Source of the DNA: Flavobacteriales bacterium
Lineage (GTDB): Bacteria > Bacteroidota > Bacteroidia > Flavobacteriales_G > Salibacteraceae
Reading direction: 5' to 3'
Assembly (NCBI GenBank): GCA_013204105.1
Contig: JABMOM010000033.1
Span: 1 to 62,291 of the forward strand
Length of the DNA stretch: 62,291 bases
The notes below the pieces were generated by a model. The model saw nothing but the letters and a program-made list of their open reading frames with translations, ran no database searches and had not been told where the DNA came from. Positions 1 to 62,291 of this stretch are shown one piece after another; the stretch's first letter is position 1; every line of letters starts with the position of its first letter. Position numbers and translations under genes: made by a program.

Positions 1-497
1 GCCGGGTAGTGCGCTTACCACTCAATAAGGTTAGCGCAATCCAAAAAGTAGCGCAGGCATTCTCAGCCCTAGAGCAGAAGTTTGAACGACCCCCTTCTAA
101 CGATGAAATCGGTGAACTCTTGGAGTCGAATCCAGACAGCGTCAGCGATCTTTTTGTTTATGCACAAAAGCAAGTGTCTGTGGATGCTCCGCTTATGGAA
201 GGAGAAGACAATAGTTTGTTGCACGTAATGGCCAACAATGATTCGGATATTCCTACGGATCTATTGATGCACGAATCACTTCGTCGAGACATAGAGCGCG
301 TATTGGTGAATCTGAAGGAAAGAGAAGCGGACGTACTAAGGTTATCCTTCGGACTGAATGGCGTTCCACCCATGACCCTGGAAGAAATTGCGAATAACTT
401 GGGACTTACGCGAGAGCGCATTCGACAGATTCGTGAGAAAGGATTGAGAAGTCTACGCAAGAAGGCGCACAGCCATTTGCTGAAGAACTACTTATAA
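1..497 (+). CDS. rpoD: RNA polymerase primary sigma factor, C-terminal part
   Basis: The gene is cut by the left edge of the window; the open frame runs from base 3 and encodes about 164 residues. They match regions 3 and 4 of Bacteroidetes RpoD/SigA: the start of region 3 (RLPLNKV), the region 3 segment with ALEQKFERPPSNDEI, the acidic VDAPLMEGEDNSLL stretch, and the region 4.2 helix-turn-helix MTLEEIANNLGLTRERIRQI that contacts the -35/-33 element. This is the housekeeping sigma factor that directs core polymerase to TAnnTTTG promoters. Its stop overlaps by 10 bases the stop of the convergent SPOR-protein gene, and its likely terminator lies inside that neighbour's coding sequence (529-560). 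An alternative RpoD-like paralogue cannot be excluded without the missing N-terminus. Confidence 0.93.
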   Translation, partial: RVVRLPLNKVSAIQKVAQAFSALEQKFERPPSNDEIGELLESNPDSVSDLFVYAQKQVSVDAPLMEGEDNSLLHVMANNDSDIPTDLLMHESLRRDIERVLVNLKEREADVLRLSFGLNGVPPMTLEEIANNLGLTRERIRQIREKGLRSLRKKAHSHLLKNYL

Positions 498-1657
498 AGG
501 AGCCAAGCTCCAGAAATGTCATTTTGATAAGAGGCCAGGGCAACCAAGGCCTCTTTTTTTGTGGCATAACTCGCGATGCTCACGCGGGACAGGTCGCCTT
601 TTTTGTCGAGGATAGAAGCGTTGCTACCACGGCTACGGTATGATTCTACCAAGCCCTCCGCGTTGGACGAGACACTGAAGCAACCGCCGATGATGTGGTA
701 GTGCAATGCTTTGTTGGAATCCATAGCCGGTTTCGCATCTACTAAGCGTACCACCAAGGTTTTATCTGGGGCATTATCCATGCTTAGTTTCAAGTACTCC
801 TCATTGTCTTCGATTACAATCGATTCGTTGGAAGAAAAGACAACGGCTTCGAAAGGCTTGGCTCGCAGCTCATATTCGGCGGGAACAGATGTGCTAAAAG
901 GATTGAGGTCAGAGAGCTCAAATGTTGATGGCTCTCTAAAAAGTGAGGTGTTCAAAGCAATCCATACGGCGTAGCCGATTATGGGAAGTCCAAGCAAAGC
1001 GGCGGCAGCGATCGGCCACATTCGACGTTTCTTGTCCTGAAGAGGGCGCTCATTTTCGATGGGTTCTTCAACCTTTTTTTCTGGAGCAGGATCCAGCTTC
1101 ACCACTTTGGGCTCAGGTCGTTTTTCAGCCGCTTGGACTTTGACAGGCTCGGGAGTAGAAATAGACGGCGGAGTTTCGGTGACACTCTCCGTGCGCTGTG
1201 CTTTGGGTTCGACGGCTAATACCCGCTCTGGTTTGCGTTCTATTTTCTTGCCGAAGAACGATTCCAGACCGAATCCGTCTCGAAAAAACGCCGGATTTTT
1301 CACTTGCTCGAAGCGATAAGTTCCATCTGATTGGAGGAGTAGTAAGCCTACTTTCTCAATGGACACCTTTTTGTTTTCCCGTAATTCCTTTTTCAAGTAA
1401 AGGACGTAGTTTTTCAGCTCCTTGATGGAATCTTCGTAGCGCTCATCCTCCTTCCGGGCCACGTATGCACCGAACAGACCATCGTTGTGGACAAGGAGTT
1501 TATTGAAGCTAATCTTTCGATAAGGAGGGTCGAAGCGGTGATTGATAGGATTGACCTTTGCGGAGGCGTAATTCGCCACGAAGCCACCAAAATCTGGCAC
1601 AATCACACAATCGTGATCTTCGAGAAGGGCTGCTATGTATTGATCAAATTTCACCAT
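488..1657 (-). CDS. HU/CCDC81-like and SPOR domain inner-membrane protein
   Basis: A 389-residue protein of the type common in Bacteroidetes. The N-terminal ~135 residues resemble the tandem HU-like domains shared with CCDC81 (VPDFGGFVANYASA, then a second unit ending near FFRDGFGLESFFG). Residues ~140-212 are a proline/charged linker, ~213-236 form one membrane helix (MWPIAAAALLGLPIIGYAVW), and the C-terminus from ~315 is a SPOR domain (YHIIGGCFS...SRVSIASYATKKEALVAL). SPOR domains bind denuded septal peptidoglycan, so a role at the division site with the HU part in the cytoplasm is plausible; this is inference from domain layout. It is convergent with rpoD and followed upstream by kdsB on the same strand. 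Confidence 0.85.
   Translation of the reverse strand: MVKFDQYIAALLEDHDCVIVPDFGGFVANYASAKVNPINHRFDPPYRKISFNKLLVHNDGLFGAYVARKEDERYEDSIKELKNYVLYLKKELRENKKVSIEKVGLLLLQSDGTYRFEQVKNPAFFRDGFGLESFFGKKIERKPERVLAVEPKAQRTESVTETPPSISTPEPVKVQAAEKRPEPKVVKLDPAPEKKVEEPIENERPLQDKKRRMWPIAAAALLGLPIIGYAVWIALNTSLFREPSTFELSDLNPFSTSVPAEYELRAKPFEAVVFSSNESIVIEDNEEYLKLSMDNAPDKTLVVRLVDAKPAMDSNKALHYHIIGGCFSVSSNAEGLVESYRSRGSNASILDKKGDLSRVSIASYATKKEALVALASYQNDISGAWLLYK
529..560 (+). terminator. Intrinsic terminator of rpoD, inside the convergent gene
   Basis: AAGAGGCC (529-536) pairs perfectly with GGCCTCTT (548-555) around an 11-base loop and runs into seven T residues on the + strand. It lies within the last codons of the convergent SPOR-domain gene, so the same bases code for that protein's SPOR domain on the other strand. 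Confidence 0.75.
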
Positions 1658-1695
1658 CGGCGCTTGTAGAACAAAGAAAACAATTCAGGAGAAAC

Positions 1696-2439
1696 TCACA
1701 CCTCGTTCAAGATCTCTAAAACGCGATCCAGGTCTTTTGGAATGTCCACTGATATCGAATCGAACTCCGTAAGCTTTACTTGAATTTTGTAGCCGTTCTC
1801 TAACCATCTCAGTTGTTCCAGAGATTCGGCTTTTTCCAAGGTTGATGGGGGGAGGCGGCCAACTTCTTTAAGAATGTCGGTTCGGAAGCCATAAATGCCT
1901 ACGTGCTTCAAGTACTCATGGTTTGCTAGCCACTCTTCGGCCGGCCGCTGCTGATAGGGAATGGGGTGCCGACTAAAGTAAACGCCATTATGGTTGTTGT
2001 CGAGCACCACCTTAATCTTGCTCGCGTCAAAGAGGATGTCGTTCGTTTTAATTTTCACGGCGAGCGTCGCGATTTCACAGTCGTCATCGTTAAAGCAAAA
2101 GGCCAGTAAATTGAGCTGGCACGGTTTGATAACGGGCTCATCCCCTTGGATGTTGATTACTGCGTCATAGTCCTCGCCGAGCAAGGTGTACGCTTCAACG
2201 CATCGGTCCGTTCCACTTTGATGTTCCTGGGCCGTCATGATGGCCTCTCCTCCGAACCACTGAACGTGCTCGAAAATCCTTGCATCATCCGTAGCTACTA
2301 CGACACGGGATAGTTGTTCGCTTTCCTTCGCGCGTTCATACACGCGCTGAACCATGCTTTTCCCTTGAATGTCTATGAGTGGTTTTCCTGGGAAACGAGT
2401 AGAGTCGTATCGCGCAGGAATGATCCCTAAAATCTTCAT
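1696..2439 (-). CDS. kdsB: 3-deoxy-manno-octulosonate cytidylyltransferase (CMP-KDO synthetase)
   Basis: This cytoplasmic enzyme activates KDO with CTP to CMP-KDO for lipopolysaccharide inner core synthesis. The 247-residue product begins MKILGIIPARYDSTRFPGKPL, the nucleotide-binding signature of the family, and carries VVATDD, NIQGDEP and the C-terminal SVDIPKDLDRV motif typical of KdsB. I chose the ATG at 2439 because the longer frame adds twelve residues (MTRLMMRNFAAM) absent from the family. It is divergent from dprA, whose start lies 62 bases away, so the two promoters must share a very short region. Confidence 0.95.
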   Translation of the reverse strand: MKILGIIPARYDSTRFPGKPLIDIQGKSMVQRVYERAKESEQLSRVVVATDDARIFEHVQWFGGEAIMTAQEHQSGTDRCVEAYTLLGEDYDAVINIQGDEPVIKPCQLNLLAFCFNDDDCEIATLAVKIKTNDILFDASKIKVVLDNNHNGVYFSRHPIPYQQRPAEEWLANHEYLKHVGIYGFRTDILKEVGRLPPSTLEKAESLEQLRWLENGYKIQVKLTEFDSISVDIPKDLDRVLEILNEV

Positions 2440-2501
2440 CATTGCGGCGAAGTTACGCATCATTAGACGAGTCAAATATTATTTTCGTTGTACGGATTGA
2501 G

Positions 2502-3596
2502 ATGGAAGAAAGCTATTACCAGATTGCTTTAAATAAGCTGGAAGGGGTGGGGTCAGCGCGAGCACGTGCCCTGGTTTCCCACTGCGGAGGCGTACGACAA
2601 ATCTTTGATACAAGTAAAAAAGACCTCGCAGCGATACCCGGTCTATCAATGAGGTTGGTCAACCGACTGAATCGGGAAGAAGCCCTACGCCGTGCGGAGG
2701 ACGAAATGAGGGTCATCCAACGCGATGGTATCGACGTATACTTTTACCTGAACGATGATTATCCTTCACGCCTTAAGCATTGTGAGGATGGGCCAGTTCT
2801 GTTGTATGGCGCAGGAAATATGCGCTTGAATCCACCTAGGATTGTGAGTATAGTCGGAACACGGAGCTGCACAGCTTATGGTGAACGGATGACCGAACGT
2901 CTTGTAGATGGACTGGAGGGTTATGGAGCCTTGGTCGTGAGTGGTTTGGCGTATGGCATCGATACGTTAGCACATCGCGCTTCCGTCGCTCGAGGTATGC
3001 AGACGGTGGGAGTCCTTGGGCATTCCCTCGACCGCGTGTATCCAGCACAGAATGAATCCCTCGTTGCGCAGATGAAGCAAAACGGGGGTGTTTTGAGCGA
3101 GTTCGAATTCGGGACTAAACCCGACCGCGAGAACTTCCCTCAGCGCAACCGGATCGTCGCAGGGATGTCAGACGTCACCATCGTCATCGAGACCATGGTG
3201 AAAGGGGGGTCCATGATTACCGCGCGCATGGCGGCTGGTTATAGCAGGGATGTCGCAGCATTCCCTGGGGCTACGGATGCTCCTTATTCAAGTGGGTGCA
3301 ACCACCTGATCAAGACCAACATCGCTGCGCTCGTGGAAGGCATAGATGACCTGGCTTATCTCATGGGGTGGGAAAAGGACAAGAAGCCATCATCCATGCA
3401 AAAGCAGCTCTTTGTAGAACTTACCGATGTTGAGCGTCAAGTGTTCTCCGTGCTCGAACAAAGGCAGCGAGCGTCGATTGATAATTTGAGCTTGGATGCG
3501 GGGCTTCCGATGAGCAAAACCGCGGCAGCACTGCTTGAGTTGGAATTCAAAGGGGTGGTTCGATCGCTTCCGGGCAAAGTGTACGAGGTGGCTTAA
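2502..3596 (+). CDS. dprA: DNA processing protein DprA (natural transformation, RecA loader)
   Basis: A 364-residue DprA/Smf protein that binds incoming single-stranded DNA and loads RecA during transformation. An N-terminal helix-hairpin-helix-like segment (LNKLEGVGSARARALVSHCGG) is followed by the Rossmann-like domain with VSIVGTRSCTAYG and VVSGLAYGIDTLAH, and FPQRNRIVAGMSDVTIV. The last ~65 residues form the winged-helix DprA_WH domain (SIDNLSLDAGLPMSKTAAALLELEFKG). The ATG at 2502 was preferred over an upstream in-frame codon because the family starts close to this point. Presence suggests competence, though DprA is near-universal. Confidence 0.95.
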   Translation: MEESYYQIALNKLEGVGSARARALVSHCGGVRQIFDTSKKDLAAIPGLSMRLVNRLNREEALRRAEDEMRVIQRDGIDVYFYLNDDYPSRLKHCEDGPVLLYGAGNMRLNPPRIVSIVGTRSCTAYGERMTERLVDGLEGYGALVVSGLAYGIDTLAHRASVARGMQTVGVLGHSLDRVYPAQNESLVAQMKQNGGVLSEFEFGTKPDRENFPQRNRIVAGMSDVTIVIETMVKGGSMITARMAAGYSRDVAAFPGATDAPYSSGCNHLIKTNIAALVEGIDDLAYLMGWEKDKKPSSMQKQLFVELTDVERQVFSVLEQRQRASIDNLSLDAGLPMSKTAAALLELEFKGVVRSLPGKVYEVA

Positions 3597-3651
3597 TATA
3601 CTTTGGCACGTAGCTTGGTTTAAGCAGGGTGAACCATTAAAAAGGGAAACC

Positions 3652-4353
3652 ATGAAAAAGATGCTTTCAATGATCGCGATGCTCCTTGCAGTTGTAGCAA
3701 CTGCCTCAGCATCTCATTTCGGATCCTCAGCCTTAGAAATCAGCGTTGCTGAATTCGGTCGTTTCACCATCGAAGTGAACGGGCAAGCTTACCCCGCTAC
3801 AAATGGCACCCTTCAATTGGATCAACTCCCGTCAGGAAACTACAATGTTCGTGTTGTGAAGCATGAGCAACGAGGACGAGGCCATGGGGCTCCAGTTCAA
3901 CATCGGGTAATGTACCAAGGCAACGTGTTCGTTCCTCATCACACTCGAATGCAAGGACGATTGGATCGATACGGAATGCGCTTTCAACAAGCCTCTGGGC
4001 ATGGCCGACCTGTTCTTGGAGTAGTGAGCTCGCATCACGCGCCTTCTCCGGTTCCCTATCACGTAGGCCCTAATTGCATGTTTCCTTCGGCTTTCAATGG
4101 CTTGATGCAAAGCATGCGCAGCACTCCTTTTGACCGGACAAAATTGGAAATCGCAAAGTCAGCCGTGCTGGCCAACTATATGTCTACTCAGCAGATTGCC
4201 GCAATGATGCGTGAGTTCACCTTTGATCGGTATAAGCTTGACATTGCCAAGTTCGCTTTTCAAAGCTGTGCTGATCCTGAGAATTATTTTCTACTGACCA
4301 AAGAGTTCACTTTCGATAGTAACGCACGCGAGTTGATGCGCTACATACGCTAA
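3652..4353 (+). CDS. Secreted DUF4476 domain protein
   Basis: A 233-residue exported protein. The start MKKMLSMIAMLLAVVATASAS is a clear Sec signal peptide. The middle has a small beta-rich segment (FTIEVNGQAYPATNGTLQLDQLPSGNYNVRV) seen in PEGA-like or Bacteroidetes surface proteins. The C-terminal ~95 residues form a DUF4476 region with the internally repeated pattern FDRTKLEIAKSAVLAN, FDRYKLDIAKFAFQSC and FDSNARELMRYIR. Function is unknown for this family. It has its own promoter space after dprA and ends in a good terminator. The ATG was chosen because it starts the signal peptide. Confidence 0.85.
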   Translation: MKKMLSMIAMLLAVVATASASHFGSSALEISVAEFGRFTIEVNGQAYPATNGTLQLDQLPSGNYNVRVVKHEQRGRGHGAPVQHRVMYQGNVFVPHHTRMQGRLDRYGMRFQQASGHGRPVLGVVSSHHAPSPVPYHVGPNCMFPSAFNGLMQSMRSTPFDRTKLEIAKSAVLANYMSTQQIAAMMREFTFDRYKLDIAKFAFQSCADPENYFLLTKEFTFDSNARELMRYIR

Positions 4354-4358
4354 CAGAA

Positions 4359-4385
4359 AAGCCCCAGAAATGGGACTTTTTTTTG
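4359..4385 (+). terminator. Intrinsic terminator after the DUF4476 gene
   Basis: AAGCCCCA (4359-4366) pairs with TGGGACTT (4371-4378) with one C-A mismatch around a GAAA tetraloop, and continues into eight T residues. Confidence 0.8.
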
Positions 4386-4501
4386 TGTCACGCTTCAAAA
4401 TGCATGAGTGAATAGTGCAATTAAATGTGGAAAACCAGATAATAATCTTCCACGTATTGTAGAAAATGCAATTCCCAGTACGCTGAGTTTGGATATTATT
4501 G

Positions 4502-7339
4502 ATGAGCATGATTCGCTTTATCATTTTCCTCTCATTTGCAGTTGGCCCCATCAGCAGCCTTCTCGCCCAGCAGGTCGTCCAAGGCAGCGTAAGGGACCTT
4601 GATGCTTCTATGCCGCTAATTGGAGCAACCGTTGTCATAAGCGGAACCACGGAGGGTGTTACCTCTGACCTAGATGGTGCTTTTCGCTTTGAGACGGATC
4701 GGCCTTTTCCGTTGGATATTGTCATCTCATTCATGGGATATCAATCCCAAACAATTACTGTCAAGAGTGAATCGCAGCGATTGAAGGTGGATTTGTCGGC
4801 TTCTGCCACCTCTTTAGATGCCTTTGAAGTGGTTGACTACCGTGTTTCAGAGAAGCAGAGACAGGAACCTTTAACGGTTGAACGCATGGATATCATCGCC
4901 ATCAAGGAAACGCCAAGCGATAATTTTTATGATGGATTGGCCATGCTAAAAGGCGTGGATATCACGGCTGCAAGTCTCGGATTCAAGGTGATCAATACGC
5001 GTGGGTTTAATAGTACTAGTCCAGTCCGGTCTCTACAATTAATCGACGGCATGGACAACCAGAGTCCGGGGTTGAATTTTTCATTGGGAAATTTCTTAGG
5101 CTCTTCAGACCTGGATGTCATGAGCGTCGACATTGTCGCTGGGGCCAGTTCAGCCTTTTATGGACCAGGAGCATTCAACGGAGTGATCAATATGACCACC
5201 AAAGACCCTTTCAATTTTCCGGGATTGGCAGTCTCAGTTAAAACGGGCGAGCGAAGTATGCAGGAGTACGCCTTAAGGTGGGCGCAGGTATTGAGGAACA
5301 AAGACGGGAAGCCGAAATTTGGATACAAATTGAATTTCTTCTATATGCGGGCCTTGGATTGGCAAGCAGAGAATTATCTTCCGATTGATGGGTCGCCTGC
5401 TTCGGAAGGAAATCCAGGAGGGGTCGATGCAGTGAATATCTACGGGGATGAGATTTACGATGATCGTTCAGACCCATTTTCGAAGTCGGAGTATCCGGGC
5501 TATGGCGTTGTATTCAAGCAAGGGTACAAAGAGGTAGATTTGGCGGATTACAACACGGAGAATCTAAAGTTAAACGGCGGCTTCTATTATAAGCTTACCG
5601 ATAGTATTGAAGCGAGCTATACGCTCAACTACGGGACCGGCACGACCGTCTATCAGGGAGATAATCGCTACAGCCTTAAGGATATTCAGTTTCTGCAAAA
5701 TCGGGTTGAAGTCGGTAAAAAAGGAACATGGTTTGTCCGCGCTTATGCTACCCATGAGGACGCTGGTAACTCCTACGACATTGTCACGACGGGTGTTCGC
5801 ATGACTGAATCGACGATCATCTCTGACATCAATGGAAATGATAATTGGATGACACGCTACAGAACCATTTGGGGGGGGCGAGACTACACGCGAAAATTGG
5901 AAGGCTTTGAAGGTTATCCGGACATCGATACATACCAAAATGATACACTTTGGGCAGTTGCTTTGGATGAGTGGCTGGTTCAATATCAAGACACCTTGCA
6001 GGCTTGGCATCAAGAGTTGAGGGGTGAACTAAACGATGATGACCGTGCTGGCGTCCCGGCGTACGAGAAAGGGACCGAACGTTTCGATTCTGCTTTCACC
6101 GACATCACTACGCGCAAGTTTACCGATGGAGGATCATTGTTCTATGATAAGTCAGCGCTGTATCATGTGCAGGGCGAGTATCGTTTTGACATTGCCGGGT
6201 TTGGATTTACCACAGGGGGCAACCATCGTTGGTATAGGCCGGATACTAGAGGAACGATCTTTCAAGACACGCTCACTTACGAGCGGGAAAAGAATGCAGC
6301 GGGAGAGTTCGAGAAGATCGACTCATCATACCGGGAGATTAAAAACGAAGAATTTGGATATTACCTAGGCCTCAATAGAGACCTCTTGGAGGGCAAGCTA
6401 AAGATCAGTGCTACGCTCAGGATGGATAAGAATAAGAACTTTGATTATCTTTTTTCGCCTGCCGTTTCTCTCGTATACTCACCCGCACCCAACCATACCT
6501 TTCGCACGACCTTTTCCTCTGCCATAAGGAATCCCAGTCTCGCTGATCAATACCTATACTACAATGTAGGCAGGGCCATTCTTCTCGGAAACCTTGAAGG
6601 CTATGATTCTTTGATCACCGTTGGATCCTTCGTAGATTACTTGACTTCTTTGGACAAACAATCGTTAGAATATTTTGACGTAGCGCCTATCCAGCCAGAG
6701 AAGGTAAAGACGATTGAATTGGGCTATCGTGGTATCCTGCAGGATAAAGTCTACCTCGACATTTCGCTTTACCAAAGTTGGTACCGAGACTTTATTGGAT
6801 ACCTCATCGGCGTGGATGTGGAGTTTGATTTGATCGGTTTTCCAAGGAATCCGCAGGTCTATCGCCTTGCCGCGAATGCCGAGGGAATGGTACTTACCCG
6901 AGGAGGGTCAATCGGGGCCAATTATTTCTATGCCAAGAAGCACGCCCTCAACGGAAATTATTCTTACAATGAGCTCATTTCTGGAGATGATGACCCTATT
7001 ATTCCGGCCTACAACACGCCCACGCACAAATTCAACCTAGGCCTATCTGGGAGGGATGTCGTTCTGCCGATTCTTCAATTCGGACGCTTTGGATATGCGC
7101 TGAATTATCGATGGGTAGAGGGTTTCCGATTTGAAGGATCCCCGCAGTTTACGGGTGAGATTCCATCTTATGGATTGCTGAATGGACAGGTAAATTTTTC
7201 GGTTCCCAAATGGAACAGTACTTTAAAGCTTGGGGCTTCCAACCTCCTAAATAATAAAGTAAGGCAAGTTTATGGCGGCCCTGAAATTGGAAGGTTGGCC
7301 TATGTTTCCTTACTTTTTGACCTAAATACGAGTAAATAA
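4502..7339 (+). CDS. TonB-dependent outer-membrane receptor
   Basis: A 945-residue outer-membrane receptor. A signal peptide (MSMIRFIIFLSFAVGPISSLLAQ) is followed by a carboxypeptidase-regulatory-like domain (VVQGSVRDLDASMPLIGATVVISGTT...DLDGAF), the plug domain (LAMLKGVDITAASLGFKVINTRGFN...SFYGPGAFNGVINMTTK is its approximate path) and a 22-strand-type barrel ending in an aromatic-rich strand. Unlike SusC it lacks the typical SusC signature after the plug and has no SusD partner. The ligand is unknown. The next gene, 35 bases downstream, encodes a T9SS-exported hydrolase, so the two probably form one uptake-plus-processing unit. The ATG at 4502 is preferred; an in-frame TTG lies just upstream. 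Confidence 0.88.
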   Translation: MSMIRFIIFLSFAVGPISSLLAQQVVQGSVRDLDASMPLIGATVVISGTTEGVTSDLDGAFRFETDRPFPLDIVISFMGYQSQTITVKSESQRLKVDLSASATSLDAFEVVDYRVSEKQRQEPLTVERMDIIAIKETPSDNFYDGLAMLKGVDITAASLGFKVINTRGFNSTSPVRSLQLIDGMDNQSPGLNFSLGNFLGSSDLDVMSVDIVAGASSAFYGPGAFNGVINMTTKDPFNFPGLAVSVKTGERSMQEYALRWAQVLRNKDGKPKFGYKLNFFYMRALDWQAENYLPIDGSPASEGNPGGVDAVNIYGDEIYDDRSDPFSKSEYPGYGVVFKQGYKEVDLADYNTENLKLNGGFYYKLTDSIEASYTLNYGTGTTVYQGDNRYSLKDIQFLQNRVEVGKKGTWFVRAYATHEDAGNSYDIVTTGVRMTESTIISDINGNDNWMTRYRTIWGGRDYTRKLEGFEGYPDIDTYQNDTLWAVALDEWLVQYQDTLQAWHQELRGELNDDDRAGVPAYEKGTERFDSAFTDITTRKFTDGGSLFYDKSALYHVQGEYRFDIAGFGFTTGGNHRWYRPDTRGTIFQDTLTYEREKNAAGEFEKIDSSYREIKNEEFGYYLGLNRDLLEGKLKISATLRMDKNKNFDYLFSPAVSLVYSPAPNHTFRTTFSSAIRNPSLADQYLYYNVGRAILLGNLEGYDSLITVGSFVDYLTSLDKQSLEYFDVAPIQPEKVKTIELGYRGILQDKVYLDISLYQSWYRDFIGYLIGVDVEFDLIGFPRNPQVYRLAANAEGMVLTRGGSIGANYFYAKKHALNGNYSYNELISGDDDPIIPAYNTPTHKFNLGLSGRDVVLPILQFGRFGYALNYRWVEGFRFEGSPQFTGEIPSYGLLNGQVNFSVPKWNSTLKLGASNLLNNKVRQVYGGPEIGRLAYVSLLFDLNTSK

Positions 7340-7374
7340 TCAATCTTGAATATTCACATTTAATCTATTTTAAA

Positions 7375-9135
7375 ATGAAAAACCCCTTATTAGTAGTGCT
7401 TTTAGGTGCGTTGTCTTTGACCGGCTTTGGTCAAGAACGCTACCTTGAAGAGGTCTTTACGAATGCTGACATCACCATCGAAAAGGACGTGGTTTATGGC
7501 ATAAACGTCAACCCTCTTCTTAACACCTCACTTCTCGATCCGGCTTATGTGGGCGCAAATGCAGCACAGATCATCGCCGAGAAGGACTCCTTGCAGAATT
7601 GGATAGCCACCAATCCGGCGAACATCCCATTGGCGTTCTTTTACCCGTACTCCGTAGATTCCTCGACGATCTTAAAGGTGACCCAATTGAAAATGGACGT
7701 GTACAGGCCAAGTGCGAGCGCAGATACGCTGGCTGAACGGCCGGTTGTCATCTACATCCATACGGGGAACTTTCTCCCTCCTGTTGTGAACGGTAGCTAC
7801 GGTGGTTCTAAAGAGGATTCCTCGGCGGCGGAGCTTTGCAAGCAATGGGCAAAACGTGGATTCGTTGCGATCGCTCCAAATTATCGATTGGGATGGAATC
7901 CACTCGCCGTAGGACCTCCCGGTTTGGTCGTTCGACGAGCTACCCTTTTGAACGCGGTTTACAGGGCCATCCATGACGTACAGTATTGCGTTAAAGGAAC
8001 GCGTTATGCAGCGGCGAATTTTGGCAACCCTTACGGAGTAGACGTCGATAACATTGCCATGTACGGAGCAGGGTCAGGGGGCTATGTTGCCCTTGCTTAC
8101 AGCACGCTGGATAAGCAGGCTGAAACTGCCCTTGACAAATTTGTCTTCGGTGGAAACAGCGTCATTCAGCCCTCCATCGTTGGTGATGTAGAGGGCAATG
8201 GCGGACTCATCAATCTCTATACAGACAACGGCATGTCTCACGACGTGGACATCAGCGTGAATGCTGGAGGAGCCCTCGGAGATATCAGTTGGATGGAGGC
8301 AGGCGACGGACCGTTTGTATCCTTCCATTCTCCCTATGACAATTTCGCTCCGTTCGACACGGGCATAGTTATCGTTCCAACAACAGGCGATGATGTAGTG
8401 GATGTAAATGGACCAAACACTTTTATAGCGAAGGCAAACGGCTTGGGCTTGAACGATGCGTATGCTGGAGATTATCCGGAAGATCCATTCACAGACCGTG
8501 CACGATCCTTTTACGGGCGCAGCATGGAGAACTCACCCATCATCAATATCAATGACCCGATCGATATTCCGAGCACAGGAATGGAAGGTCTTTTTTCATT
8601 GGTTGTGCGAGATGGAAACAATGACATCGAGCAAAATGGAACACCATGGGAATGGTGGTCAAAAAGCGACCTGGATGCTCTTGGAGCCTACTTAGAGAGC
8701 TTGGGATTGGGTCCTTTCGATGAAGACGCGATCCACGCGAATGCTCTGTTGACCAATCCAAACCAGTCGAGGGCACAAGGCTTGACCTACATTGACACGA
8801 TTATGGGATACAGCATTCCGCGCATGGTCAAAACCATGCAGATCGGTAATTGGGAGAGTGTAGACGTCGATGAATTGTACATCGGAAGAGAGGATCTTCT
8901 CGCATATCCTAATCCTGCGCAAGATGCACTGCAGCTAAAGGTGAACAACCCATCAACGCAGATCGAAGCGATTTCGATGTATGATTTGGCAGGCCGTCAG
9001 GTTTACCAAAATGCTTCTCCTACTGCTTCGGTGATCACGATTCCAACAGCGGACCTGAACGCTGGAATTTACCTGGTGAAGGTTCAGTTGGTCAAGGGAA
9101 AGCAGCTTACGACTAAAGTTGTAATAACAGACTAA
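7375..9135 (+). CDS. T9SS-exported alpha/beta-hydrolase (esterase-like)
   Basis: A 586-residue secreted enzyme. After a signal peptide (MKNPLLVVLLGALSLTGFGQ) it shows an alpha/beta-hydrolase core like carboxylesterases: VVIYIHTGNF near 124-133 as the oxyanion-hole strand, GFVAIAPNYRLGW, and the nucleophile elbow GAGSGG with Ser at ~234. The C-terminal ~75 residues (YPNPAQDALQLKV ... GIYLVKVQLVKGKQLTTKVVI) are a type A T9SS sorting domain, so the enzyme should be exported across the outer membrane and anchored or released. The central section with repeated glycine/asparagine-rich stretches has no family I recognise. Cotranscription with the upstream TonB receptor is likely. The substrate is unknown; an ester-bearing lipid or polymer is a guess. 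Confidence 0.82.
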   Translation: MKNPLLVVLLGALSLTGFGQERYLEEVFTNADITIEKDVVYGINVNPLLNTSLLDPAYVGANAAQIIAEKDSLQNWIATNPANIPLAFFYPYSVDSSTILKVTQLKMDVYRPSASADTLAERPVVIYIHTGNFLPPVVNGSYGGSKEDSSAAELCKQWAKRGFVAIAPNYRLGWNPLAVGPPGLVVRRATLLNAVYRAIHDVQYCVKGTRYAAANFGNPYGVDVDNIAMYGAGSGGYVALAYSTLDKQAETALDKFVFGGNSVIQPSIVGDVEGNGGLINLYTDNGMSHDVDISVNAGGALGDISWMEAGDGPFVSFHSPYDNFAPFDTGIVIVPTTGDDVVDVNGPNTFIAKANGLGLNDAYAGDYPEDPFTDRARSFYGRSMENSPIININDPIDIPSTGMEGLFSLVVRDGNNDIEQNGTPWEWWSKSDLDALGAYLESLGLGPFDEDAIHANALLTNPNQSRAQGLTYIDTIMGYSIPRMVKTMQIGNWESVDVDELYIGREDLLAYPNPAQDALQLKVNNPSTQIEAISMYDLAGRQVYQNASPTASVITIPTADLNAGIYLVKVQLVKGKQLTTKVVITD

Positions 9136-9156
9136 AAGCGCTTTATTCTGCAAGAA

Positions 9157-9187
9157 GAAAAGGCCTCAATTTGAGGCCTTTTTTATT
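9157..9187. terminator. Bidirectional terminator between the hydrolase gene and hemB
   Basis: AAGGCCTCAA (9160-9169) and TTGAGGCCTT (9171-9180) form a near-perfect inverted repeat flanked by A and T runs, suited to end both convergent transcripts. Confidence 0.85.
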
Positions 9188-10157
9188 TCCCTTTTACCAT
9201 TTGCGCAAACTCCTTGGCGAAGTAGGTCAAGATAACATCCGCTCCGGCCCGCTTAATACTAAGCAGCATTTCGGGCATAGCGCGATCGTAATCGACCCAG
9301 CCGTTTTGGGCTGCTGCCTTGAGCATGGCATATTCACCACTAACATTGTATGCCGCGATCGGAATAGGGAAATTCTCTTTTAGCATGTGAATGATATCCA
9401 GGTAGCACAAGGCGGGTTTTACCATCAAGTAATCCGCTCCCTCGGCATAGTCCAATTCTGCCTCGATGAGTGCCTCGGTTTTATTAGCAGGATCCATTTG
9501 GTAGGTCTTCTTGTCACCAAACTTGGGCGCTGAACCCAAGGCGTCTCGAAAAGGCCCGTAGAAGGCACTGGCATATTTGGCCGTGTATGACATGATGCTC
9601 ACATCGGTAAATCCTGCGAGGTCGAGGTCATCCCGGATGTATTCTACCCGGCCGTCCATCATGTCTGATGGGCCGATGATGTCTGCCCCAGCATCCGCCT
9701 GGGCTACACTCATTTTACCGAGGACTTCGAGCGTTTCGTCGTTCAGGATCTTTCCGTCCTTTACGACGCCGTCGTGGCCATCGCTGCTGTAGGGATCCAT
9801 TGCTACGTCTGTCATGATCACCGCTTCAGGAAAGCGTTGTTTTACTTCTCTGATGTACTTCAGGTAGAAGTTTTTATCTGAATAACTATAGGTCCCCATG
9901 GCGTCTTTGAGCGACTCGTCGACGGCAGGGAAGAGGTCAAAACACTTTACCCCTAGGTTCATGCACTCATCCACTTCCTTGAGCAAATGATCCAAAGAGA
10001 GGCGGAATTGTCCGGGGAGTGATTTCACCTCTGACTTCACGTTTTGACCGTCTACCACAAATAATGGATAGATCAGATTGTCAACGCTGATATTCGTTTC
10101 GCGAACTTGACTGCGAACGACTTCGTTCTTGCGATTTCTTCTAGGTCTGTGAAGCAT
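9183..10157 (-). CDS. hemB: Delta-aminolevulinic acid dehydratase (porphobilinogen synthase)
   Basis: This enzyme condenses two 5-aminolevulinate molecules to porphobilinogen in tetrapyrrole synthesis. The 324-residue product has the two active-site lysines (SYTAKYAS and YLMVKPA) and the family segment IIGPSDMMDGRV. The metal-site stretch reads DVAMDPYSSDGHDG, where zinc-type enzymes have cysteines; this aspartate/alanine form is the zinc-independent, Mg-responsive class. The ATG at 10157 gives MLHRPRRNRKN, as in related proteins; the longer frame adds eight residues. It is divergent from lgt. Confidence 0.95.
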   Translation of the reverse strand: MLHRPRRNRKNEVVRSQVRETNISVDNLIYPLFVVDGQNVKSEVKSLPGQFRLSLDHLLKEVDECMNLGVKCFDLFPAVDESLKDAMGTYSYSDKNFYLKYIREVKQRFPEAVIMTDVAMDPYSSDGHDGVVKDGKILNDETLEVLGKMSVAQADAGADIIGPSDMMDGRVEYIRDDLDLAGFTDVSIMSYTAKYASAFYGPFRDALGSAPKFGDKKTYQMDPANKTEALIEAELDYAEGADYLMVKPALCYLDIIHMLKENFPIPIAAYNVSGEYAMLKAAAQNGWVDYDRAMPEMLLSIKRAGADVILTYFAKEFAQMVKGK

Positions 10158-10202
10158 GGTGCGAATTCTATATTTGCGCACGAAGTTAAGATTTGACGCT
10201 GC

Positions 10203-11027
10203 ATGATGAACCTGTTATACATCACTTGGGAGGTCGATCCCGTGGTCTTTGAGATCGGACCCGTTGCCATCCGCTGGTACGGACTTTTGTTTGCTGGCGC
10301 CTTTCTGACGGGCTATTACATCATGCAAAACATCCTGAAACGGGAGAATTTGCCGCAGGATTGGATGGATAGCCTTCTCCTCTACATGATGGTCGGCACG
10401 GTGTTAGGTGCTCGGTTGGGTCATGTCTTCTTCTATCAATGGGATTATTACTCTCAGCACATGATTGAGATCCTGCAGATATGGAAAGGAGGACTTGCGA
10501 GTCATGGTGCCACCATTGGAATCATTGTTTCTCTTTGGATTTGGAGCAAAAAAATATCCAAAAAGCCACTCATGTGGATCCTGGATAGAATCGTCATTAC
10601 CATCGCCTTGGCTGCGGTGTTCATCCGGTTTGGGAATTTGATGAACCACGAAATCGTTGGGGCACCTTGGGATGGTCCATGGGCCTTCCTTTTCACCAAG
10701 GCAGGGTATCAAGTATTGGAGCCAAGACATCCAGCCCAAATCTATGAGGCGCTTTCTTATTTGCTGCTGTTTTGTGTATTGGCCTTTATGTACTTCAAGG
10801 CAAAGGCAGGTCAGAAGCCCGGAATGCTCTTTGGCACCTTTTTGATCGGACTTTTTACGGCGCGCTTCTTCATCGAGTTTTTCAAGGAGGTACAAGTAGC
10901 GTTTGAACAAGACATGACGCTGAATATGGGGCAGATTTTGAGCCTCCCTTTGATTGGTGTAGGAGTATTTTTCCTTGTGCGCTCACTCTTGCTAAAGGAC
11001 GAGACCGGCACCGAGCGAACTCAGTAG
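10203..11027 (+). CDS. lgt: Prolipoprotein diacylglyceryl transferase
   Basis: An inner-membrane enzyme that transfers diacylglycerol from phosphatidylglycerol to the lipobox cysteine, the first step of lipoprotein maturation. The 274-residue multi-pass protein has the Lgt hallmarks: a GLASHGATIGI motif (HGG-type catalytic His segment), RFGNLMNHEIVGAPWDGPWA (the Lgt signature with GN and N-x-E) and PRHPAQIYEA. An ATG directly after the first (10206) is an equally good start. The substrate pool in this window includes the SusD, GH16, GH-A, GH3 and Kunitz lipoproteins. Confidence 0.95.
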   Translation: MMNLLYITWEVDPVVFEIGPVAIRWYGLLFAGAFLTGYYIMQNILKRENLPQDWMDSLLLYMMVGTVLGARLGHVFFYQWDYYSQHMIEILQIWKGGLASHGATIGIIVSLWIWSKKISKKPLMWILDRIVITIALAAVFIRFGNLMNHEIVGAPWDGPWAFLFTKAGYQVLEPRHPAQIYEALSYLLLFCVLAFMYFKAKAGQKPGMLFGTFLIGLFTARFFIEFFKEVQVAFEQDMTLNMGQILSLPLIGVGVFFLVRSLLLKDETGTERTQ

Positions 11028-11064
11028 CCGGCCTCTAGCCAAACAAAAAACCAAGAATTCAAAT

Positions 11065-11433
11065 TCAGCCGAGCGAAAAATCTTTTGCGGTTTCGTTTTG
11101 TTCGCTTAAAGTCCAATCGTCCGTAGTAGTCGTTTGCAGCCAAAGGCTTCCACTCATTCTGAATACTTGAACGTTCAGCCCAAAGACATCATGAAAAGCC
11201 TGCTCTAACGTACTGACCTTCTGGTTTCCGTGAATGCTCAATTTTCCAGCGGTTTGCTTTGTTCTAGCTTCACCAATGGTACGTTCCACATTTACACGGA
11301 GCGTTTCGGGAGTGCCCTCGCCAGTTGTGTGCTCAGCTTCATAGAACTCGATCTTTAAAAAAGGAAAATGTGAGGTGAATTCCTTTTGGACTTGTTCTAT
11401 GGTCTTGTTGTCTATGATGGCAATGTCCGTCAT
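11065..11433 (-). CDS. Conserved hypothetical protein of Bacteroidetes
   Basis: A 122-residue soluble protein without signal peptide or membrane segment. The C-terminal half (NQKVSTLEQAFHDVFGLNVQVFRMSGSLWLQTTTTDDWTLSEQNE) resembles a short domain I have seen in uncharacterised Bacteroidetes proteins, with a helix followed by beta strands and a terminal acidic tail. No function can be assigned. It is 30 bases downstream of the small gene at 11464-11877 on the same strand and probably cotranscribed with it. Confidence 0.7.
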   Translation of the reverse strand: MTDIAIIDNKTIEQVQKEFTSHFPFLKIEFYEAEHTTGEGTPETLRVNVERTIGEARTKQTAGKLSIHGNQKVSTLEQAFHDVFGLNVQVFRMSGSLWLQTTTTDDWTLSEQNETAKDFSLG

Positions 11434-11463
11434 GGTTTCTCGCGATATTGACTTAGCTTGTCC

Positions 11464-11877
11464 TTACATCCACCTCACGAGGAAGCGCAGGTAGTCTTGT
11501 TTAAAATCGTCGACGATTGCCCTATTGGTATCGATCCGTGCGCGCAGTGGTCCGTGATCCTCAAATAGGACCCTGTCGACCGCTACGGGGTTCTCCTCGG
11601 CGTATTTGGCAAGAAAATGTTCGTGCTCATTGACGTCGTGGATGAGTTGGTCCATGGCATTGCCCTGGATGTACAACTGATTTTGGAATTTCTCGAGTTC
11701 TTTCATCACCTCCATGGAGGTGTAGCGCGACGCAATATCTTCTAAACGACGCCTAAAAAACTCGAGTTCATCCTTAAAAAAACGCACTTCCCTTACCCAT
11801 TGCTGGTGCTCGAAATGCAAGTCGTCAATGTGCACCCGAGTTACGCGTTCTTCCTTGGTCAGCTGTTCGTTTTTCAT
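11464..11877 (-). CDS. Hypothetical coiled-coil protein
   Basis: A 137-residue, charged, alpha-helical protein (KDELEFFRRRLEDIASRYTSMEVMKELEKFQNQL) with heptad-like spacing and no signal peptide. I do not recognise a family. The ATG at 11877 (MKNEQLTKEERV) was chosen because the 23 preceding in-frame residues are cysteine/tryptophan-rich and unlike the rest. It is divergent from aspS and likely forms a two-gene unit with the following hypothetical gene. Confidence 0.7.
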   Translation of the reverse strand: MKNEQLTKEERVTRVHIDDLHFEHQQWVREVRFFKDELEFFRRRLEDIASRYTSMEVMKELEKFQNQLYIQGNAMDQLIHDVNEHEHFLAKYAEENPVAVDRVLFEDHGPLRARIDTNRAIVDDFKQDYLRFLVRWM

Positions 11878-12019
11878 TACACAAAGGGGCCATATCCAAA
11901 AGCGCAAAACATGACAGGCCTCACGCCTAAATTTGATTTGACTCACAGTGAATTAACTGGGGCCAAGCCTCCTTCAACACAGCGGTATGCGTTACCTTCG
12001 CGCCCTCAAATCAGGAGTT

Positions 12020-13771
12020 ATGTTCAGAACGCATACGAACGGGGAATTGCGCCTCGAGCATGTGGGTATTTCAGTCACCCTAGCGGGTTGGGTGCAGCGT
12101 GCGCGCAACATGGGGGGCATGACCTTCATCGACTTACGCGATCGCTATGGGATCACCCAATTGGGATTTAACATTGAGAAGAACCAAGACCTGTGCGAAC
12201 AAGCCCGCAAGTTGGGACGGGAATTTGTCATCCAGATCGAAGGCGAAGTCATTGAGCGCGAAAGCAAGAACAAGCAACTGCCTACAGGAGAGATCGAGAT
12301 CGAGGTAAAAGCGCTTACCGTGTTGAACAGCTCCGAAGTGCCACCTTTTACGATTGAGGACGAGACCGACGGAGGCGAGGAGATCCGCATGAAGTACCGC
12401 TACCTCGACCTGCGCAGAACACCCCTCAGAAAAAATTTAGAGCTCCGCCATCAGCTTGCCATCGAAACGCGAAAGTTTTTGGATGGACTTAAGTTCATGG
12501 AGATTGAGACGCCTTACTTGATCAAGTCTACTCCAGAAGGAGCACGTGATTTTGTGGTGCCGTCCAGGATGAATGAAGGTCAATTTTACGCCTTGCCGCA
12601 ATCGCCACAGACCTTTAAGCAGTTGCTTATGATCAGTGGCTATGATCGCTATTTTCAGGTGGTGCGATGCTTCCGCGATGAAGACCTGAGGGCTGACCGT
12701 CAACCCGAGTTTACCCAGATCGACTGCGAAATGGCATTCGTGGAGCAAGAAGATATCTTGAACACCTTCGAAGGCCTTGTGCGCCATTTGTTCACATCGG
12801 TAAAAGGGATTGATCTCCCCGCCTTCCAGCGCATGACCTATGCGGAAGCCATGGAGCGTTTTGGCTCTGATAAGCCTGACCTGCGTTTTGGAATGGAGTT
12901 CGTGGAGATGAATGAAGTATGCCAGAACCAAGGATTTCAAGTATTTGATGACGCTGAGTTGGTGGTTGGAATTTGTGCGGAAGGTGGAGGTGAGTTTACG
13001 CGTAAGCAGCTCGATGCCATGACGGACTTTGTGAAACGCCCTCAGGTAGGGGCGAAAGGCTTAATCTACTGCAAGGTCAATGAGGACGGGAGCTTCAAAA
13101 GCTCAGTGGATAAATTCTTTGACCAAGAAAAATTGGCTGCCTGGGCAGCGAAGACAGGAGCCAAGGCTGGAGACATCTTGCTATTGCTTGCCGGTGATGT
13201 GCATGCTGCGCGCAAGCAAATGAATGAGCTCCGATTGTACGTTGGTGATCTACTCGGTCTTCGTACCAAGGACGTATACGCCCCGATGTGGGTAGTTGAT
13301 TTTCCGTTGTTAGAGTGGGATGAGGGTACGCAACGCTTTTATGCGATGCACCATCCTTTCACTTCACCCAAACCGGAACATATGGCCCTGTTGGATTCAG
13401 ATCCGGCCAGCGTGAATGCGAACGCCTATGACATGGTGATCAACGGAGTAGAACTGGGAGGGGGGTCCATTCGAATCCACGACCAGGCATTGCAAGCCAA
13501 GATGTTTAAGATCCTTGGGTTCTCAGATGAAGAAGCACAGAAGCAATTTGGTTTCTTGATGAGTGCTTTCCGCTATGGAGCGCCGCCCCACGGCGGGATT
13601 GCATTTGGCTTCGATCGATTGGCAGCGATGTTCGGAGGCACCGATAGCATCCGTGATTACATCGCCTTTCCAAAGAACAATTCCGGTCGTGATCTGATGA
13701 TCGATTCGCCGTCTACTATTAGTCAGGAGCAATTGAAAGAGCTGCACCTGAAAGTCCAACTCGAATCCTAA
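12020..13771 (+). CDS. aspS: Aspartyl-tRNA synthetase
   Basis: A class IIb synthetase charging tRNA-Asp. The 583-residue, bacterial-type protein has the N-terminal OB fold ([30 protein letters not shown]), motif 2 ([25 protein letters not shown]), the bacterial GAD insertion ([18 protein letters not shown] region) and motif 3 ([13 protein letters not shown]). The ATG at 12020 is preceded by AGGAG at a normal distance, unusual in this phylum, and matches the family N-terminus [11 protein letters not shown]. It likely heads an operon with the ClC channel and pfkA, 10 bases and then a 1-base overlap apart. Confidence 0.97.
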
Positions 13772-13781
13772 ACTTTGTAGG

Positions 13782-15629
13782 GTGTCAAAGGCATCCGATT
13801 TTATCGGCCGAACCCGAACTCAGGTAGACCCCTATCTCCGGGAGGCAAATTCCAAATGGTCCAAATCCATCGTCTACTTCAATGAATGGAGGAGGGATCA
13901 CCTCAGTGAACGACAGTTTACGTACCTCTTGGCGATCATCGTCGGATTCCTTTCGGGCATCATCGCACTGACCATCAAGAATACGGTGCACGTGGTAGAA
14001 CTCATTCTTACCAAGAGTTTCTTCCAGCGCTACGAATTTGTCCTATACATTATTTATCCATTGGTAGGAATTCTGTTGGCGCAATGGTTCATCCGCAAAG
14101 TGGTGAAGCAAAAGGTAAACCATGGAATTCCGAACACGCTTCACGCGATCTCCAAGAAGAATAGTTTGGTGCGTAAGCACAACCTCTACTCGTCCATCGT
14201 AAGTGCAGCCTTAACCGTAGGATTTGGGGGAAGCGTTGGATTGGAGGGCCCGACCGTGGGAACGACCTCTGCTTGGGGTGCGAATATGGGAACCCTCTTC
14301 AAGTTGCCGTACAAGACCCGAACGCTCCTTATTGGCTGTGCGGCCAGCGGGGCTATGGCGGCTCTTTTCAATGCCCCGATCGCGGCGATCGTCTTTTCGA
14401 TCGAGGTGATCATGTTGGACCTGACTACCGCTTCGCTGATCCCCTTGTTATTGGCGAGTGCCACTGCAGCGATTACTTCTCGGTTCTTCGTCGGAGACGA
14501 CATCTTGTTTCACTTCGACATCAATGAGGATGTGCGATTTTCACATATTCCGTACTACGTTGGACTCGGCGTATTCACTGGCATTGCGTCTGTGTTTTTC
14601 TACCGAACCTACACCTCTATCAGCAAGATTTTTGACCGCATGAAGCGGCAGCGGAGCAAGACCATCATTGGAGGTACCTTACTGGGCTTGTTGCTTTTTT
14701 TACTGCCGCCGCTCTACGGGGAAGGTTACCAAACGATCAATTCAATCATCGAAGGGAGGCCATTTGAAGTCTTGGCCGACTCCTTGTTTGAAGATTATAC
14801 CGGCAATGTGTTTGTCCTACTCGCCTTTGTCCTAGGACTTGGATTGTTGAAGGTCGTTGCCACTACCTTGACGTTTCGCGCGGGCGGAATTGGCGGAACC
14901 TTTGCGCCGACTTTGTTCATGGGTGCGATGTTTGGATTCTTTTTCGCGCGCAGCATCAATCACTTTGGATTGGGCGAATTGCCAGAGAGCAATTTCACCC
15001 TGGTGGCTATGGCCGGTTTGATGGCGGGAAACCTGCACGCTCCTTTGATGGCGATTTTCTTGATTGCCGAGATTACGGGAGGCTATGAATTGTTTCTGCC
15101 GCTGATGTTGACAGCCTCGATCTCTTTCTTGACGGTAAAGCAATTCATTCCGCACAGCATCTACACGGCCCAGTTGGCGCGGCGCGGCGAGCTTATCACC
15201 CACGACAAGGATCAAGCTGTATTGACTTTGATGAAACTCCATCGGGAAATTGAGACCGACTTCTTGACCGTTGGTGCCTATGATAAATTGGGCGAATTGG
15301 TGAAGGTGATCTCGAGATCCAAACGCAACTTGTTTCCGGTCTTGGACGATAAACGCAACTTCATCGGGGTAGTAGACCTCAACGAGATCCGTCATGTTAT
15401 TTTCAACCAACAATTGTACGAGACTACGTTCGTGCACGACCTGATGAATGACGCCCCGGAATATGTCCGAAAAGAGGATACCATGGACATGGTAATGAAT
15501 AAATTTGAGACCAGCGGAGCATGGAACCTGCCCGTCTTGGACGATCAAGGCCATTACATCGGATTTGTGTCTAAGTCGAAGCTTTTCAGTGCATACCGCG
15601 GAATGTTGAAGGAATTCTACTCTGAGTAA
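13782..15629 (+). CDS. ClC-type chloride channel/antiporter with CBS pair
   Basis: A 615-residue inner-membrane anion transporter. About ten to eleven hydrophobic segments cover residues ~40-450, with family motifs NHGIPNT (GSGIP position), GFGGSVGLEGPTVG (GREGP position; the gating Glu is kept, Arg is Leu) and GGIGGTFAPTLFMGAMFGF (GGxFAP-type). The C-terminal ~130 residues form a CBS domain pair (LFPVLDDKRNFIGVVDLNEIR and NLPVLDDQGHYIGFVSKSKL), likely a nucleotide-binding regulatory module. Translation starts at GTG, ten bases after aspS. The stop overlaps the pfkA start (TAATG), implying coupled expression. Confidence 0.9.
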   Translation: MSKASDFIGRTRTQVDPYLREANSKWSKSIVYFNEWRRDHLSERQFTYLLAIIVGFLSGIIALTIKNTVHVVELILTKSFFQRYEFVLYIIYPLVGILLAQWFIRKVVKQKVNHGIPNTLHAISKKNSLVRKHNLYSSIVSAALTVGFGGSVGLEGPTVGTTSAWGANMGTLFKLPYKTRTLLIGCAASGAMAALFNAPIAAIVFSIEVIMLDLTTASLIPLLLASATAAITSRFFVGDDILFHFDINEDVRFSHIPYYVGLGVFTGIASVFFYRTYTSISKIFDRMKRQRSKTIIGGTLLGLLLFLLPPLYGEGYQTINSIIEGRPFEVLADSLFEDYTGNVFVLLAFVLGLGLLKVVATTLTFRAGGIGGTFAPTLFMGAMFGFFFARSINHFGLGELPESNFTLVAMAGLMAGNLHAPLMAIFLIAEITGGYELFLPLMLTASISFLTVKQFIPHSIYTAQLARRGELITHDKDQAVLTLMKLHREIETDFLTVGAYDKLGELVKVISRSKRNLFPVLDDKRNFIGVVDLNEIRHVIFNQQLYETTFVHDLMNDAPEYVRKEDTMDMVMNKFETSGAWNLPVLDDQGHYIGFVSKSKLFSAYRGMLKEFYSE

Positions 15630-16609
15630 TGGGAGAGATTAAACACATAGGCGTATTGACGTCTGGAGGGGATGCCCCGGGAATGAATGCCGCCATTCGC
15701 GCGGTTGCTCGAAACGCCATTTTTCACGGCATGAAGGTCTCTGGGATCTTTCACGGGTACAACGGAATGGTACGCGGCGAAATGGAGGAGCTAACACTGC
15801 GCAGCGTGGGAAAGATTATTTCACATGGGGGCACCATGCTGAAGAGCTCGAGGAGCGAAGAATTTCGAACCAAGGAGGGAAGGAAACAAGCCTTCGACCA
15901 CATTCAAAAGCTCGGTATCGACGCCTTGGTCATTATTGGTGGAGACGGCTCGATGCGTGGAGCGAAGATTTTTCAGGAAGAATATGATATACCGGTGATC
16001 GGCTTGCCTGGCACGATTGATAACGACCTCTTTGGTACTGATTTTACCATCGGTTTTGATACCGCGGTGAATGTGGCCATGGAGTGCGTGGACAAGATTC
16101 GAGACACGGCGACCTCTCACGATCGTTTGTTTTTAGTGGAAGTAATGGGCCGCGATACCGGTCACATTGCATTGCGCACTTCGGTAGCTAGTGGCGCCGT
16201 AGCGGTGCTCATGCCGGAAGACCCCATGACCATCAAAGAGTTGTACGATCACTTGATGTACCTCAAGTCGAACAAGAAGAGCTCGAGCATCATCATCGTG
16301 GCTGAGGGCAACCCGAATGGCGACGCCTTTGAGGTGGCGACCAAGCTGAAGGAAATGAAAGCCGATTACGACACCCGTGTGACGGTCTTAGGCCACATCC
16401 AGCGCGGTGGGTCCCCAACTGCGAGTGATCGCATTAGGGCTGCTGAAATGGGCGCACACGCCATTGAGTGTTTGCTCGAAGGCAAGAGGGGCGTGATGGT
16501 TGGCATCATCAACCAGAAATTGGCATTGACGCCGATTGAGAAGGCCGTGAACATGCGTTCAGGATTCGATCAGGAGCTGTATCGGATTTCTACGCAATTG
16601 TCTCGTTGA
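15629..16609 (+). CDS. pfkA: ATP-dependent 6-phosphofructokinase
   Basis: Phosphorylates fructose 6-phosphate to the 1,6-bisphosphate, the committed EMP step. The 326-residue protein has LTSGGDAPGMNAAIRA, IGGDGSMRGA (Gly rather than Asp after GGD, the ATP-type residue), GLPGTIDNDLFGTDFTIGFDTA with the catalytic Asp pair, and GHIQRGGSPTASDR. Its ATG overlaps the ClC stop by one base. With fbp at 20.4 kb and the Entner-Doudoroff genes at 51.5 kb, the cell has both glycolytic routes and gluconeogenesis. Confidence 0.96.
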   Translation: MGEIKHIGVLTSGGDAPGMNAAIRAVARNAIFHGMKVSGIFHGYNGMVRGEMEELTLRSVGKIISHGGTMLKSSRSEEFRTKEGRKQAFDHIQKLGIDALVIIGGDGSMRGAKIFQEEYDIPVIGLPGTIDNDLFGTDFTIGFDTAVNVAMECVDKIRDTATSHDRLFLVEVMGRDTGHIALRTSVASGAVAVLMPEDPMTIKELYDHLMYLKSNKKSSSIIIVAEGNPNGDAFEVATKLKEMKADYDTRVTVLGHIQRGGSPTASDRIRAAEMGAHAIECLLEGKRGVMVGIINQKLALTPIEKAVNMRSGFDQELYRISTQLSR

Positions 16610-16638
16610 TTATAAGTCTTCTGATATAGCATTCACCA

Positions 16639-16740
16639 TTGCGTGAGGGATAGCAGCGGCACCCCGTAGTCGCCCTGAAGGGGTTCAGGGCGCGCAGGAG
16701 TAGAGCGGATAGCCCGGTCCCGACTTGTCGGGACACGCCC
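16639..16740. repeat. Structured intergenic element with two perfect hairpins
   Basis: Two stems lie side by side: CGCCCTGAA (16671-16679) with TTCAGGGCG (16684-16692), loop GGGG, and GTCCCGAC (16717-16724) with GTCGGGAC (16727-16734). Flanking text such as GAGGGATAGCAGCGGCA and AGAGCGGATAGCCCGG resembles dispersed intergenic repeats I recall from Flavobacteriia genomes. It sits between pfkA and the convergent hpd terminator; the rest of the 253-base gap holds no gene. Confidence 0.55.
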
Positions 16741-16794
16741 AAATCTCACTCAATCCAATCAAACACCCAACTGCCTTCAGGGCGTATAACCTAA

Positions 16795-16832
16795 AAGAAA
16801 AAGCCCTCCCGCAAAACGAAAGGGCTCTACCT
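16795..16832 (-). terminator. Intrinsic terminator of the hmgA-hpd unit
   Basis: On the minus strand AGCCCT pairs with AGGGCT across a 13-base loop and is followed by a T-rich tract (TTTTTCTTTT), just downstream of the hpd stop. Confidence 0.7.
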
Positions 16833-16862
16833 TACTGTGTTAGTGGTGTAAGGGTCAAATAC

Positions 16863-18014
16863 TTACAGCGTTCCTCGGACGCCTTGTTCGTGCTCGATGG
16901 CTTCGAATAGCGCTTTGAAGTTTCCTTTGCCGAAGCTCCATGCTCCTTTGCGCTGGATGATCTCGAAGAACATGGTTGGGCGGTCGACTACTGGCTTTGT
17001 AAAGAGCTGGAGTAAGTAGCCTTCGTCATCTCGATCCACTAAGATTCCATGTTTTTTAATCACTTCGATGTCTTCATCGATATCGCCTACACGCTCCTTT
17101 AGGTCGTCGTAGTACGAATCTGGAACATAGAGGAATTCAACCCCTCGATCGCGCATTTGCGATACGGTATCCACGATGTCATCGGTAGCAACGGCCACGT
17201 GTTGTACGCCTGCTCCTTTATAGAAATCGATGTATTCCTCGATCTGTGACTTTTTCTTGCCTGCTGCAGGCTCGTTGATTGGGAATTTGATGCGGCCGTT
17301 TCCGTTGCTCATCACCTTACTCATCAATGCCGTGAATTCGGTGGAAATGTCTTTGTCGTCAAACGTGACGATCTGCGCAAAGCCCATGACCTTAGCGTAG
17401 AAATCTACCCAGGTGTCCATTTGGCCCCAGTCTACGTTGCCCACCATGTGGTCGATGTACTTGAGGCCTACTTCGCTTGGATTGTAGTGTGATTCCCACT
17501 TCTTGAAACCAGGTAGGAAGGTGCCTTTGTATTCGTTGCGTTCTACAAAGATGTGTACGGTCTCGCCGTATGTGTAGATGCCCGAGCGGACAACAAATCC
17601 ATTGTCATCTTCTTCACGCGTTGGCTCCATGTAAGATTTCGCACCGCGCTGGGTGGTTTCTTCCCAGGCCTTTGTGGCATCTTCTACCCAAAGGGCCACC
17701 ACTTTGACACCGTCGCCGTGCTTGTCGAGGTGCTCATTCATCCACCCACCTGGCCCAAGGGGTGTGGTAAGTACCAGGCGAATCTTGTCTTGTTGAAGGA
17801 CATACGAAACGCGGTCTTTGACGCCGGTCTCCAGGCCTGCATATGCCATGGACTGGAATCCGAAGGCCGTTTTGTAAAAGAGGGCGGACTGCTTGGCGTT
17901 TCCTACGATCAATTCGACATAATCGGTTCCTAAAAGGGGAAGAAAATCCTCCGCGTCTTCAAAGATCTTGTCGGTGCCGTAGCGTACGTTATCCTTTTTC
18001 TTGATTGTTTCCAT
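16863..18014 (-). CDS. hpd: 4-hydroxyphenylpyruvate dioxygenase
   Basis: A non-haem Fe(II) enzyme converting 4-hydroxyphenylpyruvate to homogentisate in tyrosine breakdown. The 383-residue product has two vicinal-oxygen-chelate halves. Likely metal ligands are His in IDHMVGN, His in VQHVAVAT and Glu in MFFEIIQR, and the C-terminus shows GKGNFKALFEAIEHEQGVRGTL, the lid helix region of the family. It lies 91 bases downstream of hmgA on the same strand, giving the second and third steps of tyrosine catabolism together. Confidence 0.96.
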   Translation of the reverse strand: METIKKKDNVRYGTDKIFEDAEDFLPLLGTDYVELIVGNAKQSALFYKTAFGFQSMAYAGLETGVKDRVSYVLQQDKIRLVLTTPLGPGGWMNEHLDKHGDGVKVVALWVEDATKAWEETTQRGAKSYMEPTREEDDNGFVVRSGIYTYGETVHIFVERNEYKGTFLPGFKKWESHYNPSEVGLKYIDHMVGNVDWGQMDTWVDFYAKVMGFAQIVTFDDKDISTEFTALMSKVMSNGNGRIKFPINEPAAGKKKSQIEEYIDFYKGAGVQHVAVATDDIVDTVSQMRDRGVEFLYVPDSYYDDLKERVGDIDEDIEVIKKHGILVDRDDEGYLLQLFTKPVVDRPTMFFEIIQRKGAWSFGKGNFKALFEAIEHEQGVRGTL

Positions 18015-18105
18015 GGTGTACTGATTAGACGATGAGAAAATTAGACAATCAGATGATATGTCTCCGTTTTTCTCTAGTTGATCTATGCTTTATTGAAAGG
18101 TTATT

Positions 18106-19263
18106 TTATTCGACCCACGATTTCCAGTAGGCCTCATCATTTATTTCCAGGGCTTGTTTGGTAATCTTGAGCGGGGCAAAAGTGTCGACCATTACCGCCA
18201 GTTCAAGGGTTTCCTTTTGGCCGATGCTTCGTTCCATAGCGCCAGGGTGTGGGCCGTGTGGAATGCCAGCTGGGTGCAAGGAAATGAATCCTTTTTCTAC
18301 GTGGTTTCGGCTCATAAAGTCACCGTCGACGTAGTAAAGCACCTCGTCAGAGTCGATGTTGCTGTGGTTGTAGGGCGCGGGGATCGATTTAGGGTGATAA
18401 TCGTAGAGCCGAGGCACGAAGGAGCAGACAACGAAACTCGTTGTTTCAAATGTTTGATGAATGGGGGGCGGTTGGTGGATGCGACCCGTGAGGGGTTCAA
18501 AGTCGTGAATGCTGAAGGCGTAGGGAAAGTTGAACCCGTCCCAACCTACTACGTCAAAAGGATGGCGATCGTAGTGCAAGGTATGGAGCATGTCCTGTTT
18601 CTTCACTTTCATGATGAATTCGCCTTTTTCATCGTGTGTCTCTAACTCATGCGGTGGTCGCATGTCGCGCTCACAGAAGGGGGAGTGTTCCAACAATTGT
18701 CCAAACCAATTGCGGTATCGCTTTGGCGTATAAATCGGCTGGCGCGATTCTACAATAAAGAGTCTATTGTCTGCTGTGTCGAACTGGATCTGATAGATCA
18801 TACCCCGCGGTACGATGAGGTAGTCGCCGTATTTGAAGTCGATGTTCCCCACCAAGGTGCGAAGCTTGCCCGTCCCTTTGTGGATGAAGATCATCTCATC
18901 GCTGTCGGCGTTCTTGTAGAAGTATTCGGTCAGCGATTGGGTCGGTGAGGAAAGGATGATTTGCACGTCGTTATTGACGAGCACAGGAACGCGGCTTTTG
19001 ATGTAATCTGCTTCTGGCTTGACTTGCCAGCCTTGCAACATCCGCGAGGTCATGTTGTTGCTCACTGCGATTTCAGGTGCCATGCTGACGGGTTCGCCGA
19101 TGGACGTGACGCGCGTTGGGGCGTGGACGTGGTAGAGGTTGCTGGACATACCGTCGAAGCCGACGGTTCCGAAAAGTTGTTCTTGGTATAGATCACCGTT
19201 CTCTTGACGAAACTGTGTGTGACGCTTGGGTGGGATCTTTCCGAGTTTGTGATAGAATGGCAT
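18106..19263 (-). CDS. hmgA: Homogentisate 1,2-dioxygenase
   Basis: Opens the homogentisate ring to maleylacetoacetate. The 385-residue cupin-fold protein fits the family: the N-terminal start HKLGKIPPKRHTQFR, central FDVVGWDGFNFPYAFSI, and the Fe ligand region PYNHSNIDSDEVLYYVDGDF followed by SLHPAGIPHGPHPGA. It precedes hpd in the same direction. Fumarylacetoacetase and the isomerase are not in this window, so the pathway is completed elsewhere or outside. Confidence 0.95.
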   Translation of the reverse strand: MPFYHKLGKIPPKRHTQFRQENGDLYQEQLFGTVGFDGMSSNLYHVHAPTRVTSIGEPVSMAPEIAVSNNMTSRMLQGWQVKPEADYIKSRVPVLVNNDVQIILSSPTQSLTEYFYKNADSDEMIFIHKGTGKLRTLVGNIDFKYGDYLIVPRGMIYQIQFDTADNRLFIVESRQPIYTPKRYRNWFGQLLEHSPFCERDMRPPHELETHDEKGEFIMKVKKQDMLHTLHYDRHPFDVVGWDGFNFPYAFSIHDFEPLTGRIHQPPPIHQTFETTSFVVCSFVPRLYDYHPKSIPAPYNHSNIDSDEVLYYVDGDFMSRNHVEKGFISLHPAGIPHGPHPGAMERSIGQKETLELAVMVDTFAPLKITKQALEINDEAYWKSWVE

Positions 19264-19419
19264 ATGCTGTGGTTTCTGAGCGGCAAAGGTATAAAGAGTG
19301 CGAGGTTCGACTAGGTTCCACCTCAGGGTATTTCCTGTTGAAAGTCAGTTCACAGTGCTTTGTTCTTAAGAATGAAGTCAGTCGGTAGCGGCACAGCCTG
19401 TTCCGGATAGCTTAGCGGT

Positions 19420-20355
19420 ATGAGAACAACCCTGCTCTTGTTGCTTGTGCTCTCGACCCTGACGGGGCAAGCGCAAAAGAAATACGGTCCTACGAACGAT
19501 TCATTGTACTTGGGATTTTATCGAGACAGCATCTCCATGTTGGAGCGCCCGAATCTGCTCATCATCCCTTTTCACCCAGATCGTTATATGAGCGAGGTGG
19601 ATCAAGACATCGCCAAAGGGACGTCGTATACTTACCAGCATACGCGTGGATTTTTCCGAAAAGGATTGGACAACGCCATGATCATTGGCGCGAAGCAGCA
19701 CAACGACTACGTGAACTTGCACGCAGATGATCCGGTATTGAACAAAGACCTCGACTTCGTTTACAAGGTGACGCGTTACCGCGTTGAGCCGTATACGCCG
19801 CCGGTGATCGTAGATGACCAAGGGTTCAAGAAGAAATTGGCCGATTATTGGATCAAGTTGCAAGGGGAGATCACCCCGGAACCGGAACCGGGTACTCGCA
19901 TTGAAAAAGGGCAATTGCTTACGGTGGAGGACCATCGTGCATTGATCACCCGCACGGAGATGCTCAATCCGATTCTGGTGGATTCACTGACCCCAAAGTA
20001 CAAGGCGGATTATTATGTCTTTGTAAGCGAAGTAGACATGATGATTGCAACGACGAATCAACAGGCATTGGCCTCCGACAATTATGGGCGGGTGATTTCG
20101 GCGCATTTTACCGTACTGGATAAAGAAGGGAAGGAATTGTTCTCCTTGATCAAGAAGGAACCCTTTTCCTCGCGTGAAAACGACTTGGAAAACATCATTC
20201 GCAATCATTATTTGCCGTTGGGCTATGAGATCATTTATGCGATTGATAGCTATCGCTTCTTGCAGGCGGGCTTGACACCACTGACGGAAGCGGAGACCGA
20301 GATTGCGAAGAACAAGGCGCGTTTCAATTTACCAACTTTGCAGAAATTCAAGTAG
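19420..20355 (+). CDS. Secreted protein of unknown function
   Basis: A 311-residue exported protein with a signal peptide (MRTTLLLLLVLSTLTGQAQ) and no lipobox cysteine. The mature part is mixed alpha/beta with a PNLLIIPFHPDRYMSEVDQDIA start and no motif I can place; the pattern is that of a conserved Bacteroidetes periplasmic protein. It ends one base before fbp, so the two are probably cotranscribed, but nothing in the sequence links the functions. Confidence 0.72.
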   Translation: MRTTLLLLLVLSTLTGQAQKKYGPTNDSLYLGFYRDSISMLERPNLLIIPFHPDRYMSEVDQDIAKGTSYTYQHTRGFFRKGLDNAMIIGAKQHNDYVNLHADDPVLNKDLDFVYKVTRYRVEPYTPPVIVDDQGFKKKLADYWIKLQGEITPEPEPGTRIEKGQLLTVEDHRALITRTEMLNPILVDSLTPKYKADYYVFVSEVDMMIATTNQQALASDNYGRVISAHFTVLDKEGKELFSLIKKEPFSSRENDLENIIRNHYLPLGYEIIYAIDSYRFLQAGLTPLTEAETEIAKNKARFNLPTLQKFK

Positions 20356-20356
20356 C

Positions 20357-21322
20357 ATGACCGAACTCAACGAGTTCCTATCCACTGAGACCACGCTGGA
20401 GATCGCCAAGATCTTCTCTGCCATTGAGCAAGCCTCCTTTATCGTATCCAAAGAAGTGTGGTACCAAGGTTTGGGCGACGACATCATGGGAGCGCGTGGT
20501 ACGGAGAACAGTACGGGAGATCAGCAACAAAAGCTGGATGTTTATGCCGACAGTGTGTTTGAGCGTGCATTGCGAAAATCAGGAGTCATAGCGGGCTGGG
20601 CTAGTGAAGAGAGCGATGAGATCGTGAGTTTTGAAGGAAACGAGGACGCCAGCCATGTGATCGTCATCGATCCGCTCGACGGCTCTTCTAACATTGATGT
20701 GAACGTGGCCATCGGCACCATTTTTGGCATTTATGAGCGTGTTTCACCGCATGGAACGCCTGTGGAATTACGGGATTTCTTGCAGAAAGGAAGAAAGCAA
20801 GTGGCGGCAGGTTATGTGATGTACAGCGTGAGCACGCAGATGGTTTTGTCTACCGGCCATGGCGTTCACATTTTTACCCTGGAGCCTTGGAAGCGTTCCT
20901 ATCATCGGGTATTGGACCACGTGAAAATGCCTTATGAAGGACGCGTGTACTCCATCAACGAAGTGAACTTTGAGGATTTCGACGAGGGCTTAAAGCGCTT
21001 TATCCACTATTGCCAAAACAAGAAAAGGGCTAATGGTAAGCGTCAGTATACCGGTCGCTATATTGGTTCCTTGGTGGCTGATTTCCATCGGAACCTCTTG
21101 AGGGGAGGAATTTATGTGTACCCTGGAATAGAGGAAGCTCCCAACGGTAAAATCCGATTGCTCTACGAGTGCAATCCAATCGCGTACTTGGCAGAACAAT
21201 CCGGAGGGCAGGCCACCGACGGAAGTCAGGTCATCTTGGATATGGAGCCTATTGAACTTCATCAGAGAGTGCCATTTTACGTAGGGTGCAATGAAATGAT
21301 GAACGAGGCCATGCGGACATAA
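20357..21322 (+). CDS. fbp: Class I fructose-1,6-bisphosphatase
   Basis: Hydrolyses fructose 1,6-bisphosphate in gluconeogenesis. The 321-residue product carries the class I signature VIDPLDGSSNIDVNVAIGTIFGI with the metal-binding acidic residues, WASEESDE for the second metal site, and GGIYVYPG plus LLYECNPIAYLAEQ SGGQATDG near the end, typical of FBPase I. The ATG lies immediately after the previous stop; a longer frame would overlap that gene and extends beyond the family start. It antagonises PfkA encoded 4 kb upstream. Confidence 0.95.
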   Translation: MTELNEFLSTETTLEIAKIFSAIEQASFIVSKEVWYQGLGDDIMGARGTENSTGDQQQKLDVYADSVFERALRKSGVIAGWASEESDEIVSFEGNEDASHVIVIDPLDGSSNIDVNVAIGTIFGIYERVSPHGTPVELRDFLQKGRKQVAAGYVMYSVSTQMVLSTGHGVHIFTLEPWKRSYHRVLDHVKMPYEGRVYSINEVNFEDFDEGLKRFIHYCQNKKRANGKRQYTGRYIGSLVADFHRNLLRGGIYVYPGIEEAPNGKIRLLYECNPIAYLAEQSGGQATDGSQVILDMEPIELHQRVPFYVGCNEMMNEAMRT

Positions 21323-21352
21323 AAAAGCCCGGGCGTATTGCCCAGGCTTTTC
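21321..21352. terminator. Bidirectional terminator between fbp and the PUL
   Basis: AAAAGCCcGGGC and GCCCaGGCTTTT form a stem with one internal mismatch around GTATT, with A and T runs on either side, ending fbp and the convergent module-repeat gene. Confidence 0.78.
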
Positions 21353-21385
21353 ACTTAACCTGCTAAGTCAATTCACAAACCACAT

Positions 21386-23239
21386 TTACTTAGCAATCAC
21401 AAACCTCTTGGTAAGAACTGTGTGGTCAGTTCTGGTCTGTAGAATATAGATGCCGTTTGGCAATGCACTGGTGTTCATTTGCTCACGGACACTTCCGTTG
21501 GCGTTCACAGACATTACTTGTCTTCCTTCTGTATTGAAGACAACGATTGATTGAATCGGCGCATTGCTTTCGATCCAAAGTTGATCCTTCACTGGATTCG
21601 GGAAGATGGAAAGCTTGGTGTTCTCCACATCGTTCAAGCCGATGATGCCGCATGCAGCACATGACTCCCAGCATACAACCGGAAGTACAGTGTCTCCAGA
21701 GAGTTCAGCGTAACGGTTGGTGAACGCACCAGTAGTCTTAGTACAAGTGCTGTTAGAATCGAGTTCTTCTTGACCCGTCCATGTGTCGTGAGAGAATTTG
21801 TATTCGATGGTTTCGGCGGTGAGCGGAAGCGTTACCGTCCAAATGCTGTCTCCTTCAGGATCCGCCATCGCGTTGCAGTTGCCACACCAGCCGTTGAAGT
21901 CGCCATTGACCTCTGGGGTAGTGTAGGTTCCATCGTAGCCACGCATATCTACTTGAAAAGTGACTTGGTTAGTATCCAAGGCCTCTGCGCAAAGATTGCA
22001 AGATGCCCAGCATACGGCAGGCAGTGTTGTGTCTCCGGTAATAACGAGGAAACGATTCGTGAATGCTCCAGTTGTCTTTGTACAAGCACTTCCGGGAGTC
22101 AATTCCTCTTGGCCAGTCCATGTGTCGTGAGAGAATTTGTATTCGATGGAGTCTTGGGTTAAAGGCAATGTAATTTCCCAGATGCCGTCGGCGTTTGCGT
22201 CAGACATGGCGTTACAGTTACCGCACCATCCGTTGAAATCACCATTGAGTTCGGGGGTTGTAAATGTTCCGCCGTACTGGTTCATGTCTACCTGAAACGT
22301 AACATAGTTCGTGTCAGGAGGAGTAGAGCACTCTAGGCAAGACTCCCAGCAAACTGCAGGCAAGGTAGTGTCACCCGTAATGACTAGGAATCGGTTGGTA
22401 AACCCACTTGTCGTTTTAGTACAGGCGCTTCCCGCGGTGAGGGCCTCTTGTCCCGTCCAGTTGTCATGGGCGAATTTGAATTCGATCGAATCTTGGGTCA
22501 AAGGAAGCGTGATATCCCAGATACCATCAGCGTTCGCATCTGTCATTGCGTTGCAGTTGCCACACCATCCGTTGAAATCACCATTTACTTCTGGGGTAGT
22601 GAAAGAACCTCCGTATTGGTTCATGTCCACTTGAAAGGTCACATAATTTGTGTCGGGGGCTGGCGTAGTTGCGCCTGCATCGAAGTACACGCTATCGCAG
22701 TAGTATGTTTTTGCGCCAGCCGTGTTTCCTTCTACTCCGAAGTTGTAGAAGACAGAAAGCACGTTGAAATTGAAGCTATAGTTGATAGCCGCTGTGCCAG
22801 AAGACTCATTTGAAAAATCAAACGTGAGCCACTCCCATCCGTTAGCAACAGTTGTGAACTCATCTGTTTCAACGCTTTGCGTAGGCGTGCCTGCCACCTC
22901 AGCCTTAAGCTTGACCACGATTCCAGAATCGGGAGAATACACCTTGACCATGATTACAGTACTTCCCGTGTCGAATGGGATGAGAGAAGCAAGGCCAGCA
23001 GTGGTGCTGAGGGTTACTCCAGCCCATGCCGCTGATCCCAGGGGTTTGTCGACCTGAAGAACATTGTTGGTTGAGCTGGTAGGATCTACCGCTAAGGCGG
23101 AGGAATTTCCTCCGAAGGGTACCGTCGTGTAATTGACGTTGGCTGTATCGTCCCACGTGATCGGTAGGTCGATTTGTGATTGTGCATTGACGGCAAAAGC
23201 TGCAATCAAGGCTACAAGAGTTAAGTAAAGATTTTTCAT
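21386..23239 (-). CDS. T9SS-exported glycan-binding protein with three tandem modules
   Basis: A 617-residue secreted protein with signal peptide (MKNLYLTLVALIAAFAVNA). Residues ~20-190 are a jelly-roll-like domain (WAGVTLSTTAG...WEWLTFDFS) related in style to the C-terminus of the PKD lipoprotein at 24.6 kb. Residues ~196-534 are three ~113-residue repeats of the form TFQVDMxxYxG...VNGDFNGWCGNCNAM...W...LPL...EYKFSHDxWTGQE, close to CBM20/CBM48-like early-set glycan-binding folds but with extra paired cysteines. The last ~80 residues are a T9SS type A sorting domain (FPNPVKDQLWIES). No catalytic domain is seen. Position behind the GH16 gene suggests a surface glucan-binding partner. Confidence 0.82.
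   Translation of the reverse strand: MKNLYLTLVALIAAFAVNAQSQIDLPITWDDTANVNYTTVPFGGNSSALAVDPTSSTNNVLQVDKPLGSAAWAGVTLSTTAGLASLIPFDTGSTVIMVKVYSPDSGIVVKLKAEVAGTPTQSVETDEFTTVANGWEWLTFDFSNESSGTAAINYSFNFNVLSVFYNFGVEGNTAGAKTYYCDSVYFDAGATTPAPDTNYVTFQVDMNQYGGSFTTPEVNGDFNGWCGNCNAMTDANADGIWDITLPLTQDSIEFKFAHDNWTGQEALTAGSACTKTTSGFTNRFLVITGDTTLPAVCWESCLECSTPPDTNYVTFQVDMNQYGGTFTTPELNGDFNGWCGNCNAMSDANADGIWEITLPLTQDSIEYKFSHDTWTGQEELTPGSACTKTTGAFTNRFLVITGDTTLPAVCWASCNLCAEALDTNQVTFQVDMRGYDGTYTTPEVNGDFNGWCGNCNAMADPEGDSIWTVTLPLTAETIEYKFSHDTWTGQEELDSNSTCTKTTGAFTNRYAELSGDTVLPVVCWESCAACGIIGLNDVENTKLSIFPNPVKDQLWIESNAPIQSIVVFNTEGRQVMSVNANGSVREQMNTSALPNGIYILQTRTDHTVLTKRFVIAK
21638..22654 (-). repeat. Three tandem ~339-bp coding repeats
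   Basis: Modules at about 22316-22654, 21977-22315 and 21638-21976. The first two are most alike; the third has diverged. Each keeps WCGNC, a C-TKT cysteine and a terminal CWxSC pair. They encode the glycan-binding-like units of the T9SS protein. Confidence 0.9.
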
Positions 23240-23418
23240 TGTTAATTATTTGATAGCAAGTATACTAAGAAATAGTATAATACACCAAAAGATATATAAA
23301 TTATTATGCACGACCTGTCCACAACCCTCTAAGAGTGGGCTTTTGTAGATGTGTCAGAATAGGAATTAAAAGGTATAATACACCAAAAGAGGTGCGTAAC
23401 CTCTTTCGTGTAGTTCGA
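23240..23418 (-). promoter_or_regulatory. Intergenic region with a duplicated 18-mer, a likely GH16 terminator and a promoter
   Basis: The 18-base sequence GTATAATACACCAAAAGA occurs at 23275-23292 and again at 23373-23390. Beside the first copy is the inverted repeat TATACTA-AGAAA-TAGTATA (23261-23279). On the minus strand AAAGAGGT-TACGC-ACCTCTTT (23386-23407) just after the GH16 stop looks like a terminator, and TTG with TATACTTG 21 bases further on could be the -33/-7 pair of the module-repeat gene. Confidence 0.5.
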
Positions 23419-24549
23419 TCACCGTTGAAAGACGCGCACGTAGTCTACGTACATGCGCTGAGGAAATGTAGTGGAACTGCTGGGTGACCCAGGCCAGTTT
23501 CCGCCTACGGCGACGTTGAATATGAAGAAGAATTCTTCTTTAAACGCGTCGAGACCGGATGGTTGAATGTCGATGGTGTGGTATTTTTTATCATCCAAGT
23601 ACCACTCGATGCTCGTTGAATCCCAAAGGATGGTATAGACGTGAAATTCGTCGGCCAATGTTCCTTCGGCGAGGGATTTGCTGCCGCCGAAGCTGGCGTG
23701 TTGTCCGCTGTTGTCCCAATGTACGGTGCCATGGGTAACATGGTTTCCGCCTCCCGTAACGTTCCCTCCAACCATTTCCATGATGTCGATCTCTCCGCAA
23801 CTCGGCCAGCCGACGGACGAGATATTGGTTCCAAGCATCCACAGTGCGGGCCAAAGTCCTTTGCCATAAGGCATGGCAGCGCGAATGTCTATTCTTCCGT
23901 AGCGGAAGGATTGATTGTTTTGGGTGGTAATGCGTGATGAAGTGTAGTTGCTTCCACCAAAAGATTCTTCAAGTGCTTCGATGGTGAGGAAGCCATCCGA
24001 AACGGTTGTATTCTCTGCGCGGTAGTACTGCAATTCATTGTTGCCCCAGCCACCACTTCCAGTTCCGATTTCCTGATTCCAATCCGATGACAAAGTTGTG
24101 CCGGTGAATTCATCGTTCCAAACCAATGCATAACCATCGTACGTGAGTGGCGTGGTATATCCAGATGCAGGTGGGTTTCCTCCGTTTCCTGGGATGACAT
24201 TGTCTACGGTGACACTTACTTCTGTCAGGTCTTCTATATAATCGTTGTGCGTGGTATTTGCCCGTACGGTAATGGGGAAAGTCCCGCTGGTTTGATACCT
24301 GTAGGTGGCTTCTCCTTCGGTGTTTTCAACATATGTTTCCTCTCCTTCTTCTTCGAAAATGAAGGTGTAGAAATTCGCCGAACTCGCGGATGCCGTTACG
24401 CGCACCAAGCCTTCTTCATCTTTGTCGACCTCTGTTGTAACCAACAGGTTGGAAGGCAATTGAACATTGGGCTCTGGGTCGTCCTTACAGCTGGAAAGGA
24501 TGAATGAAAGAGCGATGATCGATAGTAAAGATGAAATATGATTTGTCAT
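23419..24549 (-). CDS. GH16 endo-beta-glucanase (laminarinase-like) lipoprotein
   Basis: A 376-residue surface lipoprotein. The signal peptide ends in ILSSC (lipid Cys21). Residues ~35-118 form a PKD/Ig-like sandwich, then a glycine/proline linker, then a GH16 catalytic domain from ~138 (YALVWNDEFTGTTLSSDW). The retaining catalytic motif is GEIDIMEMVG, Glu253-x-Asp255-x-x-Glu258, in the insertion-containing ExDxxE form of laminarinase and lichenase subfamilies; substrate-groove residues (WPALWMLG, GYGRID-type FRYGRIDIRA) match. The likely substrate is a beta-1,3 or mixed beta-1,3/1,4-glucan. It follows the SusCD-PKD genes but is separated from them by a strong terminator. Confidence 0.92.
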   Translation of the reverse strand: MTNHISSLLSIIALSFILSSCKDDPEPNVQLPSNLLVTTEVDKDEEGLVRVTASASSANFYTFIFEEEGEETYVENTEGEATYRYQTSGTFPITVRANTTHNDYIEDLTEVSVTVDNVIPGNGGNPPASGYTTPLTYDGYALVWNDEFTGTTLSSDWNQEIGTGSGGWGNNELQYYRAENTTVSDGFLTIEALEESFGGSNYTSSRITTQNNQSFRYGRIDIRAAMPYGKGLWPALWMLGTNISSVGWPSCGEIDIMEMVGGNVTGGGNHVTHGTVHWDNSGQHASFGGSKSLAEGTLADEFHVYTILWDSTSIEWYLDDKKYHTIDIQPSGLDAFKEEFFFIFNVAVGGNWPGSPSSSTTFPQRMYVDYVRVFQR

Positions 24550-24562
24550 GGCTTGAAGAAGT

Positions 24563-24597
24563 TAAAAAAATAGGAAGGGCCTTGCGACCCCTCCTAT
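24563..24597 (-). terminator. Intrinsic terminator inside the PUL operon
   Basis: On the minus strand ATAGGAGGGG pairs with CCCTTCCTAT (one G-U wobble) around an eight-base loop and runs into seven T residues. The wobble favours folding of the minus-strand RNA. It lies between the PKD lipoprotein gene and the GH16 gene. Confidence 0.8.
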
Positions 24598-24623
24598 ATT
24601 AAATGCTCGGTCAACGAATTTGT

Positions 24624-25955
24624 TTACTGCTGAGAGATGTCGTCTAGGTAGAACGTACCGGCATTGGCCACATCCCATCCTGGGAACAGCACTAAGCGGT
24701 CGTAAGTGTCTGCGGCTTCGCCGGCAAAATCAATAGAGACTTCAACCCACTCATTCGCGGCAGTAACCTCTACGTCTTTTTCGACGAATGTAGTGGAGCT
24801 CGCTTGTGCTTCAAGTTTGACACGCATTGTACCTGTACTTGGTGCCCACACCTTCAGAGTGATCGTTGTGTTGGTTGAGAAATCAAATGGATCGGTTATG
24901 TCTACAAAGAGACCCGCCCATGTTTGATCGCCGTGAACCGTCTCAAGGACTCGGTTGCTGGTGTTGATGCCGCTTTGATCAGGATTGTCTATGATCGTGT
25001 CAGAGCTCCCGCCGAACACACTGAATTCAGGCTCAATGGTTTCAAAGTCGATAGGGAGGCTGTAGGTGTTTCCACCGCCGCCGCCGGTTTCGCAGTCGGT
25101 TCCATTATCAGCGTCTACTGGGGTCAAGCGTATGTACCAAGAATTTACCGATTCTGAAGCGTCCAGGTAACGAAGGAACAATTCATTTTCAGTGAGCTTG
25201 ATGATTTGGTACTCGGTGGTGCCGGTGTAGAAACCCAGGAAACCGCCTGAAACGGTCAACATGGTGTCATCACCCACTTCAATCTTCCAGGTTTCACCTA
25301 GCTGATCCTCGTAAGGAGCTGAATAATCGCCTAGGTTTTCATAGGCACCCGGAAAGTTTGACTCTTGAAGGTCGTCTATGTATACCAATCCATTGGTAGC
25401 CATATCAAATCCGAATCCTTGCAGAGTGAACGTATAGCGATCGCTGTACAGGCCTGTATTTGGTTTCTCGCTGCACAAAGCTTCCCACCACTCAGGATAA
25501 AGTCCGCCAGCTCCAACTGGGTTGGGACCCACGCCAAAGTGCCCGTCAATAAGTGAATCCATGACCCAAGTTTTGGATCCGATATCAATGCCCCCTGTGA
25601 GGAGGTTGTACAATGGATCATCGAGCAAGCTAGGATCATCTTGAGCGATGGTGATTGTCTGTGAACTGCTTGCTTGGCCTTCTTCGTTAAACACGGCCAG
25701 GGTTACCTCATAGTTGCCAGCCAATGGGTACTGTGCTTCAACGGTAGTTCCTTCTCCTGTGCTTCCATTGCCAAATGTCCACTGAGCAATCAATTCGGCA
25801 TTGCTGGCCGTGAAGATCAAGATATTATCGCTTTCGGAAGAAGTGGTGTAAGTGAATTGCGCATCCTCTTCTGTGGGTGCTTCGATCTTGTCTTTCTTAC
25901 ATGCACCGATCGTCAGGAACGCACTGGCGATGGTGAAAATCAATAAACGCTTCAT
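24624..25955 (-). CDS. SusE-position surface lipoprotein with PKD and CBM-like domains
   Basis: A 443-residue lipoprotein (MKRLLIFTIASAFLTIGAC, lipid Cys19). Residues ~35-105 form a PKD domain (IAQWTFGNGSTGEGTTVEAQYPLAGNYEVTLAVFNEEG). A middle ~170-residue region (GSKTWVMDSLIDGHFGVGP...) is seen in PUL-associated lipoproteins, and residues ~300-443 form a jelly-roll CBM-like domain (WAGLFVDITDPFDFSTNTTITLKVWAPSTGTMRVKLEAQ). It occupies the place of SusE/F directly after SusD, so it is probably a surface glycan-binding protein. The longer frame overlaps the SusD stop; the ATG at 25955 starts a proper signal peptide. Confidence 0.8.
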   Translation of the reverse strand: MKRLLIFTIASAFLTIGACKKDKIEAPTEEDAQFTYTTSSESDNILIFTASNAELIAQWTFGNGSTGEGTTVEAQYPLAGNYEVTLAVFNEEGQASSSQTITIAQDDPSLLDDPLYNLLTGGIDIGSKTWVMDSLIDGHFGVGPNPVGAGGLYPEWWEALCSEKPNTGLYSDRYTFTLQGFGFDMATNGLVYIDDLQESNFPGAYENLGDYSAPYEDQLGETWKIEVGDDTMLTVSGGFLGFYTGTTEYQIIKLTENELFLRYLDASESVNSWYIRLTPVDADNGTDCETGGGGGNTYSLPIDFETIEPEFSVFGGSSDTIIDNPDQSGINTSNRVLETVHGDQTWAGLFVDITDPFDFSTNTTITLKVWAPSTGTMRVKLEAQASSTTFVEKDVEVTAANEWVEVSIDFAGEAADTYDRLVLFPGWDVANAGTFYLDDISQQ

Positions 25956-25981
25956 ATAAATGGTTTTTGGTGAATGAGTCA

Positions 25982-27460
25982 TTAATAGTTGGGGTTTTGA
26001 TCCCAGTTTCCGCCCGCCAAATCAATCTCGACTTGAGGAAGAGGGAAAAGTTCGTGTTTACCTGTGACGAAACCTTCGATGTTATCAGCGGCTTGACCGG
26101 TTCGAACGAGGTCGAAAAACCGATGTCCTTCACCGGATAATTCCAAGCGTCGTTCGGTATAGATGTCGAGAATCAATTGTGATCCGCTGCTTGTCAAGTC
26201 AGGCATGTTTGCCCGTCCTCGTACTTCGTTCACATACGTCAGTGCTTTGCCGTCGTTGCCACTTTGAGCATAGGCTTCAGCGGCCATCAACAGCACGTCC
26301 GCATATCGAATGACGCGGTAGTTGACCGGTGTAGTGAGGTCATTGTCCGGCAGGCCAAGTTCGGCAGCACGCTTCAGGTATTTGTTATTGTAAAACCCGG
26401 TATGACCACCGCCTCCAACGCCATAGCTGATCGCATCAGGATTGGCTTGTTTTGCGATCCAAGCGTCGATGTTGAGAACAGATGCATCCCTTCTAAGGTC
26501 GCTGGTGTCAAATGCATTGTACAAGTCTTCGGTTGGAAGATTGTAGCTGTTGCCGGTAGAGTAAATGGGACCCTCGAATTGACGAATGCCGTGAAATCCA
26601 ACGGCTGCGTTTCCTTCCAAACAGACCAAGCAGTCATAACCCCCTCCTTCAAGGCCGGTGTATTCGACATCGAAAATCGTCTCAGAATGCCCTTCATTGG
26701 CAACCGTGAAGAGTTGGGTGAAATCATCTATCAAGGCGTATTGTCCGCTGGTGATGACTTGTTCTAAGGTGCTGGCAGCATCTGAAAAATGGCCTTGGTA
26801 CAGCTGTGCTTTGCCAAGCAATGAAAGTGCAGATCCTTTTGTGACACGCCCTTTGACAGGGTCCGACCAATCGAGATTCTCGGCAGCAAATTTCAAGTCT
26901 TCTTCTATGGCAGCGTATACCTCGGCTTTAGTAGTACGCTCGAGTTCAGTTACTGCTTGGGAACCAATGCGCTCATCTAAAATCAATGGAACATCTCCGA
27001 AGAATTTTACGAGTTCAGAGTAGTAGTAAGCTCGGAGGAAGCGAGCTTGTCCAATGATTTTGTTCTTGCCTTCAAAATCAATGTTGTCCTTGTTTTCCAG
27101 CAAGAAATTGGCACGTGTTACACCGGCGTAACTGTAGCGCATAAGGCTCCGCAGTTCTGTGTTGACCGCATCGTGTCGCATCTCATCGATTTCATGCAGT
27201 CCTTCTGTGTCCGTCACACTCTCTCCACCCGCGATGGAATTATCCGAAGCAATTTCTCCGAGCCACAGGGTCAAGTAGGAAGTTTGGAGCAAGTCGTATG
27301 CACCCGTCAGTGCGCGATCGTAGTCTTCTTCGTTTGCGAAGTAGTTCTCGGCATCCTGGGTGAATTCTGGGTCGAGATCAAGGAACTTGTTGCATCCAAT
27401 GATCAGGAGGCTCATCGCCCCTGCGATGGTAATAATTCGGAAGGTTTTCATTCTCTTCAT
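25982..27460 (-). CDS. SusD/RagB-family glycan-binding lipoprotein
   Basis: A 492-residue outer-membrane lipoprotein with lipobox LIIGC (Cys23) that caps the SusC barrel and delivers oligosaccharide. It has the SusD hallmarks: FLDLDPE after the lipid anchor, TPR-type helices with GQARFLRAYYYSELVKFFGDVPLIL, VIRYADVLLMAAEAYAQSG, and a C-terminal ERRLELSGEGHRFFDLVRTG. It begins four bases after the SusC stop, so translation is coupled. An internal ATG nine bases on (27451) is an alternative start. Confidence 0.95.
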   Translation of the reverse strand: MKRMKTFRIITIAGAMSLLIIGCNKFLDLDPEFTQDAENYFANEEDYDRALTGAYDLLQTSYLTLWLGEIASDNSIAGGESVTDTEGLHEIDEMRHDAVNTELRSLMRYSYAGVTRANFLLENKDNIDFEGKNKIIGQARFLRAYYYSELVKFFGDVPLILDERIGSQAVTELERTTKAEVYAAIEEDLKFAAENLDWSDPVKGRVTKGSALSLLGKAQLYQGHFSDAASTLEQVITSGQYALIDDFTQLFTVANEGHSETIFDVEYTGLEGGGYDCLVCLEGNAAVGFHGIRQFEGPIYSTGNSYNLPTEDLYNAFDTSDLRRDASVLNIDAWIAKQANPDAISYGVGGGGHTGFYNNKYLKRAAELGLPDNDLTTPVNYRVIRYADVLLMAAEAYAQSGNDGKALTYVNEVRGRANMPDLTSSGSQLILDIYTERRLELSGEGHRFFDLVRTGQAADNIEGFVTGKHELFPLPQVEIDLAGGNWDQNPNY

Positions 27461-27463
27461 GAC

Positions 27464-30400
27464 TTAGAACTTAAGATTGATGCCACCCATGATGGTGCGT
27501 GCTTGTGGATAGAAACCGTAATCGATTCCTGCTGATAAGGTGCCACCTGAAGCACCGATGTCTGGATCAAATCCTTGGTAGTTCGTCAATGTCACCAAAT
27601 TGTTTCCAGCAACATATATCCTTAAGGACGAGATCTTGGCTTTCTTGGTTAGGCTTTCAGGGAAGGTGAAACCGACTTGAACGTTACGCAAACGAACGAA
27701 GCTGCCGTCTTCAACGAAGAAGTCCGAGAATTCGGTATTGCGCGTTGCGTCTGTTGTAACCCTTGGAATTTCCTCGCTGCTGAGCGGGCCGATCCAACGG
27801 TCGTTCCAGTAATTCAACTGGTTGGCATAAGGCTGCTGGCGCTCATAGTTACGGATGATCTCTTGCCCAATGGCCGAGTAGAAGTTTGCTGAAACGTCAA
27901 CGCTCTTATAACGCACGTTGAGTGAAAGTCCGAAAGTGAAGTCAGGAATCGGTGATCCAAGCATCACCCGGTCATTGTCATTGCCGAAGCTGATCACGCC
28001 ATCGCCGTCTTGATCTACGAATTTCAAATCTCCTGGCTGCGCACCCAATTGATCCACCTCGGAGTTGTCGATCTCGGATTGTGTTTGCCAGATGCCGTCG
28101 GTTTCATATCCAATGTAATAGCCAATGGGGAAGCCTTCTTCAAATCGGGTTGCGACAACACCTCCAACGCCGAAGCCAGCACCGGGAAGGAATTCAACTC
28201 CTTCAGGTACGCTTAGCACGCGGTTGCGGATATAGGTCGTATTAAAATTCACACCGAATCCAAGGGGTCGGTCAGGGTGTGTCTGGTAACCCAATTCCAA
28301 TTCAACGCCTTGATTGGCAACGTCACCCGCATTGATGAACGGAGGCTGTCCTCCTGCACCATAGGATCCAATCACCGCTGAAACGTCTGGTTGGAACAAT
28401 AGATCGTAGGTGTTCTTTCGGAAATAATTCATGCCCACGTTTAGGGCCTTGAAGAAGGTGAGGTCGAATCCAAGGTTGAGTTGGCGAGTTGTCTCCCATT
28501 TTAGGTCTGGATTAGAAGCCCTTCCTAAGGCAACGCCTTGTGTGATCACGTCGTTGAAAACGTACACGCCCTCTCCATTGAGCAATGCACGGTAGGCAAA
28601 GTTGGCGATCTGGTCGTTTCCTGACACACCGTAGCTCAGACGCACCTTAGCAAAGGTGATGCTGGCTACGTTGAAGAAGTCTTCCTCTGAAAGCAACCAA
28701 GCACCTGAGAAGGTTGGGAACAAACCGTAGCGGCTGTTCGGACCAAATTTCGATGATCCATCCCTCCTTAAAATACCGGAGAATATGTAGCGGAACTTGT
28801 AAGCGTATTCAGCACGTAAGAAAGTGGAGAGCAGTCGCTCTTCAAATTGAAATGACCCCGCATTGTTTAGATAACCTCCTGGCGCTAGGTTCGCAGAGAT
28901 ATCGGCATAATCGAGTGAGTTGTTTGGAATGTTGTAAGCAGTGGCGTTGAGTCCTTGTCCTCTTCTTCTGAAAATGGACGCTCCCAAGGTTGCTTTAACC
29001 TGGTGGATGTCGTTGAATATCCTGTCGTAGTTCAAATAACTTTCAAAGGTGAGGTCCAGGTAGGTTGCGCGTGACTCGTAGACAGAAGCTCCGCGTTCGA
29101 TCGCCGTTGAATCGCCAATCAGCACAACGTTGGGATCAAGGTCCGCATTGAGTGCGTTGTTTTGTGCCTTACCTGGGCCGAACCAGACCAAGGGAAAGAA
29201 AGATTTATCATCTACAAGCGCGTAGTTGTAGGAAATGCGATTACTAAACGTGAGGTTGTCGTTGAAGGCATAGGTCAATTCCTCCTTACCAACGATTTTA
29301 TCCACCTTACTTCGGTTGAATGTGTTTTCAATTTGTGCGATTGGATTGATGATGTCGGTCACTTCTTCCAAGTAGCTGTAGTTTCCATCTGGTGTCCGGA
29401 TAGGTTCGGTTGGGAAGGCGTTGACCGTATTGTACAGGACGGATCCAATACCGTTCTCCGGAAGGGTTGAACGCTCCTCATGGGTATAGAGCAATACGCT
29501 GGTCAGCTTTAGTTTTTCAGAGAGGTCGGTCACAAAATTGACACGGCCATTGTAGCGCGTAAAGTTTGACTTGTCACCACCGACGATACCGTCTTGGGAG
29601 AAGTAGGACCCCCCGATGGAGTAGCTCGTATTCTTGCTCCCTCCCGTCATGCTCAAGTTGTAATTCTGAATGGCAGCTTGCGTAAATACGGAATCTTGCC
29701 AGCTGGTCCCCGCTCCGAGGTTTGTGTTCTCAAAAGGAAGGTCATCCCCGCCCCGTCCAAACATGTCGTTCTTGATCAACGCGTATTCCTGCGCATCGAG
29801 CAGTCCAAGCTTGCGAGAAGTTTGCTGGATGCCATAATAGGAACTGAACTCTACCTGTGGCTTTCCTCCGTTTACTCCCTTCTTTGTTTCGATCAGAATC
29901 ACGCCATTGGCAGCCCGGACTCCATATATACCTGCGGTTGCATCCTTCAGCACGTTGATCGATGCTATGTCTGACGGATTCAAGGCGTTCAAGCCTTCTG
30001 AATCGTATACCACACCGTCTACTAAGATGAGTGGGTCATTGTCCCCAAACGTGCTCATTCCGCGGATGCGAATACTAGAAGATCCGCCGGGTGAACCTGA
30101 GTTGGTATTGATAGAAACCCCAGCAACCTGGCCTTGAAGCGCCTGATCCATTCGGGGGATGTTAAGCCTTTCAATTTGGTCGCCCTTCACCCGGGAAGTG
30201 GCTCCTGTCAGTTCTTTCTTCTTGGACGTACCATATCCTACAACAACCACTTCGTCCAAGGCTGCTACGCTAGGTGCCATGGTAGTGTTGATCGTTCCAC
30301 GGCCGGCAACTGCAATTTCCTGGGGCGCATACCCAATGAAGGAAATTTTTAAAACAGCCGCAGCTGCATCCGATACCGTGATCGAATAATTTCCATCCAT

Positions 30401-30565
30401 ATCAGAGGTTGTTCCGTTTGAGGTGCCCATCTCCATGATGGTAGCGCCGGGAATAGTAATGCCGCTTTCTTCAGCAACTACTCCAGTTACCGTCTTTTCT
30501 TGTGCCATGGAAACCGATACGCTCAGGGCGAAAATCAGTCCGATGCTTGCAAGCCATTTCAACAT
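27464..30565 (-). CDS. SusC/RagA-family TonB-linked outer-membrane transporter
   Basis: A 1033-residue TonB-dependent importer of oligosaccharides. Order: signal peptide (MLKWLASIGLIFALSVSVSMAQ), carboxypeptidase-regulatory-like domain (VTGVVAEESGITIPGATIMEMG), TonB-box region (LDEVVVVGYGTSKKKELTGA), plug with QALQGQVAGVSI and IRGMSTFGDNDPLILVDGVVY, then the barrel. The LDEVVVVGYGTxKKxxLTGA signature is specific for the SusC class. It is first in the leftward PUL operon, divergent from the NUDIX regulator, with a -7-like TAATATTG upstream. Confidence 0.95.
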   Translation of the reverse strand: MLKWLASIGLIFALSVSVSMAQEKTVTGVVAEESGITIPGATIMEMGTSNGTTSDMDGNYSITVSDAAAAVLKISFIGYAPQEIAVAGRGTINTTMAPSVAALDEVVVVGYGTSKKKELTGATSRVKGDQIERLNIPRMDQALQGQVAGVSINTNSGSPGGSSSIRIRGMSTFGDNDPLILVDGVVYDSEGLNALNPSDIASINVLKDATAGIYGVRAANGVILIETKKGVNGGKPQVEFSSYYGIQQTSRKLGLLDAQEYALIKNDMFGRGGDDLPFENTNLGAGTSWQDSVFTQAAIQNYNLSMTGGSKNTSYSIGGSYFSQDGIVGGDKSNFTRYNGRVNFVTDLSEKLKLTSVLLYTHEERSTLPENGIGSVLYNTVNAFPTEPIRTPDGNYSYLEEVTDIINPIAQIENTFNRSKVDKIVGKEELTYAFNDNLTFSNRISYNYALVDDKSFFPLVWFGPGKAQNNALNADLDPNVVLIGDSTAIERGASVYESRATYLDLTFESYLNYDRIFNDIHQVKATLGASIFRRRGQGLNATAYNIPNNSLDYADISANLAPGGYLNNAGSFQFEERLLSTFLRAEYAYKFRYIFSGILRRDGSSKFGPNSRYGLFPTFSGAWLLSEEDFFNVASITFAKVRLSYGVSGNDQIANFAYRALLNGEGVYVFNDVITQGVALGRASNPDLKWETTRQLNLGFDLTFFKALNVGMNYFRKNTYDLLFQPDVSAVIGSYGAGGQPPFINAGDVANQGVELELGYQTHPDRPLGFGVNFNTTYIRNRVLSVPEGVEFLPGAGFGVGGVVATRFEEGFPIGYYIGYETDGIWQTQSEIDNSEVDQLGAQPGDLKFVDQDGDGVISFGNDNDRVMLGSPIPDFTFGLSLNVRYKSVDVSANFYSAIGQEIIRNYERQQPYANQLNYWNDRWIGPLSSEEIPRVTTDATRNTEFSDFFVEDGSFVRLRNVQVGFTFPESLTKKAKISSLRIYVAGNNLVTLTNYQGFDPDIGASGGTLSAGIDYGFYPQARTIMGGINLKF

Positions 30566-30630
30566 AGGTCAGTCAGTTTTGTGCTTATTTCTTTCGCTAG
30601 GATATGGTGAAAAATACCATTACAGAAAAT

Positions 30631-30666
30631 CAATATTACTAAATTTCATTTATAACTTATGAAATT
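30631..30666 (-). promoter_or_regulatory. SusC promoter with a candidate operator
   Basis: The palindrome AATTTCAT-N9-ATGAAATT (30642-30666) lies directly upstream, on the minus strand, of TAATATTG (30631-30638), a one-mismatch Bacteroidetes -7 box, and would cover the -33 region. The neighbouring divergent NUDIX gene is the obvious candidate binder; this is inference. Confidence 0.5.
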
Positions 30667-30732
30667 AATGGCCGAAAACTTAGCAATTCGTCATTTATTA
30701 TGGTCTGAAATACTAAAAGATTGAATTTATGT

Positions 30733-30740
30733 TAGATTTG
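30733..30740 (+). promoter_or_regulatory. -7 promoter element of the NUDIX-GH-symporter-GH3 operon
   Basis: TAGATTTG matches the Bacteroidetes -7 consensus TAnnTTTG exactly, 37 bases before the ATG. No good -33 TTG is seen at the usual distance, which would fit an activator-dependent promoter. Confidence 0.5.
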
Positions 30741-30777
30741 CCTATCAACCTAGCCGTCATTGACGTAAGCACGTACT

Positions 30778-31527
30778 ATGAAAGAAAAAAAGGAGGTCCT
30801 AGAAGAAGTCATCGGCCATCAATTCAGCGCTTATTATAAGATTCCTATCGATAAGTTCTTTCAGTTTGCGCTCTCAGTAGATGGCGTTGTATTGGGATAC
30901 CATGAGAAGGGATTGAAGCTTTTGGTGATTGAACGAGGGACGGAGCCGCACCTTGGAAAGATGGCACTCCCAGGAGATTTGGTATATCCAAACGAGGACC
31001 TTGATCTGGCTGCAGTGCGAATATTAAAGGATCTCACGGGCTTAGACAATGTGTACTTAAAGCAAACCAAGTCCTACGGACAAGTAGACCGACACCCAAT
31101 CGGAAGGGTAATCACTGTTGGATATTACTCCCTAATCAGCGTGGACCGTTACCAGCCGTTGGCTAGTTCATGGGCGGATAATGTGTTTTGGGTGGACATC
31201 GACAACCTGCCAGATCTGGCCTTTGACCACAATGTCATCGTTTCGGAAACACTAGAAATATTGAGAGAGCGGGCGCGTCAGCAACCGATCGGATTTGAAT
31301 TGCTACCCAAGGAGTTTACCCTAGGGGAAATGCAGGCGCTTTATGAAGCGATTCTCAACGAAAAATTTGACAAGGCCAACTTTAGGAAACGCATTCTGAG
31401 CATGGGTCTATTAAAAGATACGCAGCGAATGCAGACCGATGTACCTCATCGTCCTGCTCGTTTGTATATGTTTGACAAGGATGCGTACGAAAGTCTGCTT
31501 AAGAAGGGATTCAACTTTGAGCTTTAG
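30778..31527 (+). CDS. NUDIX-domain transcriptional regulator (AraR/NrtR-like), PUL-linked
   Basis: A 249-residue protein with an N-terminal Nudix fold (FALSVDGVVLGYHEKGLKLLVIERG ... KMALPGDLVYPNEDLDLAAVRILKDLTGL) and a C-terminal winged helix (FELLPKEFTLGEMQALYEAILNEKFDKANFRKRIL). The Nudix box is degenerate: the REUxEE core reads RILKDL, so catalytic glutamates are missing and the domain should act as a ligand sensor. The same design is known for Bacteroides AraR (BT0354) and NrtR. It is the first gene of the rightward PUL arm and divergent from SusC, so control of this locus is likely; the effector is unknown, perhaps a sugar or sugar phosphate. Confidence 0.88.
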   Translation: MKEKKEVLEEVIGHQFSAYYKIPIDKFFQFALSVDGVVLGYHEKGLKLLVIERGTEPHLGKMALPGDLVYPNEDLDLAAVRILKDLTGLDNVYLKQTKSYGQVDRHPIGRVITVGYYSLISVDRYQPLASSWADNVFWVDIDNLPDLAFDHNVIVSETLEILRERARQQPIGFELLPKEFTLGEMQALYEAILNEKFDKANFRKRILSMGLLKDTQRMQTDVPHRPARLYMFDKDAYESLLKKGFNFEL

Positions 31528-32791
31528 GGCGTACCTAGGTCTCCTAATCCTTGCTACCCTCCTTGCCTGTTCTCCGCAAGAAGCGGTTGAAGTTATCATG
31601 CAGGAAACCCCAGCAGGATGGCGGCTCAATGTAGAAGGCGAGGCCTTTTACGTGCGCGGAGCCGGAGGACAACGCTATTTTCAAAAACTTGAAGCAGCCG
31701 GTGGAAACGCCATCAGGACATGGAATGCAAACCGGGCACAAGAGGTGCTCGACAGCGCTGAAGCCAATGGACTCAAAGTGATGCTTGGTTTGTGGGTTCA
31801 GCATGAACGCCACGGCTTTGACTACTCCGATCCGAAAGCTGTAGAGGCACAATTCGAAAAATTTAAGGCGACCGTGATGGCTTACAAAGACCACCCGGCA
31901 TTGCTGTTATGGGGCGTTGGAAACGAAGTCGGATTCAGAAGAAAGAGCATAGAAGTGATCGAAGCGGTCGATGACATCGCCCAAATGATCCAAGAGCTCG
32001 ACCCGAGCCACCCGGTTACTACGGTGACTGCCGGTGTGCAGGAGGAGGAAATACCGGTCATCTTGAAATATGGAGAGCACATCGATTTTATCAGTGTCAA
32101 CAGCTTCGGAGACATCGGCAAGGTGGATGAGCAACTGAGCGAATACGGATACAACGGGCCCTACTTGATCACCGAATGGGGCCCCAACGGACATTGGGAA
32201 GTGGACACCACAGAGTGGGGCGCCGCCATCGAGCAATCTACAACCGAGAAGGAATTGGCTTACTACGAGCGTTACCAAGAGCACATTTTGAATGCCCCAC
32301 GGTGCATGGGGAGCTTCGTGTTCTTGTGGGGGCAAAAACAGGAGCGCACACACACTTGGTACGGGATGTTTGATGAAAAGGGGAAACCTTACGGTACGGT
32401 AGAGGCGATGCAGCAAGCGTGGATGGGTGATTCCTTGAAACCCGCCTCTGCGAAGATCGAAAACATCCGATTGGAAGGGCATACGTTCAAGGCCTCGGAA
32501 ACCATTGTAGGTGGCCGAGTAGCTTCGTTTGAAGTGGAAGGTGAATTTGCAAATAATGCGACCATTACTTGGGAGTTGTTTGGAGAATCCAAAGCGAAGT
32601 CCTCCGGAGGTGATCCGGAAGATCAACCGCAACGCATCTCATGGTTGATGAGGGGGTTGGTTCCTTACCAGACAGTGATGATCACCCCAGATACGAGCGG
32701 CGCCTTCCGCATTTTTGTCACGGTGGAGCAAAACGGCTACTTGTCATCGGCCAATGTTCCCTTTTACATCATTCGTTCGTACAGTGACTGA
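31517..32791 (+). CDS. Clan GH-A glycoside hydrolase lipoprotein (GH2/GH5-like TIM barrel)
   Basis: A ~424-residue lipoprotein. With the TTG start at 31517 the signal peptide is MSFRAYLGLLILATLLAC (lipid Cys18); an ATG at 31481 in frame is possible. The TIM barrel shows WGVGNEV (acid/base Glu ~137) and LITEWGPNGHWE (nucleophile Glu ~220), the spacing of retaining clan GH-A enzymes. The C-terminal ~100 residues form a beta-sandwich. It does not match a family I can name with confidence; GH2-type, GH5-like or a recent laminarin-related family are candidates. It overlaps the regulator gene and the symporter gene, so it belongs to the glucan arm of the PUL. Confidence 0.78.
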   Translation: MSFRAYLGLLILATLLACSPQEAVEVIMQETPAGWRLNVEGEAFYVRGAGGQRYFQKLEAAGGNAIRTWNANRAQEVLDSAEANGLKVMLGLWVQHERHGFDYSDPKAVEAQFEKFKATVMAYKDHPALLLWGVGNEVGFRRKSIEVIEAVDDIAQMIQELDPSHPVTTVTAGVQEEEIPVILKYGEHIDFISVNSFGDIGKVDEQLSEYGYNGPYLITEWGPNGHWEVDTTEWGAAIEQSTTEKELAYYERYQEHILNAPRCMGSFVFLWGQKQERTHTWYGMFDEKGKPYGTVEAMQQAWMGDSLKPASAKIENIRLEGHTFKASETIVGGRVASFEVEGEFANNATITWELFGESKAKSSGGDPEDQPQRISWLMRGLVPYQTVMITPDTSGAFRIFVTVEQNGYLSSANVPFYIIRSYSD

Positions 32792-34415
32792 ACTGAGCGC
32801 GATTGATATTGCCGTCATCGCAGGGTACTTCCTGCTGATCTTGTACATCGCTTTTCGCGTCGTACGTAAAGGCCGGAAAGCTTCGGAGGCTTCTTTTAAA
32901 AATTCAGAAGAGTATTTCCTAGGAGGCCGAGACCTCGGATGGTTCGTCATCGGCGCATCCTTGTTCGCTTCGAACATTGGTTCAGAACACTTGGTTGGAC
33001 TGGCGGGTCAAGGGGCTTCGGGAGACTTTGTCGCCTCTCAATTCGAAATCCTCGCCTCACTCATGTTGCTTCTTTTGGGATGGGTGTTCGTTCCCTTTTA
33101 CCTCAAAAGCGGTGTCTTTACCATGCCGGAATTTTTGGAAAAACGCTACAGTCCAGCGGCACGGAACTACCTCAGCTGGGTCTCCATTGTTGCGTACGTA
33201 CTCACCAAAATCTCGGTAACCATTGCCGCGGGGGGCATTGTATTCACCGCCTTGCTCGGCATCGATTTCTGGACAGGAGCCATCCTCATCGTTGTCATCA
33301 CCGGCGCGTACACCGTTTTGGGAGGCCTGAAAGCGGTGGTGTACACCGACATGATGCAGATGTTCATTTTGATCGGCGGCGCTATTGGATTGACCGTCTA
33401 CGGATTGAATGAGGTGGGTGGATTTGAAGCCCTGCAAGCAAGCACATCCGAAAATTACCTTTCGCTTTGGAGACCGCTGTCGGACGATGCCTTCCCATGG
33501 ACCGGCATCCTCTTCGGAGCTCCCATCCTTGGGGTTTGGTATTGGTGTACGGATCAATTCATCGTGCAGCGTGTATTGGCCGCGAAGGACTTAGACAACG
33601 CCAGGAAGGGAACCATTTTCGCTGGATACCTCAAACTCCTTCCGATGTTCATCTTCGTCTTGCCAGGCGTCATCGCCTATGCTTTGTCTACCGGACCTGA
33701 GCCTATGCTAAGTTTTCCTCAAGTAAACGGCGAATCACAGTACGATGCCGCCTTGCCGGTCCTCGTGATGCAACTCTTGCCTTCGGGATTGCGCGGATTG
33801 GTAGTTGCCGGTTTATTGGCAGCCTTGATGAGCTCTTTGAGCTCGGTTTTCAATTCCTGTTCTTCCCTCTTCACCATCGACATTTATAAGAAGTTCAATC
33901 CGGCCGCCAGCGAAAAGAAACTGGTCATTGTCGGACAGGTAGCCACAGCGGGGCTCGTAGTGCTTGGACTCGCGTGGATTCCCATGCTCAACATCATTGA
34001 AGGGGGACTCTTCCAAAAACTACAAAGCATCCAAGCCTACATCGCCCCGCCAATCGCGTCGGTGTTCTTGCTCGGATTGTTCATTCGGAGGATCAACGCC
34101 AAAGGTGCCATGGCTTCGCTCATCATCGGAGCCGTATTGGGTGTCTTCCGCTTGGTGCTTGAATTGAATAAGGGTGAACTGTCTGGATTCTTGTTCACAA
34201 TTGCCGACATCAATTTCCTCCACTTCGCCTTGCTGCTCTTCGTGTTTTGTTCGGCCGTCTTGCTCGCGGTGAGTTTCATGACGGCAGCAGATGATAAGCC
34301 TGAAATCGATTTGGTCACCTACTCGAAACCCGAGGCGGGATACAAGCGATCGAACGTAATCCTCACGGCCGGTCTGCTGGTCATGGTAGCTGTACTTTGG
34401 ATCACCTTCAGATGA
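32784..34415 (+). CDS. Sodium:solute symporter, SGLT type (sugar)
   Basis: A ~543-residue inner-membrane transporter of the SSS family with about fourteen helices. Visible family features are YFLGGRDLGWFVIGASLFASNIGSEHLVGLAGQGA (SSS fold helix 1-2 region), GLKAVVYTDMMQM and GLRGLVVAGLLAALMSSLSSVFNS (Na2-site serine-rich helix 8). The pattern is close to the sodium/galactose and glucose carriers, so import of the glucose freed by the locus is likely. The start is taken as GTG at 32784, overlapping the preceding stop by eight bases; an upstream ATG (32754) would lie inside that gene. Confidence 0.88.
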   Translation: MTELSAIDIAVIAGYFLLILYIAFRVVRKGRKASEASFKNSEEYFLGGRDLGWFVIGASLFASNIGSEHLVGLAGQGASGDFVASQFEILASLMLLLLGWVFVPFYLKSGVFTMPEFLEKRYSPAARNYLSWVSIVAYVLTKISVTIAAGGIVFTALLGIDFWTGAILIVVITGAYTVLGGLKAVVYTDMMQMFILIGGAIGLTVYGLNEVGGFEALQASTSENYLSLWRPLSDDAFPWTGILFGAPILGVWYWCTDQFIVQRVLAAKDLDNARKGTIFAGYLKLLPMFIFVLPGVIAYALSTGPEPMLSFPQVNGESQYDAALPVLVMQLLPSGLRGLVVAGLLAALMSSLSSVFNSCSSLFTIDIYKKFNPAASEKKLVIVGQVATAGLVVLGLAWIPMLNIIEGGLFQKLQSIQAYIAPPIASVFLLGLFIRRINAKGAMASLIIGAVLGVFRLVLELNKGELSGFLFTIADINFLHFALLLFVFCSAVLLAVSFMTAADDKPEIDLVTYSKPEAGYKRSNVILTAGLLVMVAVLWITFR

Positions 34416-36646
34416 GAACGCCGTCGTTTTTCCTCTTCCTTTTATTGCTGTGGATAGTTACGGCGTGCAGTTCTGCTGACCAAGGGCAATCCGAACCAAG
34501 GACAGAAGTAGATTCGATCTTACAAAGCTTGAGCCTCGAGGAGAAGATCGGTCAAATGGCCCAGCTCAACGTCGAGGTATTTGTGAACCGAGAGGATGGC
34601 AAACTCCCCAATCCGATCCGCATGGACACGGCGAAACTGGTCGAGGCCATCCAAACGCGGGGCATTGGTTCTATCATGAACACCGCCGGACAGGCTTTAA
34701 CACTCAAAGACTGGCAGTACATAACCGAGACGATTGAGTACTACGCTGCCCCTGCGCAAGGGGGTAAGGTCCCTGTCATCTATGCCATCGACGCAGTGCA
34801 CGGAGCCAATTATGTGGCTGGATCTACGCTCTTTCCTCATCAATTGGCCATGGCCGCTACTTGGAACGACAGCCTCGTGAGACGGATGGGAGAAGTGACT
34901 GCGTTGGAATCGAGGGTTGCGGGTATCCCTTGGATTTTTTCACCCATTCTGGATGTAGCGCGACAGCCACTTTGGGTGCAATTCTTCCAAACCTTTGGCG
35001 AGGACAGCTATCTCACGCAACGCATGGGAACGGCACTCACCAAAGGATATCAGGAAAGCGAATGGCCTGTCGCCGCTTGTGCCAAACACTTTGTCGGCTA
35101 TGGCTTTCCCTTCACCGGCAAGGACAGAACCCCCGTTCAGATCGGAGAAAGGGCATTGCGCGAACTCCACCTACCTGCCTTCGAAGCTTCGATCCACCAA
35201 GGCCTTAGGTCCATCATGATCGGGTCGAACGAACTGGACGGCGTACCCATGTTGGCAAATGAATACTGGGTGCAAGAAGTCTTGCGGGAGGAAATTGGAT
35301 TCGATGGCGTCCTCCTTTCAGATTGGGCAGATGTAGCCCATTTGTCGGATTGGCATCGCGTTGCAAAAGATACCCTGGAGGCAACGCGCATGGCGATCGA
35401 AGCCGGCTTGGACATGGCCATGATTCCCAATGATTATTCCTTTTGCGACGATCTACTTCAATTGATAAAGGACGGGACCGTCAGCGAATTCCGGATAGAT
35501 GCTTCGGTGCGGCGGATCTTGCAATTGAAGTGGGACATGGGATTGTTCGATGAAATGAAACGCCCAAATCCAGATGCATTTGCTTCGACTGAACACAGCG
35601 AGGCGGCCTACGAAGCGGCGGTGGAGGGCATCACCTTGCTGAAGAACGAAAACGACATACTGCCACTAGATCCAGCGGAGCACATCTTCCTCACCGGTCC
35701 AACGGCGCATAGTTTGGCGCACTTGAATGGATCTTGGTCGCGCACCTGGCAGGGCACGGATACTGTAATCGGCAAAGAAGGGCACCCAAGAGTTTATGAA
35801 GCCATGCGGGCTTTTAGCCCTGACCTGATCTATCTAGAAGGTTCGAGCGTCGAAGAGGTGGGAGATCTCGATCGAGTGCATTCTCAGGCCAAGGCGTCAT
35901 CGGTTATTGTGCTCTGTTTGGGGGAGACTCCAGCGACGGAAAAACCAGGCGATCGACGTGACTTGACCATTTCCGATGCACAATTGGCATTGGCGGATGC
36001 AGTGCTCGACCTCGGTAAACCGGTGGTCCTGGTATTGCTTCAAGACCGCCCTCAGATCATCGTTGAAATTGCCGATCGATGCGCCGCGGTGGTCATGGCT
36101 TACCGTCCGGGCAATGAAGGAGGCAGGGTCTTGGCCGACCTCTTGTTTGGCGAGCGTAATTTCTCGGGTCGACTGCCTTTTACCTACCCGTCGTCCGTAA
36201 ACGATTTGATGACCTACGACCACAAATTCGCCGAGACCATTGGGCCTGATTGGGGACCGACAGGCTTTCAGCCGCAGTGGGAATTTGGGCACGGATTGAG
36301 TTATACCACATTTGGATACGAGGGACTGTCGCTGAATAAAGAAGCGTATTCCATCGAGGATACCATGCGTGTTTCCATCCGTGTCAAGAACGCGGGAGGG
36401 CGAGAAGGGAACGAGGTTGTTCAGGTCTACGTGAGTGATGAAATTGCGAGTATTACGCCATCTATTAAGCGTTTGAGGGAGTTTAAGAAAATCCGACTTC
36501 AAGCAGATGCGGAGCGGACGGTACACTTTTCAATCCCGATAAGCGCGCTGGCATTTGTTGGGTTGAACAATGAGTGGACCATCGAACCAGGTTGGTTTAC
36601 CCTGAAGGTTGGAAGCTTGGAGGAGCGCTTCGAGGTCATCGATTGA
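34412..36646 (+). CDS. GH3 beta-glucosidase lipoprotein
   Basis: A 744-residue lipoprotein (signal peptide ending WIVTAC, lipid Cys19). The N-terminal TIM-like domain has PVIYAIDAVHGANYV and CAKHFVGYG (the KHF motif) and the nucleophile in GVLLSDW, Asp ~304. The second alpha/beta domain and a C-terminal fibronectin-like domain (YSIEDTMRVSIRVKNAGGREGNEVVQVYV) complete the BglX-type layout. It should cleave beta-linked gluco-oligosaccharides to glucose. ATG overlaps the symporter stop (ATGA), so the four genes are translationally coupled. Confidence 0.94.
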   Translation: MRTPSFFLFLLLLWIVTACSSADQGQSEPRTEVDSILQSLSLEEKIGQMAQLNVEVFVNREDGKLPNPIRMDTAKLVEAIQTRGIGSIMNTAGQALTLKDWQYITETIEYYAAPAQGGKVPVIYAIDAVHGANYVAGSTLFPHQLAMAATWNDSLVRRMGEVTALESRVAGIPWIFSPILDVARQPLWVQFFQTFGEDSYLTQRMGTALTKGYQESEWPVAACAKHFVGYGFPFTGKDRTPVQIGERALRELHLPAFEASIHQGLRSIMIGSNELDGVPMLANEYWVQEVLREEIGFDGVLLSDWADVAHLSDWHRVAKDTLEATRMAIEAGLDMAMIPNDYSFCDDLLQLIKDGTVSEFRIDASVRRILQLKWDMGLFDEMKRPNPDAFASTEHSEAAYEAAVEGITLLKNENDILPLDPAEHIFLTGPTAHSLAHLNGSWSRTWQGTDTVIGKEGHPRVYEAMRAFSPDLIYLEGSSVEEVGDLDRVHSQAKASSVIVLCLGETPATEKPGDRRDLTISDAQLALADAVLDLGKPVVLVLLQDRPQIIVEIADRCAAVVMAYRPGNEGGRVLADLLFGERNFSGRLPFTYPSSVNDLMTYDHKFAETIGPDWGPTGFQPQWEFGHGLSYTTFGYEGLSLNKEAYSIEDTMRVSIRVKNAGGREGNEVVQVYVSDEIASITPSIKRLREFKKIRLQADAERTVHFSIPISALAFVGLNNEWTIEPGWFTLKVGSLEERFEVID

Positions 36647-36733
36647 GAGCAAATGATCTAAGCCTGAATCCCATTTAGAATACGGCCTACACTAAACCAT
36701 GGAAATCCACGTCTTTTGTCCAAACACCTCACC

Positions 36734-36985
36734 ATGCGCTTTTTACCCCTCCTCGTAATCACGGTTTTCCTCTCTATCTCTTGCAACAAAGACGATTGCA
36801 CCCGACCAGACCAATGTTCGGAAATTCCAGAAGCGGGTCCTTGTGAGGCGTACATTCCAGCCTATTATTATGACAAAGAGGACGGAAAATGCAAGGAGTT
36901 CATCTACGGCGGTTGCGGTGGCAATGTGCCGTATGAAACCCTTGAGGCTTGTTGGGAATGTGAGTGTGATAAGAGGTTGGAGTGA
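36734..36985 (+). CDS. Kunitz/BPTI-domain lipoprotein
   Basis: An 83-residue protein with lipobox (VFLSISC, lipid Cys17) and one Kunitz domain from ~22. The cysteine spacing C-x8-C-x15-C-x7-C matches BPTI exactly (Cys28, 37, 53, 61) with the conserved YGGCGGN, but the gap to the fifth cysteine is one residue shorter (x11) and the end reads CWECEC. The P1 position, following the second domain cysteine, is Glu (GPCEAY), not the basic residue of trypsin inhibitors. It may be a surface protease inhibitor. The ATG at 36734 starts the signal peptide. It stands alone, 87 bases after GH3. Confidence 0.82.
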   Translation: MRFLPLLVITVFLSISCNKDDCTRPDQCSEIPEAGPCEAYIPAYYYDKEDGKCKEFIYGGCGGNVPYETLEACWECECDKRLE

Positions 36986-37013
36986 GGGGCTAGGGGCTAG
37001 AGGGGTGTTTTGA

Positions 37014-37559
37014 TTACTTCGCTTCGTTGAAGGCTTCTTTTATCAGTCCGATTAATTCATCATCTACTTGTTTGGCATCTGTGAGTTGTACTCGGTGCGT
37101 GCACATAGCGCCGAAGGGGCCGGAGGCTTCCAATCTGCCTTCGATGGGTCGGTTGTTGAATTTCAGGCCTAGGTCTACTCGGGTTTTTGTGGTGGCTTGG
37201 ATGAGGGCGAATTGACGCTTTCGGCGTACGCTAACACTTTTCACCTTGGGCGCCACTTCTACTTCGCTTCCGAAACCTTCAATTCTTTTCATGAGTGCAT
37301 CATAGATCGGTTTAAGCTCCGGCCTGTCCTTGTATTGTTCCGAGACCAAGTCTACTTGTTCGGCCACGGAGGCTGCATCTGCTTCTCTCGCCTTCATGGC
37401 TACTAGGTTGGCGTAGCCGTGACCAATATCCAAGGTTTCTTTGAGCCATTTAACCATCTCGCCGTGCTTGGCGAAACCGCTGTTTTTGGCCATTTGAATG
37501 AGTTCATCGAAATTCTTTCCGGTAAGCTCCTCGAGGTTTTGGATCATTTTCTCTGACAT
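37014..37559 (-). CDS. DUF4287 / DUF5655 protein
   Basis: A 181-residue cytoplasmic protein. The N-terminal ~65 residues match DUF4287 (ELTGKNFDELIQMAKNSGFAKHGEMVKWLKETLDIGHGYANLVA) and the C-terminal ~100 match DUF5655 (YDALMKRIEGFG...QFALIQATTKTRVDLGLKFNNRP). The pairing is known in Bacteria but the role is not. It is divergent from mfd, with only 100 bases between starts. Confidence 0.85.
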   Translation of the reverse strand: MSEKMIQNLEELTGKNFDELIQMAKNSGFAKHGEMVKWLKETLDIGHGYANLVAMKAREADAASVAEQVDLVSEQYKDRPELKPIYDALMKRIEGFGSEVEVAPKVKSVSVRRKRQFALIQATTKTRVDLGLKFNNRPIEGRLEASGPFGAMCTHRVQLTDAKQVDDELIGLIKEAFNEAK

Positions 37560-37659
37560 GGCATCTGGGTTTAATAGGGATGAAACTTCGGACGAAGACA
37601 GAGCTAATTTCGGATTTTTCGCTTAAACCTTATTCTACCTTCGCGGTTCGATTGATCTC

Positions 37660-40600
37660 GTGGGAATAGATGATCTGAAGAAACAGTTTGAAAAGAGTCC
37701 GCAAATTGCCCAATTTGACCTCGGACCCGGGCTAGCTACGTCCGTTCGTCACCGATTGAAGGGCGTTGCCGGCTCTGCCCTCAGCTTTATCGCCGCCGCG
37801 GCGTTTAAGAAACACCACGTCCATCACCTCTTGGTGCTCAACGACCGGGAAGAGGCTGCCTACTTTTACAACGACCTCCAAAACCTCATTTCACCCAATC
37901 GGGTCTTCTTCTTTCCGCACAGCGAAAAGTTGCCCTACGAGCACCACGACCCGGACGACGAACACTTTACCGGTAAGAAAAGTGAAGGAGAGAGCGGCCT
38001 AATGCGCGCCGAAGTGCTGAGTGCCGTCAATACGCGCAAGCGGCATTTTGTGATCGTGAGCTATGCCGAAGCCTTGTCTGAAAAGGTGGTCACCAAACAA
38101 AGCCTGGTCAAGAACACACTCACCATTCAAGTGGGCGATGGTCTGTCTCAAGAATTCATCAATGAAATGATGGAGGAGCTGGAGTTTGAGCGCACTGATT
38201 ATGTCTACGAACCCGGCCAGTTCGCCATCCGTGGTGGTATCGTTGACATTTGGAGCTTCTCCAACGAGCGCCCGTTCCGCGTAGAGTTGTTTGGAGAAGA
38301 AGTAGACAGCTTGAGGACCTTCGACCCGGTGACCCAATTGAGCGTCAAGGACCACGGCCACCTCAGCATCATTCCTGATGTACAGAAGCAAGCCATGAAG
38401 GAAGTCCGACAGTCTTTCCTAGAATACTTGCCGGACGATACCGCCATCTGGTTGAAGAATTTCGAACTCATCCAAGAGCACGTTGAGAAGGCTTTCGACA
38501 GGGCACAAGTGAAGTTTGATGGCTTGAAGAGTTCGGTGAAGCAATTGCCACCCGACGAGATTTACCTGAGTGAGGAGCGCTACCTCGACGAGCTGTCCAA
38601 GTTTAGCGTGGTGGAGTTTGATCGGCCGAGCATCATCAAGGCCGATGTGGAGATTCGATTCAACCAGACACCGCAAGCGTCGTTCAACAAGAACTTCGAC
38701 TTGCTCATCAGCGACCTCACCAACCATACCCGCAACGGGTTCTACAACTACATCTTCGCTTCCAACCCCAAGCAAATCGCGCGGCTGCATCAGATCTTTG
38801 AAGACATCCTCACCAACCGCGAAACGGAGGAGAAGCCCTTTGACTTTGAAGGAATCAATACGGCAGTACACGAAGGCTTCATCGACCATGAATTGAAGCT
38901 CGTTTGCTATACGGATCACCAGCTTTTTGAGCGCTACCATCGCTATCGCCTCAAAGAAGGTTTCGCAGATGCCGAACGGCAGATTACGCTGAAAGAACTT
39001 ACCGACCTGCAGCCGGGAGACTACGTGGTGCACATTGATCATGGCGTTGGCCAGTATTCGGGCATCCAGAAGATTGAGGTCAATGGAAAGATGCAAGAAG
39101 CCATTCGCTTGATCTACTCTGGTGGCGATGTGCTCTACGTCAGCATCCATTCGCTGCACCGGATTTCGAAGTTTGTCGGAAAGGACGGCACGGCTCCTAA
39201 GATCAATAAGCTGGGGTCCAATGCATGGCAGAACCTGAAGAACAAGACCAAGAAAAAGGTCAAGGAGATCGCCTACGATTTGATCAAGTTGTATGCAGAA
39301 CGAAAGATGAAAGAAGGCTTTGCCTATCATCCGGACACCTACCTCCAAACCGAACTCGAGAGCTCTTTCATTTACGAAGACACCCCGGATCAAGAAAAAT
39401 CCACGGCAGCGATCAAAGCCGACATGGAGAAACCCTATCCAATGGATCGCTTGGTTTGCGGCGATGTGGGCTTTGGTAAAACAGAAGTGGCGATTCGCGC
39501 GGCGTTCAAGGCGGCTACGGATGGGAAGCAAGTGGCAGTGCTAGCGCCAACGACCATCCTGACCATGCAGCATGCCAAAACCTTCAAAGAGCGGCTCAAA
39601 GAATTTCCCGTTACGGTCGATTACATCAATCGTTTCCGGTCCGCAAAGCAGCAAAAGGATACGCTCCAGCGTCTGGCCGATGGTAAGATCGACATCCTTA
39701 TCGGCACACATCGATTGGTTAGCAAGGACGTCAAGTTCAAGGACCTTGGCTTGATGATCATTGATGAGGAGCAGAAATTTGGAGTGAGCGTAAAAGACAA
39801 GCTGAAGATGATGAAGGTAAACGTGGATACCCTCACCCTTACGGCAACTCCTATTCCACGGACCTTGCAATTCTCCTTGATGGGTGCGCGCGACTTGAGC
39901 ATCATCAATACTCCACCGCCAAACCGCTATCCAGTCCAGACCGAACTGCACACCTTCAACGAAGCCGTCATCAAGGATTCGATCTACGCAGAGCTAACCC
40001 GCAACGGCCAAGTGTTCTTCATTCACAACCGCATTCAAAACATCGGTGAGGTCTGCGCCATGATCAAGAAGATAGTCCCGGAAGCTAGCATCGAATTTGC
40101 CCATGGGCAATTGGAGGGGCATCAGCTGGAGGAAATCATGCTGCGCTTCATCGAAGGCGATTTTGACGTGTTGGTTTCAACTTCCATCATCGAAAGTGGC
40201 CTGGACATTCCAAATGCCAACACCATCATCATCAACCAAGCCCAAAACTTCGGATTGAGCGACCTGCACCAAATGCGAGGAAGGGTGGGAAGGAGCAACC
40301 GAAAGGCCTTTTGCTATTTGCTTTGCCCGCCCATGAGTTCGCTCACCAACGAAGCCAGAAAGCGCCTCACGGCCATCGAACAATTCAGCGAATTGGGAAG
40401 TGGATTCAGCATTGCCATGCGCGATCTGGACATTCGCGGGGCAGGTAATTTATTGGGAGGCGAGCAAAGCGGCTTCATCACCGACATCGGTTATGAGACA
40501 TACCAGAAGATCCTAGAAGAGGCGATGGAAGAATTGAAAGAGACCGAATTCAAGGGGCTGTTTGAAGAAGACAAGGACCGAGAATACGTCAAGGACTGCC

Positions 40601-41046
40601 AATTAGAAACGGACCTAGAAGTCCTGATTCCGGACGACTACATCAACAACATAACTGAGCGCATGAGCGTCTACCGCAAAATGGCCGAGGTAGACGATGA
40701 AGCCGGATTGGATCTGTTTACGAAGGGTTTAGAAGACCGATTTGGACCGATCACCCCGTCTGTGGAGCGACTGCTCAAATCCAAGCGCTTGATTTGGGCC
40801 GGCAAGGACATCGGCTTTGAAAAGGTGGTGTTCAAGAACAAGAAATTAATTTGCTACTTCTTACCCGATAAGGACTCCAAGTACTTCCAATCTCCCAAGT
40901 TTGAGAAGGTCTTGATGTTCGTCCAAAGCAATCCAAACCGAGTGCAACTCCGCGAAAAGAACGATCGTCTGAGTCTGGTTTTTACCAACATCAGCACATT
41001 GGAGAAGGCGATTGATACCTTGGAGGAGGTGTTGAAGTTGGGGTGA
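37660..41046 (+). CDS. mfd: Transcription-repair coupling factor
   Basis: A 1128-residue DNA translocase that removes stalled RNA polymerase and recruits UvrA. Order: UvrB-homology domains (~1-350), RNA polymerase interaction domain (GDYVVHIDHGVGQYSGIQ, ~452-470), RecG-like motor with Walker A GDVGFGKTEVAI (~600) and DEEQ (~703), helicase motifs to ~950, and the TRCF C-terminal domain. The start is GTG at 37660. The last 102 bases of the gene occur again, displaced, at 44211-44312. Confidence 0.96.
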   Translation: MGIDDLKKQFEKSPQIAQFDLGPGLATSVRHRLKGVAGSALSFIAAAAFKKHHVHHLLVLNDREEAAYFYNDLQNLISPNRVFFFPHSEKLPYEHHDPDDEHFTGKKSEGESGLMRAEVLSAVNTRKRHFVIVSYAEALSEKVVTKQSLVKNTLTIQVGDGLSQEFINEMMEELEFERTDYVYEPGQFAIRGGIVDIWSFSNERPFRVELFGEEVDSLRTFDPVTQLSVKDHGHLSIIPDVQKQAMKEVRQSFLEYLPDDTAIWLKNFELIQEHVEKAFDRAQVKFDGLKSSVKQLPPDEIYLSEERYLDELSKFSVVEFDRPSIIKADVEIRFNQTPQASFNKNFDLLISDLTNHTRNGFYNYIFASNPKQIARLHQIFEDILTNRETEEKPFDFEGINTAVHEGFIDHELKLVCYTDHQLFERYHRYRLKEGFADAERQITLKELTDLQPGDYVVHIDHGVGQYSGIQKIEVNGKMQEAIRLIYSGGDVLYVSIHSLHRISKFVGKDGTAPKINKLGSNAWQNLKNKTKKKVKEIAYDLIKLYAERKMKEGFAYHPDTYLQTELESSFIYEDTPDQEKSTAAIKADMEKPYPMDRLVCGDVGFGKTEVAIRAAFKAATDGKQVAVLAPTTILTMQHAKTFKERLKEFPVTVDYINRFRSAKQQKDTLQRLADGKIDILIGTHRLVSKDVKFKDLGLMIIDEEQKFGVSVKDKLKMMKVNVDTLTLTATPIPRTLQFSLMGARDLSIINTPPPNRYPVQTELHTFNEAVIKDSIYAELTRNGQVFFIHNRIQNIGEVCAMIKKIVPEASIEFAHGQLEGHQLEEIMLRFIEGDFDVLVSTSIIESGLDIPNANTIIINQAQNFGLSDLHQMRGRVGRSNRKAFCYLLCPPMSSLTNEARKRLTAIEQFSELGSGFSIAMRDLDIRGAGNLLGGEQSGFITDIGYETYQKILEEAMEELKETEFKGLFEEDKDREYVKDCQLETDLEVLIPDDYINNITERMSVYRKMAEVDDEAGLDLFTKGLEDRFGPITPSVERLLKSKRLIWAGKDIGFEKVVFKNKKLICYFLPDKDSKYFQSPKFEKVLMFVQSNPNRVQLREKNDRLSLVFTNISTLEKAIDTLEEVLKLG

Positions 41047-41083
41047 TTTAACGCTGCGCGTCAATTACTCTTTTTCTTCTTCT

Positions 41084-41464
41084 AACACTGTTCTTTTGGC
41101 TTGACCCAAAAGAACCAAAAGGTCAAGGCTTTGGAGACGGTTTCACTCCGCTTCCTTGTCTAGCCTAACCTCGGCCGAGTGATCTCCTTCGCATCCGCTT
41201 CGGAGCTTCTCGGTCTCGCTAAGGCTAGCCTGCGGTTCTCGCGAAACCGTCTCCAAGGCCGGTCAAGTTTTAAAGTTTAGAGCGGCCTTGGAAGCGTTGA
41301 GTGTTCTGATCGAAGTGAAGTCCTAGTAAGACCGGGCAGCTCCCGAGTGGGCGAGGGAGATCACCCGGCCGCACTTGGGCTTTAGGAAGAGTAGGTTGCT
41401 CAACGCTTCCGAAGCCTTGATTTTTTGCTTCTTTTTCATCAAGAAAAAAGAAGAAGAACCTTCA
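41084..41464. repeat. Large nested inverted-repeat region after mfd
   Basis: The 418-base gap holds no gene but strong structure. Element A: arms GGCTTTGGAGACGGTTTC (41127-41144) and GAAACCGTCTCCAAGGCC (41243-41260), one mismatch, with inner arms CTAGCCT/AGGCTAG. Element B: GGAAGCGTTGAG (41290-41301) and CTCAACGCTTCC (41399-41410), inner ACCGGG...CCCGG and CTCCC...GGGAG. A short stem CTTTTGG...CAAAAG precedes them and a CTTCTTTTT/AAAAAAGAAG stem follows. Confidence 0.75.
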
Positions 41465-44080
41465 TTACCTCATCAAACTAAAACTTCCCCGATATTCCTC
41501 CGCAACGCCGTCCTCATCGGTAAAGGACAGTACAAAAAAGTAAGTCCCCGCAGCGGATGGCTCGCCATTGACAAAGCCATCCCAAGCATGCGCTGCATGG
41601 CTTCCCTGATGCACGAGTTGCCCCCAACGGTTGTAGATGAATAAGGAGAGATCTGAGGTTTTGCAAAGCATATTGATGCGCAACACATCGTTGATGCCAT
41701 CTCCGTTTGGCGTGATCACGTTTGAAATTCCGGGCTTGCAACGCTCGGGACAGTAGCCTTTTCTAAAAAGTCGGATGCTGTCAGATGTCTTGCAAGCCTT
41801 TAGCGTGGCTTGAAGGATGAATAGACCCGAAGTGTCTAACTGCGCGCTTCCTTGCGCTATCCAGTGGTCTCCGGAGAACTCAACGCTCAAAGTGGAGTCG
41901 GTGGACGTTGTATTCCACAACCAAGTCTGGTTCTGCGAGGCAGTCTTGTCCAAATTGCGCAAGATCACTTCGGCTCCCGGACAGAGGAAGGTGTCGTTAC
42001 CAAGATCAACTTTTGGTTCACCGTTGAAGGTGACGTTGAACGCATCAAAGAGCGTGTCGCATTGGTTGAAGCTGAGTAGCCAATAGTTGCCGCTGGAATC
42101 AACCCGCAAGTCGGGGCCGGAGCTACTGTCGCTCCAGAGGTAGCTGATGCCATCGCTAAATGGGTTGAGCAAATAAAAAGGACGATCCAAGCAATAGATG
42201 CTGTCGTTGGGCAAGACTCCATCTGGTTGCGATAGAAAGGTGATGGATACCGAGTCGCTGTCAGAACCACAGGCGTTGGTGGCGGTGAGCTTGATTGTGG
42301 TGGTGTTCTGTTGCTCACTGGTGCTCGATATTCCTATAATCTTCACGCTGTCACCATTGCTCCATTGATAGCGTGTCCAAATGTTCTCATTGAAAATAGC
42401 AGGCACAAGGATCAAGCTGTCTGAACAGAGGTTGGTGTCATTTCCCAAGTCAACTTGAAGTGCCGCGGTGGCGGTTATTCTCACTGTGTCCGAATCAGCG
42501 CCACACCGGTTGGACACCACCAAGGTGAATGCTTGCGGCACATTCAGAGAGAGTTCTTCAGGCAAGACCCAAAGAATGGAATCCATGCTGCCCGTGTTCC
42601 AGAGGTAGTCCCCCGCAACTCCATTGGCTGAAAGTTTGACTGAATCCTCAGAATCGAGACAAAACTCTAGATCTAGCCCTAAATCAATTGCCGGTGGTTG
42701 TTCAATGCGGATGGTCTTGACTACGGTGTCGGTAACGGCCCCATTCTGTGCGATCAGCGTGATGGTGAATAGCCCTGTGTCTGTGAAAATGTGATAAGGC
42801 GATAAGTTGGTTGAAGTATCGTTGACACCGCTGGTTGGATCGCCAAAGTTCCAAAGTACCGAATCAATAAAATGATAATTCACCTTGAATTGCGAAGTGT
42901 CTCCTAGGCACCGTGAGCTGACCATGAAGTTTGTGGCGAAGAAATTACTTGGAAAATTCGGCACCACCTCACCTGCGTTTCTGCCATCTAAGTATACGGC
43001 ACTATCTTGATATCCGCATGCGAATCCTGAAGCATTAGGGTCGTTAATGACCGCCATGTACCCAATTGAGAATGCAGCGGCGCCAAAATTATTTCCGTAG
43101 ATTTTCCCATCCAATCCGTATTGCATTCCTTCCATGGTGGTAATAAGACCATTAGAAGATAAATAGATCGGAACCATGGAGGCTTGAATGGCAGCAGCGG
43201 TAGGTAAAGTAACATCAAATTGCAGAGGGCCTCCAGTATACAGCTTGGTGTCATCTGCTGAGAACTCTGCGCCATACGCGACACCTATGTCATTCATCAA
43301 TCGCAAGTTGGAGAGTTGACCCGTTGCGTTGTCAAAATCAAATATGGCTATGTCATCGCTGAAAGTATTTACGAACAAATGCCCCCGATGACTAAACCTA
43401 AGCTGGCCTTCGCAGCGGCCATATGACCCCATGTTCGGGCCCATGGAGGAAGTAACCGGAGATGTAGATACACCGCTCTCTGTGACCAAGAAGGCGTGAT
43501 ATTTGTTGCTTCCGCATTGCTGTACGATCACCCAATAGTCAATTCCGTTCCCATGGAGAGTCGCAGCTATTTTTTCAGATGTACTATCAATAAGCACTAT
43601 GTTCTTCATTCCAGAAACAACATCACCCACCCCTGATTGGAGTGACATATCAATAAGGTGATAAAACAAGCCTATATCAGAGGTGTTCCATATCTCAGCG
43701 TTATCAGTCGTGAAGACGAAGTAATGATCATTAGAATTTGGCCGCGGAACGGCTACTGTACTCTGTTCAGAACCGGCATCAGTGAATAATCCGGTGCCGT
43801 TTGGCATAAACGTATGATTGGCATTCCATATCGTATCATCTGAAAAATAGAACAATAGATCGCCAACGCTATCTGACATAGATGCAGCACCTCGATCGCT
43901 CGAACCTTGAGATTGTGTATTTGCTTGAGGACTCCCTTGAGTGAATTCAATCCCGGCTTTGAATCCAAAATAGCACCAGGACGTTTCTAGTTGAGCAACA
44001 CAAAGATTTGGAGAAAGGAAAACTAGTAATAAAAATAATGATCGGCGGGCTGGCCTCCTATTGTATGATAAAATACCCAT
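41465..44080 (-). CDS. T9SS type B exported surface protein (gliding-associated C-terminus)
   Basis: An ~871-residue secreted protein. A signal peptide (RRSLFLLLVFLSPNLCVAQ) is followed by a beta-propeller-like N-terminal half found in many Bacteroidetes giants, then PKD-like regions (CLGDTSQFKVNYHFIDSVLWNFGDPTSG) and repeated units of the form DLGNDTxLCxxS. The C-terminal ~90 residues (NVITPNGDGINDVLRI...LFIYNRWGQLVHQG...GTYFFVLSFTDEDG) are the CHU_C / T9SS type B sorting domain. Likely an adhesin or gliding-related surface protein. An ATG 21 bases upstream (44101) is an alternative start. Confidence 0.85.
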   Translation of the reverse strand: MGILSYNRRPARRSLFLLLVFLSPNLCVAQLETSWCYFGFKAGIEFTQGSPQANTQSQGSSDRGAASMSDSVGDLLFYFSDDTIWNANHTFMPNGTGLFTDAGSEQSTVAVPRPNSNDHYFVFTTDNAEIWNTSDIGLFYHLIDMSLQSGVGDVVSGMKNIVLIDSTSEKIAATLHGNGIDYWVIVQQCGSNKYHAFLVTESGVSTSPVTSSMGPNMGSYGRCEGQLRFSHRGHLFVNTFSDDIAIFDFDNATGQLSNLRLMNDIGVAYGAEFSADDTKLYTGGPLQFDVTLPTAAAIQASMVPIYLSSNGLITTMEGMQYGLDGKIYGNNFGAAAFSIGYMAVINDPNASGFACGYQDSAVYLDGRNAGEVVPNFPSNFFATNFMVSSRCLGDTSQFKVNYHFIDSVLWNFGDPTSGVNDTSTNLSPYHIFTDTGLFTITLIAQNGAVTDTVVKTIRIEQPPAIDLGLDLEFCLDSEDSVKLSANGVAGDYLWNTGSMDSILWVLPEELSLNVPQAFTLVVSNRCGADSDTVRITATAALQVDLGNDTNLCSDSLILVPAIFNENIWTRYQWSNGDSVKIIGISSTSEQQNTTTIKLTATNACGSDSDSVSITFLSQPDGVLPNDSIYCLDRPFYLLNPFSDGISYLWSDSSSGPDLRVDSSGNYWLLSFNQCDTLFDAFNVTFNGEPKVDLGNDTFLCPGAEVILRNLDKTASQNQTWLWNTTSTDSTLSVEFSGDHWIAQGSAQLDTSGLFILQATLKACKTSDSIRLFRKGYCPERCKPGISNVITPNGDGINDVLRINMLCKTSDLSLFIYNRWGQLVHQGSHAAHAWDGFVNGEPSAAGTYFFVLSFTDEDGVAEEYRGSFSLMR

Positions 44081-44138
44081 TAAGCGATTTACTATGATCA
44101 TTCAGCGTATAAAGATAAGCCCCTATGGATTTTAGATA

Positions 44139-44312
44139 ATGTCTGAATTTCGAGCCAAAGACTTGAAACTTGAAAATATTTTACAGCATTTCTGTCGACA
44201 ACGAGCTGAACAACTCCGCGAAAAGAACGATCGTCTGAGTCTGGTTTTTGCCAACATCAGCACCCTAGAGAAGGCGATTGATACCTTGGAGGAGGTGTTG
44301 AAGTTGAATTGA
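44139..44312 (+). pseudogene. Displaced mfd 3' end, forming a 57-codon chimeric ORF
   Basis: Bases 44211-44312 repeat the last 102 bases of mfd (40945-41046) with seven differences, keeping the reading frame and stop: QLREKNDRLSLVFANISTL... ending KLN instead of KLG. Upstream the frame stays open to an ATG at 44139, giving a 57-residue chimera whose first 24 residues are unrelated to Mfd. No ribosome-binding site is evident. Treated as a gene remnant. Confidence 0.8.
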
Positions 44313-44793
44313 GGGCAGTTCAGTGGTTTCTCCGCGATCTCAGCGAACTTTGCGTCAACCTTGAAGTGTGCGAGGTTCACGCAGAGAGCGCAGAGGGAAA
44401 ACGCAAAGAACGCGGAGAGTTTTGGGTATGATCAAATGACGTCATAGCTATCGGCTAGCATAGGTTTTTCGCGACCTCAGCGAACAAGCGAAGCGCCTCC
44501 GCGCACTTTGCGTGAACCCTGATGTGCTTGAGGGTCACGCAGAGTGCGCAAAGTGAAAGCGCAAAGTGCGCAAAGGGGATACTTGATATTGAAGCGCTAA
44601 TACAACACCCAAAGAATAACCCCATACCGCATCGCCTTGCTAACATTCATCGGGTGTTGGATGAGTTTGAGACACAGAATTTGCCAGATCAAAACTTTTT
44701 CATAGTTTTTAGGGTCTCGGATTTGTTATTTGGTAATCACCACCTCTGGTCTCTAATGTGTTCGGGATACGTATAGCTCAAACACATATCGCT
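44313..44793. repeat. Gene-free stretch with two hairpin repeats
   Basis: First unit 44329-44418: TCTCCGCG pairs with CGCGGAGA, with further inner complementarity. Second unit 44501-44549: GCGCACTTTGCGTGAACCCT opposite AGGGTCACGCAGAGTGCGC, loop GATGTGCTTG. Both contain variants of CACGCAGAG / CTTTGCGT, the type of repeat seen scattered in Bacteroidetes genomes. 44581-44793 shows nothing else beyond space for a promoter of the next gene. Confidence 0.7.
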
Positions 44794-46293
44794 ATGAGGA
44801 CTTTTCTTGCTCTTACAATTTTTCTTTTCTCGGTCTCTCAATCAATCGCTCAATCATACGCCCCTCCCGTTGCTTGGAAGAGTGTAACCTGGCAAGTAAA
44901 TAGACCTGATGGAACACTTGAACTCGAACAGGACGATAGTGGCGAAGATTGGTGGTACTCGATCACAAAAATGTACGACGAGGCTGATCATCACATTGGT
45001 TACATTGCTGTAGGATACTCAAATTTCGATGATATTCTGTACTCAGAGTCTGGTGATTGTTTTCAAGGCTCTTGGGATACAAATTGCGCTGACTTTCATG
45101 GTCCAAATGACGAACAGGGCACCTCATATCAAAGTATAGGATTATTCAGTCTTGCCGGTAAGATGATCGCTTGTCGATCTGTTTATCCTGGGGTATTCTT
45201 CGATGTATTTCAAACGAAAGACCGAAAGTCAATTATTGCTGTAGGTAATGCCAATGCTAACAAGGATCGACTTTCAACAGAATGGGGTGGGCCTGCAAAT
45301 GGATTCTTAGCAATCAATCCGGAAGTAGACGGAAGTGGCGATACCATTTGGAACACATTCTCGCTGTGCAATTCGCTCTCAACTACACCCAAGTCAGGAC
45401 AAAGACCGAGTATTGTCAAGATGGATATGAGCCTTGACGTTAGCTGGTCGTATTTGTATACTCCTCTTAACATTGAGGAAAATGAGGATAGCGCGTCCAG
45501 TCAAGATTACATTGATGAAATCGAGCCGATATATGAATTCATGTACGGAGAATTCTACGGAGCCACCGAGTTGTCAGATAGTTCTATTGCTGTGGTCGGT
45601 AGATCCAATCACATTGAGGACAATACTTTAGTTACAGAGCACGATGATATGTTTGTTGTGAACCTTGACAGCAATGGCATGCTGAACTGGAAAGACGCAC
45701 CCTTGGATACAGACTCCAAGACCTCCAAAGCACTATGCGTCGTTGAAAAGCCGGGGTCAGGGGTGTTCTATGTGGGTGGAACAGTCCATAATGGCTACAA
45801 CACCCCAGACACAGCTAAAATGAAATTGCTGAGCTACACGATTTCAACAGAGAGCCTCACATTGAATAAGACCTATTCGAATTCCGACGAGTCATACTTG
45901 GATGATTCAAAATACAGCGGTATCTACTCTGTAGATGTAGATAACGCAGGTGCGATTATTGTCGGGGGATTGGTAAATGGGTATGATCCTCTTCAATCCC
46001 ATCAATCACCTTGTTATGGTTTAATTTTAACGGTTAACCCAAGTACTGGTGCAATTATCAATGATGCTATTGATATCGGCCAAGTTCGCACCTATGATCT
46101 GAAACTCGACGCTCACGTTCTTGAAAACGGTGACTTAGCAGTGATCAGTTCGAAGTTAGACCCTACGAAGATTGACTCTGGTACTCCTTGGAGATATTCG
46201 TCTTTCACCTCTGCTCATCCTTCTATTAGTATACCCCACTATGGATCCCCTTGTGACTCTAGCGATTATTTTTTTCAAGAATTACAATGCTGA
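44794..46293 (+). CDS. N-terminal part of a large T9SS protein, truncated by frameshift
   Basis: A 499-residue product with signal peptide (MRTFLALTIFLFSVSQSIAQ) and a beta-propeller-like region with repeated phrases such as MLNWKDAPLDTD and GAIIVGGLVNGYDP, similar in style to the gene at 49266. It lacks any T9SS sorting domain and ends eight residues after a run of seven T (46269-46275). Removing one T joins CDSSDYFF to KNYNADAYISRFEKNGSGEW in the next frame without a gap, giving a single protein of about 1489 residues ending at 49264. Either a real frameshift, a sequence error, or slippage. Confidence 0.75.
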   Translation: MRTFLALTIFLFSVSQSIAQSYAPPVAWKSVTWQVNRPDGTLELEQDDSGEDWWYSITKMYDEADHHIGYIAVGYSNFDDILYSESGDCFQGSWDTNCADFHGPNDEQGTSYQSIGLFSLAGKMIACRSVYPGVFFDVFQTKDRKSIIAVGNANANKDRLSTEWGGPANGFLAINPEVDGSGDTIWNTFSLCNSLSTTPKSGQRPSIVKMDMSLDVSWSYLYTPLNIEENEDSASSQDYIDEIEPIYEFMYGEFYGATELSDSSIAVVGRSNHIEDNTLVTEHDDMFVVNLDSNGMLNWKDAPLDTDSKTSKALCVVEKPGSGVFYVGGTVHNGYNTPDTAKMKLLSYTISTESLTLNKTYSNSDESYLDDSKYSGIYSVDVDNAGAIIVGGLVNGYDPLQSHQSPCYGLILTVNPSTGAIINDAIDIGQVRTYDLKLDAHVLENGDLAVISSKLDPTKIDSGTPWRYSSFTSAHPSISIPHYGSPCDSSDYFFQELQC

Positions 46294-49264
46294 TGCTTAC
46301 ATAAGTAGATTCGAAAAGAATGGTTCGGGAGAATGGATAAAGCTGTGGGATCGATTGGTAGATACCGATGGAGAAAGAGGCAACTTTCCCGGACAGATTA
46401 AGAAACAAGAGTGTGTCTATAAAATGGTTGAATCAGACCAAGGTGAACTTATTGTAGCTGGAAACTCCAGTCACAATCACGATGACAATTATATCATTGG
46501 AATGTACGAACCATGCGAAATTGAAGACACCGCGTTTCATTACCCGACCTACTACTCCAGCTATTGGACGCACAACTTGACGACTGAAACATACTCCTTA
46601 AATACAAGCACGACGTTCACCAATGAAACGTTCCATTTTAAGGGGGCTATTTTTATTGAAACGGGAAAGAAACTCACGTTGAATAACTGCACGATCTACT
46701 TTGCCGATTCAAAGAGAATGGGAGAAGAGACAAAATTGTACGTGCTCGGTGGCGGTGAACTCGAGATCAAAGGAGGCACGCTCTTGTCAGCAAATGATGA
46801 TTGCGACAATAGCATGTGGGATGGTATCACGGTAATCGGAAATCCCAACTCCACCGATGCGAGTCATCAAGGAAAAGTCAGGATCACGGATTCAAAAATC
46901 GAACATGCCCGATGGGCGGTAACGCTAGGAAACCCAACCAATACTGCTCTCGCAGGCTGGCAAGGTGGCGGAATCATTGAATCCCAGGGTGCTACGTTCG
47001 AGAACAACCACAGAGACATCATCATGTATCCACATCCAGCCTCGAAACCGGGCGCTTCCAGTTTGTCTTACATAAGAGATAGTCACTTTAAAACCACCTC
47101 AACCATGCGTGACCCACGCTATACGCTGCCGAGATCGACTGACCGCGGGGGTGCTCATATTCACGTCACCTTATGGGATGTGCACGGAGTAGAACTATCA
47201 GGCGACACATTCGTTGGGTCAACCGCCATTGAAGAAACGGCTTGGTCAACGGGGATCTACAGCATCGATGCCACCTACAAGGTAGGGTGCCGATTTCAGA
47301 ATTCGTCCGGCTGTACCAGCGACGCCAACAGCTTTTCCAACCTGCAATACGGCATCAATGCCGTCAATTACTCAGACCTCTCAGCCCCTGAAATTGTGGC
47401 GAACAACTTTGAGAACATCTCCCGTACAGGCATCTACCTCAAATCCGTCAACCATGCCACCATTGTTGACAACACCTTCGAACAAAACTGGGGCTATGCA
47501 GCCGAGTGGAACGGTAATTTTTATGCTGACTATGCATGCGCTCAATGCAGCGATACCGCAAGGGCGATCTACCTCTATGATTGCAATGGCTATACTGTAG
47601 AAGACAACGAGATGGTAGGCGGAGAGCCGGGGCTTGGCGTTCGACAAGGGATTGGGATTGAGATTTACAATACGAACCCCAATACTTCGAATGAAGATGA
47701 GATTTACAGGAATAGCTTTACAAAACTCGCCTTCGCATCCTTTGGTAATAAGGAGAATAGAGGTAATGGAATTAAGGATAGAGGTCTTGATATCCGATGT
47801 GGAGAATACACCTCAAATGCGTTCGATATTCTTACGACCATTGCTCCCGGTATAAGCTCAGAGCAAGGCTCGCCTCTAAGCAATCAGGCCCTCGCAGGAA
47901 ATACATTTGACGGTTGCCTGACAGCCGAAGGGGAATTGCTCAACGATGGTTGGGCGTACACTTATCATTGTCATGATACTTCAGGATCGAGTGCCAGCAC
48001 CATCCCAAGCCCATCGTGCTATACACCGGATAGTGTAATGGTATTGGTAAGTACAGAATTTCTGTACGGCGATTCATCTTGTAAGGCGAATGCACACTAC
48101 GAAGGAAGGGCCTCGGTGGTGAAGTCTCAGTACGTATCTGCACATTCAGATTATCAGGCTGAATTGACCAACTACGATGGATTGATCGATAATGGGAATA
48201 CGAATCAACTGCTAAGCAGCATATCAAACGACGATGCAGACAACGTGGTGAAGTCATTGTACGATGCGGCCTCGCCCTACGTTAGTGACGAAGGCTTACT
48301 TGCTTTGATTGATGATAAGCCCTCACCAATGAATGAAACGGACCTGGTCTCGATCCTTGAAGACAACAGCCCACTAACCGAGGTCGTGTACAATGCCGCT
48401 GACAAGCGCACGCCGGCAATCTCCTCCGGGGGCATGGCTACGATCGACAATGCACAACACGGCGTTTCAGCGCGGTCGTATTTGGAAGATACAGTGGCGT
48501 GGGCGCGAAGGGATTATTCCCTTGCCAAAGACCGGTATATATCTTCATTGATTCAGACCTTCGATGATGATAACAGATTGGACACATTGATCGATGTGCT
48601 TGACGATGACTCAGATACCGTACGTCAACTTCAGCTTGCCCAGGCGCAGATCATGGCCGGTTACACATCAGCAGCAGGAGGAATTCTGAGTGCAATTGAA
48701 TCAAGCAGCAACTGGGGCGATTATGCTGAGCTTCTCCAGGAAGTAAAAAACTGGGCCATCGATAGTGTTGGCGTGGATTCAATCCTTCATGACTCTACTT
48801 TGCTCAGTACAATTGAGGGATGGGCTACAGACGAAAGTTCAAGCGCATACACAAGAAGCCGTGACATTCTTGAGTTCCTCTATGAGGTGAACCACGATAC
48901 CAGGCAAGGAGGAGATCATTTGGTCCCGGAGATCACCGTATTCCCCGAATGGGATCAAACTGCGGATAAGCGCGATGTTAGCGAAGACATAGAGCCGGAG
49001 GAGCAAGTTACTCAAGATGATTATGCACTGAAAGCCTATCCCAACCCCTTTAATTCTAACATCCGCTTTGAAGTTCCTCCCGTGGTAGGTCAATTGCTAA
49101 TCTATTCTATGTCCGGGACGTTGATTGACCAAATACACTGCAGTGACCCTGACAATCCGTTGATAGAGTACGGCGGAACTCAGATGGATCAGGGAGTCTA
49201 TTTTGTCACCTTTCGCTCGAAGCAATTGAACTACCAATTAAATGCAAGGATTGTCAAATTGTAG
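46172..49264 (+). CDS. C-terminal part of the same large T9SS protein (beta-helix plus sorting domain)
   Basis: The open frame runs from 46172 but the part before ~46270 overlaps the preceding gene in another frame and is probably not original coding. From ~46276 it carries the end of the propeller-like region, then a right-handed parallel beta-helix (~residues 130-500: repeated short strands such as NNCTIYFADSK, IEHARWAVTLGNPT, NFENISRTGIYLKSVNHATIVDNTFEQN), a helical section, and a type A T9SS sorting domain (LKAYPNPFNSNIRFEV ... QLNARIVKL). It has no signal peptide of its own, supporting a split gene. The beta-helix suggests polysaccharide contact. Confidence 0.78.
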   Translation: MTLVLLGDIRLSPLLILLLVYPTMDPLVTLAIIFFKNYNADAYISRFEKNGSGEWIKLWDRLVDTDGERGNFPGQIKKQECVYKMVESDQGELIVAGNSSHNHDDNYIIGMYEPCEIEDTAFHYPTYYSSYWTHNLTTETYSLNTSTTFTNETFHFKGAIFIETGKKLTLNNCTIYFADSKRMGEETKLYVLGGGELEIKGGTLLSANDDCDNSMWDGITVIGNPNSTDASHQGKVRITDSKIEHARWAVTLGNPTNTALAGWQGGGIIESQGATFENNHRDIIMYPHPASKPGASSLSYIRDSHFKTTSTMRDPRYTLPRSTDRGGAHIHVTLWDVHGVELSGDTFVGSTAIEETAWSTGIYSIDATYKVGCRFQNSSGCTSDANSFSNLQYGINAVNYSDLSAPEIVANNFENISRTGIYLKSVNHATIVDNTFEQNWGYAAEWNGNFYADYACAQCSDTARAIYLYDCNGYTVEDNEMVGGEPGLGVRQGIGIEIYNTNPNTSNEDEIYRNSFTKLAFASFGNKENRGNGIKDRGLDIRCGEYTSNAFDILTTIAPGISSEQGSPLSNQALAGNTFDGCLTAEGELLNDGWAYTYHCHDTSGSSASTIPSPSCYTPDSVMVLVSTEFLYGDSSCKANAHYEGRASVVKSQYVSAHSDYQAELTNYDGLIDNGNTNQLLSSISNDDADNVVKSLYDAASPYVSDEGLLALIDDKPSPMNETDLVSILEDNSPLTEVVYNAADKRTPAISSGGMATIDNAQHGVSARSYLEDTVAWARRDYSLAKDRYISSLIQTFDDDNRLDTLIDVLDDDSDTVRQLQLAQAQIMAGYTSAAGGILSAIESSSNWGDYAELLQEVKNWAIDSVGVDSILHDSTLLSTIEGWATDESSSAYTRSRDILEFLYEVNHDTRQGGDHLVPEITVFPEWDQTADKRDVSEDIEPEEQVTQDDYALKAYPNPFNSNIRFEVPPVVGQLLIYSMSGTLIDQIHCSDPDNPLIEYGGTQMDQGVYFVTFRSKQLNYQLNARIVKL
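49028..49264 (+). repeat. Sorting-domain repeat, copy 1
   Basis: 237 bases coding the T9SS domain; copy 2 is 50556-50792 with equal length and 62 of 78 identical residues. The last ~50 bases are almost identical in DNA. Confidence 0.85.
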
Positions 49265-49265
49265 C

Positions 49266-50792
49266 ATGCGTCGTCCTTTAGGATGTTTGTTTATAGCCCT
49301 TAGCTTGTTGGCATCTACAACGGTTTTGGCACAAGCTCCTTATTTACAAAAGCGCCTCAACGGCCCGGGGAATGGCTTGGAGTACATCTACGCTTTGGAT
49401 GAGATTGGTTCTAACCTGTTGATTACATCTGGTACACGCCGATTGTCGGGTGGTCCGTATGCGATGTGTAGCGTCATGCTATCACCGAATGGAGACTTGA
49501 TATCAAAAGACGAGCTGCACTCTGATTCAGTAGGAATTGTCAACGGTTACCGCGGCTCTTCAATCGTGGTTGATGACTCGATATACCTTGTAGGCGGTCT
49601 TAAGTGGAGTCAAGACAGTTTTCTACCAGCTATCACGCCTGTTGGACTAAACGGAGAGATAAGCACACCGAGATTGATTGGAGACTTCCAACAAGCTGGG
49701 TTCTACGATGCGGTGCTCGCTGATGATGGAAGTTTGATGCTTTTTGGAAGCGTAACTAACGACACGGGATATGTGGATTTTCTCTTGGTCAAGGCGGATG
49801 TTTCAGGGAATATTCAATGGGTGAAGTCATACGGAACCGACACATGGGATCAGGGATTGTCCATTTGCAAAGGTCCTGACGGAGGGTTTTTCCTTGGGGG
49901 GGAGTCCCGTGCTTTTGGAAGTGGATCAACCTATGACATCTTCATCATTCGTGTAGATTCCAACGGCAAGGAAATCTGGCGAGGAGACTGGGGTGGCGAC
50001 GATAGCGATTGGTTCGGTAATCTAGAATACAACCCTGAAGCAGGATTACTATTTACAGGCTATATGACTTACGAACAAGGTGTAAATCAGGGTTCAGGTG
50101 CCTATGTTATGCTTCTGAACGAATATGGAGATATAATATGGGATCAGCACCTTTCTGAGCCGTATGGCGACACTGCATACTACAGCTCCTTTAGGGTTGG
50201 TCGTTTCCTCGAAAATGGGCGGATCATCGTTGCAGGAAAAGGTGAGGTATTCAATATTTTTTCATCTCATGACAAACCAGTAGCAATGATCCTCGACATC
50301 GAAGGAAATATTCTCATGCATCGAATATACACTTCCGTTGTTAAGAAAAAGAGCTTAGCATGGTTTGAAGATATCAAGGAGCTCAGCGACGGCAGGATCA
50401 TTGCTGGAGGAGTATATGTCCCGGACACCTCCAACGCCCAGGACACCGGCAATCAAGACATCCTGATCGTAGAATTGGATCAAAACGGCTGTGAGTATCC
50501 GGGCTGCCAGCCGCCGATTGGGGTGGAGGAGGTGTACTTCTCAGCACAAGAGACACTGAAAGCCTACCCCAACCCGTTTAACTCAAGCATCCGTTTCGAA
50601 ATACCACCTGTGGTAGGTCAACTGAGTATTTATTCCATGTCCGGGACACTCATTGACAAATTACACTGCAGTGACCCTGATAATCCGTTTGTTGAGTATA
50701 ATGCCCCAGAATTGGGTCGGGGAATATATTTCGTGACTTTTTCATCGAAGCAATTGAACTACCAATTAAATGCGAGGATTGTCAAACTTTAG
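49266..50792 (+). CDS. T9SS-exported protein with propeller-like repeats
   Basis: A 508-residue secreted protein: signal peptide (MRRPLGCLFIALSLLASTTVLAQ), then a series of ~50-residue units of the form GGFFLGGESRAFG...DIFIIRVDSNGKEIWRGDWGG, typical of beta-propeller or SBBP-like repeats, then a type A sorting domain nearly the same as in the preceding gene. It starts one base after that gene's stop, so both are cotranscribed, and looks like a smaller paralogue of its N-terminal half. Function unknown; likely cell-surface. Confidence 0.82.
   Translation: MRRPLGCLFIALSLLASTTVLAQAPYLQKRLNGPGNGLEYIYALDEIGSNLLITSGTRRLSGGPYAMCSVMLSPNGDLISKDELHSDSVGIVNGYRGSSIVVDDSIYLVGGLKWSQDSFLPAITPVGLNGEISTPRLIGDFQQAGFYDAVLADDGSLMLFGSVTNDTGYVDFLLVKADVSGNIQWVKSYGTDTWDQGLSICKGPDGGFFLGGESRAFGSGSTYDIFIIRVDSNGKEIWRGDWGGDDSDWFGNLEYNPEAGLLFTGYMTYEQGVNQGSGAYVMLLNEYGDIIWDQHLSEPYGDTAYYSSFRVGRFLENGRIIVAGKGEVFNIFSSHDKPVAMILDIEGNILMHRIYTSVVKKKSLAWFEDIKELSDGRIIAGGVYVPDTSNAQDTGNQDILIVELDQNGCEYPGCQPPIGVEEVYFSAQETLKAYPNPFNSSIRFEIPPVVGQLSIYSMSGTLIDKLHCSDPDNPFVEYNAPELGRGIYFVTFSSKQLNYQLNARIVKL
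50556..50792 (+). repeat. Sorting-domain repeat, copy 2
   Basis: Partner of 49028-49264, coding LKAYPNPFNSSIRFEI through QLNARIVKL. Confidence 0.85.
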
Positions 50793-50906
50793 TACGTGTT
50801 TCGCAAAGGGCTGCCTTGGGCACGCTCCTTATGAAATAACCATTTCGGATTCCTGGCGTCTGGCTCCTAACTCCTCTGACCCACATTTCCTCCTGGAAGT
50901 CGACAG

Positions 50907-51335
50907 CTAAACCAACATCCAAACAATCACCGCATACCGCGCCGCTTTCCCAAGCGTCATCCAAAAAGCGGTACGCCAGACGTTTACTTTGAAGATGCCA
51001 AGCGCTACTGCGATGACATCCCCTACGAACGGGGCCCAAGCCATCAAGGCGGTGTAGGCGCCAAAGCGATCGAGTTGATGCTTCCAGCCAAGAACCTTTT
51101 CTTCTTTCACTCGTAAGTACCGACCGATGCTTTGCCAATTGCCCAGGTAACCGAGGCCATAGCTAGACATGCCCCCGAGGGTGTTGCCGATCGTTGCTAC
51201 GAAGAAGGAGGTGATGGGATCGAAGCCCCCGAGTACCATCGCCGCCAAGATGGCTTCGGAACTAAACGGAATAACCGTGGCCGCCAAGAAGGTGGCGATA
51301 AACAATCCGAGGTATCCGAGTTCAATCCATTCCAA
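50907..51335 (-). CDS. YqaA/DedA-like inner-membrane protein
   Basis: A 142-residue protein of the VTT/SNARE-associated family, short YqaA form, with four hydrophobic segments. Features are FIATFLAATVIPFSSEAILAAMV, GNTLGGMSSYGLGY and APFVGDVIAVALGIFKVN, the conserved re-entrant motifs. Members of the wider DedA group are linked to lipid scrambling and envelope homeostasis; the exact role here is unknown. It is divergent from zwf, with 151 bases between the starts. Confidence 0.88.
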   Translation of the reverse strand: MEWIELGYLGLFIATFLAATVIPFSSEAILAAMVLGGFDPITSFFVATIGNTLGGMSSYGLGYLGNWQSIGRYLRVKEEKVLGWKHQLDRFGAYTALMAWAPFVGDVIAVALGIFKVNVWRTAFWMTLGKAARYAVIVWMLV

Positions 51336-51432
51336 TGTGCGTCAATATTGTACCTTTTGGTCCTTGTCTTTCAAAGCAGGGAGCAATATTAAGAGAGTAT
51401 TAAGTTGTGCAGCTAAATCGCAAATATTTCTT

Positions 51433-51470
51433 ACTTAGTGTGAAATATACACTAAGTCTGGATATATTTG
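51433..51470 (+). promoter_or_regulatory. zwf promoter with perfect palindromic operator
   Basis: ACTTAGTGT-N7-ACACTAAGT (51433-51457) is a perfect nine-base inverted repeat. Five bases on is TATATTTG (51463-51470), an exact TAnnTTTG -7 box. The palindrome covers the -33 region. The ATG is at 51487. Related palindromes precede gap and the amylase gene. Confidence 0.78.
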
Positions 51471-51486
51471 GTCGAACAAGTATTTT

Positions 51487-52989
51487 ATGACAGCCAATCA
51501 ACATCAGCAAATGGACGATTTCGACCTCATCATCTTCGGTGGGGACGGCGACTTGTCGTTCAGAAAGATTTACCCGGCGCTCTATCACCGGCTCAATGAG
51601 CAGCAGATAGACGACGGAAGTCGGATCCTCGCTGTTTCGAGGACCGATCAATCCCAAAAGGAATTCCAAGAAAGGCTCAAAGCCAAGCTGGAAGAGTACG
51701 TCAAAGACATCGATCAAGACGTCCTCAAACGTCTGCTCAAAATGGTGTCGCACGGCACAGTAGATACGGGCAATGGCAAGCAAAGCCAATTCACCAAAGA
51801 GTGGTTTGCAAAAGCCAGCCAGGAGATTCGGGTATTCTACCTCGCTACACCCGCCACCGCCTTTGGCTCCATTTGCAAGTTCTTGCATGACGAAGGCTAC
51901 ATCTCAAAAGGCGCGCGTGTGGTCCTTGAAAAACCACTTGGAACCGACCTCAAGACATCCGAAGAAGTCAACGACCGGGTAGCCAAGTATTTTGACGAAG
52001 AGCAGATCTACCGCATCGATCACTATCTCGGAAAGGAGACGGTGCAGAACCTGATGGTCCTGCGTTTCGCAAACAACATTTTTGAGCGTTCATGGAACGC
52101 CCAAGAGATCGACAACATTCAAATCACCGTTGCGGAATCCCTAGGAGTAGGAACACGCGGTGGGTTTTACGACAAGTACGGCGCACTGCGCGACATGGTG
52201 CAGAACCACTTGCTCCAGTTGCTTTGCTTAATTGCAATGGAGCCCCCCGGCATCCTAGAAGCCGATGAGGTGCGCGACGAAAAGCTCAAGGTGCTCAAAG
52301 CGCTTCGTCCTTACGACAAAGAGACCATCCAAACGGATACCGTCAGGGGCCAATACACCCGCGGCAAGACGGATGAAGGGTCGCTCCCTTCGTACCTAGA
52401 GGAAATAGACAAATACGATTCAGAAACCGAGACGTTTGTGGCCCTAAAGGCGTACGTCGACAACTGGCGATGGGGCGGCGTTCCGTTTTACTTGCGCACG
52501 GGCAAGCGACTTCCACATCGTTATTCGGAGATCGTGATCAACTTCAAGCATGTACCGCACAACATTTTCCCTGAAAAGAAAGACATCGCCAACAACCGAC
52601 TCACCATTCGCCTACAGCCGGAAGAGCGCATCGAATTGGTGCAAATGGTTAAAATTCCAGGTCCTGGAGGGTATCGATACAAACCTTTCTCGTTGGAGTT
52701 GGATTATGCAGAGCACTTTGAAGATCGTTTTCCAGAGGCTTATGAGCGCTTGTTGATGGACGTGGTCCGTGGAAATCAAACGCTCTTCATGCGCCGCGAT
52801 GAGGTGAAAGCGTCTTGGACGTGGATTGAAACCATCCTCAACAATTGGAAGCACGAGACCAACCCGAATATCTTGTATGAAGCGGGCACTTGGGGTCCTG
52901 CAGACCGCGTCATGGACGAGGGAGGCGAGTGGGTAAAGTCACGTCATGTGTTGAAAGTTCAAAAGCAAAGCGCGTCGGATGGGAAGTAG
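51487..52989 (+). CDS. zwf: Glucose-6-phosphate 1-dehydrogenase
   Basis: Oxidises glucose 6-phosphate to 6-phosphogluconolactone, entry to the Entner-Doudoroff and pentose phosphate routes. The 500-residue protein has the NADP-binding start IIFGGDGDLSFRKIYPALY (GxxGDL; the family more often has GASGDL), the active-site RIDHYLGKETVQNL with catalytic His and Lys, and KRLPHRYSEIVINFK. It is first in the zwf-pgl-edd-eda operon and overlaps pgl by eleven bases. The operator and exact -7 box just upstream suggest sugar-dependent control. Confidence 0.96.
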   Translation: MTANQHQQMDDFDLIIFGGDGDLSFRKIYPALYHRLNEQQIDDGSRILAVSRTDQSQKEFQERLKAKLEEYVKDIDQDVLKRLLKMVSHGTVDTGNGKQSQFTKEWFAKASQEIRVFYLATPATAFGSICKFLHDEGYISKGARVVLEKPLGTDLKTSEEVNDRVAKYFDEEQIYRIDHYLGKETVQNLMVLRFANNIFERSWNAQEIDNIQITVAESLGVGTRGGFYDKYGALRDMVQNHLLQLLCLIAMEPPGILEADEVRDEKLKVLKALRPYDKETIQTDTVRGQYTRGKTDEGSLPSYLEEIDKYDSETETFVALKAYVDNWRWGGVPFYLRTGKRLPHRYSEIVINFKHVPHNIFPEKKDIANNRLTIRLQPEERIELVQMVKIPGPGGYRYKPFSLELDYAEHFEDRFPEAYERLLMDVVRGNQTLFMRRDEVKASWTWIETILNNWKHETNPNILYEAGTWGPADRVMDEGGEWVKSRHVLKVQKQSASDGK

Positions 52990-53656
52990 GGAAGACCTAG
53001 AGGAACAGCTGGTTGCTGGTATCGCAGATGCTTTGAAAATGGACATTGATGAGCGCGGAAAGGCGTCCTTGCTCGTTTCGGGAGGATCAACGCCAAAGGA
53101 CCTTTTTCAAAAACTTTCCGAAGCAGACCTCGATTGGTCTAAGGTGTTCATCTCATTGGTAGACGAACGCTTTTTGCCGGATGGCCACAAGGATCAAAAT
53201 GGAACCATGGTGAAGTCGCTTTTGCTTCAAAACCAAGCGGCGGATGCTCAATTCGTTCCTTTGGTAAATAAGGCGGACGACCTAAAGGCCAACTTGCATC
53301 AAGCCAAGGAGGACGTTAAGCAACTTCCTCGGCCGTTCACGGTTGTGATTTTGGGCATGGGAGGCGACGGCCATACCGCTAGCCTCTTCCCTCAAGCACC
53401 GCAACTAGATTTGGGTATGGACTTGGACTCAAAGGAGGACTTGATCATGACCGAACCGATCACTGCTCCTTATGAGCGGATTACATTTACGCGCAAAGCG
53501 CTGTTGGATACCAGACACCTTGTTCTCCATTGTTACGGAGCAGACAAGAAGGAGGTATTGAATGAAGCGATGCGTCAAAAGACATACAGACCTTATCCGA
53601 TAGAGGCCTTCCTCCATCAGGATCTTGCGCCTTTAGAGGTGCATTGGACAGAATAA
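52979..53656 (+). CDS. pgl: 6-phosphogluconolactonase
   Basis: Hydrolyses 6-phosphogluconolactone to 6-phosphogluconate. The 225-residue DevB-type protein has LLVSGGSTPKDLFQKL, ISLVDERFLP with SxxDER, and VILGMGGDGHTASLFPQ, the family hallmarks. It starts inside the end of zwf and ends five bases before the edd ATG, so the genes are translationally coupled. Confidence 0.94.
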   Translation: MGSREDLEEQLVAGIADALKMDIDERGKASLLVSGGSTPKDLFQKLSEADLDWSKVFISLVDERFLPDGHKDQNGTMVKSLLLQNQAADAQFVPLVNKADDLKANLHQAKEDVKQLPRPFTVVILGMGGDGHTASLFPQAPQLDLGMDLDSKEDLIMTEPITAPYERITFTRKALLDTRHLVLHCYGADKKEVLNEAMRQKTYRPYPIEAFLHQDLAPLEVHWTE

Positions 53657-53661
53657 ATGAT

Positions 53662-55464
53662 ATGAACGAAAAGATCAAAGCGATAACAGAACGCATCAAG
53701 AAGCGCTCTGAGAAAACGAGGAAGGAGTACATCGACTTGATGACTTCATCGAAGAATGCATCCGTGACGCGGGGCGATTTGGCTTGTGGAAACCTGGCCC
53801 ATGCCTTTGCCGCCTGCGCAGACGACGAGAAAATGGACCTGAGCAAGAACGATCAACCAAATTTGGCGATCATCACGGCTTACAATGACATGCTCAGCGC
53901 GCATAAAACCTATGAAGACTATCCTCCAAAATTGCGTGCATCCGCACGTAAGTATGGGGCAGTTGCTCAAGTTGCTTCAGGAGTTCCAGCCATGTGCGAT
54001 GGAGTAACGCAAGGTCAGCTCGGAATGGAGCTTTCCCTTTTTAGCCGAGACGTCATTGCGCTAGCAACCGCTGTTGGGTTATCCCATCAGATGTTTGACG
54101 GTGGAATGTGTTTGGGCATCTGCGACAAGATCGTGCCTGGTATGCTGATGGGATCCTTGCGATTCGGGCACCTTCCTTTTATTTTCATCCCCGGCGGCCC
54201 AATGGAGTCAGGGATTACCAACGAGGAAAAGGCTGAGTTCAGAAGAGAGTACGCCGCCGGAAGAATTGGTCGAGACGAATTGCTCAAGGCTGAATCTGCA
54301 TCTTATCACTCAGCAGGAACGTGTACGTTTTATGGGACAGCAAACAGCAATCAGATGCTCATGGAGATCATGGGCGTTCACCTACCCGGATCTTCATTTG
54401 TTACCCCAGGGACAGATTTGCGGGAAGCTTTGAATGACTTTGCCGTGAAGCGGTTGACACAGATCACTGCCCAAGGAAAAGAATACACCCCGCTCTACGA
54501 AGTCATCACTGCGGAAAGCATTGTCAATGCACTCGTAGGGCTGTGTGCAACAGGAGGCTCTACGAACCATACGATCCACCTCATTGCCATTGCACGGAGT
54601 GCGGGAATCACCATCAACTGGGATGATTTCAACGATGTGTCTGATGTAGTGCCCTCGCTCACCCGCGTATATCCGAACGGATCGGCAGACATCAACCACT
54701 TCCATGCATGCGGAGGGATGGGATTCTTAATGCGCACCCTGCGTGAAGGCGGCTACCTCAATGAAAACGTAAAAACCGCGATGGGCGAAGGCCTCGAGTG
54801 GTACACCAAAGAACCCTACTTGAACAACGGCGAACTCACATGGCGAGACGCTCCTGAGAAGTCGCTCGATACCAATGTGATGCGCGGCGTAGAAGATCCA
54901 TTTGATGTGACCGGTGGACTGAAGACCCTTTCTGGAAACCTTGGACGTTCTGTCATCAAGGTGAGTTCTGTCAAGCCTGAGCATCGCCACGTAAAGGCGG
55001 AGGCGGTGGTTTTTGAAGACCAGAACGACGTGATCGAAGCCTTCAAACGAAAGGAGTTGAACAAGGATGTGATCGTGGTAGTGCGTAACCAAGGTGCCCA
55101 CAGCAATGGTATGCCTGAATTGCACAAATTGACCCCTACGCTCGGACTGTTGCAGAGCCAAGGATACAAGGTAGCCTTGGTCACCGATGGCCGCATGTCC
55201 GGAGCCTCCGGAAAGGTTCCCGCAGCGATTCACATGAGTCCAGAAGCGGCTATGGGGGGCATGATCGCTAAGTTGAAAACCGGCGACATGATAGAACTTG
55301 ACGCTGAAAAAGGTACACTTGAGTGCCTGAATTTCGAGGAAGTTGCCCAGCGTGAAGTGCTGGCATCTGAATATGACGGCTCATTCGGCGTAGGCCGTGA
55401 ACTGTGGAACCGCATTCGACCCCTGGTAACCCAAAGCGAAGAAGGCGCATCATTTATCATTTGA
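53662..55464 (+). CDS. edd: Phosphogluconate dehydratase (Entner-Doudoroff)
   Basis: Dehydrates 6-phosphogluconate to KDPG using an iron-sulfur cluster. The 600-residue protein matches the IlvD/Edd family: [55 protein letters not shown] with the cluster cysteines, and [24 protein letters not shown]. Length and these motifs favour Edd over dihydroxy-acid dehydratase, as does its place between pgl and eda. The ATG at 53662 was chosen over an upstream TTG. Confidence 0.95.
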
Positions 55465-55466
55465 TC

Positions 55467-56045
55467 ATGAGTAAGCAAAACAACATTCGTTCGGTCATGG
55501 CAGGGCACAGCCTCGTGCCGGTAGTGACGTTTACTGAGGGAGACGATCCCATCGCTTTCATGGAATTCCTGATCGCCCAAGGGGTGGAGTGCATCGAAGT
55601 AACCTTGCGCACGCCGCAAGGCATCAAGGCAATCGCTCAATTGAAAGAGCAATACGGGGATAAGGCACTCATCGGGGCAGGCACCGTAATCCGGGAAGAG
55701 CAGGTAGCACATTTGGCCGGACTCAAGGCGGATTTTATGGTGAGTCCGGGCATTACCCCGGCCTTGCATACCGCTATGCACCAATCTGGATTACCCTATC
55801 TACCGGGCATCGCCACTCCGAGTGAGTTGATGCGCGCTGCGGAAATGGGAATGGAGACCCTCAAGTTCTTTCCGGCGAATCTCTTTGGAGGTCTGCAAGG
55901 ATTGAAGGCGTACGGGCAAGTATTTCCTGAAATTCAATTCTGCCCAACGGGTGGTATTACCAAAGAGACAAGCGCAGATTACCTAGCGCTCGACAACGTA
56001 TTCGCGGTTGGAGGTTCTTGGTTTCAGAAAGAATTCAATTCCTAA
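55467..56045 (+). CDS. eda: KDPG aldolase (2-dehydro-3-deoxyphosphogluconate aldolase), short
   Basis: Splits KDPG to pyruvate and glyceraldehyde 3-phosphate. The 192-residue product keeps the active Glu (ECIEVTLRTP) and Schiff-base Lys (METLKFFPAN) and the phosphate loop (PTGGITKET). It ends after FAVGGSWFQKEFNS, roughly twenty residues before the usual C-terminus, so the last helix is missing; no frame continues past the stop, which abuts the convergent amylase gene. Starts two bases after the edd stop. Confidence 0.93.
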   Translation: MSKQNNIRSVMAGHSLVPVVTFTEGDDPIAFMEFLIAQGVECIEVTLRTPQGIKAIAQLKEQYGDKALIGAGTVIREEQVAHLAGLKADFMVSPGITPALHTAMHQSGLPYLPGIATPSELMRAAEMGMETLKFFPANLFGGLQGLKAYGQVFPEIQFCPTGGITKETSADYLALDNVFAVGGSWFQKEFNS

Positions 56046-58841
56046 TTACTGCACAATCACGACTTGCTGAGCAGTGCCGTGATCTGTATTGACCCTTAGC
56101 AAATAGGTGCCGGCGCGTGCACCATCGGTCTGTACGTTCAACCCTGCGGATGAGGTATTGAATGATACCGGAACCGAACGCCCACTCACATCCATAAGCT
56201 GCACCGATCGAACGGCGTAGCTCGGGTCGATCTCCACATTCATTACTCCAGCATTGGGATTCGGATAGACGTGCAATGCGGGTTGATCTGTGACTTGAGC
56301 AATGCCCGATGTGATGTCGGGAGTCTCCAATTCAACATCTGTATAAAGGCGATATTCCCCCGCGGCAAGTACGAAGCCATAGCTGCTTTCGGTCACTTCT
56401 ATCTTTGTTCCGGTGAAGTATTCGTGCCACATTCCTGTATGCTGGAAGGTTACGAACGACGAAGTTTCGGCAACGTCAAAATTGCAGACGGTCACCACGT
56501 TCATGTTCGCATCGTTGAGCTTGATGCTTTTGGTTTGAGAAGCCGTGAAGAGGCTAAAGTCATCGGTAGCAAAAGCGCTGTGTTGTTCGCGCAAGGCGTT
56601 CATGGCGGCATAGACTTCGAAGAGGCGTTTGCGGTCGCTGTTTTCGAGGTAGTTCCAGCGCGGTGGCTTGGGGGAGAGTCGGCAACCTTCACTGACCGAT
56701 CCATTCTCGCAGCGATTGATGGAAAGGTCATAGCCCATTTCACCAAACTGCCAGATCATTTTGGGGCCAGGTGTACTTAAGAAGTAGACCGCTGCCTGCT
56801 CCATCCGCGATAGGGCAATCCATGGCTTTGTTGTGTTGTAGGTCGCAGTCTCCTTGCCGAATTTCAGGTTGCGGTACATGAGGCGTTCTTCGTCATGGCT
56901 TTCCATGTAACTCACCAAATGGGGTTCGCCCCAGCCGCGGCTCAGGTAGGAAGTGCCGGAAAGACTTGCGCCGAAGCCCATGGTGCATTCGTTGTAATCG
57001 TGGTTTGCGTTGCCCCAAAGCATAAATCCTCGACTCGATAATTCCTTTTCTTCCGTGTTATTGGCAAAGTGCTCTAAGATGATATGCACGGTACTGTCGA
57101 TTTCCCAGACCTTCTCACCCATTCGGGTCAGGTTGTACACACGCGAAGAATCATACTGACCCCAAAGCCCAACGTTGCCCAAGGTATTGTTGCTGGTGAA
57201 GCCTTTTGAAAGGTCCATTCGATATCCGTCAATGCGATATTCCTCCACCCAAAACGCCATTACATCATCTACGAATTTGCGCGTGTATTCGCTTTCGTGG
57301 TCCATGTCATAGCCAACATTGTAATCATGTGCAGGATCTTGGAGGAACCACGGATTTTCCTCGGAAGGTTTGTATTCTCCTGCATCGAAGAACAGGCGCA
57401 CCAAGGGGCTTTGGCCGAACGAATGATTCAAGACCATGTCCAGGATAATGGCAATTCCTTCGCGATGCGCTTCGTCGATGAGGGCCTTCAGATTTGCTTC
57501 GGTTCCGTAGTACTTGTCGGGGGCAAAGTAGAAACTCGGGTTGTAGCCCCAGCTGTTGTTGCCCTCGAATTCATTCACCGGCATCAGCTCGATGGCGTTG
57601 ATACCCAATTTTTTCAAGTAAGGCAGGGAGTCGATGACCGATTGGTAGCTGTGCTCATCGGTAAAATCGCGGATCAGCAATTCATAGATGCGCAAATCTG
57701 CGGCCGATGGACGTTCAAATTGGATGGTCGGATCCCATGCGTATTGCGGGCGATTGATGTGCAGAATGCTGACCGCCTCGTTGGTTTTCCCAATAGGGTA
57801 TGCAATCAGGTTCGGGTAGGTGCTTTCGGAGATGAACGGGTCATTCCACGGATCGAGGATCTTGTGGGTATAGGGATCAGCGATACGGATCATTTCCTCG
57901 TCTACCGAGTATTGGTAGCGGTATTCCACGTTTGATTCCAGTCCGGTAATCTCGATCCAAAAAGCCGTGGTGTCTAGCGATCGCTTCATCACGTACTGGT
58001 CGTTGATCTGCCAGTCGTTGAAATCCCCGATTACGTACGCAAAGTCCTTGATAGGACACGTGAGCTTGAGGATGACCGTGCTGTCGTCGATGTAGTTGGC
58101 GCCATCCTTAATGTTGGCGGGAATCGCTTCGTATACGGTGGGTTCTTGAAAGACGTAATAGCTGCTATCTCGAATGACTTCGTTGCCATCGCTGGCCTCC
58201 ATGATGATGTAGTGGCTACCGGCTCCGAAATCTTGGGAGTTGAGGTTATAGGCCAATTCAGTCACATTGCTGTCGGTGATTAGGAGGCTGTCGTCCAAGT
58301 AGATCTGAATGGTGCTCGGATCAGAAGCCAGCGCCTCCACGGGAATGATTTCGTGCGATTGCAGGATGAATACTTCTTCTGTGGGTTGGTTCAAGATGGC
58401 GCCATAGCCACTGTACAGCGGAACGAAGATGTCGCCTCCAGCTGCCGTACGACCTACGATGGAGCCATCAGCGGTGCGAAACACAAAAGCCAAACTCAGC
58501 ACTTCGGTACCCCCTGGAAATCCGTAGAAATTAGAAATATCGATCTCGATCGAATGGATGTCATTGCCCTCGGCCGTCATGGCGACGTTGGCGTCTGCGG
58601 TGCCCCAATTCCCTTGTACAAATTTCCAGTCCGTGGGGCCTGAACTTTCTGTGGTGATCAATCCTGCGTGGGCGTAGATTTGCGTCTGCCCAACCAATAC
58701 CCCGTTGCCTTGCGTTGCGTCGTAATAAACGGTCACGGTATCCTCTTGGCTGGCGAAGAAGGGATCGAGCGTTACTTGTGCCAGACTCACTTGCGCGAGG
58801 GTTAAGGCAATGAAAATGAAACTATTTCGAAGGATTCCCAT
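56046..58841 (-). CDS. T9SS-exported GH13 alpha-amylase-family enzyme
   Basis: A 931-residue secreted enzyme. Order: signal peptide (MGILRNSFIFIALTLAQVSLAQ), an Ig-like N-terminal region, CBM48-like domain (~260-315, YVIGDFNDWQINDQYVMKR), GH13 barrel with nucleophile Asp ~543 in DGYRMDLSKG, acid Glu ~590 in IILEHF and Asp ~650 in ESHDEER, then the beta domain C and a T9SS type A sorting domain (YPNPNAGVMNVEIDP). Likely acts on starch or glycogen outside the cell. The ATG at 58841 replaces a longer frame beginning with TTG. A NUDIX-type palindrome lies 45 bases upstream. Confidence 0.93.
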   Translation of the reverse strand: MGILRNSFIFIALTLAQVSLAQVTLDPFFASQEDTVTVYYDATQGNGVLVGQTQIYAHAGLITTESSGPTDWKFVQGNWGTADANVAMTAEGNDIHSIEIDISNFYGFPGGTEVLSLAFVFRTADGSIVGRTAAGGDIFVPLYSGYGAILNQPTEEVFILQSHEIIPVEALASDPSTIQIYLDDSLLITDSNVTELAYNLNSQDFGAGSHYIIMEASDGNEVIRDSSYYVFQEPTVYEAIPANIKDGANYIDDSTVILKLTCPIKDFAYVIGDFNDWQINDQYVMKRSLDTTAFWIEITGLESNVEYRYQYSVDEEMIRIADPYTHKILDPWNDPFISESTYPNLIAYPIGKTNEAVSILHINRPQYAWDPTIQFERPSAADLRIYELLIRDFTDEHSYQSVIDSLPYLKKLGINAIELMPVNEFEGNNSWGYNPSFYFAPDKYYGTEANLKALIDEAHREGIAIILDMVLNHSFGQSPLVRLFFDAGEYKPSEENPWFLQDPAHDYNVGYDMDHESEYTRKFVDDVMAFWVEEYRIDGYRMDLSKGFTSNNTLGNVGLWGQYDSSRVYNLTRMGEKVWEIDSTVHIILEHFANNTEEKELSSRGFMLWGNANHDYNECTMGFGASLSGTSYLSRGWGEPHLVSYMESHDEERLMYRNLKFGKETATYNTTKPWIALSRMEQAAVYFLSTPGPKMIWQFGEMGYDLSINRCENGSVSEGCRLSPKPPRWNYLENSDRKRLFEVYAAMNALREQHSAFATDDFSLFTASQTKSIKLNDANMNVVTVCNFDVAETSSFVTFQHTGMWHEYFTGTKIEVTESSYGFVLAAGEYRLYTDVELETPDITSGIAQVTDQPALHVYPNPNAGVMNVEIDPSYAVRSVQLMDVSGRSVPVSFNTSSAGLNVQTDGARAGTYLLRVNTDHGTAQQVVIVQ

Positions 58842-58885
58842 GATCGGTAGACGTTGCAATTCTCATCAATGATAGGGAAAAAATA

Positions 58886-58910
58886 TCTAAGTGTACAAAG
58901 TACACGAAGC
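58886..58910 (-). promoter_or_regulatory. Palindromic operator upstream of the amylase gene
   Basis: TCTAAGTGT-N7-ACACGAAGC has the same core AGTGT-N7-ACAC as the zwf and gap sites. A TATCATTG -7-like box follows on the minus strand (58867-58874). Confidence 0.55.
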
Positions 58911-59618
58911 CTATTTCCTACCTGAGGTGTACTTAAAGAGTTGGGCGGGCTTATGGTCCACGCCGCTTTGCTTTTCATCCAAGGGCTGCAAAGTGTCAGA
59001 CTTCTTAAGCTTCTTTCGGAAGTTGCGTTTATCGAGCTGCACGCCCAGTACAATTTCATGAAGCTTTTGAAGCATGGTGAGGGTAAACTTCTTCGGAAGC
59101 AATTCGAAGGCGATGTTCTTGAATTCAAACTCTTCCCTCAATCGGGCCAGGGCCTCATTCACAATCTTGTTGTGGTCGAATCCGAGTTCTGGGATTTCGC
59201 TCACGTTTTGCCAAATGACCTTGCCGGCAAAGGAGGCAGCTTCAGGGCGATACGCTTCCATTTTTACCAAGGAATAATAGGCCACCGTGATGACGCGTGC
59301 ATCTGGGTTTTCCCTCACGGTACGCAGCCATTCTTGATCCTTTAGGTTGTTCACCCTGTCTGGATCACCAAAGGCCTTGAATTGCTTTAGGTAGATTCCT
59401 TCCAAGTGGGTCAATTCCTTGAGGATACGCGTGGCAGACTCGTCGAGGTTTTCATCCTGAAGCACTAAGTCCCCAGGCAGGGCGAGTTGCGGCGCAAAAT
59501 CTCCTGATGTGCGTTGCTCAATCAAGAGCACCTTGAGCTGTTCGTCGTCGAAACCGAAGACAACACAGTCAACCGATACATTCGGATTGGAAGGTCTTGA
59601 AGCGTTCTTATCCGCCAT
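58911..59618 (-). CDS. NUDIX-domain transcriptional regulator, central-carbon linked
   Basis: A 235-residue paralogue of the PUL regulator: Nudix fold (VDCVVFGFDDEQLKVLLIEQR ... LALPGDLVLQDENLDESATRILKELTHL) and winged helix (FELLPKKFTLTMLQKLHEIVLGVQLDKRNFRKKL). The Nudix core reads RILKEL, lacking the catalytic Glu pair, so it should sense rather than hydrolyse. It is flanked by two copies of the palindrome seen before zwf, gap and the amylase gene, making it the likely binder; gap is divergent and the amylase gene downstream on the same strand. The effector is unknown. Confidence 0.88.
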   Translation of the reverse strand: MADKNASRPSNPNVSVDCVVFGFDDEQLKVLLIEQRTSGDFAPQLALPGDLVLQDENLDESATRILKELTHLEGIYLKQFKAFGDPDRVNNLKDQEWLRTVRENPDARVITVAYYSLVKMEAYRPEAASFAGKVIWQNVSEIPELGFDHNKIVNEALARLREEFEFKNIAFELLPKKFTLTMLQKLHEIVLGVQLDKRNFRKKLKKSDTLQPLDEKQSGVDHKPAQLFKYTSGRK

Positions 59619-59684
59619 AGCTCAGCTGGGTTGAATCAGGTTAAACAAAGATAACTTTTGAGGAGGTGAAGGTACAAAATCATG

Positions 59685-59722
59685 ACTAAGTGTACAAAAT
59701 ACACTAAGATTGTTTACTATTG
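59685..59722 (+). promoter_or_regulatory. gap promoter with palindromic operator
   Basis: ACTAAGTGT-N7-ACACTAAGA (59685-59709) then, exactly five bases on as at zwf, TACTATTG (59715-59722), a one-mismatch -7 box. The ATG is at 59744. The site also lies in the promoter region of the divergent NUDIX gene. Confidence 0.72.
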
Positions 59723-59743
59723 CTTATTGAAAGTAAAAATGAT

Positions 59744-60730
59744 ATGAAAAGACTAGCCATCAACGGTTTTGGACGCATCGGAAGACATGTGATGCGCATG
59801 TTGATAGAAGACAATAGTGTAGAAGTAATAGCGATCAATGATTTGGTTGATCCGAAAATGTTGGCGCACCTACTTGAATTTGATACCGTCTACGGCCCGG
59901 TTCGAGGCCATGAGATTTCCGCATCTTCCAACGCCATCATCATCGATGGAAAGGAGATCCGCGTTTTCGCATCGAAAGACCCATCGTCGCTCCCGTGGAA
60001 GGAATTGGAAGTAGATGTGGTACTGGAGTGCTCCGGAAAGTTTCGCGACAGAGAAGGTGTAGGACTGCACTTGCAGGCAGGTGCGAAGAAAGTCCTGATC
60101 TCGGCTCCAGCAGGAGGGGATATTAAGAACATCGTCTTCGGAGTGAATGACCTAGACATCAAAGCAGAGGACGACGTCGTTTCGGCAGCTTCATGCACCA
60201 CCAATTGCCTGGCGCCGATGATGCACGTGCTCCATGAGAACTTTAAGATCGAAAAAGGATTCATCGCTACGACGCACGCCTATACCGGTGACCAGCGTTT
60301 GTTGGATTCTCCGCATTCAGATTTCCGACGCGCACGCGCGGCAGCAGTTAACATGGTGCCTACCTCCACGGGTGCGGCAAAAGCCATCGGAAAAGTCATA
60401 CCAGCATTGGCGGGTAAGTTGGATGGAAGTGCCATCCGCGTCCCAGTGCCATCCGGATCACTGACCGAGGCGACCATTTTGATCGACGGTGAAACTACCG
60501 CGGACGAAGTGAATGCTTTGATGAAGAAATACGCAGAAGGGCCGCTTGCAGGAGTGTTAGAATACTCAGTTAAGCCCTTGGTGTCTTCGGACATCCTTGG
60601 AAACCATCACTCGTGCATTTTCGACAGTGAGTTGACCCGAGCGAACGGGAATTTGATCCGCATCTTCGGATGGTATGACAACGAGGTGGGCTACTCATCG
60701 CGTATGATCGACGTGCTCAAGCTCCTCTGA
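59744..60730 (+). CDS. gap: Glyceraldehyde-3-phosphate dehydrogenase, type I
   Basis: Oxidises glyceraldehyde 3-phosphate with phosphate and NAD. The 328-residue protein shows INGFGRIGRHVMR (Rossmann), Asp in AINDL favouring NAD, the catalytic SAASCTTNCLAP, THAYTGDQ, and DNEVGYSSRMID. It joins the lower half of both glycolytic routes. The ATG at 59744 starts the family N-terminus; an upstream TTG frame adds eight residues. Confidence 0.96.
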   Translation: MKRLAINGFGRIGRHVMRMLIEDNSVEVIAINDLVDPKMLAHLLEFDTVYGPVRGHEISASSNAIIIDGKEIRVFASKDPSSLPWKELEVDVVLECSGKFRDREGVGLHLQAGAKKVLISAPAGGDIKNIVFGVNDLDIKAEDDVVSAASCTTNCLAPMMHVLHENFKIEKGFIATTHAYTGDQRLLDSPHSDFRRARAAAVNMVPTSTGAAKAIGKVIPALAGKLDGSAIRVPVPSGSLTEATILIDGETTADEVNALMKKYAEGPLAGVLEYSVKPLVSSDILGNHHSCIFDSELTRANGNLIRIFGWYDNEVGYSSRMIDVLKLL

Positions 60731-60768
60731 ACGAACCCTAAGTTAATCAAGCTAGACAGAACCTATCT

Positions 60769-61635
60769 ATGATAGCCATTGCAGAAAGTGGATCTACAAA
60801 ATGCGATTGGGCCCTACTCAACGAGCAGGGAACCGTCGTGAAGGAATTCAAGACCCAAGGATTCAATCCTTATTTTCATTCTACCGCCTTTGTCGCTGCA
60901 ACATTGCAACAATGCGAGGATTTGGAAGGGATCAATGAGCAGATTTCAAGCCTATATTTTTATGGAGCGGGGTGTTCCAACCCAGAGCTCAACGATATGA
61001 TCCTACGCGGCTTGGAAGAAGTTTTTCCAAACGCGAAGATCAGCGTTGATCACGACCTTGTGGCGGCAGCATATTCGCTCTACGAAGACGAACCCGTCAT
61101 TTGCTGTATCATCGGAACGGGTTCTAACTCAGGCTTCTTTGATGGTGAAGCGGTAAGCGAGCTTGTGCCAGCCTTGGGATTCATCCTGGGTGATGAGGCG
61201 AGCGGCAGTTACTACGGCAAAAAGCTCTTGGCAGATTTCTTTTACCAGCGCTTGCCTTCTGAGATGTACCATGATTTCAAGGAGCGCTACGACTTGACTT
61301 GGAGCGAAACCTTGAACAAGATTTACAGTAACGTGCACGCCAATGTGTACCTTGCTTCGTTCATGCGCTTCATTGCCGACCATAAAGAAAACCCCTACGT
61401 CACGGAGATGATCCGTGAAGGCATGGCGCGTTTCATCGACATCCATGTGACCCACTTTCCAGAATTCCACAAGTACAAAGTCGGATTCGTAGGCTCCATT
61501 GCCTTCCTCTTCGAAGACATCTTGCGCGAAGAGCTGGAGAAACGCGACTGCCAGCCGGGGCGCATCATCAAGCACCCGGTCAAGAACTTGATCGACTATC
61601 ACATCCGCCATAAGCAAATCCTGACCGTAGCTTGA
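60769..61635 (+). CDS. BadF/BadG/BcrA/BcrD-type ATPase, N-acetylglucosamine/sugar kinase-like
   Basis: A 288-residue member of the ASKHA fold: MIAIAESGSTKCDWALLNEQG (phosphate 1), VDHDLVAAAYS, and CIIGTGSNSGFFDG (phosphate 2), with GFILGDEASGSYYGKKLL typical of N-acetylglucosamine-kinase-like proteins of this family. Position between gap and beta-phosphoglucomutase makes a glucose or glucosamine kinase role plausible, which would supply the glucose 6-phosphate used by Zwf; this is inference. 38 bases after gap, likely cotranscribed. Confidence 0.83.
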   Translation: MIAIAESGSTKCDWALLNEQGTVVKEFKTQGFNPYFHSTAFVAATLQQCEDLEGINEQISSLYFYGAGCSNPELNDMILRGLEEVFPNAKISVDHDLVAAAYSLYEDEPVICCIIGTGSNSGFFDGEAVSELVPALGFILGDEASGSYYGKKLLADFFYQRLPSEMYHDFKERYDLTWSETLNKIYSNVHANVYLASFMRFIADHKENPYVTEMIREGMARFIDIHVTHFPEFHKYKVGFVGSIAFLFEDILREELEKRDCQPGRIIKHPVKNLIDYHIRHKQILTVA

Positions 61636-61638
61636 TCC

Positions 61639-62291
61639 ATGCGTGCCGAAGCGCATATCACCCCAGATCAAGTCGGATTTCTATTTGACTTGGATGGAGT
61701 GTTGGTAGACACGGCACGTTTTCACTTTCAAGCCTGGCGACAACTTGCGCAAGAACTCGGGTCGGATTTCACAGAAGCACAAAACGAACAACTCAAGGGC
61801 GTCAGTCGAAAAGAGAGCCTAGAGAAAATCTTGAGTTGGGGAGGAATAAGTCTGAACGAACGAGATTTCGAACATTACATGGCCTTGAAGAATGAGTGGT
61901 ACCTGGAATTGGTGCGCACCCTAACGCCAAGCGATATTCTTCCAGGAGCCGAGGACTTTTTGATAGAAGCCCACAAGCAAGGCATTGCGATAGCCCTTGG
62001 ATCGGCGAGTAAAAACGCTGTATTGATCCTCGAACAACTCAAGATTGACCACTTGTTGGATGCCGTCATCGACGGAACGCAGGTGGAAAAATCCAAACCC
62101 CATCCAGAGGTCTTTCTCAAAGGCGCCCAAGCCCTGGGAAAGGAACCCGCGCATTGCGTGGTCTTCGAGGATGCCGTTGCTGGTATTGAAGCCGCAAAAG
62201 CCGGGGGCATGCGGTCGATTGGTATTGGTACAGACGATAACTTAGGCGCAGCCGATTTGGTGCGCGCATCGTTGGCAGAGATACACGTTGA
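61639..62291 (+). CDS. pgmB: Beta-phosphoglucomutase (HAD superfamily), 3' truncated by window
   Basis: Open from the ATG at 61639 to the right edge (217 codons). It has the HAD nucleophile motif FLFDLDGVLVDTARFHFQAWRQ, the cap region, SASKNAVLIL (motif 2), KPHPEVFLKGA (motif 3 Lys) and VVFEDAVAGIEAAKAGGM (motif 4), as in beta-PGM, which interconverts beta-glucose 1-phosphate and glucose 6-phosphate. It starts three bases after the kinase stop. This enzyme usually partners a glycoside phosphorylase, not visible here but possibly just downstream. Confidence 0.92.
   Translation, partial: MRAEAHITPDQVGFLFDLDGVLVDTARFHFQAWRQLAQELGSDFTEAQNEQLKGVSRKESLEKILSWGGISLNERDFEHYMALKNEWYLELVRTLTPSDILPGAEDFLIEAHKQGIAIALGSASKNAVLILEQLKIDHLLDAVIDGTQVEKSKPHPEVFLKGAQALGKEPAHCVVFEDAVAGIEAAKAGGMRSIGIGTDDNLGAADLVRASLAEIHV

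Follow-up and report, generated by a model that had tools for sequence, protein, structure and literature searches.

Integrative elements can rebuild the 3' end of the gene into which they insert, as e14 does in icd. The locus described here, in which the end of the DNA-repair gene mfd occurs a second time behind the gene, is like elements of the e14 type in that a direct repeat runs up to the gene stop, the gene is restored and the differences are silent; it is unlike them in that no integrase was found, no bounded element is recognized and the inserted DNA runs on past the repeat. Single crossovers in E. coli, involving circles with part of the homology missing, left the homologous end duplicated over 109–950 bp in 14 sequenced clones that arose from conjugated non-replicative plasmids, as described in the portion of the study considered here (PMC3240628). 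The single-crossover or homology-facilitated illegitimate recombination (HFIR) treated in that portion shares with the present locus one homologous side together with one end-joined junction, and a direct repeat made of part of the target gene end (~100 bp in our case); it differs in being experimental, with a cloned lacZ end, whereas the event considered here is inferred from natural sequence (PMC3240628). For the T6SS clusters of Vibrio cholerae, the relevant part of a published analysis proposes that an incoming module anchored by homology pushed older gene ends downstream (PMC5361080). The displaced gene 3' end would be common to both situations; the Vibrio clusters, as that part presents them, are effector/immunity arrays, whereas here the end of one housekeeping gene is concerned, once, in the company of T9SS-type genes (PMC5361080). 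Based on the comparisons reported below, the mfd-end repeat is most likely an ordinary, well-preserved scar of recombination and not a new kind of mobile element.

The repeated mfd end and the block behind it

The window, meaning the whole stretch of DNA analysed (62,291 nucleotides from a Flavobacteriales bacterium of the Salibacteraceae), is an entire contig (C31) of a 3.1 Mb genome assembled in 46 contigs. The features of the locus are as follows.

37660–41046, plus strand: mfd, an intact open reading frame of 1128 aa with a functional gene end; 98% aa identity to the mfd of the closest relative, G009
40945–41046, plus strand: copy 1, the functional mfd 3' end, ending KLG with a TGA stop
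41047–41464, no strand: non-coding, nested imperfect inverted repeats (41091–41452); in the same place in G009, with 7/418 differences
41465–44101, minus strand: T9SS type-B gene (CHU_C domain), 878 aa
41465–41554, minus strand: stretch of the type-B gene that, by sequence comparison, is retained downstream of mfd in G009, as a remnant
44102–44210, no strand: sequence upstream of the type-B gene (36% G+C), up to the junction 44210/44211, which is presumed to be illegitimate
44211–44312, plus strand: copy 2, the orphan mfd 3' end, ending KLN with a stop; dependable homology 44211–44306
44313–44757, no strand: intergenic, containing two 70-bp repeats (44339–44408 and 44497–44566, 81%)
44758–49264, plus strand: large type-A-like gene in two overlapping frames (44758–46293 and 46172–49264), with a beta-helix match
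49242–50792, plus strand: type-A-like gene, 516 aa, with a sorting-tail match just under the curated cut-off
50907–51335, minus strand: yqaA-like gene with a VTT domain, here called yqaA, convergent with mfd and ancestrally adjacent to it; the right edge of the block lies at ~50905

The two mfd ends lie in the same orientation with their starts 3266 bases apart and agree at 95 of 102 bases, the second copy keeping its reading frame through to a TGA at the equivalent stop position; the original prediction had described the repeat in just these terms, with seven changes and frame and stop intact. Three of the seven changes fall in the last codon (GGG versus AAT). Since all three bases of this codon differ, the dependable homology is taken as the 96 nt to 44306, in agreement with the repeat finder (40945–41040 and 44211–44306; 92/96 identical, four changes). 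Judged from the alignment, 44306 may be the last homologous position, in which case the matching stop of copy 2 could be luck. The 96-nt pair is the sole long direct repeat across 37–48 kb, the other listed family being of 22 nt, and a match of this kind to the mfd end is expected by chance in the window at ~1e-40. A DNA search of the genome itself located the mfd end at these two places only. At 44211 the homology begins abruptly, inside the gene, and the preceding sequence is not alignable to mfd. The copies differ internally, and their flanks are unlike each other on either side. Tandem duplication was considered and rejected: self-comparison of the window revealed no neighbouring gene or other sequence duplicated alongside the mfd end. 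A tandem duplication that took in surrounding genes is what the original prediction had regarded as speaking against its interpretation. Also set aside was a small gene built on copy 2, a 57-aa ORF from 44139, which returned sub-threshold Pfam matches only and looks like chance.

The type-B gene between the copies, anticipated in the original prediction, is confirmed by its CHU_C domain. The nested inverted repeats are present as well, in imperfect form: a strict inverted-repeat search returned none, and under looser settings outer arms at 41091–41135 and 41408–41452, 80% complementary, were found around inner pairs. Rfam gave no match over 40900–51000, and a literature search on palindromic repeats in Flavobacteria yielded no paper matching the full query. 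Partial relatives of the 41091–41452 palindromes are scattered in this genome and in related ones, including one in G011 that lies ~0.4 kb downstream from a type-B gene. The near-identity of the region to its counterpart in G009 might suggest recent exchange; it was given less weight because another palindromic region is partly as conserved. Of three further palindromic regions in syntenic positions, one shows good conservation in its first ~200 bp, and the other two stand at ~80–83%.

The 3.3-kb segment between the copies, originally proposed as the unit, proved too small. DNA absent from G009 continues 6.6 kb beyond copy 2, as far as 50905, and the block that separates mfd from yqaA here (41047–50905, 9.9 kb) comprises the palindromes, the type-B gene, copy 2 and the type-A-like genes. 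The large type-A-like gene, whose sorting-tail match is under the curated cut-off, may be either a pseudogene or the product of an indel error; protein searches of 12 genus mates with its pieces (E 1e-20, and in a second search E 0.001) gave no match. The 516-aa gene has two adjacent paralogs elsewhere in the genome (60% and 50% aa identity, at 9116–12238 of contig C27) and weaker matches (best 32%, in G003) in nine of the 12 genus mates, with none in G002, G005 and G009. At the DNA level, 44700–50930 had no match in nine other genomes; in its own, it matched partially at two places on contig C27. The neighbouring type-A-like genes resemble each other at their 3' ends (49026–49264 versus 50554–50792; 79.7% DNA identity), and sequences like part of 44339–44566 occur at three other places in this genome and one in G009. 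Elsewhere in the window, internal repeats of ~71% DNA identity (21667–22657) occur in a protein that matches CBM48 and bears a T9SS sorting tail, and a small protein at 36716–36985 has a Kunitz/BPTI inhibitor domain, which to our knowledge is unusual in bacteria.

The original prediction had seen no integrase between the copies, and none was found among the ORFs searched in the larger block. Pfam detected neither integrase nor transposase in the 57-aa ORF or in the 20 block ORFs with a length of 70 aa or more, the latter taken from a list over 41047–50905 that stops at 50000, and PHROGs, applied to five block ORFs, produced no integrase and one beta-propeller match.

The mfd/yqaA junction in related genomes

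The locus was compared with those of 11 relatives, 10 from other members of the genus and one from G015 of the same family; among the 13 genus genomes searched, G008 (without an mfd match) and G002 (contig ending inside mfd) were left out. A second mfd end was present in none of the 11 loci within the 3.4 kb (G006) to 13 kb of DNA downstream of mfd. The original prediction would have counted against its view the same arrangement fixed across distant relatives, and no such pattern was seen in these loci. In four of them (G005, G011, G003, G007) mfd and the convergent yqaA abut at ~5 bp, from which the block is understood as an addition. The gap is within 45 bp in G015 and 115 bp in G010, and it is occupied by a 275-aa ORF in G001. 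Another convergent gene stands behind mfd in G004 and in G006, where the contig stops short of yqaA; the tails of these genes have the look of a sorting tail as judged by eye only, and Pfam assigned the genes no family. G012 retains behind mfd a tail remnant with 48% identity to the G004 tail.

In G009, DNA matching 37637–41554 of the window lies directly adjacent to DNA matching it from 50906 onwards, so that mfd is followed there by the palindromic region, the final 90 bp of the type-B gene, a filler of a few bases and yqaA. Only the first 0.5 kb of the 9.9-kb block is thus held by this genome, and the type-B arrangement is thereby known without the type-A block. The varied DNA in the gap (G001, G004, G006, G012 and G009) indicates that it took in DNA more than once.

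Signs of exchange in the type-B gene and in mfd

The type-B gene matches, over 41478–42867, a gene on another G009 contig (C2) with 94.5% DNA identity, compared with 84–88% for orthologs of the tandem-array type-B genes in the same two genomes. In this C-terminal half, 21 of 203 4-fold sites differ, as against 137 of 421 in mfd (Fisher P ~4e-10). Past the matching stretch the proteins are just 31–40% identical, and the N-terminal half belongs to another lineage, nearer to genes of G003 and G011. Two paralogs in G003 are likewise 92–99% identical over their last ~720 bases with diverged N-terminal parts (40–60% aa). The combination of C-terminal identity with diverged N-terminal parts implies that C-terminal parts of type-B genes are exchanged between lineages and paralogs, and the sequence comparison leads us to conclude that the C-terminal half of the present gene moved between lineages after the split from G009. 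Surface proteins of Porphyromonas gingivalis, T9SS-exported ones included, undergo domain rearrangement and allelic exchange according to the pertinent part of a published study (PMC5266723). Relatives of the type-B gene were found in all 25 genomes searched. At loci L066, L067 and L069, along with 41465–42867 of the window, the C-terminal parts are nearly common and the N-terminal parts are not, a pattern of modular exchange. The G009 type-B gene is adjoined by an ORF (L066, 7681–8502) with integrase-core (rve) and HTH_21 domains, which presumably resembles an IS3-type transposase.

The two mfd ends were compared with G009 outside the last codon. Each copy has six differences to G009 in 96, and the changes unique to one sequence number two in copy 2, two in copy 1 and four in G009; at two sites copy 2, unlike copy 1, agrees with G009. 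Both unique changes in copy 2 are silent, and 21.5% of random changes there would be. From the 4-fold divergence of mfd between the two genomes, a copy 2 free of selection since the split would have been expected to accumulate ~15.6 changes, and two are seen (P(≤2) ~2e-5); with the last codon counted there are five (P(≤5) ~0.001). Given that difference between expected and seen, copy 2 probably belonged to a functioning mfd until a short time ago, or else it was copied recently, the dating being soft on account of the small numbers. The silent changes of copy 2 (last codon aside), together with the 4-fold contrast between the type-B gene and mfd, lend support to the suggestion of an exchange with a diverged strain that the original prediction had offered as its second possibility.

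Divergence along mfd is lowest at its end. The last 332 bp differ from G009 at 11 positions, against 283 of 3055 in the rest (Fisher P ~8e-5, for a boundary chosen afterwards), and this is the lowest divergence among 3056 windows of 332 bp; the 4-fold value of nearby pgl is also low, at 17/95. The low divergence may fit a homologous joint within mfd, counts being small enough for local chance to be possible, and would place the crossover in a broad range, ~40519–40714.

Origin of the repeat

Based on this evidence, we favour, by a slight balance of belief over doubt, the interpretation that DNA passed between strains at the mfd/yqaA junction and left the mfd-end repeat as its scar. Two versions of the locus would have been involved: the first, of which a trace is still visible in G009, with the palindromes and the T9SS type-B gene behind mfd, and the second with mfd, the type-A-like genes and yqaA. 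A piece of one would have been joined to the other at two points, homologously inside mfd and illegitimately at 44210/44211, which corresponds to a position 102 bp short of the mfd stop. In the most economical order of events that we infer, a fragment with the mfd end, the palindromes and the type-B gene would have been circularised by end joining, and the circle would then have been taken in where the mfd ends match, through one crossover of the RecA type. This would yield a whole but hybrid mfd, followed in direct repeat by an mfd end that is truncated. A circle is preferred because HFIR proper is expected, in the part of the E. coli work considered, to delete rather than to duplicate (PMC3240628). 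Counting against exchange, neither copy is especially close to G009, and the block is partly family-typical, considering the C27 paralogs, the matches in nine of 12 genus mates and the type-B relatives in 25 of 25 genomes. No genome with mfd followed directly by the type-A block was found among those compared, and no donor was identified. Uptake of DNA would be permitted, as distinct from shown, by the presence of a ComEC-family gene and of DprA (2442–3596); the ComEC-family gene does not establish competence, because the family occurs also in E. coli among the controls.

Several other origins were weighed against the exchange. Direct repeats around an insert, with the mfd end at two places in the genome only and no recombinase, could be accounted for if a linear piece with the palindromes and the type-B gene had been inserted at a staggered break, fill-in producing a target duplication of ~100 bp that later diverged in place. 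We consider this unlikely, given that the two unique changes of copy 2 are both silent, that copy 1 also has two unique changes, which would be rare for a recent in-place copy under selection, and that the last codon is different at all three bases. The original prediction had placed first an element that integrates into the gene end and rebuilds it, and the geometry part of that idea stands: the direct repeat extends from an internal crossover point to the gene end, the gene is restored and the differences are silent. The element itself found no such support, and an integrase-driven remnant, in which the mfd 3' end served as attachment site, the element supplied a gene end of its own and the integrase was later lost, appears quite improbable to us. 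The block ORFs covered by the Pfam and PHROGs searches revealed no recombinase, G009-absent DNA extends well past copy 2, and the duplicated end was absent from the 11 loci of relatives; neither a second genome with the same bounded unit nor a precise empty site was found. A scan of viral contigs for the mfd-end pattern gave nothing, and a literature search on mfd as an attachment site nothing of evident relevance.

An artefact, by which two strain versions were fused into one contig of a mixed-strain assembly, is in our estimation very unlikely, even with several circumstances in its favour: nine of the 11 records in which mfd was found are metagenome assemblies of Flavobacteriales or Salibacteraceae (two are more distant), as is the other near record, the window makes up in full one of the 46 contigs of the genome, and an indel error could explain the split of the type-A-like gene. 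Given the internal and flanking differences of the copies, the 44210/44211 junction would not result from a misjoin at the repeat, and the estimated contamination is 0.18%. The most far-reaching idea considered would have the mfd/yqaA gap as an integrase-free landing place at which surface-protein genes are swapped as a reversible, recombination-driven cassette, a circularised fragment entering at a gene end through RecA crossover and being able to loop out via the 96-bp repeat as a 3266-bp circle; this we regard as a long shot, to be given the least credence among the ideas discussed.

Lastly, the locus has importance as a readable natural case of surface-protein genes entering a Flavobacteriales chromosome between convergent core genes, with no mobile-element enzyme visible. 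The mfd/yqaA gap is indicated as a site of repeated DNA intake, and the type-B T9SS genes are seen swapping their C-terminal parts across lineages.
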